IMG/VR virus record: IMGVR_UViG_3300013101_000058
Span: 1-31,061 of that record
Direction: 5' to 3' (one strand)
DNA from: a virus
DNA: 31,061 nt
Shown here: one piece after another, positions 1-31,061 of the stretch
Position numbering within the stretch: the stretch's first letter is position 1
Layout: every line of letters begins with the position of its first letter
Translations under genes and position numbers: made by a program
The notes under the pieces: model-generated
Database searches by the model: none
The model's input: only the letters and a program-made list of their open reading frames with translations
What the model was told of the DNA's origin: nothing

Positions 1-788
1 CCGACGGTGACAGGCTGCGGGACTGTGACAAGTGTTGCCGTCTCTGTTTCGGTCGCGACAGCGACTGTAATAAGGGTGTTGTAGGTGATGCCAGCGGCAG
101 TTTCTGTTTCTGCTGCTGCCCCGACAGCCACAACAGGTGCCTGGAATACCGTGACTGTCTGTACCGTCTCGCACTCTGCCGCTGCGCTAATGCCTTGCCC
201 GACACCGGGTGGGACGGAGCCTGCCTGCTCACCTTCAGGCGAAGGCTGAACCCCGAGAGCCATGCCTGCGATTAGGGATGCTTCCGTCTCCCCCGCAGTC
301 TCGACCGTCTTTTCGAGGTTGAGTGCCAACTGCAAGACCGTCTCGACCTCGGACGCCACCCCGACAGACAGGTAGACGTTGATAATTGACGGAACCTGCT
401 CGGTTTCGGACACAGCATCAACGTCGTACGCCAGCCCGTGGACCGCAGGCTCGACAGTCTCCACCTCAGATGTGACACCAACAGTCAAGACAATGCCGAC
501 AGCCCTTACCTGCTCTGTCTCCGACGAAACCGCGATGGTCACGAGCTTCACGGTGGGGACAACAGTCGCCACCTCGGACTCACTTACTACACCAACGTTC
601 ACTTGAACGTCAGCCGTTACGACGCCAACAGCCTCAACTTCGGCAGATGCGGTGACACCGATAATTTGAGAGCCAAGAGGAGAAGCGGCTACTGCAGTTT
701 CGACCTCGGCAGACACTGTGACACTGACAGACTGTGCCCCGACCACACCGACGACTACTGCAGCCTCAGTTTCGGTGACAGCTTCGAC
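1..788 (-). repeat. 13 or more copies of a 20-residue (60-base) coding repeat
   Basis: Within the left-edge gene a degenerate unit of about 60 bases recurs at least 13 times. The approximate consensus at protein level is V-G-V-x-(S/A)-E-(T/V)-E-(T/A)-V followed by about ten variable, mostly small or hydrophobic residues. Copies differ clearly in DNA sequence, so this is an old amino-acid repeat and not a recent tandem amplification. The array runs off the left edge, so the copy number is a minimum. Confidence 0.85.
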
Positions 789-857
789 GCCGATCGACTG
801 GTCTGAGCTACCCGAACTCGGGATGAACGGCCTGGGAATCCTGAATGGGAATGTCAC
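1..857 (-). CDS. ETE/EVE-repeat virion protein, C-terminus beyond the window
   Basis: I read this gene directly: a GTG at 855-857 follows an AGGGGG ribosome binding site that abuts the TAA of the upstream gene, and the frame then stays open for 285 codons to the left edge, so the gene is incomplete. After about 23 residues (start VTFPFRIPRP) the protein consists almost entirely of a valine/alanine-rich unit with an acidic E-x-E core (ETE, EVE, ESE, once EGE and ECE). Thirteen cores are seen, at residues 29, 51, 73, 93, 113, 131, 151, 170, 190, 208, 228, 250 and 270, spaced 18-22 residues apart. Alternating hydrophobic residues suggest beta structure. The same unit opens the upstream protein. 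By position at the end of the tail gene run it is probably a tail fibre or surface-exposed virion protein. I recall similar 20-residue E-T-D/E-T repeats in actinophage minor tail proteins. No enzyme motif is seen. Confidence 0.8.
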   Translation of the reverse strand, partial: MTFPFRIPRPFIPSSGSSDQSIGVEAVTETEAAVVVGVVGAQSVSVTVSAEVETAVAASPLGSQIIGVTASAEVEAVGVVTADVQVNVGVVSESEVATVVPTVKLVTIAVSSETEQVRAVGIVLTVGVTSEVETVEPAVHGLAYDVDAVSETEQVPSIINVYLSVGVASEVETVLQLALNLEKTVETAGETEASLIAGMALGVQPSPEGEQAGSVPPGVGQGISAAAECETVQTVTVFQAPVVAVGAAAETETAAGITYNTLITVAVATETETATLVTVPQPVTV

Positions 858-867
858 GAATCCCCCT

Positions 868-1812
868 TTAGGACAGGTCGGCTTCCGTCACACGAACGTA
901 TTCGAACGAGGCCATCTGTGTATATGAGTTGTTCGCCGTCACGGCCATCCCGAAATGGGTCGGAGTCATCGTCGCCGACTCTTCTGAGAAATAGTCGACC
1001 CACGACACGGCGTCGTGAGAGACAAGAAACTTGAACGTATTCGCCCCGGTCCACACGAGCCGCAAGTACAAGAACCCATATGGGTGGGGCTGTTCGTTCG
1101 GAGTAACAGACTGCGTGCCGCCAGAGTTGTAATCCCCCAACGTGCCTTCCATGAAGTACAAGTACGGATTGTCGTACGAGTCATGACGCGTCACGACAGT
1201 AATCGACTTCGCCGAACTGCCAATGCCTTCAGACATACACAAACCGGCATGGAAGTATCCGTTCATCGGATACGTCTGTATCGCGGTCTCTATCGTGATC
1301 GGATACGTTGTCGATAACGGCTTCAGGATCGTCGACAGGGCATCGTTACCATTCGAGTCGAACGTCGCAGAGAGACGCCCGAGGCCCTGCACCCACACAG
1401 TCGTGCCAGTAATCAGCGTCTCCGTCCACACTGGGTCGATGGTGGTTCCTACGAACTCATCATCGTTCGCGTGAACGGTGCCTGGACGCACGAAGAGGGC
1501 GTCGAGCCATGTCCCCACGTACGGTGACTCTGTGCTGGCTGGGGAGTACGAGTCGCCGTCCCACAGGAGGGCGTCGCCACTGTTGGGTGTCGCCCGAAGA
1601 TCGAACTGGTTGTGAAGCTGGGCCAAAGCCTCGTGGTCGGTGTCGTGAGTGGGGTCCCCGTCAGAGATGACCTCAGACAACGTTCGCCTGAACGTCGCTG
1701 CTGTAACCGCAAGGACAGCCTCAACCTCGGCAGCAACCAGGACTCCCACGGCGGAGAAGACAGTCGTCGATACGGCTGCCTCTGTTTCTGATGCTGCAAC
1801 TACCGCTGGCAT
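868..1812 (-). CDS. Distal tail / receptor-binding-like protein with N-terminal ETE repeats
   Basis: A 314-residue protein whose ATG overlaps the upstream stop as TAATG. Three parts are visible. Residues 1-45 hold two copies of the ETE/EVE repeat (E9-T-E11 and E29-V-E31, 20 apart) that fills the next gene. Residues 60-93 hold a linker ending GDALLWDGDSYSPAS, typical of phage tail proteins. Residues 99-314 are a domain starting GTWLDALFVRPG and ending EYVRVTEADLS, shared with the genes at 2359-3297 and 3294-4649. That domain looks like an all-beta, concanavalin/LamG-like fold (PITIETAI, RLVWTGANTFKFLVSHDAVSW), which would suit carbohydrate or receptor binding at the tail tip; the fold is inferred from residue pattern only. 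No catalytic motif is visible. Confidence 0.8.
   Translation of the reverse strand: MPAVVAASETEAAVSTTVFSAVGVLVAAEVEAVLAVTAATFRRTLSEVISDGDPTHDTDHEALAQLHNQFDLRATPNSGDALLWDGDSYSPASTESPYVGTWLDALFVRPGTVHANDDEFVGTTIDPVWTETLITGTTVWVQGLGRLSATFDSNGNDALSTILKPLSTTYPITIETAIQTYPMNGYFHAGLCMSEGIGSSAKSITVVTRHDSYDNPYLYFMEGTLGDYNSGGTQSVTPNEQPHPYGFLYLRLVWTGANTFKFLVSHDAVSWVDYFSEESATMTPTHFGMAVTANNSYTQMASFEYVRVTEADLS
1693..1812 (-). repeat. Two ETE/EVE repeat copies at the start of the 868-1812 gene
   Basis: The first 40 residues carry ASETEAAV and AAEVEAV exactly 20 residues apart, matching the repeat unit of the neighbouring gene at the left edge. The rest of this protein lacks the repeat. Confidence 0.8.
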
Positions 1813-2351
1813 TACGCCTCCGTGTCACCCTCTACCCGCAACGTCACTCCGTCATCGGAGAGCGCTGCGGAATCTGTCGCTGTCCTCTCAACCCACACTG
1901 CCCTGCAATACCCTGACGCTATGTCACCAACGTCCAAGCCTGTGCCTTTCGTCGTCGGCGCCGAGAACGTCTGTGTCGCCGGAGCCGTTGACTCGTCGGC
2001 AACCTCCTTGGCTTGGGCGGAAGCGTCACCGATGGCCGAAGCTACAGTCGTGTCGACGGAGATGGCCGTGTCTGCCCCACCGGCCACCTCGGCGGACAGC
2101 CAGATGACCGTGTTCTTCAACGTCAGAGTAGCGTGTGCGTTGTGGATGAAGAAGCACCGGTACTCCACGTCAGAAGCAGCGTTCTCGTCACCGGTCACGT
2201 CGTCGAAAAGGTTGTTGAGCGTCGACGTGGTGATCGCGGTCGTAGAGATGTACTTACCCAAAGACCCGTCAGCAGTACCGGCTGTGCTGTTCCCCGCAGA
2301 GCCGGTCTTCACCGAATACTTGAAGAGGATGTCTGTTGCTGAGATGGCCAT
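1812..2351 (-). CDS. Conserved phage virion protein of unknown function (179 aa)
   Basis: A 179-residue protein starting MAISATDILFKYS. An AGGAG site lies four bases before the ATG and overlaps the upstream TAG; the stop overlaps the next ATG (TAATG). The segment NNLFDDVTGDENAASDVEYRCFFIHNAH (about residues 46-73) followed by ATLTLKNTVIWLS is a pattern I recall from small structural proteins in many tailed phages, where its exact role is not settled. It is rich in Thr, Ala and Ser, has no membrane segment, signal peptide or catalytic motif, and looks mainly beta. It sits between two proteins that share a C-terminal domain, so it is probably a tail-tip or fibre-associated component. Confidence 0.7.
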   Translation of the reverse strand: MAISATDILFKYSVKTGSAGNSTAGTADGSLGKYISTTAITTSTLNNLFDDVTGDENAASDVEYRCFFIHNAHATLTLKNTVIWLSAEVAGGADTAISVDTTVASAIGDASAQAKEVADESTAPATQTFSAPTTKGTGLDVGDIASGYCRAVWVERTATDSAALSDDGVTLRVEGDTEA

Positions 2352-2358
2352 GTCACTC

Positions 2359-3297
2359 CTAAAGCGATAGGTCTGATTCTGTCACACGGAAGTACTCGTA
2401 CGAGGCCATCCCCCGTGTTGAGGTTCCCCAAGAGGACACCCACAGTCCGTAATGTGTCGGTGTCGTCGTAACACTCCACCCAGCACCAGTCAGTGCCCAG
2501 TCGTATGTGACCCCATCAATCGACCACCCGTATGTGAAGCGGTTCGCGTCTTTCCACACGAGCCTCTGATACAGCCACGGCCACGGTTGGGGTCCCTCGT
2601 TCATGGGAATGTTCGTGTAGGTAGAGCCGATACCGTCAAGCGTTCCCTCACGAAACGACATGATCCAGTTCTCGGCAGACGACCAGTAAGGCATCGACAC
2701 GACACATTTCGACGCACCCGAGGTTCCGTCCGCGAAGATTATCCCAGCCATGAGGTACGCCACGTCCCTCGACATTGCTCTCATCGCTGTCTCTATCGTA
2801 ATCGGATATGTCGTCGCCCCAGTCATGGGCTTGATGATGACGGCAGGGTCGCCACCCGACTGACTCCATGTCTTCACAGACATGACATCGAGCCCCTCTG
2901 CCCATTCAGCCGTGCCTGTAGGGGTCCGCTGAGTCCAGGAGGCGTCGATCACCCCGTCATTGAAATCGTCGTCATCTTCATGTGAAGCCTCGGGTCTGGC
3001 GAACATGGCCGACAGCCACGAACCGGGAAAGGTCGGTATGTCCTCCGCCGTGACAACATGCCTGACCTCGTCAGTGTCGCTGTGTGCCGACTGGGGTGTG
3101 CCCTCGTGTCCCCTTTCGAGACTGGAGAAGGTGACACCGGACTTGGCGCCGACGACGATTATCTCCGTGTCGATCCTGATCTTGAACGGCACGACGGGAT
3201 AGCCTGCTGCACTCACCACCACAAGGGACGTAGCGGCGTCGGTGATGTCACCGTTGAGTGTCGTCGCGAGGGCAAGATTGGAATAGTTGTAACTCAT
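2359..3297 (-). CDS. Distal tail / receptor-binding-like protein, shared C-terminal domain (312 aa)
   Basis: The open frame extends upstream to 3462, but the start is placed at ATG 3297 because it forms an ATGA overlap with the upstream stop and because the protein then begins MSYNYSNLALATTLNGD, the usual N-terminal head of such tail proteins. Residues 8-87 form the familiar module with VPFKIRIDTEIIVVGAK, a GHEGT turn and VRHVVTAEDI. Residues 92-312 form the domain that ends this gene and two neighbours (GSWLSAMFARPE to EYFRVTESDLSL), with PITIETAM and RLVWKDANRFTYGWSIDGV inside. A baseplate or fibre protein that docks by its N-terminus and exposes a beta-sandwich binding domain is the likely reading; function is inferred. 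Confidence 0.8.
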   Translation of the reverse strand: MSYNYSNLALATTLNGDITDAATSLVVVSAAGYPVVPFKIRIDTEIIVVGAKSGVTFSSLERGHEGTPQSAHSDTDEVRHVVTAEDIPTFPGSWLSAMFARPEASHEDDDDFNDGVIDASWTQRTPTGTAEWAEGLDVMSVKTWSQSGGDPAVIIKPMTGATTYPITIETAMRAMSRDVAYLMAGIIFADGTSGASKCVVSMPYWSSAENWIMSFREGTLDGIGSTYTNIPMNEGPQPWPWLYQRLVWKDANRFTYGWSIDGVTYDWALTGAGWSVTTTPTHYGLWVSSWGTSTRGMASYEYFRVTESDLSL

Positions 3298-4649
3298 GCC
3301 GACAAGTCCGATTCGGTGACACGGAGATACTCGAACGATGTGATAGCAACGCTTGTTGCCGTGTCCATACCACCGATGAACGCGCCGAAGTGCGTGGGCG
3401 TTATCGTCTTTGATGTTGATGTCGTAGCGAACTTGCTCCACGAAACACCGTCTATTGACCACGTTGCCTCGAACGTGTTCGTTGCCGTCCAGATGAGCCT
3501 CATGTAGATGAGTAAAGAAACCGGCGACTCAACAATGTCGTTCGTTGTCGATGACGACGAAGCGATTGTCCCTGAATACATGCTTGCATCGAAGGTCGCT
3601 GCCACATAGGCACAGCCAACCAAATTGGCCGAAGTTGCTGTTCCATCAGTAAGGCATATGCCGCCGAGCGGATATTTCCCATCCTCACCAATGGTCCGTA
3701 TCGCCGTTTCTATCGTCACGGGGAAGGTGGTCGGGGTGAGAGCGTATAGACGACATGGCGACGAACCAGGCGAGGTATCTTCATACGCTGCCGACAGGAT
3801 GCCACGACTCTGTGTCCATGTAATCGTGCCACTAGCGTCCTGAGCCGTCCCCCCAATCGTCCCGTTGAACTCCTGGTCGTCGGTGTGCACCGTCTCGTCA
3901 GACGGTCGCGTGAACAGGGCGTCGAGCCAGGTGTCGGCGTATCCACTCCCACCCATCGCCGATATCGAGAAGTTCGCCGAGTCGATCGTCTCTCCCGTTG
4001 AAACCCACGTCACCAATTCGACATAATCGTCAGCATCGAAATACCCAACGTAGGCAATGCTTATCCTGGCGTCGGACATGTTGGCTGACTGTTGGGCAGG
4101 CCAGTCCGTTCCGTTCACACGAACGTTCAAATACCTCGTCTTGGAGCTAGCCGGATAGTCGATAAAGCCGGTAACGGCATACCAGCCACTGAACGGAACC
4201 GTGAGCCTCGTATCATTTGACGCGAGATCGACGACACCACCATCATCGCGTATTTCGGTAGTGAACGCGATGGCCACATTGGTGGTGCCAGAAATCGCAA
4301 GAGTGCCCCGACTGACCGACCCGCCTATCGGGGTTGGATGGTTAGGCGAACTACTCCACGCCCTGTCCATGTCCTCTGCGATGACGACATGCTCAACGAT
4401 GTCCCCATCCGACCACGACTGTGCGGTGGTGTTGTCGTAACCCCGCGTCACCGTGAACGTGTCGGTCGCCTTAACCGTCACACGAAGGACCTCGGGCACC
4501 TTCGTACCCCCAGAGTCTCTGATCCTGATATTGAACTCAGCAGCAGGAAAGTCAGTCCCGTCCCCCGCGGTCACGTCAAGTGACGTGACTGAGTCATCTA
4601 TCGCCCCATCAAGGGCAGATTCGGGTGCGGTGTTCGAAAAGTTCGGCAT
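3294..4649 (-). CDS. Tail tip protein with C1q-like and shared C-terminal domains (451 aa)
   Basis: The ATG follows the upstream TAG directly (TAGATG) with no clear Shine-Dalgarno, so translation is probably coupled. Residues 1-93 are the common phage tail N-terminal module (AEFNIRIRD, VTRGYDNTTAQSW, EHVVIAEDM). Residues 115-233 resemble a C1q/TNF-like jelly roll (VDLASNDTRLTVPFSGWYAVTG, VNGTDWPAQQ, DADDYVELVTW), a fold often used for trimeric fibre tips. Residues 238-451 are the domain shared with the next two adhesin-like genes (DTWLDALFTRPS to EYLRVTESDLSA). It is the longest and most complete of the three relatives; the 2359-3297 protein equals it without the C1q-like part. Domain names are assigned by eye. 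Confidence 0.78.
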   Translation of the reverse strand: MPNFSNTAPESALDGAIDDSVTSLDVTAGDGTDFPAAEFNIRIRDSGGTKVPEVLRVTVKATDTFTVTRGYDNTTAQSWSDGDIVEHVVIAEDMDRAWSSSPNHPTPIGGSVSRGTLAISGTTNVAIAFTTEIRDDGGVVDLASNDTRLTVPFSGWYAVTGFIDYPASSKTRYLNVRVNGTDWPAQQSANMSDARISIAYVGYFDADDYVELVTWVSTGETIDSANFSISAMGGSGYADTWLDALFTRPSDETVHTDDQEFNGTIGGTAQDASGTITWTQSRGILSAAYEDTSPGSSPCRLYALTPTTFPVTIETAIRTIGEDGKYPLGGICLTDGTATSANLVGCAYVAATFDASMYSGTIASSSSTTNDIVESPVSLLIYMRLIWTATNTFEATWSIDGVSWSKFATTSTSKTITPTHFGAFIGGMDTATSVAITSFEYLRVTESDLSA

Positions 4650-7004
4650 CTAGTACCACACGTTCAGCTGAAGGTCGTCGCCGTTCGTCGTAGGTGAACC
4701 CGTCACCAACACCTCAATCGTGCCCGTCCCGCCCTGGTGGAGGGTCGGGAGGTCAGCCTCGTAGGCGTACTTGTCGACACGCACCTTCCCGGTGCCGGAG
4801 TCTGTCTTCTCGACCTCAACCTGGAAGTCTTCTGTACCGTCCGCCGTGTAGCGGACCTCGTAGGCGGGAAGATACAGGAGCACGTCGTCGGAAACGGACA
4901 GGGAGGCAACATCTGCCGGAGTCGCCAGATTCATGTCCTTCACGTGAAGGTCGAACGTGACGCCCGTCTCCGTCATCGCCACCCAGAACTTGAACACGTA
5001 ACTGCCAGGGTCCAGAGTGCCCAGATTCCAGGTGTTGTCCTCGTACTGAGCGTCGAGCTCCATGGCCAGGTCGTTCAAGGCAAGAGCGTCAGAAACCTCC
5101 ACCCCGCCAGTAGCTGGTGAATCCTCAGCCTCCTGCTCATCGTCTGAACCGTCAGTCAACGGTGACTGCCAGTAGTGGTACTGCTGGTTCTCGTTGATGA
5201 CGAAATCGAGGGTCGTGTTCCCGTAGCCTTTCGTCTCCTCTTCCACGTAGACGGAGCCGTTGAGGTTCGAGTTGTCGGCGATTATCATCCACACGTCTTC
5301 GTCGCCAGGGTCCTCGAACTCGACGAGCCAAGGGTCGGCTTCTGTGCCTACTCCGGTGACCGCAACCGCGGTGATGTTCGACAAGGCTTCGAGCTTCTCT
5401 TCGACGCTAGAGCCGTCCGGAGTGGCAAGCGAGGGTCCTGGAGCGTCGTAGGCGATTGCGCCCGTTGTAGGGGGCGTAGCTTCGCCCTGGTCGAACGTGA
5501 GGGTGAAGGTACCCGCAGAAGCACCTGGCGTAGCGACCTGGACGGTGGAAACACCGCCGATCAGGTTCGAATCATCCGCGGTCAACGCACCGAACGGCGC
5601 GCCGCCAGGATCGTCGAAGATAATGACCCACTGGTCGCCGGTCGTGCCGGAACCCTGCACCGTGACGGTTGTGATCGCAGCGATGTCGGTCTCAAGCCTG
5701 CCCTTGATGTTCGTAGACAGCGAATCGTATTCGATCGGGTCGGTCGTGTCCGTACCGTCAGAGAGCGTGAACGTCCCAGCGGTCGCGTTGTTCGACACGT
5801 ACTGAATCTCATCCGCGGCCTCCGCGTTGTTCCAGATCGACTGGACCTCGTTCTGTGTCGCGTCATCCTTCACACGAACGGTGAGATAATTCGACGAGTC
5901 CAGCCCGGTCGGTGCTGTGAGGAAGAACCCGTCAATCCGCTCGATAGGCATGTCCTCAGGGATGAAGAACTGGTTGTATGTCTGCGCCGCGAGTGTTCCC
6001 GGGGCCAGCGTGTGGAACTGGTGGACAGCGAGCGGTGCGAGTTCCGCCGGGAGACGTCCGCCGGACAGGTCGAACGAATCACCCGCGTCGATCTGTGGAA
6101 TAGGTGGCGGCGTGGTCGACGCAGCCAACGGCGAACCGGTGACCGTACCGCTACCCGTGTCTGTCGTGACCGTCACCACGTCCGTGCCACCCTCCGTGGT
6201 GGTCTCGACCACCGTCTTCAGGAGAGAAGACCCACCGAACACACCAGCAGTAGTGGTGCGATACACACGCCACGACACGACCCGACTGTCCAACGGCAGG
6301 TCATCGTCACTCAAAGTGAGTGTCGCCTTGTTCTCGGCATTCGTCGTGTTCGCCGTAGGGCGATGCTTCGTACAATCCGACGTGATAGAACCGTCGTCGT
6401 CCCATGAGGTCGGCGGGGTAGCTGAGGCAGCGACAGACGTCAGGTAGTTGTATTCGCTCTCGTTCGGACCTTTGCGGTACACCTTCCACCCGTCAGCGTC
6501 GTTCGGAGGGGTAGTCAGGGTGATCGTGTTCACGTTCGTTGACGTGCCGGACAGCACGTTCACGGTTGTGAAGTTCGATGCCTTCGACTCCCCACCAGCG
6601 TCCTGGTAGTAAGAAAGGGCGTACCGGTACAGGCCCGCCTCTAACAGGCCCCCGGTGGACACGTACGACAATGATTCGACAGGCGGTGGTGCGATAGCTG
6701 CCGGGGTGGAGATCGACACGGCGGGCGAAGCCTCGGTTTCGCTCCCCGCGGCGTCACGGAAAGCGACCTTGTAGTAGAAGGTCGTGCCTGGGGGCAACGT
6801 CCCGCCAGTGGTTGCCTGCGTGACTTCGAGGTTACTCGGCCCCGCAAGCCCAGCCACGGCAGTAGGGCGATGGTCGTGATTGATGAGCGCCCAGAGGAGG
6901 GAATCTATCGTCTCCCGGTCGCGCAGAGAGAACTTGTACGCCTGGTCGGAGATGCGACCCTCGGCGCCGAACTTCGTGAAACTGAAATACTGTGTATCAC
7001 CCAT
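4650..7004 (-). CDS. Large minor tail / baseplate protein, Fn3-like and tandem beta repeats (784 aa)
   Basis: The start is ATG 7004, five bases after AGGTGG; a GTG at 7013 is in frame but has no usable site. The gene overlaps the upstream stop by 8 bases. Residues 1-50 (GAEGRISDQAYKFSLRDR, NHDHRP) match a head motif I recall from phage baseplate proteins. Residues 54-105 and 107-200 look like fibronectin type III-like units (TTFYYKVAFRDAAGSETEASP; YRYALSYYQDAGGESKAS; GWKVYRKGPNE). Two tandem copies of a beta module lie at about 408-486 and 498-584 (AGTFTL, then GSGTTGDQWVIIFDDPGG or GVGTEADPWLVEFEDPGD, then D-SNL). The C-terminal 200 residues may be a further beta-sandwich. It is acidic with no catalytic motif. 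A structural scaffold for tail-tip fibres is likely. Confidence 0.78.
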   Translation of the reverse strand: MGDTQYFSFTKFGAEGRISDQAYKFSLRDRETIDSLLWALINHDHRPTAVAGLAGPSNLEVTQATTGGTLPPGTTFYYKVAFRDAAGSETEASPAVSISTPAAIAPPPVESLSYVSTGGLLEAGLYRYALSYYQDAGGESKASNFTTVNVLSGTSTNVNTITLTTPPNDADGWKVYRKGPNESEYNYLTSVAASATPPTSWDDDGSITSDCTKHRPTANTTNAENKATLTLSDDDLPLDSRVVSWRVYRTTTAGVFGGSSLLKTVVETTTEGGTDVVTVTTDTGSGTVTGSPLAASTTPPPIPQIDAGDSFDLSGGRLPAELAPLAVHQFHTLAPGTLAAQTYNQFFIPEDMPIERIDGFFLTAPTGLDSSNYLTVRVKDDATQNEVQSIWNNAEAADEIQYVSNNATAGTFTLSDGTDTTDPIEYDSLSTNIKGRLETDIAAITTVTVQGSGTTGDQWVIIFDDPGGAPFGALTADDSNLIGGVSTVQVATPGASAGTFTLTFDQGEATPPTTGAIAYDAPGPSLATPDGSSVEEKLEALSNITAVAVTGVGTEADPWLVEFEDPGDEDVWMIIADNSNLNGSVYVEEETKGYGNTTLDFVINENQQYHYWQSPLTDGSDDEQEAEDSPATGGVEVSDALALNDLAMELDAQYEDNTWNLGTLDPGSYVFKFWVAMTETGVTFDLHVKDMNLATPADVASLSVSDDVLLYLPAYEVRYTADGTEDFQVEVEKTDSGTGKVRVDKYAYEADLPTLHQGGTGTIEVLVTGSPTTNGDDLQLNVWY

Positions 7005-7422
7005 TGCTGCCACCTAGATACTGGGGGTTCTTCATTGCTGTTCCCTCGAAGGTCAGCCGGAATATCAGGCGATACCCGTACTGGCTACTCACGTTGAGCC
7101 AAACTATAGCTCCAGTGTGTATGAGCTTCAGACCCTTCTCCATGTAGTCCTCAGGTGGGTCCTGTGTGACCCACTCGCCCACACCCGCAGATACGAACGG
7201 AAAGTCACCTTCGAGAAGACTGTTCGCCGGATGTAGCTCCACGCCGAACGTGAAGAACGGCGCACCGGCGTAAGGGGTACCGAACATGACCGGTTCGGTG
7301 ATGAACGCACCCTTGCCTGCCGTCTCATACGACACGACAGTCGTGACGGTACTTGCCCACTGTCTCCGGTCGACCTCCCGCTTCAGTTCGGCTTTGCGGA
7401 TGCCGTCGATGATCCCCATCAT
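6997..7422 (-). CDS. Small minor tail protein, core-fold relative of two neighbours (141 aa)
   Basis: It starts at ATG 7422 (ATGA overlap with the upstream stop) or at the adjacent ATG 7419, which is better spaced from AGGTGA. A positively charged helical start (IRKAELKREVDRRQW) leads to GKGAFITEPVMFGTPYAGAPFFTFGVEL (residues 37-63), then GVGEWVTQDPPEDY and IVWLNVSSQYGYRLIFRLTFEGTAMK. The first blocks match the two ends of the 476-residue protein (GRGEYLFEEPIFFGTAFSSPP; GVAEWVQDEQGAYIGAKLWVKV) and the last matches the C-terminus of the 509-residue protein (TFNLVFEGEEMK). It therefore looks like the bare core of a family whose larger members carry inserted binding domains. Pairing of aromatic and FG/P residues recalls H-type-lectin-like tail proteins; this is tentative. 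Confidence 0.72.
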   Translation of the reverse strand: MMGIIDGIRKAELKREVDRRQWASTVTTVVSYETAGKGAFITEPVMFGTPYAGAPFFTFGVELHPANSLLEGDFPFVSAGVGEWVTQDPPEDYMEKGLKLIHTGAIVWLNVSSQYGYRLIFRLTFEGTAMKNPQYLGGSNG

Positions 7423-8948
7423 TCACCTGACAGTTCGATAGTCCCGATCCTCGTCTTCGCAGGTACCTCACGGACATGGCCGTAGCCTTTCATCTCTTCG
7501 CCCTCGAACACGAGGTTGAACGTGATCGGGAGGCTCTGCGGTGGAGAAAGGCGCGACAGGATATACGGCGGGTTGTAACTGCCAGGCTCCATGTAGAAGT
7601 CGGGATATTCGTGATGCACATAGACGATGCTCCCGTCGTCGTCGAAGAACCACATGTTCTCAACGAACGCGTGGATCGAGTCGATTCCGTCACGCCATCC
7701 GAACCCACCCCAACTCTTATAAACCCCACCCCAATAGGTCGTGTCGTCCCAGTTGTAGTAGCTCTCCTCACCACCGGTCGTCATTGAGATGACTTCGAAG
7801 ATCGGGTCCTCTGGCTGGTGCCTCACGGGACCGTCCTTCAAGTCGGAGAGCCTCATGCGACACCACGTATGGCCGCCCGTCCAGCCAGAAGAAAGCATCG
7901 CCATCGCCGCGGTGTCGTTAACCCAATACATCCATCCGTCGCGAATGCCGATCTTTGAGTACCACCAGTTCGGACGAAAAGAGATGCCGATAGGCAGAGG
8001 GCCGTGCCAGCGGTCGTTGACCTTGCGACCTGGAAGGTTGTAGCTGTGAATACCAGCATCGCCCTCTGTGCCATTGTATCTATCGACGTTGTAGTCGTAA
8101 TAGAGGACCTCCCACCCTCCGTTGGGAAGTTGAAGACGCCACAAACCCGTCGCGTATCCAGACTCGTTCATGAAATACATGAATCCGTCATCGTCGACAC
8201 CGATCGCAGGGTCGCCACTGCCGATAAACGGACTGTCAAAATAAACAGGTAGTCCGGTGTCGGGATTGATATCAAGTAGGTAACCCGCTGGGTAGTCGAC
8301 AGGAAACGCCTGGATAAGGACAGCCGTGTACGGGGACTCCATCTCCATCCTGTACAAGCGGCCATTACCAACATACGCCCCAAGCCCAGAGTCCCAGACG
8401 GATGCCTTCGTGACGTACCACACATACCCGCTCCAGATGACCGGCTGGCCGTGAAGGCTCTGGTTGGCGTCGTCATCTAGGAGTATCTTCAACTCCCAGG
8501 TGCGTGCCTCTTTGCTGATGATGTAGACAGTGAGGTCCGCTGTCCGTACGTTCGCGTCACCTATGATGCTGAACCAGTACGACTTGTCCCCACCGTCATG
8601 AGCGACGAGCCAATGGTCGGCCAGGAGCGTCCCGTCAATCAGCTCGCCGGTGTCCCCGGTTTGGAGATATCCCTCGTCGGCGCCCCACTCCCCGTACGTC
8701 ACGTCGCTCCAATAGTCGGGCATGATCTGCTCCCATGCCTTCGCCCCAGGGACGTATTCGTTGATGACGACCCACCACGGCCAATAGTCATATGCGGTAT
8801 GGGTCATCTCGCCGTTCCAGTACCACAGCGTCCCGTCGTCATATTTCATGATCCCAACGGCACCGCCTTCTTCCCAGTCGCCTGTCTGCATCATCCCCAC
8901 AGTGGTCTGCATCCAAGGTTTCGAACCTGGCCATCTCCAATAGGCCAT
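7419..8948 (-). CDS. Trp/Tyr/Gly/Asp-rich propeller-like tail protein (509 aa)
   Basis: The ATG overlaps the upstream stop as TGATG. The protein is very rich in Trp, Tyr, Gly and Asp (MAYWRWPGSKPW, YDYWPWWVVINEYV, NWDDTTYWGG). Short beta-type segments keep recurring with D-D-D/G turns (KYDDGTLWYWNG, GVDDDGFMYFMNE, FDDDGSIVYVHHEY), a pattern that fits a beta-propeller or stacked-sheet surface. The last 35 residues (TFNLVFEGEEMKGYG) match the end of the 141-residue protein downstream. No catalytic signature, signal peptide or membrane segment is seen. Aromatic-rich surfaces of this kind often bind sugars, so a receptor-binding role at the tail tip is the best guess. I do not recognise a named family. 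Confidence 0.7.
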   Translation of the reverse strand: MAYWRWPGSKPWMQTTVGMMQTGDWEEGGAVGIMKYDDGTLWYWNGEMTHTAYDYWPWWVVINEYVPGAKAWEQIMPDYWSDVTYGEWGADEGYLQTGDTGELIDGTLLADHWLVAHDGGDKSYWFSIIGDANVRTADLTVYIISKEARTWELKILLDDDANQSLHGQPVIWSGYVWYVTKASVWDSGLGAYVGNGRLYRMEMESPYTAVLIQAFPVDYPAGYLLDINPDTGLPVYFDSPFIGSGDPAIGVDDDGFMYFMNESGYATGLWRLQLPNGGWEVLYYDYNVDRYNGTEGDAGIHSYNLPGRKVNDRWHGPLPIGISFRPNWWYSKIGIRDGWMYWVNDTAAMAMLSSGWTGGHTWCRMRLSDLKDGPVRHQPEDPIFEVISMTTGGEESYYNWDDTTYWGGVYKSWGGFGWRDGIDSIHAFVENMWFFDDDGSIVYVHHEYPDFYMEPGSYNPPYILSRLSPPQSLPITFNLVFEGEEMKGYGHVREVPAKTRIGTIELSGE

Positions 8949-10378
8949 CAGCGTCCACTCTCTGAAGGTTCGCCGACCTTAACCCAGAGCTTCGCCCCGA
9001 TATAGGCACCCTGTTCGTCCTGCACCCACTCGGCTACACCGACGGTCACCATCGGGACGTAGATGTTCTTCAAGTCGGGCCAGACATAGACGTTGTCAAG
9101 ACGCACGGTCTGGCCTGGTTTCCCGTCACTGATGCGGAACCGGAACGTCTCGAACATCCAGCCAGGACCTCCAATATGCAGGTCGTGACCTGGTGGCCAG
9201 GACGGTGTATGCCACTGATTCTGTGCTTGGGGCAGGTAGAACGACACGTCGTTCCACTGCCCACCCTTGACGGGAACCGTCACCCTCGCGTCATTACCGA
9301 GATGACACGTCACCCACGTATCGGACTGCTCCCGAAACCGCGGAGGGTCGTAGTAGGTGTTCCAATAGTCGTACCAAACGTCAGAGTCCACCAAAGGTCT
9401 CGGGTCGTCATACGAGTACGGCATCGGCGCATAGTCCCACCACGGAGGTGTCCCTTCGAGCCCCTCCGAATCCCACCAGTTGTAGTTCCACACATCCAAC
9501 TCGCAGTCGTCATCGGACCACACCGCGGCGGTGCCCTTCCACCCAGACATCATCGGCGGCACACCCGTCAGCATGTTCTGTCCGCCCCACATCTCAAGAG
9601 AGAAAAACCCCCAATGGGCCGTAGCGGGATTGTCGGCGCTGAGGTTGTCGACCCAATTAGCCATCCAGCCCAGCGGGATCATCCAATTACTGGAACCGGC
9701 ATCAACGAACGTGTACTCCGCCGAATACTTTCCGCGCGCACCGACCCCATATTCGTGAGACATGACATCGGTAACGGACCATCTGCCCCTCGACTCGGAA
9801 GTCTGAATCCAGCTGTTCACATACTCTGGCTCACGATATCCGTCGTAGTTCTGCGACTCGTACCCCTCACGTGCCCACACTCCCAGGATCACGTTCGGCC
9901 AATTCTGCCACCACTCATACTCCCCTGGAGGGCCGATGTAATCATCCTCCCCATACCCCTCCAGGCTATAGTCGAAATACTCCCACGTCTTCGGCGAATC
10001 CGACGTGACGGGGATGTATCTCGCCTCGTCACCCATCAACGGGATGAACTGGCCCTGAACCTCGAAACCAGGGTCAAGGATCGTGTTGTTCGTACCGTGG
10101 GAATGGTTCCCCAGATGATAGATGTCCAGGTCCTTGCGGATGTTGCGTGGAGGGGTCGTGTTGAACGGGATGACGTCAGGACCGGCCCCCTCGGTGATCG
10201 ACGAATACGACAACGTCGGCGGAGAAGAGAAGGCCGTGCCGAAGAAGATCGGCTCCTCGAACAGGTACTCACCCCTGCCCTTCGCCTGAACGGTGTACAT
10301 GAGCCGGTCGATGTCGGCCCACATCTTCCGATCCAGCTCCCGTGGCTTCGCCCTACTGAGGGGGTCGAGATGTGTCAC
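8948..10378 (-). CDS. Minor tail protein with large aromatic insert, carbohydrate-binding-like (476 aa)
   Basis: It starts at GTG 10378, forming a GTGA overlap with the tail hub gene. Residues 1-75 (RELDRKMWADIDRLMYTVQAKGRGEYLFEEPIFFGT) and 438-476 (YVPMVTVGVAEWVQDEQGAYIGAKLWVKVG) match the 141-residue protein; about 360 residues separate them here. That insert starts NTILDPGFEVQG, is rich in W/Y/D/G, and ends FRFRISDGKPGQTVRLDNVYVWPD, a phrase typical of the last strand of family 4/9/22-type carbohydrate-binding modules and galactose-binding-like jelly rolls. The likely role is recognition of a cell-wall or capsule glycan by the tail tip. No glycosidase acidic pair can be assigned from sequence alone. 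Confidence 0.72.
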   Translation of the reverse strand: MTHLDPLSRAKPRELDRKMWADIDRLMYTVQAKGRGEYLFEEPIFFGTAFSSPPTLSYSSITEGAGPDVIPFNTTPPRNIRKDLDIYHLGNHSHGTNNTILDPGFEVQGQFIPLMGDEARYIPVTSDSPKTWEYFDYSLEGYGEDDYIGPPGEYEWWQNWPNVILGVWAREGYESQNYDGYREPEYVNSWIQTSESRGRWSVTDVMSHEYGVGARGKYSAEYTFVDAGSSNWMIPLGWMANWVDNLSADNPATAHWGFFSLEMWGGQNMLTGVPPMMSGWKGTAAVWSDDDCELDVWNYNWWDSEGLEGTPPWWDYAPMPYSYDDPRPLVDSDVWYDYWNTYYDPPRFREQSDTWVTCHLGNDARVTVPVKGGQWNDVSFYLPQAQNQWHTPSWPPGHDLHIGGPGWMFETFRFRISDGKPGQTVRLDNVYVWPDLKNIYVPMVTVGVAEWVQDEQGAYIGAKLWVKVGEPSESGR

Positions 10379-13300
10379 ATCGGCGTCCAGATTCCCGGCA
10401 CCTTCAAACCCCTGGCGATGTCCTCAGGCCCGCAACACACCTGCCAATGGGCAGGATCGGGGTTCGAGAAGTACTGCCCCCACTTAAAGACCGGGATGTC
10501 GGCCCTGCCGTTCTTGCCATACGCCCGAATGGCCATGACACGATTCGCCACAGACAACAAAGTCGAGTTCGTGGTCCTTCTGCGCCCAAGGTCCGGATAG
10601 TTGATGTCGACAGCAAGGCCCCAAGCATGATTGCTCCACGTCTTCGTGCCAGACACGTACCGGCAGTTGTATCCAGACGCCGTCTTCACGACATAGCCCT
10701 CTTCCCTCATGATCTGACACAAGGCCTTGAAGGCTTGCCACGCTCGACGGTCAACCGTTGCGTCGCTCCACGAACCGCTCGCCCCGAAGAACTTGTAGCT
10801 CGCCTGGTAGCTGCCACCACAGTTCGGAGGAATCGCATGTTTCGTTCTCGGACCAGAACCGGGCCAGTACTCGAAGGCATGGGCGTTGGAACAGTTCAGC
10901 ACCGTACCCACATCCGACGACCCGCCACTCCCGGAACCTGGGGGCTCGACCCATCCGTCATCAAGGGCAGCAGATTCGCCGTCCCAGTCCCACTCGGGCC
11001 ACACCCATGCGGGAAGGTCAGGGAACAGATATTCGTAGTCGTCAGCAACCCTCGGAAGGTCCTTCGGGGGGGTCGGTGGGACGTACTTGAACCAGTCGTC
11101 CGGATACGAAGTCTCTACGTCTGGGTCCCTCGGGTCAGGGATCAGGCCAGCCGACACGAGATAGGCGAACAAGGTCGGTGACATGTCGTTCGCCTGAACG
11201 TGCCATTCGGCATCAGGCCCGTTACCCAGCCAATGCGTGTCGATGTCCATGTACCAAGTACCGGCATCCATGTCCATGACAGAATTCACACCCAACAGAT
11301 AATGGATGTATGTCTCTGACGTGATGCGTTCGAAAATCTGCACCTGGTCGTCCGGTTCGAGGGCTGGCATCCCCGGAATGCGGAACTTCGTCTTCCGGTA
11401 AGACCAGTGAATCCACAACGCAACGAGATAGGCGAACTTGTTGACCTCAGCCCGTGCCTTCTCTTCGTCATTCAAGTCCTGCCCGAACGGATAATCAGCA
11501 ACGAGCATCGACCTGACCTGTCCAGCCAACAGCGACACATCCGTCACCTGACCGATGTTCTGCCCCTCCACCGTCTGCGGAATACCCTCAGCTGCCCAGT
11601 CGGGTACGAACGACCCCCAGATCATCGAACCCTCGGGGTCTGGGTCCTTCTGTACGACCACGATCTCGGACCTCAACGCGGCATCGTCGATGCTCACACC
11701 AAAGTCGAGAAGGACATTATCTTCCGTGATGATCGGGACAGACGTCACACCCCGATATCCCTGACCGGATACGAAGTTCCCGGTCTTCCAGATATTCGGC
11801 GGACGCCACACATATCCACCCGTAGCGTCGACGTACCCGATGAACCCGAGAATCTCTTTGATCTGATTGATGCCGTCCTGAACGGACTTGTTGTCCCAAT
11901 ATTCGGCAGGAATACAGGCCGGTTCTATCGGATAGGCACCGCTGTCGAAAAAGTCACCCCAGACACGACCGCCCTCAGCGCCCCAATCGTCACGAAGGAA
12001 CAGCGGGTCTGAATCGAGGCTGGAACTAAGGAGCTGTATCTGTGAATCGCCAGAGCTGATCCGCCCCTTCGGCCAGTAGAAGCCCGACCAGGCAAGGAAG
12101 AGCTTGATGATGTCCGTATAGTCACTCACATTTCCGTCAGGATTCGTGACGATCTCGTCGACCCACTCTTCGGTCGTGGTCGACGTAGAGGCTGCCGTGT
12201 AGGCCATCGCCTGAAGCTCGTAGACACCTGCCCGATAATCCCCATCGCTCCTGCCCGACACTCCGCTGAAGTCCTGCAAGTCGGTAAAGACGAGCCGCAC
12301 AAAGTCGACAGAGTTGTACATCTCTCCGAGGTCGACCGTGACCCAGTCCTCGCCGGGAGGGACGTTGATCTTCTTGACGTACTTGATGTCCGAATCGTTC
12401 GGTGCGGCAGGCTTCGCGTACCGGTTGTATGGGACGGTCGCCGTGCCCTGCCACACACCGTTGTTCTTGACACCCACGTAGCAGGTGTACCCACCCTTCC
12501 ACGGCTTGAACCGGACACGACTAACCGGCTCATGGTTGCAGGCGCCATCAACCCACTCATACGACCAGTCGGCAGAAGGTAGATGGTTCCTCATCGACAC
12601 CCACCAGGTCGTTTCGTCATCATCGAACGCATGAGCCGTGACATGTCCATACACACTGATGCTGTAATACGCGGTCGACGAGTCGTACCTGCTGTTCGAC
12701 TGGACAGCGACGTTGGGGCCAAGAGCTTCGGGCGTCTTCTCTGTCGTGTCCTCCGACCTGTCCTCATAGGTAGTCTTCACATACGGCCCGCAGAAGTCGA
12801 GTTTGTCTGACTCCAGCGGGACGATAGGCGGATAGAGACGCTGCTCCATGAGAAGCTTCGCCGTGTCACGACACGTCAATGTGATGAGTCCGTCCGCCCC
12901 CATATCGACCTTGTCGATCAGCCACACACCGGTCTGTACGAGCTTCGTGTCGTTCCACGGATAGCCAGCACCGTCGGTCCCATACCCCTGGAACGTCTTG
13001 ATGACCCTGTTTGGGAGAAACATGTCGACCCAGGTCGGGTCGGGGGCGTGCGCCCACGGGTTCGGTGCCCCGCCACCCGTGTTGGCCACACCACGCCGAT
13101 AGGTGAACCCGCCAGGAGAGCCGAACTCCATGAGTTCACGTTTCGTTGGTCCGCCAGCATCCCCGCCTGTGGCTTCGATGTAGGACTCGTCAAGGTTCTC
13201 GTGAACGTCTACCTGGCTAGCGTTGAGGAACGTCAACGTCATAGATGCGGCATCGGTCCCGAGACGCCGATCGACGGTACACGTCTTGATGGTGGGAATC

Positions 13301-13464
13301 TCGTACTCGTCGGCACGAGACCCGAAAAGGAGTGTGCGGAAATGCCCCCCTTCGACCGTCTCCAAGCTCGTCTTCGAGATCGTTGCTCTCGTTATCGGCC
13401 TGTTGTCACCTACGAAGCGCCCCTGCTCCCAGGTGTACCACATCTCTCCAGGTACGTTCCTCAT
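10375..13464 (-). CDS. Tail hub protein with discoidin-like domain and C-terminal M15 peptidase (1029 aa)
   Basis: The ATG lies one base after the upstream TGA, with GGAG placed upstream. Residues 1-220 (TLLFGSRADEYEIPTIKTCTVDRRLGTDAASMTLTFLNA; GVWLIDKVDMGADGLITLTCRDTAKLL) match the tail hub proteins of siphophages. Residues about 250-422 form a discoidin/F5-8C-like beta domain (HAFDDDETTWWVSMRNH; DWVTVDLGEMYNSVDFVRLVF). The C-terminal 120 residues carry an M15-type D-Ala peptidase signature: SGYNCR, then H946-x6-D953 in NHAWGLAVDIN, then D1004 and H1006 in NPDPAHWQ. H946, D953 and H1006 would bind zinc. The family cuts peptidoglycan stem peptides, so the tail probably carries its own wall-opening enzyme. 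The linker before the peptidase is Gly/Ser/Pro-rich (PPGSGSGGSSD). Confidence 0.88.
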   Translation of the reverse strand: MRNVPGEMWYTWEQGRFVGDNRPITRATISKTSLETVEGGHFRTLLFGSRADEYEIPTIKTCTVDRRLGTDAASMTLTFLNASQVDVHENLDESYIEATGGDAGGPTKRELMEFGSPGGFTYRRGVANTGGGAPNPWAHAPDPTWVDMFLPNRVIKTFQGYGTDGAGYPWNDTKLVQTGVWLIDKVDMGADGLITLTCRDTAKLLMEQRLYPPIVPLESDKLDFCGPYVKTTYEDRSEDTTEKTPEALGPNVAVQSNSRYDSSTAYYSISVYGHVTAHAFDDDETTWWVSMRNHLPSADWSYEWVDGACNHEPVSRVRFKPWKGGYTCYVGVKNNGVWQGTATVPYNRYAKPAAPNDSDIKYVKKINVPPGEDWVTVDLGEMYNSVDFVRLVFTDLQDFSGVSGRSDGDYRAGVYELQAMAYTAASTSTTTEEWVDEIVTNPDGNVSDYTDIIKLFLAWSGFYWPKGRISSGDSQIQLLSSSLDSDPLFLRDDWGAEGGRVWGDFFDSGAYPIEPACIPAEYWDNKSVQDGINQIKEILGFIGYVDATGGYVWRPPNIWKTGNFVSGQGYRGVTSVPIITEDNVLLDFGVSIDDAALRSEIVVVQKDPDPEGSMIWGSFVPDWAAEGIPQTVEGQNIGQVTDVSLLAGQVRSMLVADYPFGQDLNDEEKARAEVNKFAYLVALWIHWSYRKTKFRIPGMPALEPDDQVQIFERITSETYIHYLLGVNSVMDMDAGTWYMDIDTHWLGNGPDAEWHVQANDMSPTLFAYLVSAGLIPDPRDPDVETSYPDDWFKYVPPTPPKDLPRVADDYEYLFPDLPAWVWPEWDWDGESAALDDGWVEPPGSGSGGSSDVGTVLNCSNAHAFEYWPGSGPRTKHAIPPNCGGSYQASYKFFGASGSWSDATVDRRAWQAFKALCQIMREEGYVVKTASGYNCRYVSGTKTWSNHAWGLAVDINYPDLGRRRTTNSTLLSVANRVMAIRAYGKNGRADIPVFKWGQYFSNPDPAHWQVCCGPEDIARGLKVPGIWTPM

Positions 13465-13465
13465 G

Positions 13466-13843
13466 TCACTCCACTACGGAAGCCTCAACCGTGTAGTTGA
13501 ACCTCCACTGATTGTTCGCTTTCCTCAGCCTCTTCGGCGTGTACTTCTTGATGAGCACCGTCCACGTACTGCCCTGGTCGTCGGTCAGCACCATCGGGTT
13601 CCACTTACTCATCCACTCCGACATGTCGTTGTATGCCTGCTCGGTACGAATAGAGCCACTGAAATGCAGTTCAGGAAGTGCGGGCCTTCCCATAAACATC
13701 ACGACGCTTCCTGTCGTAGCGACAGTCTGGTCGTTCTTGACCGTCGCGGTCTTGCCGGGATGTTCGAACTCGTTCGGGTTGACAGGGAACACATACTCGA
13801 CTGCGCTACCGGTTGAATAGTCGGTCAGTTTCCACTGTGCCAT
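13466..13843 (-). CDS. Small distal tail protein after tape measure (125 aa)
   Basis: The ATG at 13843 overlaps the tape-measure stop (TGATG) and lies 7 bases after GGGAG; an in-frame GTG at 13846 is a weaker alternative. The protein (MAQWKLTDYSTGSAVEYVFPVNPNEFEHPG) has a beta-rich character with VVMFMGRPALPELHFSGSIRTEQAYNDMSEWMSKWNPMVLTDDQGSTW, a pattern I recall from minor tail proteins encoded between tape measure and hub in actinophage-like siphophages. By position it could be a Dit-like or tail-hub adaptor protein joining the tube end to the hub. It has no motif that proves this. Confidence 0.72.
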   Translation of the reverse strand: MAQWKLTDYSTGSAVEYVFPVNPNEFEHPGKTATVKNDQTVATTGSVVMFMGRPALPELHFSGSIRTEQAYNDMSEWMSKWNPMVLTDDQGSTWTVLIKKYTPKRLRKANNQWRFNYTVEASVVE

Positions 13844-16800
13844 CACACGGCTCCCATCGTCAACGTCGATGACCCTGGAGCGTAGCGTGCACTGGCAGTG
13901 GTTGCCTGAGCGCCAAGCCCCTCGTTCACAGCATTGGCCACCTTCGCTATATCAACGTCACTGTTCACGTAGATAGCAATGTCCTGCTGTCGGTTGTCCT
14001 GATAGTTCACACCCAGAGAGTCCGCAGTCAACGACCTTCGCACCTCGAACAGGGTAGGTAGCCTGATTTGTCCAGGAATGTTGAACTGCATATCCGACAG
14101 GTCGTCGGTCATACCTTCGATCAGGCCGTTGATCTCCTGCCACAGCTCCTTGCCCTGGCGTGTTGACGTATCCACCTCACCAAGAAGCTTCTTGAGCCCA
14201 GAGATGTACTGACTCTCCGTGATCGTCCCCTGGTCCAGGTCGAACTGGAGGGTGAAGAGGCGGTCGTCGAAGAACGCAGCAACGTCAGCCATCTGTGCTT
14301 CCTTCACTGCCAGGTCGGCACGAGCCTGCTCAAGGTCACCCATGTCGGGAACCTTCTGTGACTGCAAGGCAGCGACCAGGTCGAGGGAAGCCTGAATGTA
14401 CGGGTCTGTGATGTCAGAACCGAGACGCCGCTGAATGTCCTCAAGCTCCAGAGCCTGATCCATCAGGGCAGCCTGCATGTTGTTCATGGCCTTCTTGACG
14501 TTCGACCACTCGACTGACCCCCGACCGAATATCTTCGCTGTCAAAGCCAGCTCGCGGGACAACATCGTCAACTCAAGCTGATTCGCCTTCATGGCATCGC
14601 GGACACTGATCTGCGACTCCGCATAGGCGCGAATCTCTGCCTGTTCGGCTTGCGCGACCTGCGCTATCAGTTCGTTCTTCTGAACGAGGGCCGACGCAAG
14701 CTCGCCAGGATTCAGATATCCGCCAGCGATGTCCATACTGATGCCGACGAGCTGTGCCTTCAAGCTATTGATGCTGTTCATAATCGGACCCTTGGCCCGC
14801 TGGGCAGCAACAGCAATCTGCTTGTTGACGCCGAACTGGGTGCGTCTTCGGGCGTTCTGGTCAACGGCAATCCCAGACTCGATGTTGGATGCGGCAGCCT
14901 CGTCACCGAACTCGCGGGCCTGGTCAGCAGCAGCCTGCTGTGCCTCGTTCAAGGCATCCTTGGCTCTCTGAGTCTCCGCCCAACCAACAGCTTCAGCCAC
15001 GTTCTGCTCGGCTATTGCCAAAGCCAGAGCCATGTCGTTGATGGCTTCCTCCCTGAGGAGGTTCCTGAACTGTATGCGGGCCTCGATGCCAGCCTGGCCC
15101 GCAAGCTTCAGGTTCCCGCTGGCCCTCATGATGAGAATTTCACGCTTGATGCGCTCTGCGTCGCCTTCGCCTGGCTTCGCACCAGCAGCCATGCGGTTGT
15201 TCATGTCTTCAAGCTGCGTCGCCATGGACTGCACGAGCATGTCGTTCGCCCTGCGGATCAGCTCCTTGTACGTCTCATCGTTGAAGATGTCCTTGCCCTG
15301 CTCGGCAATCGCCCTGATGCCCTCAGAGATGCGACGCTGGTCTATGGCGATCTTGCCCTTCGTCTTCTTACCGAGCTGGAAGTCCGTGTCGAGAGCGTCG
15401 AACTCGTTCTGAAGGTTCTGCACCGAGTCCGAGAGCTGCTTGGGGAGAATCCCGAACACAGAAAGTATCTGCGTGTACTTCTCCTCAGCTTTCCTGGTCA
15501 GCTCCCTCGCCAGCTCCATATCACCGGCGCCCTGAGCTTCTGCAGCCTGATCCTCAAGGTCGGTGACGAGTCTCGAAATGTCGGCTGACCCAGCCCCTCG
15601 CTTGAGGCCAATAGTTCGCCTGTCGTCTGGCGAAATGTCGGTGACGCTGTAATCGGTCCAATCTATCGAATGGACCTGTTCGCGCATGGCCTGACGCTGA
15701 ACCTTGAGATACTCCTTCTCGGCTGCCTCGGCTGCCTTCTTGCGCGCCTCTGAAGAACCGGTGACAGACTCGGGGTTGTACTGCTGATAAGCAAGCTGCC
15801 ACGTCTCACTACCGCCCGCAATCGCGCTGGGGTCCTTCGCTGCACGCGTCAAGTTGACGATGTCGGTAAGGAACGCGCCTAGATACGCCTGCAAAGCCGG
15901 TGACGCCGACGCCGCAACACCGCCAGCCTCGGCAGTCGACTCGTAACGTGCCTTCGCCAAGAGAAGGTCAGCGTCTATTCCGGTCAACCCCTCCTCGGCG
16001 ATCTTGAGGCGAGCAGCCTGCATCCCCTCCCCGATGATCTTGTTCCCCTCCCTGAGGGAATCAGCGAGCTCCTCTGTCCTTCGACTGAAGGTCTTCATAC
16101 TGGAGTACATGAGGGCCATACCACCGATGACCCAACCCCACACCGGAATCGCCCTGGCAAGACCGAGAGTGAAAGACTTCATCGCAGCACCCTGGGCGAT
16201 CGCGGCAGCCCCGAGATAGGCAGGACTCATCCTGGCCATCCCGGTCATGCCACTCATCGCCGTACCGGCGAACTTGGACCCAAGCCCAGCACCGGTACCG
16301 GCAGAGATTGCGGTAGCGGTAGACGCGCCCCAGACCATGCTGGTGCTGAACGCCAGCTTCTTGAAGAGTGCCGTGCCGGTAAGGGCAGCGAACGCCTGGG
16401 CAAGGGACTGTGTGACCCTCACGACGCCGGTGATGGCCAACCCGAGGGCAAGGAACTGAACGGTCCAGTTGCCGATACCCTTACCGAACGGCGCCCACAG
16501 CCCGTTGAAGAACTCCTTCAAGTCGATAATGGCCCGCAGGACGTTGTTGACTGCCGCAGTCATGGCGTCGAACCCGCTGACGATGAGTTTGAGTGACGTC
16601 ACTCCGCCGAGACGCTCGAAGTTCTGTGCCAACTCCTGGAAGCCGGACTTGATAGACAGGAGCATCTCGGACACGGTGCGTGACAGGTAGCTGAACCGGG
16701 TCTCTGCGGCGCCAGCAGCCTCGCCCGCGGAACCCACGATGTCTTTCTGTAGGTCCGACGTGCCAAGAGCCGCAGCGACGGCTTCAAGCTCGCGACGCTG

Positions 16801-19134
16801 ACCGACGATCTGCAGAATCTCTCTCGCCACGGTCGGGGATGACTTCTCAAGAGCCTGGAACTGGTCAGTGATCGTCCGCCATGCCTGTGCGCCTGACCCG
16901 AAGTCGCTGATCGACAACGAGAACTCCGAGCTACCGGCAGCCAGGTCGAGAAGGGCGTCACGAATCTTCGGGTCGGTCAACTGGCCGAGTGAACGCACGA
17001 GACGTTCAGCGGCCTGCTGTCCCGTCTGGCCCAACTCACGCGAGGTCCCGGCGACGATGGCCGCGGTCTCGTTCATCGTGAAGCCCATTTGGCGGAACAC
17101 CTCGGTGGCACGAGCGGTACCTTCGAGTGTGTCCTCGACTTCGACGCCGTACTTCTGCTGGATGTGTACGGCCAGGTCGAGGGCTTGCATGTAGAGCTTC
17201 GCTGAGGTTGCTTCCCTCTTCAAGAGCCTCTCGTTGAGGGTCATGGCGTCGTTCATGTCAAGCTCTGCGGCAGCGAACCCTTCGGCCATCGCGGTCAGGG
17301 CACGTAGCGTCTCGGACTGGTCGATGGTGGACACCTTCACGGCAAGGAGCTGTGCACGTGTCGCCATCAGGGCGTTGTCGATCTCTTTGAACCTAGCGAT
17401 CATGACATACGCCGACTTGTTCGCGTCAGTCGGCAATACGTTGTAGGCATTCGCCAGCTTCAGTACGGACTGGCGTGTCTTCTCGACTTGCAGGTCGAAC
17501 GCAGCAGACCCACGCGGCGCCGGTATATCGAACTCCATGGCCGATTCGATGTCTTTGAACGCACGCTCGACTTCGATGGCAGTCTGCATGAACTCTTTGA
17601 CAATCCGCATCGTCCCGAACAGGATCGCCGAGGAGATAGCAAACTGGAGTGTCATGACGAAACGACGAGACATGTCGGAGAAGACGTTCGTGAACGTCCT
17701 CGCCAACGGCTTCATCTGGGCCATCATGGCTTGCTTCATCTGCGCCGGTGTCTGCGTCGCTGGCATGGCGCCTTGACCCTTAGCGATGTAGTTGTCCATC
17801 TTCCCGAGAAGCTGTGACTGTTGCTTGATGAGGCCGTTGTACTCAGCCGTCCTCGCGTTGAGTGCACCGGTGGCTCTCGCCGTCCGCGTCGAGTCGTTCC
17901 CGGTCTTCGCCAGCCGCTCCTGGTGCTTCGCCATCTGAGCAGCGGTCTTCTCGCTTTGATGCTGGAGCTTGCGGAGGGCAAGCATGTCCTTGTCAACATC
18001 GGGGAACATGCGCGCGGCAGCGTCGTCACCGTACGCCTGTTTCATCAACGTCTTTGTCTTCGATATCGCCCTGTCGAGTTCGTTGAGAGCGGGGATACCA
18101 CCGGCGCCCTGCCGGTAACTCGCCGCCTTACTCTCGCCGTGCTCAGCCTTAGCCCTCGCCTCGGAAGCCGTACGGATAGCTTTCGTGTACTTGTCGAGCT
18201 CAGCCGTCGCCTTCGCAGTCTGGTCACTGACCCGCTTGCCGCCGAAACCCTTCGCGTTGTCAAGAGCGGCACGCACCCCCTCGACGTCACCGGCCTTCAC
18301 CCCCTTGAAGAACTTCTCTCCAGCCTTGGCGTTCGTTCTCGCTATCTGGGCACCGATGTCACGAATCTTGCCCATCGACGTCTCAGCCTGCTTGAGGGCA
18401 TTCGCCTCAACCGTGCGCGCCCTCGCCGCGTCTTGAACCTCGCGCTGCATCTTGTGCGGCATCTGATTCTGGAGTGACTGCTGGATCGCCGCTTTCTGAT
18501 CCTGCAGTTCGGCCATGCGTGTCGACAGGGCAGACTGCCGGGCTGTGACCGCCTCCTCGACAGGCTTCTGGCTGAGCATCCGCTGCGTTCGGGCCTCAAC
18601 GTTCTCACGCTCATGGGCGGAACGCAACATCTTGTCGTAACCGGGAATCCCCTGGGCGAAGCCCTGGGCCATGTTCAGCTGGTCTGCGTTCAGGCTCTGA
18701 AAGTTGCTGCGGGCAAGCGTCAAGTCCTTGTTTACGCTCTGTAGGGCGCGATCAATCTCGTCGATACTGCGCTTAGCCCCAGCGCCCGTGCCGCCAATAG
18801 GTGTGAACCCAGGGCCATGCTGACGTCCGGCCAAGTCGGATACGAGGTTCCCGGCCCCACCCCTGACACGAGTCGCGCCTGTCTTGAGGTACTCCTCTTT
18901 GGCCCTCGTCAACTCCTTGAGCCGCATCTTCAACGCAGCGATAGTGTTGACGGAGTTCCGCATCCCCTTCTCGAAGATGGCCTGCTCCTTGGCCAGCTTC
19001 GACATGCCCTTGGAGTCGCCAATGAAGCGCAGCTCGCCGCCGAGTTCCCTGAACTTCAACACCATGGCGTCGACCTTCGCCATCAAGGCATGGGTCTCGG
19101 CGTCGAATTCGAGTACGTACTTGCTACTGGCCAT
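13843..19134 (-). CDS. Tape measure protein (1763 aa)
   Basis: The longest gene of the window, placed directly after the tail assembly chaperone as in most siphophages; its ATG lies 11 bases inside the preceding frame and has only a weak Shine-Dalgarno, so it is probably coupled to that frame. Residues 1-460 are charged and helical with long coiled-coil stretches. A tape-measure core follows at about 480-760 (RFVMTLQFAISSAILFGTMRIVKEFMQTAIEVERAFKDIE; ATEVFRQMGFTMNETAAIVAG). A glycine- and alanine-rich hydrophobic zone lies at about 885-1020 (FLALGLAITGVVRV; VWGWVIGGMALMYSS), as expected for a segment that enters the host membrane. The rest is helical up to NSDVDIAKVANAVNEGLG. No NlpC/P60, lysozyme or M23 signature is visible. 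At about 0.15 nm per residue its length predicts a tail near 260 nm. Confidence 0.95.
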   Translation of the reverse strand: MASSKYVLEFDAETHALMAKVDAMVLKFRELGGELRFIGDSKGMSKLAKEQAIFEKGMRNSVNTIAALKMRLKELTRAKEEYLKTGATRVRGGAGNLVSDLAGRQHGPGFTPIGGTGAGAKRSIDEIDRALQSVNKDLTLARSNFQSLNADQLNMAQGFAQGIPGYDKMLRSAHERENVEARTQRMLSQKPVEEAVTARQSALSTRMAELQDQKAAIQQSLQNQMPHKMQREVQDAARARTVEANALKQAETSMGKIRDIGAQIARTNAKAGEKFFKGVKAGDVEGVRAALDNAKGFGGKRVSDQTAKATAELDKYTKAIRTASEARAKAEHGESKAASYRQGAGGIPALNELDRAISKTKTLMKQAYGDDAAARMFPDVDKDMLALRKLQHQSEKTAAQMAKHQERLAKTGNDSTRTARATGALNARTAEYNGLIKQQSQLLGKMDNYIAKGQGAMPATQTPAQMKQAMMAQMKPLARTFTNVFSDMSRRFVMTLQFAISSAILFGTMRIVKEFMQTAIEVERAFKDIESAMEFDIPAPRGSAAFDLQVEKTRQSVLKLANAYNVLPTDANKSAYVMIARFKEIDNALMATRAQLLAVKVSTIDQSETLRALTAMAEGFAAAELDMNDAMTLNERLLKREATSAKLYMQALDLAVHIQQKYGVEVEDTLEGTARATEVFRQMGFTMNETAAIVAGTSRELGQTGQQAAERLVRSLGQLTDPKIRDALLDLAAGSSEFSLSISDFGSGAQAWRTITDQFQALEKSSPTVAREILQIVGQRRELEAVAAALGTSDLQKDIVGSAGEAAGAAETRFSYLSRTVSEMLLSIKSGFQELAQNFERLGGVTSLKLIVSGFDAMTAAVNNVLRAIIDLKEFFNGLWAPFGKGIGNWTVQFLALGLAITGVVRVTQSLAQAFAALTGTALFKKLAFSTSMVWGASTATAISAGTGAGLGSKFAGTAMSGMTGMARMSPAYLGAAAIAQGAAMKSFTLGLARAIPVWGWVIGGMALMYSSMKTFSRRTEELADSLREGNKIIGEGMQAARLKIAEEGLTGIDADLLLAKARYESTAEAGGVAASASPALQAYLGAFLTDIVNLTRAAKDPSAIAGGSETWQLAYQQYNPESVTGSSEARKKAAEAAEKEYLKVQRQAMREQVHSIDWTDYSVTDISPDDRRTIGLKRGAGSADISRLVTDLEDQAAEAQGAGDMELARELTRKAEEKYTQILSVFGILPKQLSDSVQNLQNEFDALDTDFQLGKKTKGKIAIDQRRISEGIRAIAEQGKDIFNDETYKELIRRANDMLVQSMATQLEDMNNRMAAGAKPGEGDAERIKREILIMRASGNLKLAGQAGIEARIQFRNLLREEAINDMALALAIAEQNVAEAVGWAETQRAKDALNEAQQAAADQAREFGDEAAASNIESGIAVDQNARRRTQFGVNKQIAVAAQRAKGPIMNSINSLKAQLVGISMDIAGGYLNPGELASALVQKNELIAQVAQAEQAEIRAYAESQISVRDAMKANQLELTMLSRELALTAKIFGRGSVEWSNVKKAMNNMQAALMDQALELEDIQRRLGSDITDPYIQASLDLVAALQSQKVPDMGDLEQARADLAVKEAQMADVAAFFDDRLFTLQFDLDQGTITESQYISGLKKLLGEVDTSTRQGKELWQEINGLIEGMTDDLSDMQFNIPGQIRLPTLFEVRRSLTADSLGVNYQDNRQQDIAIYVNSDVDIAKVANAVNEGLGAQATTASARYAPGSSTLTMGAV

Positions 19135-20262
19135 CAGGTCGCAACCCGTCTGCTAGCTCGTTGGACATCATCGGAACGTCGTCAGCATCGTCATACGAAG
19201 AACGCTTGCCCGTCTTCGCATTCCTCTCGTCCTCAACGTTCGTGAACCACACGTCTAGCAACCGGTCGCTCCACCAGATGTGGCGAGGCGGATGCTCTTT
19301 CCTCGGCAAGTTCTCAAACCAGGATATCACCTGAAGGGCAGTGTTCACGGCCACAACGAGAACCCACGGTGCGTCGTCGATTCCGTCCGCCCAGAAGGAT
19401 GAAAAGCCTCCGCCAGTTCCGCTGACAGCCCGTACGAGGCTCAGGAACTGGGGAGACTGAGCGAGTTTTTTAGCTCCTCGCTCCCCATCTCTAGTTCCTC
19501 GTATGCCGCGTACAGCTCGCCACGGATGTAGTTGGGCAGCTCCATCACGGCGTACGGTTCACTGAAGTACAGCTCACGGACAGCGTCAGGTTTGCGACAG
19601 GCGTAGTAGAGAAGCTTCGTCTGATACTCCTCGTACCAGTAGAGCTTCCCCTCGGTCTCGATCCCGATTTTGATGAGTTCGTTCTGGAGTTGAGCGATGG
19701 GCTTGTTGACATGCTTCTCACGCGCCGGGAGTGCCAGTTCGGTCTCGCGGGTCGCGACCTCCGCCTGGAACTCTTCCTGCGAACCCAACAGCTCGATCAG
19801 CTCGGCGTCCTCCTCACGGAGAATCTGGTCGTCTTCGTCGATGTCGGCGTTGTACTTCTCGATCTCTTCGATGCGTAGCGACACGCCGTTCAGAATGTCG
19901 ATGTAGCTGCGAGAGTCATCGTCGCCATCCCACTGTGAGCCTTCGTCACCGTACAGAACCTCGTGATACGCCTGCTGCCTGATATCGCCAGAGTTGTATT
20001 CGAGAATCTCGTCGATGAGCTCGTCTTTGTCTTCCTGCGCCCTCACCATGAGAGCTATCGAGTCGTAACGCGGACCCTCACGCTTGTCGTACTGGATCGT
20101 GTACGTGGCCAACTTCGCGTTGGCAGCATCGAGAGCTATCTGTTGCTGATTTGGACCGGGACGCCGCACAAAGATTTCGTACTCGACCCCCTCAGAGTCC
20201 TCGATGGTGACACTCTTGCCCTTGTTGAAGAGGTCTTCGAGATGTGGTGTCTTCTTTGCCAT
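19124..20262 (-). CDS. Tail assembly chaperone, -1 frameshift fusion product (gpGT-like, 379 aa)
   Basis: The shorter chaperone frame contains the heptamer A AAA AAC at 19465-19471, in the phase required for a -1 slip. After a slip the frame stays open through KLAQSPQFLSLVRAVSG to a TAG at 19124. The result is 266 residues of the first frame plus 113 of the second, including WFENLPRKEHPPRHIWWSDRLLDVWFTNVEDERNAKTGKRS. Such G/GT pairs, with the fusion placed just before the tape measure, are conserved in siphophages; both forms coat the tape measure and recruit tube subunits during tail assembly and are absent from the virion. The T part has no good start of its own (only a GTG at 19354). The frameshift itself is inferred, not measured. 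Confidence 0.88.
19441..20262 (-). CDS. Tail assembly chaperone, unshifted product (gpG-like, 273 aa)
   Basis: The open frame reaches 20298, but the start is placed at ATG 20262 (MAKKTPHLEDLFNKGK), five bases after GGAGG; the longer reading would run through the regulatory gap. The protein is acidic and helical (IRQQAYHEVLYGDEGSQWDGDDDSRSYIDILNGV; EEDAELIELLGSQEEFQAEV), ending EELKNSLSLPSS with a TGA at 19441, seven codons past the slippery site. It lies directly between the major tail protein and the tape measure, the standard place for this chaperone. At 273 residues it is longer than lambda gpG (140). It is the first gene after a strong hairpin terminator and a TTCACGTGAA element. Confidence 0.88.
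   Translation of the reverse strand: MAKKTPHLEDLFNKGKSVTIEDSEGVEYEIFVRRPGPNQQQIALDAANAKLATYTIQYDKREGPRYDSIALMVRAQEDKDELIDEILEYNSGDIRQQAYHEVLYGDEGSQWDGDDDSRSYIDILNGVSLRIEEIEKYNADIDEDDQILREEDAELIELLGSQEEFQAEVATRETELALPAREKHVNKPIAQLQNELIKIGIETEGKLYWYEEYQTKLLYYACRKPDAVRELYFSEPYAVMELPNYIRGELYAAYEELEMGSEELKNSLSLPSS
19465..19471 (-). other. -1 ribosomal slippery site A AAA AAC
   Basis: Read on the minus strand the zero-frame codons are CTA AAA AAC TCG. The heptamer A AAA AAC fits the canonical X XXY YYZ form, and a -1 slip turns AAA AAC into AAA AAA and continues CTC GCT CAG into the open downstream frame. It lies 21 bases before the zero-frame stop. Confidence 0.85.
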
Positions 20263-20293
20263 TCGTTCCTCCAGTCGTTCACGTGAAGGAGTG
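20263..20293 (-). promoter_or_regulatory. TTCACGTGAA element and leader before the chaperone gene
   Basis: A perfect 10-base palindrome TTCACGTGAA lies at 20278-20287. On the minus strand TACACT lies just upstream, a weak -10-like hexamer. The leader downstream reads ACGACTGGAGGAACGAATG, nearly the same as the leader of the gene that starts at 24095. The element follows a hairpin terminator and is one of four copies, all in intergenic gaps. It may be a promoter-operator; activity is inferred. Confidence 0.55.
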
Positions 20294-20300
20294 TACACAC

Positions 20301-20330
20301 AAAAGTAGGGAGGACCGGAGTCCTCCCTAC
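20301..20330 (-). terminator. Rho-independent terminator after the major tail protein gene
   Basis: A perfect 11-bp inverted repeat, GTAGGGAGGAC with GTCCTCCCTAC, surrounds a 4-base loop (20305-20330). On the minus strand it is followed by TTTTGTGTG. It lies 27 bases past the stop of the major tail protein gene and ahead of the chaperone leader, so it would end or attenuate the tail-tube transcript. The opposite strand has no T run after the stem, which supports minus-strand use. Confidence 0.8.
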
Positions 20331-20356
20331 TTCAGGGGCCTAGGACGGGGGAGGGC

Positions 20357-21544
20357 CTAGGCAGGGTCACCCTTGTAGACGCTGAGTGCGCCAGAACTCG
20401 ACGTGAACGCGAAGTCCGCTTCGAGCTTCGACCCAACACTGCCCTGCAACGGTGGGAGCGTGAACTTCGCATCCGTCACCATGAGTGTCTTGAGCGTCGA
20501 GCCGTCTGCTGGATCAGCGATCTTGATCTCGACCTCAAGCTCCGGTGGGTCCTGAGTTGCGTTCGCAATGTCGGTACCGGAGACTCCAGCCACAGACTGA
20601 ATCTGCCCGAACAGGGCAGCCACCGAGGTCGGCTTCATCGAGATGGAACCGGTTGTCTCTGGAACGTCGAAGTCCTGAGCGACCACCTGTGGGTTGCCGA
20701 ACTCCTCGTCACGCTCCAGGGTGACGCGCCAGTCGATGTTCGCAGACTGCACGCCGAGCCAGTCCGTATACGTCGGAGTCGCTGCACCGTCACCGAGACG
20801 CACGTAGATGTCACGACCGCGCACACCCGCAGGCTTCGTCGTGTCATGCACCGCCTGTAAGTACTCGGTTGACGTTGCCGAACCGTACACGATCTTGATG
20901 TTGTCCGTGCCAGACGGAGGAGCAACCATGAACGTGACGCCGGTCGCGGTGTTCGTGTAGTCAGTCCCAAGACGCATCCGCTCACCGTCTACCGAGACCG
21001 AGAGGCCGTAATAGTCGGAACCGGAGATCGTTGACTTGAACGCCGGGCTGTTCGTGAAGGTGAACAGGACCGTCGTGTCGTCACCGTCTTCGAGCTGCTC
21101 GAAGGCGGAACCCGGGATGTAGAACACTGAGTCGCCCCGCAACGTCGCGCTCATCGTCGCCGAGTCACTCAGCGAGAATGAATACGACATCGACTCCAAG
21201 GACAGTTCCGGGATCGCGATTGCGCTCGCGACCGTGAACAGGCCCGAAGTCTTGAACGGACTCAGAACATTGATCGGAACGAAATCGGCAAGATTGAACG
21301 CCGTACCGGCTGACTCCAGGTTGTCACCACCCGTGAGTAGCGATTCAAGTTCGGTTGTCGTGTCGTACGACTCCAGCTCGAACGTCAAGTCTGGGATATC
21401 TCTGATCGTCCCGACTGCTTCGACGTTACCAAGCTCTTCGAGTCGATCTTCGTTGACATTGATTCCTGACACGCCACCGGTCTGAATACGGTCGATGACG
21501 AAACCGCCAGAAACGTGGAGAATCTGTCCACCCTTGATGGCCAT
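20357..21544 (-). CDS. Major tail (tube) protein (395 aa)
   Basis: It starts at ATG 21544, seven bases after AGGAG. It is followed by a strong terminator and the tail chaperone pair, the usual place for the tube subunit. The N-terminal half has VEAVGTIRDIPDLTFELESYDTTTELESLLTG (residues 41-72) and the C-terminal half has NPQVVAQDFDVPETTGSISMKPTSVAALFGQIQ (residues 284-316); both follow the pattern V-x(n)-D-(I/V)-P-x-x-T-x-S/F, as in tube proteins. Between them lies a beta segment (SVSVDGERMRLGTDYTNTATGVTFMVAPPSGTDNIKIVYGSA, 183-223). At 395 residues it is about twice the size of a single-domain tube protein, so it may be a two-domain fused tube subunit or carry a surface domain. Confidence 0.85.
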   Translation of the reverse strand: MAIKGGQILHVSGGFVIDRIQTGGVSGINVNEDRLEELGNVEAVGTIRDIPDLTFELESYDTTTELESLLTGGDNLESAGTAFNLADFVPINVLSPFKTSGLFTVASAIAIPELSLESMSYSFSLSDSATMSATLRGDSVFYIPGSAFEQLEDGDDTTVLFTFTNSPAFKSTISGSDYYGLSVSVDGERMRLGTDYTNTATGVTFMVAPPSGTDNIKIVYGSATSTEYLQAVHDTTKPAGVRGRDIYVRLGDGAATPTYTDWLGVQSANIDWRVTLERDEEFGNPQVVAQDFDVPETTGSISMKPTSVAALFGQIQSVAGVSGTDIANATQDPPELEVEIKIADPADGSTLKTLMVTDAKFTLPPLQGSVGSKLEADFAFTSSSGALSVYKGDPA

Positions 21545-21605
21545 GTGTGGTCTCCTAACTAGGCTCGAAACGAGTCTATCACGTGAACGTTATGTGTCAG
21601 GACAC
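21545..21605 (-). promoter_or_regulatory. TCACGTGAA element and leader hairpin before the major tail gene
   Basis: TCACGTGAA lies at 21579-21587, with CATAAC just upstream on the minus strand. Between it and the AGGAG site a 7-bp stem with a 3-base loop (21561-21577; AGACTCG, TTT, CGAGCCT, one G-T pair) could protect the 5' end of the messenger. A small 5-bp palindrome (21594-21605) directly follows the stop of the upstream gene. This gap of 61 bases holds no gene. Confidence 0.5.
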
Positions 21606-22322
21606 TTACCTGAAGGCCGCAAACGATTTCTGCACCACAGGCCTGTACCTTCTCGCATCGCCAACCTTCATCTCGATCCATGCGTTCTCGATGAAGTGCT
21701 TGCCCTCAAACCCTTCACCCATAGTCATGCCGAGCGTGGACTTCTCCCCACCCCACGACTTCCGACGCGCGATCCTCTGCGGGCTCTGAGATGCCTGCCG
21801 ATAACCACCCGCCGTCGGGATCAGCCGGTCTGTAGCTGGCCCTTGCCCTGGCTCAAAATGGAAAGCTCTAGGAAGTACGTGAATCCCACCCGCCCACACC
21901 GAACTGTCAATTATCTTGGAGCTCGGCAGGTGGCGCTTCCCCGACAGGCCAAACTCCAGCGCACGCCACACTCGGTTCGTCGCAGCGTCTGCCCGGTCGA
22001 TGTCCGGCCAGCCGAAACCGACCCGGGAGCCTTTCTCCATCAATATACCGACGAACGCAGAACTCTTCCCTCCGAACGTGAAGTTCCCGGTCTGCCTGTC
22101 ACGCGTGCCGCCCTTGCCTTGACCCCTCTCGCCTCGACGGATGATGCTGGCATTGAAGATGGACTCGGCCCTGTTGTCGAGCTGGCCAATGAACTGTGCG
22201 TGCACGGCGTGGAGGTTCTCACGGAACTTCGGCACCGACTGAGCCAGCGCCGTTGGGAGTTGGGCCAGCGTCTCGTTCGGCCTGATCCTCAGGAACTCAC
22301 CGGACGCCTGGAACGCTGACAT
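21606..22322 (-). CDS. Head-tail joining region protein, neck/tail-completion-like (238 aa)
   Basis: The open frame reaches 22370, but the start is placed at ATG 22322, which overlaps the upstream stop (TGATG) and begins MSAFQASGEFLRIRPNETL. The protein is basic, with a helical first 60 residues (LPTALAQSVPKFRENLHAVHAQFIGQLDNRAESIFNASI) and a Gly/Arg/Lys-rich remainder (RRGERGQGKGGTRDRQTGNFTFGGKSSAFVGILMEKGSRVGFGWP). The first part recalls neck proteins of the HK97 gp10 group, usually encoded between connector and major tail genes, but the match is weak. It probably helps to join head and tail. No enzymatic motif is seen. Confidence 0.65.
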   Translation of the reverse strand: MSAFQASGEFLRIRPNETLAQLPTALAQSVPKFRENLHAVHAQFIGQLDNRAESIFNASIIRRGERGQGKGGTRDRQTGNFTFGGKSSAFVGILMEKGSRVGFGWPDIDRADAATNRVWRALEFGLSGKRHLPSSKIIDSSVWAGGIHVLPRAFHFEPGQGPATDRLIPTAGGYRQASQSPQRIARRKSWGGEKSTLGMTMGEGFEGKHFIENAWIEMKVGDARRYRPVVQKSFAAFR

Positions 22323-22594
22323 CAGCGCCTCCTGAGTTCGTTGTGGATAGCGTCGAGCTTGTCCACCCATTCCTGGTTGATGACCGCCGACTCGGACTTC
22401 ACGATGTCGATAGACAAGTCCTTGAACGCGTTGACCTGGTCAAGGATCATCTGACGGATGCGTTTCTGCATCTCGGTGCTGACCTGCGGAACTTCCACAT
22501 AGAGGTTCTCTTCAAGCCATCCGAGGATCGCTGCAGATGTACGGTTCCCCCTCACGGCGACAAGGTTCGCTACCGTTGAGTTGTTCCCTTTCAT
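22322..22594 (-). CDS. Small protein of the head-tail joining region, unknown function (90 aa)
   Basis: A 90-residue protein with an ATGA overlap upstream and a TGATG overlap downstream. It starts MKGNNSTVANLVAVRGNRTSAAILGWLEENLY and then forms what looks like one long amphipathic helix (EMQKRIRQMILDQVNAFKDLSIDIVKSESAVINQEWVDKLDAIHNELRRR). The length and helical character would suit a small connector or assembly helper. I do not recognise a family. Confidence 0.65.
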   Translation of the reverse strand: MKGNNSTVANLVAVRGNRTSAAILGWLEENLYVEVPQVSTEMQKRIRQMILDQVNAFKDLSIDIVKSESAVINQEWVDKLDAIHNELRRR

Positions 22595-23079
22595 GCGTTC
22601 GACCTCTCATCCACAACAGCGAACGCGCAGACGTACCAATGCTTCTGCCACGCGTTCACAGCCCTGTCGGGCTTACTTGTACCAGCAGACCGGTCCATGT
22701 ACTGGACAACGAACTCCTCGGTCGGAGTCGCCTCGCGATAGTCATATATCGAGAACCGCTGGTTCTTCATGACGTACCCATACACGTCCCCCACCACCTG
22801 TCGGCCAAGACCGTCCGACTCAGCAAACATGTCGACGTAAATCGGAAAGCTGATCTCCTCGGACTTGGCTCCAAGCTCCATGGGGATAGTGGCCGAATCG
22901 CCAATCGAGAACGCAATCGTGTTTATCGCCACCTCGTCATTGTCGTCAGGATATTCGTCGATGATCGTGATCGGTGCGAACTCCCCAGGAGAGAACCACC
23001 CGCGCGTCGTCAAGTCGGCCTCAATGGCACGCAGTATCGACTCCAGGATCATCCTCGTACGAAGGCCACCTTCAAGCAT
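22591..23079 (-). CDS. Putative tail terminator / head-tail joining protein (162 aa)
   Basis: The start is ATG 23079, overlapping the upstream stop (TGATG) after GGTGGT; an in-frame GTG at 23082 is the alternative. The N-terminus (LEGGLRTRMILESILRAIEADLTTRGWF) is an amphipathic helix followed by beta strands (EVAINTIAFSIGDSATIPMELGAKSEEISFPIYVDMFAESDGLGRQVVGDVYGYV). A helix followed by a sheet and a second helix is the layout of tail terminator proteins of the gpU type, which cap the tube and join it to the head. The position two genes before the major tail protein agrees. The assignment is by layout and position, not by a diagnostic motif. Confidence 0.62.
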   Translation of the reverse strand: MLEGGLRTRMILESILRAIEADLTTRGWFSPGEFAPITIIDEYPDDNDEVAINTIAFSIGDSATIPMELGAKSEEISFPIYVDMFAESDGLGRQVVGDVYGYVMKNQRFSIYDYREATPTEEFVVQYMDRSAGTSKPDRAVNAWQKHWYVCAFAVVDERSNA

Positions 23080-23555
23080 CACTCACCACCACTCGCTGAA
23101 CACTGAACCTGATATACGGTGAGGTCGTTCAAGCCCACGGCGGGCTTCCAGAACCGGAAATACCAGCTCTGATCTGAAGGTCCGATCGTTGCGTGGGAGA
23201 ACCCGTAGACCTCTTCGAACTCGTCCTCGAACATGGTCAACACCAGGGTCGTGGGGTTGAACTCCCCGACCTCCGTGTAGAAGGCGCCCTGTCTCCCCAG
23301 CGGGGAGAAGAACTCGTAGGCGCACAGGACCTGGGAAGGTGCCGGTTGTGTTTCGAGAATCGGGGCGGTCGTCCAGTCCCACGGGGAACCCTCACGGTCG
23401 TGCTCATCCCATTCGGCGTCACGCTCGAAATAGAACGTCGGCTGGTCATCCTCTTCGGAAGGCATCGCCATCACCATCGTGCGGCGAAGGGATTCCCTCA
23501 CCGAATCAGTGTTGATCGCTGCGATCGTCTCGAAACCACCAGCCGACTCTGCCAC
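23079..23555 (-). CDS. Putative head-closure / connector protein (158 aa)
   Basis: It starts at GTG 23555 (MAESAGGFETIAAINTD), eight bases after GGAGG; no nearby ATG is better placed. It is acidic and aromatic-rich (FYFERDAEWDEHDREGSPWDW; YGFSHATIGPSDQSWYFRFWKPAVGLNDLTVYQV), mostly beta in character, with no catalytic motif. The stretch VLTMFEDEFEEVYGFSHATIG resembles small beta-barrel stopper proteins in general layout only. Lying second after the major capsid gene, it is likely to be part of the head-tail connector. A firm family name cannot be given from the sequence. Confidence 0.6.
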   Translation of the reverse strand: MAESAGGFETIAAINTDSVRESLRRTMVMAMPSEEDDQPTFYFERDAEWDEHDREGSPWDWTTAPILETQPAPSQVLCAYEFFSPLGRQGAFYTEVGEFNPTTLVLTMFEDEFEEVYGFSHATIGPSDQSWYFRFWKPAVGLNDLTVYQVQCSASGGE

Positions 23556-23558
23556 GAG

Positions 23559-24095
23559 CTACTCCTCCGGTGAGGTCTTCACGACTTCCTTCTTCTTCGG
23601 CACTTCCTTCTTCACCTTCGGCACTACGGCGACACGTTCGACAGCAGCACCAGGTTCGATGCTCTGCTTCCTCTCCTTCACCGTGTCAATCGCCGACTTC
23701 GGTGCGTCCTCAGCGACGAGGGCCTCCAACAGTCGTCCGAGTGTGACGGGCGAAGTGACCTTCGCTATCGCCTGCTTGGCCGTCATGTTCTTGGCGAGAA
23801 TCTCGTGCACCGTGGTCACCAACTCAGCGTCGGTAAGCGAATCGGACGATTCGATCTCGTCTTCGTTCGTTTCCTGAGACCCCTTGATTAGCACGAACGT
23901 GCCGTTCCTAAACTGGTCGAGGCCTACTTCCGCCGCAGCGTCCTGATTCACCTGTCGGTCGAACGTCGAAACGGTGAACGTGCGCCCACCCATGACGGTC
24001 TTCCCTGTTTCACGACCCTGCCTGTCGAGGACCTTCATCCACCGCATACCTGCTGCAGTGTTCTTCCAGACCTCGGTACTTTCGTTTCCGGACAT
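23559..24095 (-). CDS. Capsid-adjacent head protein with Lys-rich tail (178 aa)
   Basis: The ATG at 24095 follows AGGAGG by five bases. The N-terminal half (RWMKVLDRQGRETGKTVMGGRTFTVSTFDRQVNQDAAAEVGLDQFRNGTFVLIKG, about residues 18-72) follows a pattern I recall from a protein encoded directly after the major capsid gene in many actinophage-like genomes. The middle is helical (DAELVTTVHEILAKNMTAKQAIAKV) and the C-terminus is low-complexity and lysine-rich (VVPKVKKEVPKKKEVVKTSPEE), which may contact DNA or another head protein. It is the first gene after the capsid-unit hairpin and a TCACGTGAA element. Its exact role is unknown; a head or connector-associated protein is most likely. Confidence 0.68.
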   Translation of the reverse strand: MSGNESTEVWKNTAAGMRWMKVLDRQGRETGKTVMGGRTFTVSTFDRQVNQDAAAEVGLDQFRNGTFVLIKGSQETNEDEIESSDSLTDAELVTTVHEILAKNMTAKQAIAKVTSPVTLGRLLEALVAEDAPKSAIDTVKERKQSIEPGAAVERVAVVPKVKKEVPKKKEVVKTSPEE

Positions 24096-24130
24096 TCGTT
24101 CCTCCTGTCGTCCGTCACGTGAAGCATAGA
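24096..24130 (-). promoter_or_regulatory. TCACGTGAA element and leader before the 23559-24095 gene
   Basis: TCACGTGAA lies at 24115-24123, directly downstream of the capsid-unit hairpin. On the minus strand TATGCT lies just upstream, a weak -10-like hexamer. The leader that follows (ACGACAGGAGGAACGAATG) matches that of the tail chaperone gene at 18 of 19 positions. A role as promoter-operator is inferred from its repeated placement. Confidence 0.55.
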
Positions 24131-24158
24131 CGAAGCCCCCGGAGAACCGGGGGCTTCG
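24131..24158 (-). terminator. Strong hairpin after the major capsid gene
   Basis: A perfect 12-bp inverted repeat, CGAAGCCCCCGG with CCGGGGGCTTCG, surrounds a 4-base loop and begins 17 bases past the capsid stop. The sequence after it on the minus strand (TCTATGCTT) is only moderately T-rich, so it may be a terminator of reduced strength or a 3'-end stabiliser of the capsid messenger. Confidence 0.7.
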
Positions 24159-24175
24159 TGCTAGCTGCTCGCCTG

Positions 24176-25123
24176 TTAAGGCATGATACTCGTATCGACA
24201 AAGCGCCGTACGCGCTCGGGATGCGAGAGGACTCCACCAAAGTCCTGGCGACCGATGTAGTGCCAGTACCAGTTGTCCTGCTCGACATATTCCTTGGACT
24301 TCAGTCCACCGTACATGGCGAACATGCCTGCGTCGTCACCGACGACGTACAGCTCGTTCGCGGGGATGAAGGACGTTCCGTCCTCATCCTTCCAGTTGCG
24401 GACCTGGACCACGGATGCTCCGCGATACACGCCCAACCGCCCACGCATCCGAATTTCTTCGAGTGCCTCATCGGCGAAGCCGGTGAAGTCGGCGATCTGG
24501 TCAACCATCGTTGACCGTCCGTACAGTGTGATGACGCCCGTTTCGGATGCGTCCCGAACCTCACGGATGGCCGTATTGAGCGCCACCTGGTCCACAGAGG
24601 TACCAGAGACGTAATACGGGCTTCCGGAGCCGATGGCAGCTTCGATGAGGGCCTTGATCTGCTTGTTGACGCCCCAGTCGAGACGCTTCACGGCAAGACC
24701 ACGCAGAGTGGCAGCGCTCTTAGCGAAGCCAGACTGCATCTTGTCCTCGAACTCGTAGACGTGGAAACCCAGGGTGTCCCGTGGAATCTCCATCGCCTCG
24801 CTGACCATCGCGCTGGCCTCGATGTGTCCACCCTTTGCGATGAAGAAGACCTTCAGGCCTGTCTCCTCTTCAAGGATGACTCTGTCATCGAAACCGACAC
24901 GGTCGACGCTGATGATCTGGTCGTAGAAGGTCTCGAATTGGAAACCTTCGAGGATGGACTGCGTAAGGACCGCTGCCATCTCCCGCCGCCATTCCGGGTT
25001 CTCCCAGTTGGCCGCGGCCTCTTCGTTGACCTGATCCATCAACTTGGCTGCTTCAGCTCGTTCTTCGGGAGAACGACCGTAGTTGTCAATGACTTTCTTG
25101 AACACCTGTGTGCTTGTAGACAA
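24176..25123 (-). CDS. Major capsid protein (315 aa, TTG start)
   Basis: By position (after scaffold and decoration genes, before the connector genes) and by character this is the shell subunit. The start is TTG at 25121-25123: an in-frame TAA lies directly before it, the next in-frame ATG is about 28 residues downstream, and a very strong site, GGAGGTGATC at 25127-25136, is correctly spaced. The N-terminus is helical and charged (SPEERAEAAKLMDQVNEEAAANW), as in HK97-type subunits. Next come FETFYDQIISVDRVGFDDRVILEEETGLKVFFIAKGG, the long helix RGLAVKRLDWGVNKQIKALIEAAIG and a mixed domain ending SHPERVRRFVDTSIMP. An HK97-type fold is likely but not provable from sequence. A hairpin follows the gene. 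Confidence 0.85.
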   Translation of the reverse strand: MSTSTQVFKKVIDNYGRSPEERAEAAKLMDQVNEEAAANWENPEWRREMAAVLTQSILEGFQFETFYDQIISVDRVGFDDRVILEEETGLKVFFIAKGGHIEASAMVSEAMEIPRDTLGFHVYEFEDKMQSGFAKSAATLRGLAVKRLDWGVNKQIKALIEAAIGSGSPYYVSGTSVDQVALNTAIREVRDASETGVITLYGRSTMVDQIADFTGFADEALEEIRMRGRLGVYRGASVVQVRNWKDEDGTSFIPANELYVVGDDAGMFAMYGGLKSKEYVEQDNWYWHYIGRQDFGGVLSHPERVRRFVDTSIMP

Positions 25124-25126
25124 TTA

Positions 25127-25136
25127 GATCACCTCC
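25127..25136 (-). promoter_or_regulatory. Extended Shine-Dalgarno GGAGGTGATC for the major capsid gene
   Basis: Ten consecutive bases complement the conserved 3' end of bacterial 16S rRNA, with the GGAGG core eight bases from the TTG start. It decides the start of the capsid gene and probably compensates for the weak start codon. Confidence 0.8.
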
Positions 25137-25721
25137 CTATCGAAGAATTACTGCGTCGAGGGTCTTCAGGTCGTTATCCACGGCGGTCACTCGGAGGAAA
25201 GCCTCCGAAGCAGTGGTCGTCACTGCCCAGTAACCCGACGTGTTCCAACCGAGAAGTTCACCAACCTCGACTGTGGGGGTTGCCGTACCGAGACCGTCAA
25301 CCATGGTGACGGCTGCTCGTGTATTTTCGTACGTCAGTCCCGGTTCCGTGGTGTTGACGTCCGTGTTACGGAGCCACACCTTTACACCTGGTCCGCTGAG
25401 CACCTGAACCATGCGCCCGTTAGGGGCAGTGTCCAGGTCCTGGGGAAGCTGGCCCGCAGCCCCACCGAACGGTGGGGAATTGAACGTCTGCGAATCATGC
25501 TCGTACCACAGGATGCCGCAGGAATCAGTCGCAGTGTCGCCACCACCACTGATTGCGGTCGCGGTAGCCTGGCGAATACGATCCGTATCACTCGGATCAA
25601 TCTCCACCATCGTACCGAGACGCAGCTCAGTTCCGCTGGCTAGGCCACGGAACCGTCCCTCGCGGACCAAGTTCGTGAAACGACGCACTCCGAAGTTTCG
25701 GGTTGTCGTGCTCGAACCCAT
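25137..25721 (-). CDS. Putative capsid decoration protein (194 aa)
   Basis: The ATG at 25721 follows a near-ideal site AAGGAGGTGG by about seven bases, so high expression is expected. The gene lies between scaffold and major capsid genes, where lambda-like phages encode a gpD-type decoration protein. The protein starts MGSSTTTRNFGVRRFTNLVREGRF and is largely beta, rich in Thr, Gly and Val (LGTMVEIDPSDTDRIRQATATAISGGGDTATDSCGILWYEHD; VEVGELLGWNTSGYWAVTTTASEAFLRVTAV). The segment GSELRLGT-type turn followed by GILWYEHD fits proteins that bind the outer shell surface. The role is inferred from position and expression signals; it could also be another minor head protein. Confidence 0.68.
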   Translation of the reverse strand: MGSSTTTRNFGVRRFTNLVREGRFRGLASGTELRLGTMVEIDPSDTDRIRQATATAISGGGDTATDSCGILWYEHDSQTFNSPPFGGAAGQLPQDLDTAPNGRMVQVLSGPGVKVWLRNTDVNTTEPGLTYENTRAAVTMVDGLGTATPTVEVGELLGWNTSGYWAVTTTASEAFLRVTAVDNDLKTLDAVILR

Positions 25722-25736
25722 CTAGTCCACCTCCTT

Positions 25737-26354
25737 CTAAGACTGCGTCGAAGTGAGACCGGACAGGAAGCTCTTGACTGCTCCCGTTTCCGTTCCCTCT
25801 TCGCCTGCGGTCACTCGTGTCCCGTCGAAACTGGACTTCGGTGCATCTTCGCTGTCTGGTGTCTCCACCGCTGCGACTGCCACCTTGATGTCAGCGACAT
25901 AGCCGCTGAAGGCATCTTCATCCATTTTCGCCCAGGACGCCTTGCGTGCGTCTACTTGCTCGTCCGAGAAGTTCGCCACCGCCTGAACCAACTCAACTCT
26001 CTCATCGGCCAGGGCTTCGAGACGGTCACTTTCCTCGCGGTCAGTGATCGTGGACTGGAGACTCGCAAGTTCCGTGTCCTTCTCGGTAAGCGCCTTCTCG
26101 GCCTCTTCGAGCTGTTCGTTCAGACGAAGGATTTCTTTGTCGGTCAAGGCCGAAGCCTCTTCCAACGCCTTCTCGACGGCAGACGCCAAGAGCTGCTCGT
26201 GCTGCTCTTCGTTAAAGATCGCCTGATCCGTCACGTCCTCCTCCTCATGTTCAGAGGCTGCTTCCGTGCAGAATGGACAGAACTCATCATGGACAACTCC
26301 TTCTGGTTTGATCTCCAGAAGGGCGTCGTGCAAAGTTCGACCTGTCACACCCAT
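25737..26354 (-). CDS. Capsid scaffolding protein with N-terminal H-C-C motif (205 aa)
   Basis: The start is ATG 26354 (MGVTGRTLHDALLEIK), seven bases after AAGGA; an in-frame GTG at 26369 would overlap the regulatory palindrome. The central part is highly charged and predicted coiled coil (ASALTDKEILRLNEQLEEAEKALTEKDTELASLQSTI, about residues 60-105), typical of scaffolds. The C-terminal third is Ser/Thr/Glu-rich (ETPDSEDAPKSSFDGTRVTAGEEGTETG) and the extreme C-terminus would bind the shell protein. The N-terminus has H22-x3-C26-x2-C29 (VHDEFCPFCTEA), unusual for a scaffold. It lies between the protease and the decoration and capsid genes, and the protease probably degrades it during maturation. 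Confidence 0.82.
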   Translation of the reverse strand: MGVTGRTLHDALLEIKPEGVVHDEFCPFCTEAASEHEEEDVTDQAIFNEEQHEQLLASAVEKALEEASALTDKEILRLNEQLEEAEKALTEKDTELASLQSTITDREESDRLEALADERVELVQAVANFSDEQVDARKASWAKMDEDAFSGYVADIKVAVAAVETPDSEDAPKSSFDGTRVTAGEEGTETGAVKSFLSGLTSTQS

Positions 26355-26410
26355 ATACACATCCTTCACGTGAAACTATAGACGCAAACGAGATGCAGTT
26401 GAGCGCACTC
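26355..26410 (-). promoter_or_regulatory. TTCACGTGAA element before the scaffold-decoration-capsid unit
   Basis: A perfect palindrome TTCACGTGAA lies at 26365-26374 and its last bases form part of the AAGGA ribosome binding site. TATAGT, five of six matches to a -10 box, directly precedes it on the minus strand; no clear -35 box is seen. The gap of 56 bases lies between the protease stop and the scaffold start. A promoter for the capsid unit, with the palindrome as operator or core, is inferred. Confidence 0.58.
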
Positions 26411-27142
26411 TTACGACGACATGGCGATGTCCATGAGGCGCTGCCACTCGCCGGAGGACAGGACATCCGTCTCGGACTCACGGTTGACGTACTGTTCCGT
26501 CAGCTCACGAGCCACCTCAGTGATGTCGGCGTCACCCCATGCTGGTTTCTCTGGAGGGAAGATGAGTGCTCCGCCGAGGAACGTCGGATTGATGAAACGT
26601 CTCGGCGCCCCTGCCTTCGCAAGATGCTCACACGTCTCATGGGCCTCAGCACGGAACGGGAATATCTCGTCACATACCATGCACTGTTTCTTCTCAGCGA
26701 CACATTCCATTGAATACCAAAGCTGATCGGCTTCGTGTGCGTCCCTTGCTGCCTTCGCAACGTTCGGGAAGTTCGCACCCCACAACACGGCGAGTGCCTG
26801 AATCTCGGGAAGGGAGGTCTCGCCCGCGGCCTCACGGTGGACGATCTTGGTCTCAACGAACGTTCCGACCGGTCGGTCCCAGCGATGGAGAACGTTCAGG
26901 GGAGTGTGGCGAATCGTTGATTCGCCCGACGCCATGTCCTCCGTCGTCCAGAAATGACCGTTCTTGTTCACGGCGTTCGCCTGAACATAACGACCGGCGA
27001 TCCAGAGGAAGCTGTCGTTCGTCTTCGCCCCCATCCACTCGGATGCAAGCTCGCGCGGCGGCGGGTTGTCGCCATCGACGATGTACGCCTTGGCTGTCGC
27101 GTAGAACTTGCCGTTGGCTTCAGTGATGAACGGGTCCATCAT
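26411..27142 (-). CDS. Capsid maturation protease (prohead protease), cysteine-knuckle type (243 aa)
   Basis: It starts at ATG 27142 (ATGA overlap with the portal stop) or at ATG 27139, better spaced from GAGGAGGA. The pattern fits prohead serine proteases: a first beta block (FLWIAGRYVQANAVNKNGHFWT), a catalytic His86 in PLNVLHRWDRPVGTF, and a catalytic Ser144 in QLWYSMECVAE. Directly after the serine come C147, C154, C157, C171 and H173, which could form a zinc knuckle; I recall such a cysteine-rich insert in actinophage capsid proteases, followed as here by GAPRRFINPTFLGGALIFPPEKPAW. The enzyme would cleave scaffold and capsid proteins inside the procapsid. It lies between portal and scaffold, the standard order. 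The third catalytic residue cannot be fixed by eye. Confidence 0.8.
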   Translation of the reverse strand: MMDPFITEANGKFYATAKAYIVDGDNPPPRELASEWMGAKTNDSFLWIAGRYVQANAVNKNGHFWTTEDMASGESTIRHTPLNVLHRWDRPVGTFVETKIVHREAAGETSLPEIQALAVLWGANFPNVAKAARDAHEADQLWYSMECVAEKKQCMVCDEIFPFRAEAHETCEHLAKAGAPRRFINPTFLGGALIFPPEKPAWGDADITEVARELTEQYVNRESETDVLSSGEWQRLMDIAMSS

Positions 27143-28737
27143 TCCTCCTCGTCTTTAGGTTTGTCCTTCTCGCCTGGAGGACGACCACCGGTTCGGCCAG
27201 AACCGTCAGGGGTCGCACCGTCCTTAGAGTCGAACGGAACGTTCGTCGGTGTGAACACGTCCTCCCACCGTTCATCTTCGTACTCTCGTCTCGATGCTTC
27301 AAGCTCCTGGTCGAAGTTGAACTCGGTGAGGATGGTCTCGCGGGAGATGTCACCGCGGTCACGAAGCGACTGGATCATGTTCACAACCGTCTGGTCGAAC
27401 TCCAGCTCCATCCTGCGTGGTGCGAACTCGATGCTGCAGTCGGCGTCGAACTCATCGTTGAGGGGATGGTTGGTCACGGCCTCAACGAGATGCTTCTCGA
27501 TGCTGCGCTTCATCATGTGCCGACGACTAGCCATACCACGAGCGATCACACGCCCCAAGGTAAGACTCGTCTCACGGTTCGATGTCTCGGACGGAATCTG
27601 GAATGTCCCCCACAGTCGCATGAGGATGCGTTCGTCAAGAACGACCCAGTTCTCCTTGTCGAGAACGTTCGTCAGGTCCGGTGTGATGATCTCGATGTTG
27701 ATGCGATGGTCGGAGACGATAACGGGAGACCTCGACTGTGCTCTGATCTGAGCCGTCGTGTCGCTTATCTCCTGCCTGGCTGCCGGTAGTTGGTCGCTAC
27801 CTCGCGTCACAAGGACGATGAAGTTGACACCACCGAGCAGGAAGGCACGGTCCATCTCCCTCAGCTGGTGTTTCATGTCGAGGAGCGGGAAGATCGACTT
27901 GAACCTGATTCTCGACCAGCGTTCGTACGTCGACTTCGTCATGGTGTGTCTCCACACGTACATGGGGTTGAGGAGCATGAGGTTGTCGACCGGAACGTCC
28001 TCTTTCGTGAAGTCGGACTTCTCCTTCTCGGTCGCTTCGTACTTACCGAGGAAGAGCGCTTCGATGAACATGTCGTTGATGTCGCCACCACCGGTGTACT
28101 TGTCCATCTCCTCGTCGGTGGCAATCCACGCGAGGTCAGCGGTGCCGAACGGTGTGACCCTCACAGGGACGACGCGTGTCGGGTCAAGGAACCCCAACGC
28201 TACGGGCATCACAACGTCGTATACCTTGCGGCGTTCACGTCCACCGTCACCCTTGCCTTTGACCTTGTACTCCTTGCGGCCCCACCACCTGATCGGATAG
28301 CACTGCGAGTTGACGATGAGTTCGCGCCACATCTGGCGTACGAAGCCGTCGATGTCGAGGTCTTCACCTATCTGGCCCCAGACGTTCTCCTGGTCCTTGT
28401 CCTCGGCAACTTCGAAGCTCACCTTCTGGAAGGCCAGAGCCTCGGATGTATCCGCGAAGTTCCCCACGATGTCGTCATCGAGAGAGTCTGACGCCATCGC
28501 CATCTGCTCGAAAACCTTCCCGGGAGTCACGTACCTGTCGCGGTTGAACATCCCGCGAGTGTTCCTGGTGCGTGGAGAGGTGTCCTCAGCCCAGGAGGCC
28601 AGGGCACGCCCGACCTTGTCGGGAAGCCTGCTGAGAATGTCGGAAGACAGTTCGACGTCGTCCGGGTCGACCTCGGAGACAACGACGATGCCGCCCTCAA
28701 GGGTCGCTTCGTGATAGTTCGTATCCATATCGCTCAC
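27139..28737 (-). CDS. Portal protein (532 aa)
   Basis: It starts at GTG 28737 (GTGA overlap with the upstream stop), eight bases after GGAG; ATG 28728 is in frame but worse placed. Length and position after the large terminase fit the dodecameric portal, the ring at one capsid vertex through which DNA is packaged and later ejected. Characteristic stretches are VFEQMAMASDSLDDDIVGNFADTSEALAFQKVSFE, the clip/stem region LLLNPMYVWRHTMTKSTYERWSRIRFKSIFPLLDMKHQLREMDRAFLLGGVNFIVLVTRG, and a helical crown NQTVVNMIQSLRDRGDISRETILTEF-like segment near residue 460. The last 35 residues are low-complexity and charged (GRTGGRPPGEKDKPKDEEE). No enzymatic motif is expected. Confidence 0.88.
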   Translation of the reverse strand: MSDMDTNYHEATLEGGIVVVSEVDPDDVELSSDILSRLPDKVGRALASWAEDTSPRTRNTRGMFNRDRYVTPGKVFEQMAMASDSLDDDIVGNFADTSEALAFQKVSFEVAEDKDQENVWGQIGEDLDIDGFVRQMWRELIVNSQCYPIRWWGRKEYKVKGKGDGGRERRKVYDVVMPVALGFLDPTRVVPVRVTPFGTADLAWIATDEEMDKYTGGGDINDMFIEALFLGKYEATEKEKSDFTKEDVPVDNLMLLNPMYVWRHTMTKSTYERWSRIRFKSIFPLLDMKHQLREMDRAFLLGGVNFIVLVTRGSDQLPAARQEISDTTAQIRAQSRSPVIVSDHRINIEIITPDLTNVLDKENWVVLDERILMRLWGTFQIPSETSNRETSLTLGRVIARGMASRRHMMKRSIEKHLVEAVTNHPLNDEFDADCSIEFAPRRMELEFDQTVVNMIQSLRDRGDISRETILTEFNFDQELEASRREYEDERWEDVFTPTNVPFDSKDGATPDGSGRTGGRPPGEKDKPKDEEE

Positions 28738-29072
28738 CGTGACAGCTCCACTTCTTGTCTCCGCACCTCGATGAGACGAGATGCTCCCTTGAATTGGAAC
28801 TCGATGAGCTCCATAACCTTCGCTAGCTGTGTGACCCTGAAGGTCTTCAATCTGCGATTGTTCCCCTCGACCCGGATGATCTGTAGATGAATCTCCGTGC
28901 AGCGGGCCATGTACCCCATGCAGGTCGACATGATTACGTCCGGCATGGCGTCTTCGAGGTTGCGAAGCGTGACGACCATCGCCATGATCTCGTCTTCGAG
29001 AGACACGTCGCGCCCGACTTCGACCAGTTCGACGGGGAGGCCCGTCTCTTCCTTCACCTGAAGTTTGACCAT
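28734..29072 (-). CDS. Small helical protein between terminase and portal (112 aa)
   Basis: A 112-residue protein, ATG 29072, 18 bases after the terminase stop and overlapping the portal start by four bases. No clear Shine-Dalgarno is present. After a beta-like start (MVKLQVKEETGLPVELVEVG) it is almost all helix (SLEDEIMAMVVTLRNLEDAMPDVIMSTCMGYMARCTEIHLQIIRVEGNNRRLKTFRVTQLAKVMELIEFQFKGASRLIEVRRQEVEL). The position suggests a helper of packaging or portal assembly. I do not recognise the family. Confidence 0.62.
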   Translation of the reverse strand: MVKLQVKEETGLPVELVEVGRDVSLEDEIMAMVVTLRNLEDAMPDVIMSTCMGYMARCTEIHLQIIRVEGNNRRLKTFRVTQLAKVMELIEFQFKGASRLIEVRRQEVELSR

Positions 29073-29090
29073 AGGGAGAGCTTACTCGAC

Positions 29091-30680
29091 CTACGCGAAC
29101 ATCAGAGGCACTACCTCGTGCTTAGTCCTCATCGACTTCAGGGCGTCGAGAGTAAGCAGCTCCTTGCCCACGATCATCATCGCGGCAGCGTCCAGGGTGT
29201 GGAACTGGCCACGGTTGAACGTCTTCTTCCCGTACGGGTTCGTCTCCGACCGTTCCCGATACCAGGTCGACCCCTGCCACTCGCCCAGGAACTCCTGGTC
29301 CCAGGGGAGAATGAACCGCTTCGAGTCGACGTACTCGCGAAGCTTGTCGTATCCGTACTCCTTGGCACGGGCATGAATCTCGAAATCCTTCGGGTTGTCC
29401 TCCGGCTCATGATCGTGATACCCGACGAGGAGCTTCTGGTCGGCTGTGTAGCCGATGATGCGGCCCTTGGCTTCGGGCTGCTCTGCAAGGAGGTCCTGGT
29501 AGAGAGGCAGGCCAAGCCCACCGCGGTCCATGGAGAACCGCCTCGGACTGTACGCGTCAAAGATCATCGCGACGACTTTGCGCTGGTCTGCCGCTGTGAT
29601 GCGTTGAAGGTTCAGTCGTGTGAGGAGCCGGAGCGCGACCTTCGCACGACCGATGGGTTCCTCACCGAACACGAGAATCTCGGACGGGTGATTCGTCATG
29701 CCAACGTCCATCCCCACCCAAGTCTCCTTCCATTGCTTGTGGGAGCCTGGGAAGTCGATGAGCATGTCGATAGTGGTGTTGTTGAGGTGATCGTCGTTGA
29801 TGCGTCGGTAGTAGTAGATGTCAGCGTTGTACTCGGAGTCAAGCTTGTCATCTACTGTTGCCATCAAGCGGTTTAGCACGAACAGTGGGTTCGTAGCGTC
29901 ACCATGAAGACCGAGGATGTTCCGCTTGTAGTCGGCACTGTCCCTCGACCCGTACGCCTCGATCTTGTCGATGCGCTCCTGGTCCGACCATGTAGGACGG
30001 TGCATACCGGTCAGCCGGTGAACGGACCACCCCGACCCTGGCTGCGAATGGCGATAGAACTCATCATGGACACCCTTCGACACGCCGTGGGCACGCCACT
30101 GCGCGCCCTCCTCGCCGTGCCGGAGCGTCTCGACAAGCTCGATCCAGCCTGCCTGCGGGAAGTCCTGTGACTCGTCCTGCTCTAGTTGAAGGGGGTGGAG
30201 GCCCTTCACTCCCTTGCCGTCCCTCTGGGGGATGCGTCCGAGAATCTTCGCGCCGTTCATGAAATCGACCTGGAAAGGGCGATGCTTGAAACCCTTGCCG
30301 GTCCTTGTCGGGAGCAGCTCTCTCGTGAGGCGCGTCTCCTTGATGCGGTCCTCGATACGGGACGTGAGAGGCTGGAGGTGGACGAGCTCGGGTGCGGTAA
30401 CGACCATCTCCGCTCCTGGATGCTGAATGCCGAACGCCCAGCCTCGCAGGATGATCGAAAGGGTCTTCCCGATGGCACGTCCGCACTGGTCGATGACAAA
30501 CGTGGACTTGTCGCGCCACCATGCGTACTGGAAGTCCCAGCAGCGGAATATCTTCTCGTCGTTCATAGCCATCGGGTCTTCCCAGCAGAACTCGGCCAGG
30601 TCGATCCCGGCATGGTCCTGAATCATGGCGACGAGATACGACTCTTCCTCAGAGAGGTCCCGCTTCGTTGTAATGGCCAT
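29091..30680 (-). CDS. terL: Terminase large subunit (529 aa)
   Basis: The start is ATG 30680 (MAITTKRDLS), overlapping the upstream stop as TGATG, with AGGGA nine bases before it; an in-frame GTG at 30701 lies inside the upstream gene. The ATPase half has a Walker A-type loop CGRAIGKT (residues 66-73), a Walker B-type segment LQLEQDE with D169 and E170, and a coupling-type segment SVHRLTGMH (219-227). The nuclease half has an RNase H-like acidic set: D325 in WVGMDVGMTN, D385 in FSMDRGGLG and D497 in FHTLDAAAMM. This motor pumps DNA into the procapsid through the portal and cuts the concatemer. At 529 residues it is a normal length. The preceding gene is in the small-subunit position. Confidence 0.95.
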   Translation of the reverse strand: MAITTKRDLSEEESYLVAMIQDHAGIDLAEFCWEDPMAMNDEKIFRCWDFQYAWWRDKSTFVIDQCGRAIGKTLSIILRGWAFGIQHPGAEMVVTAPELVHLQPLTSRIEDRIKETRLTRELLPTRTGKGFKHRPFQVDFMNGAKILGRIPQRDGKGVKGLHPLQLEQDESQDFPQAGWIELVETLRHGEEGAQWRAHGVSKGVHDEFYRHSQPGSGWSVHRLTGMHRPTWSDQERIDKIEAYGSRDSADYKRNILGLHGDATNPLFVLNRLMATVDDKLDSEYNADIYYYRRINDDHLNNTTIDMLIDFPGSHKQWKETWVGMDVGMTNHPSEILVFGEEPIGRAKVALRLLTRLNLQRITAADQRKVVAMIFDAYSPRRFSMDRGGLGLPLYQDLLAEQPEAKGRIIGYTADQKLLVGYHDHEPEDNPKDFEIHARAKEYGYDKLREYVDSKRFILPWDQEFLGEWQGSTWYRERSETNPYGKKTFNRGQFHTLDAAAMMIVGKELLTLDALKSMRTKHEVVPLMFA

Positions 30681-31061
30681 CAGCCAATATCCCTGATCCA
30701 CAGCTTTTGATTTTTTCGGAAGTGGTCGTCGATAGCATCATATTCGGGTATAGCGACATTCTCTATCCATTCGAGTATGTCGGGAAGGTCGACACTGAGA
30801 TGTTTGCGCTCCTCCTCATCCGTCCTTCGGTACAAGCCGACAAGCTTCTTGAGCTCGTTGAAGAGGTCCTGCGACTTGGCGTTCTGCTCGTCGCGATGGA
30901 CCCCGAACTCGTTCGCTCTCGCGAGGAGGTCGGACAGGTAGTCGGCCACGGACTGCTGTTCGGATTCGACCCGTGACTTCCTGCCGATGCCGATATGGGA
31001 CTTGATGTCCCGAATCTCCTTATCGACCTTGACCTTGTGGTCACGCACGGCCTTCTCGTCG
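30680..31061 (-). CDS. Putative terminase small subunit, N-terminus beyond the window
   Basis: The frame is open to the right edge (DEKAVRDHKVKVDKEIRD), so the beginning is missing; a GTG at 31048 is in frame but cannot be confirmed as start. The visible 127 residues are charged and helical (VESEQQSVADYLSDLLARANEFGVHRDEQNAKSQDLFNELKKLVGLYRRTDEEERKHLSV), followed by DLPDILEWIENVAIPEYDAIDDHFRKNQKLWIRDIG. The position directly before and overlapping the large terminase, and the helical oligomerising character, suit a small terminase subunit that binds the packaging site. The DNA-binding part would be upstream of the window, so no helix-turn-helix is seen here. Confidence 0.6.
   Translation of the reverse strand, partial: DEKAVRDHKVKVDKEIRDIKSHIGIGRKSRVESEQQSVADYLSDLLARANEFGVHRDEQNAKSQDLFNELKKLVGLYRRTDEEERKHLSVDLPDILEWIENVAIPEYDAIDDHFRKNQKLWIRDIG

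Follow-up and report, generated by a model that had tools for sequence, protein, structure and literature searches.

What does a short palindrome do when it recurs in the larger intergenic gaps of a phage structural operon? The stretch analysed here, hereafter the window, is a viral contig of 31,061 nucleotides (IMG/VR record IMGVR_UViG_3300013101_000058). A sequence-only reading had placed TCACGTGA in four gaps, g1 to g4 (26355-26410, 24096-24175, 21545-21605 and 20263-20356), totalling 291 bases. Both the total and the positions hold: we re-found TCACGTGA at 26366, 24115, 21579 and 20279, with the full TTCACGTGAA at 26365 and 20278. That reading missed a fifth, intragenic copy (4940), as well as the promoter-type site at 29053-29062. 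Its statement that all other junctions are overlaps or shorter than 20 bases fails at 19355-19440, a gap of 86 bases unless the chaperone-like ORF is extended. Dinucleotide-shuffled versions of the window contain a mean of 1.3 and a maximum of 4 copies of TCACGTGA (100 shuffles) versus 5 observed, and the shuffle mean scaled to 291 gap bases predicts ~0.012 copies versus 4. The four gap sites are real, far above chance expectation, and form part of a larger site set.

The sequences TCACGTGA and TTCACGTGAA are a single lineage's version of the dyad TTCRNNYGAA rather than its true consensus. A fuller form reads (AWCS)TTCR-NN-YGAA(SGWT), symmetric and with two equivalent halves, not an asymmetric 13-mer oriented with transcription. 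An unbiased scan for dyads with 3-base halves ranked TTC-N4-GAA first in clades A (relatives), B and C, and third among 3-base dyads in the window alone; with 4-base halves, TTCG-N2-CGAA ranked first in clade D. The clade D form of the dyad is TTCGTACGAA.

Gap sites lie against promoter-like sequence. In g1, TTCACGTGAA (26365-26374) adjoins a minus-strand -10-like TATAGT (26375-26380); the dyad has the same letters in six close relatives, reads TTCAGGTGAA in G1 and remains TTC-N4-GAA in more distant relatives. In g2, TTCACGTGAC on the minus strand (24114-24123) follows a GC-rich inverted repeat and adjoins TATGCT (24123-24128, minus strand), and in g3, upstream of a tail tube-like gene, TTCACGTGAT on the minus strand (21578-21587) adjoins TAACGT (21587-21592, minus strand). 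The g4 dyad, TTCACGTGAA at 20278-20287, also follows a GC-rich inverted repeat and lies 2 bases past TACACT (20290-20295, minus strand). This last dyad is upstream of a chaperone-like gene. A fifth dyad of promoter type occupies 29053-29062 (TTCAGGTGAA on the minus strand), 5 bases past TATGGT at g5, the terminase/p112 junction, where eight relatives have an exact dyad and two more have one with a single mismatch. TA-rich hexamers had been noted beside all four original sites: they are present, and TATAGT, TATGCT and TACACT fit TANNNT, but the fourth is better read as the TAACGT adjoining the dyad.

Across the window and its relatives, a TANNNT box adjoins 38 of 50 gap sites versus 26 of 157 other sites, so most gap sites have the -10 box of a sigma-70 promoter beside them. 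The dyad sits downstream of the -10 at variable spacing. Matches to the -35 box TTGACA at 15-19 bases reach mostly 2-3 of 6 positions at gap sites; with no good -35 box apparent at the right distance, the gap promoters may need help. A promoter scan of the region returned one weak promoter-like match, at g3. A terminator scan did not flag the GC-rich inverted repeats that precede g2 and g4, probably owing to their short T tails, although the repeats can be seen in the sequence.

Relatives retain the dyad at equivalent places. Exact TTCRNNYGAA occurs at 38 of 59 homologous gap junctions versus 3 of 84 control junctions, in contigs that are related and hence not independent. G11 carries TTCACTCGAA at g1 and the reverse complement of that sequence at g4, which is what dimer binding to DNA would predict. 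The carriers are a family of uncultivated phages; the dyad is not shared by the distant relatives L043-L045, GX15bay or Cosmo, all of which were checked, and none of the genome contigs searched has a gene related to that of the capsid protein. The earlier proposal of a phage-specific promoter or operator thus stands insofar as the dyad is conserved at homologous gaps and placed on -10 boxes, and falls insofar as it took TCACGTGA for the consensus.

Nor is the motif limited to gaps: full copies of TTCRNNYGAA number 18 in the window, with two partial sites in addition, and most are intragenic. Within genes we located TTCAGGCGAA at 26976-26985 and 10281-10290 (both also in G1), 11189-11198 and 1683-1692; TTCGTCTGAA at 26119-26128 (also in G1); TTCAGTCGAA at 16080-16089, in a tape measure-like gene; TTCGTCCGAA at 7969-7978; TTCGTGTGAA at 5869-5878 and 4114-4123; TTCACGTGAA at 4939-4948, which holds the fifth TCACGTGA; TTCAGCTGAA at 4663-4672; TTCACATGAA at 2977-2986; TTCACGCGAA at 1466-1475; TTCAAGTGAA at 598-607; and TTCGCCTGAA at 234-243. 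Coding copies in the window number 14 versus 1.3 in synonymous-codon shuffles, a ~10-fold excess (0 of 200 shuffles exceeded 5), and the same shuffles revealed no enrichment in coding DNA of TTC-YNNR-GAA or of other spacers. The excess was repeated in relatives of clades A, B and C, was absent from distant relatives and was not significant in clade D (4 versus 1.9). One relative, G8, has 46 dyad sites. The sequence-only reading had named equal frequency inside genes as grounds for refutation; judged by that, the dyad is doubtful as a promoter element alone, and an operator with a further use within genes fits.

Where the sequence-only reading had named no binder, the best candidate that we found is a conserved winged-helix protein of LexA type. 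Eight contigs with the motif extend well beyond the terminase on its upstream side, and every one of them codes for a free-standing LexA-family winged helix of 83-95 residues. LexA_DNA_bind (PF01726) was the best Pfam match for 9 of 9 proteins tested, 8 of them over the cut-off, and the LexA N-terminal domain was the PDB match by both sequence and fold. No peptidase match, and with it no S24 peptidase or C-terminal dimerisation domain, was found in these proteins. The gene is not within the window, whose contig ends 360 bases before the terminase start; the window's phage presumably carries it beyond the contig end. Recognition helix and half-site change together clade by clade, an agreement that covers few clades: RSTVQFHIN pairs with TTCAC and RSSIQYHxD with TTCGT, and the lineage series TTCAC, TTCRT, TTCGT runs alongside RSTVQFHIN, RS[ST][VA]QFHIN, RSSIQYHxD. 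Four contigs found solely by their LexA-type protein (L085, L087, L093 and L098) all contain the dyad in the form expected of their clade. G13 has a LexA-type protein with a different helix and no such dyad. In G3, L008, L085 and L087, the lexA-like gene is preceded by TTCACGTGAA at a distance of 0.2-0.26 kb; G1, G10, G11, G12 and G14 have no dyad close upstream of the gene. Together, these patterns suggest that a small phage protein resembling the DNA-binding half of LexA probably reads the dyad. A CggR_N match in G8, considered separately as a regulator, was rejected on finding that the protein is a RuvB-like helicase.

We weighed what such a protein might do, and lean towards a LexA-type repressor of the phage whose operators lie on late promoters, together with an array of sites inside genes that resembles stoperators; from sequence, we infer the LexA-type protein as binder, its dimerisation and repression. 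A peptidase-free LexA-family winged helix would probably bind the dyad as a dimer. At five late (structural) block junctions, the dyad lies on the end of a TANNNT -10 box and over the presumed start point, so that protein bound there would obstruct RNA polymerase and thereby govern when, or how strongly, each late transcript is made. In some phages, the operon carrying the lexA-like gene may also be under dyad control. The intragenic copies would be further binding sites, acting as elongation road-blocks or silencing sites.

Other readings account for part of this evidence. The dyad could be an operator that a different protein binds, one encoded elsewhere by the phage or by its host, with the LexA-type gene merely co-travelling in the block. 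The early region is absent from most contigs, and the correlation between dyad and gene reflects descent as well as function; against this, helix and half-site change together, phages newly found by the protein carry the expected dyad form, and we saw no other DNA-binding protein shared by all contigs. We consider a different binder unlikely. Positive control, with the dyad as an activator site or a piece of a phage-specific late promoter akin to a middle/late promoter box, would suit the apparent lack of a good -35 box at the proper distance and the sites at late genes. The dyad, however, comes after the -10 at a spacing that varies, which is where a repressor would sit, and intragenic copies are abundant without an accompanying -10, which leaves an activator improbable.

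Literature matches to TTCACGTGAA raised the idea of a parS mimic recognised by a host or phage ParB or Noc. TTCACGTGAA is identical to the central part of bacterial parS, and TTC-N4-GAA also occurs in Noc sites. Yet ParB_N and HTH_ParB (PF02195, PF17762) are absent from 30 of 30 records, many of them partial; the outer T (-1) and A (+10) of TGTTTCACGTGAAACA occur in only 2 of 195 sites; TTTCACGTGAAA appears once in ten contigs; and the core is altered in other lineages. With ParB families and outer bases missing, we rejected this reading as exceedingly improbable. Borrowed host SOS control, in which the sites are host LexA boxes, draws on the LexA-family connection and on the form TGTTC-N4-GAACA that is reported for some LexA boxes in other phyla. 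It is very improbable all the same: the actinobacterial box tCGAAC-N4-GNNCGa has its half-sites reversed (PMC9380542), GAAC-N4-GTTC, contained in the actinobacterial SOS box CGAAC-N4-GTTCG, has 0 copies in the window, and the dyad varies by phage lineage. Scarcely credible is an RNA hairpin or translation-start element, even though several genes have the dyad right beside their ribosome-binding site or start codon. Over 195 sites, R in one half varies independently of Y in the other (Fisher p = 1.0), and A is paired with C across halves in 51 of these 195, so there is no base-pair covariation, and many copies are mid-gene. Because the halves vary independently, we rejected the hairpin and regard the dyad as a DNA site.

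Returning to the LexA-type repressor, we offer tentatively a broader proposal: that a single-domain, protease-free LexA-type protein runs a stoperator-like system, combining late-promoter repression with dense symmetric coding sites kept through codon choice, half-site and helix co-diverging so that each lineage has its own specificity. If true, it would add a second, unrelated protein family to the few phage repressors acting genome-wide, with binding sites maintained inside genes through codon choice. The lineage series of half-site and helix makes specificity change in LexA-type domains directly testable, and the analysis suggests a candidate function for phrog_3502, a phage family so far without an assigned role, and for proteins whose annotation goes no further than LexA-like.

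Known systems resemble this one in part. The window's lineage shares its 10-base core with parS/Noc sites, but outer bases and ParB genes are missing here and the core differs between lineages. Mycobacterium phage Cosmo gp13, a 'LexA-like DNA binding domain protein' (KP027195), is likewise a standalone domain, with its gene a few kb away from that of the terminase; it has 35.6% identity over the domain, and Cosmo has no TTC-N4-GAA excess. As in LexA/SOS regulation, a LexA-type winged helix is coupled with a spaced dyad on promoters. The phage half-site differs, however, from the Streptomyces box tCGAAC-N4-GNNCGa (PMC9380542) and the Bacteroidetes boxes GGA-N5-TCC and CTAA-N5-TTAG (PMC8565304), the sites occupy phage late genes and gene interiors, and the phage protein would lack RecA-triggered self-cleavage because the S24 peptidase is absent. 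In cluster A mycobacteriophages (L5 and the TipsytheTRex immunity repressor), the repressor binds as a monomer with two DNA-binding domains to more than 20 sites per genome, on promoters and transcribed DNA, which are proposed to stop initiation and elongation; these stoperators are 13-base, asymmetric, transcription-oriented and located in promoters and short intergenic spaces (PMC9283540). The likeness to stoperators that the sequence-only reading had drawn is upheld, with many copies over the genome, on promoters and in transcribed DNA (here 18 in 31 kb), although the dyad described here is symmetric and often intragenic, and its candidate binder is a single LexA-type winged helix.

The window's structural genes all lie on the minus strand, in the same order as in phage GX15bay (mangrove soil). 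Recognisable PHROGs are sparse among them, namely the large terminase (29091-30701, minus strand) plus some weak matches to tail families or families of unknown function. The labels capsid, tail tube and chaperone rest on gene position and weak similarity, with gene 24176-25123 probably encoding the major capsid protein. As the sequence-only reading had it, TCACGTGA is present in four gaps of this operon totalling 291 bases (26355-26410, 24096-24175, 21545-21605 and 20263-20356); another copy lies within a gene at 4940. The claim that all other junctions are under 20 bases overlooked the 86 bases (19355-19440) that separate the chaperone-like ORF, taken without extension, from its neighbour; this gap holds no full dyad of the kind defined below.

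Searching IMG/VR with gene 24176-25123 yielded 27 related loci. In close relatives the corresponding gaps still hold TTCACGTGA, and in more remote ones the same place has TTC-N4-GAA around a different centre: ACCT in G8, GTAG in L017, and GCAC and GCAG in L018. L013 and G11 each have one centre plus its reverse complement, ACAC/GTGT and ACTC/GAGT respectively. The shared form is TTCRNNYGAA, with an exact copy at 38 of 59 gap junctions versus 3 of 84 control junctions in 15 contigs that are related to one another, fragments whose shared descent makes p values overstate the evidence. Where terminase meets the gene that follows it, a fifth gap holds the same dyad, both in relatives and in the window (dyad at 29053-29062). 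Shortly upstream of the dyad in gap 21545-21605, RACTGTCC follows the stop codon in the window (21600-21607, AAGTGTCC) and in L005, L006, L008 and L010, and is possibly a -35 element or a second protein site. The adjoining gene, 21606-22370, has 31-40% identity to relatives; it stands in a conserved block but evolves far faster than the genes around it. One relative, G13 (L064), is dyad-less; there, the gaps ahead of the scaffold-like gene and behind the capsid-like gene share TTATCCT-YYCTAACRA.

A TANNNT ending within 8 bases of the dyad accompanies 38 of 50 gap sites versus 26 of 157 other sites, usually overlapping the dyad's first T or ending 2 bases ahead; no -35 box is evident at gap sites. 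Assuming a normal -10-to-start distance, transcripts would start inside or just past the dyad. In gaps 24096-24175 and 20263-20356 a GC-rich inverted repeat, probably the terminator of the preceding gene, ends a few bases ahead of the -10, which gives both gaps the look of self-contained terminator-promoter-operator units. In several relatives the gene after terminase has its start codon directly behind the dyad (GAAGGATG).

Conservation and the adjacent TANNNT thus uphold the proposed promoter or operator element at the gaps, but the dyad is not limited to gaps: 14 of the window's 18 dyads fall within complete ORFs, where synonymous-codon shuffles predict 1.3 (sd 1.1; 0 of 200 above 5). These shuffles revealed no excess of TTC-YNNR-GAA (1 versus 1.1) or of spacers of 3, 5, 6 or 7 in the window. 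Structural genes are likewise enriched in relatives of clades A (27 versus 5.4 expected), B (6 versus 1.1) and C (9 versus 3.0), not significantly in clade D (4 versus 1.9), and not in distant relatives (5 versus 4.8). Among all dyads with 3-base halves, TTC-N4-GAA ranks first in A relatives, B and C and third in the window alone; with four-base halves, TTCG-N2-CGAA ranks first in clade D. G8 carries 46 sites in 53.7 kb. The tetramer CGAA is itself abundant in window coding sequence (261 versus 155, sd 9, synonymous shuffles), and dyads explain only part of this.

Across 195 sites the flanks are symmetric as well (A-W-C-S-TTCR-NN-YGAA-S-G-W-T). R and Y vary independently (A:T 67, A:C 51, G:T 43, G:C 34; p = 1.0), a pattern that fits a dimeric DNA-binding protein and speaks against an RNA stem. 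The dyad core matches that of parS; a parS/ParB system was rejected because no ParB domains turned up in 30 records, many of them partial, and the sites lack the outer bases of parS.

As candidate for such a DNA-binding protein, relatives encode a small winged-helix protein (83 to 95 residues) among the genes upstream of terminase. PF01726 (LexA_DNA_bind) matches in 12 records, two below cut-off, including every motif-bearing contig reaching more than ~3 kb upstream of terminase (G1, G3, L008, L009, G10, G11, G12, G14). All nine proteins examined have this family as their best Pfam match (below cut-off for G1) and also match PHROG 3502, a family of unknown function; none has a detectable peptidase. 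A PDB profile search returned LexA (1lea, E 4e-6). The top structure match of an AlphaFold2 model (mean pLDDT 86) is the LexA-DNA complex 3jsp (TM 0.66), with MarR-type and other winged-helix proteins scoring similarly; the winged-helix class is secure. The window stops 360 bases before the start of terminase, so a copy of the gene in its own phage would lie past that end and is not seen; the window's nearest relative, G1, whose capsid-like protein is 94-95% identical, encodes one.

Half-site and recognition helix vary in step across clades. Half-sites read TTCA(C) in clades A and B, TTC(A/G)(T) in C and (G)TTCG(T) in D, and recognition helices RSTVQFH(I/L)N or RSSVQ(F/W)HIN in A, RS(T/S)(V/A)QFHIN in C and RSSIQYH(V/I)D in D; the helix of dyad-less G13, PSAVHFHIRK, differs from those of dyad-bearing clades. 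Searching with the protein alone added four non-redundant phages to the set: L085 and L087, with an A-like helix and TTCACGTGAA among their sites, and L093 and L098, with a D-like helix and sites including TTCGTACGAA (4, 4, 9 and 6 sites, respectively, versus 0, 0, 1 and 1 in controls). TTCACGTGAA lies 0.2-0.26 kb upstream of the lexA-like gene in G3, L008, L085 and L087, a placement that suggests feedback on its operon; other clades have no full dyad near this gene.

Since the dyad sits over the -10 and presumed start point, we argue for a repressor role; we infer that control is negative, that the LexA-type protein binds the dyad and that it does so as a dimer. No prophage was found, and the system may therefore serve lytic-cycle timing rather than immunity. 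Distant relatives L044, L045 and L046 carry 8 to 11 copies of AACG-N2-CGTT per 17-21 kb, which may be an analogous operator with a different half-site; the record from which L045 derives has a gene for a LexA-type winged helix too. Mycobacterium phage Cosmo (L081, L082) has a distant standalone relative of the protein, annotated LexA-like, and shows a three-fold excess of CAA-N5-TTG (71 versus 22) without flank consensus. The copies inside genes could act as road-blocks, or as a titration and silencing array. The former would liken them to stoperators, which are thought to act as road-blocks (PMC9283540).
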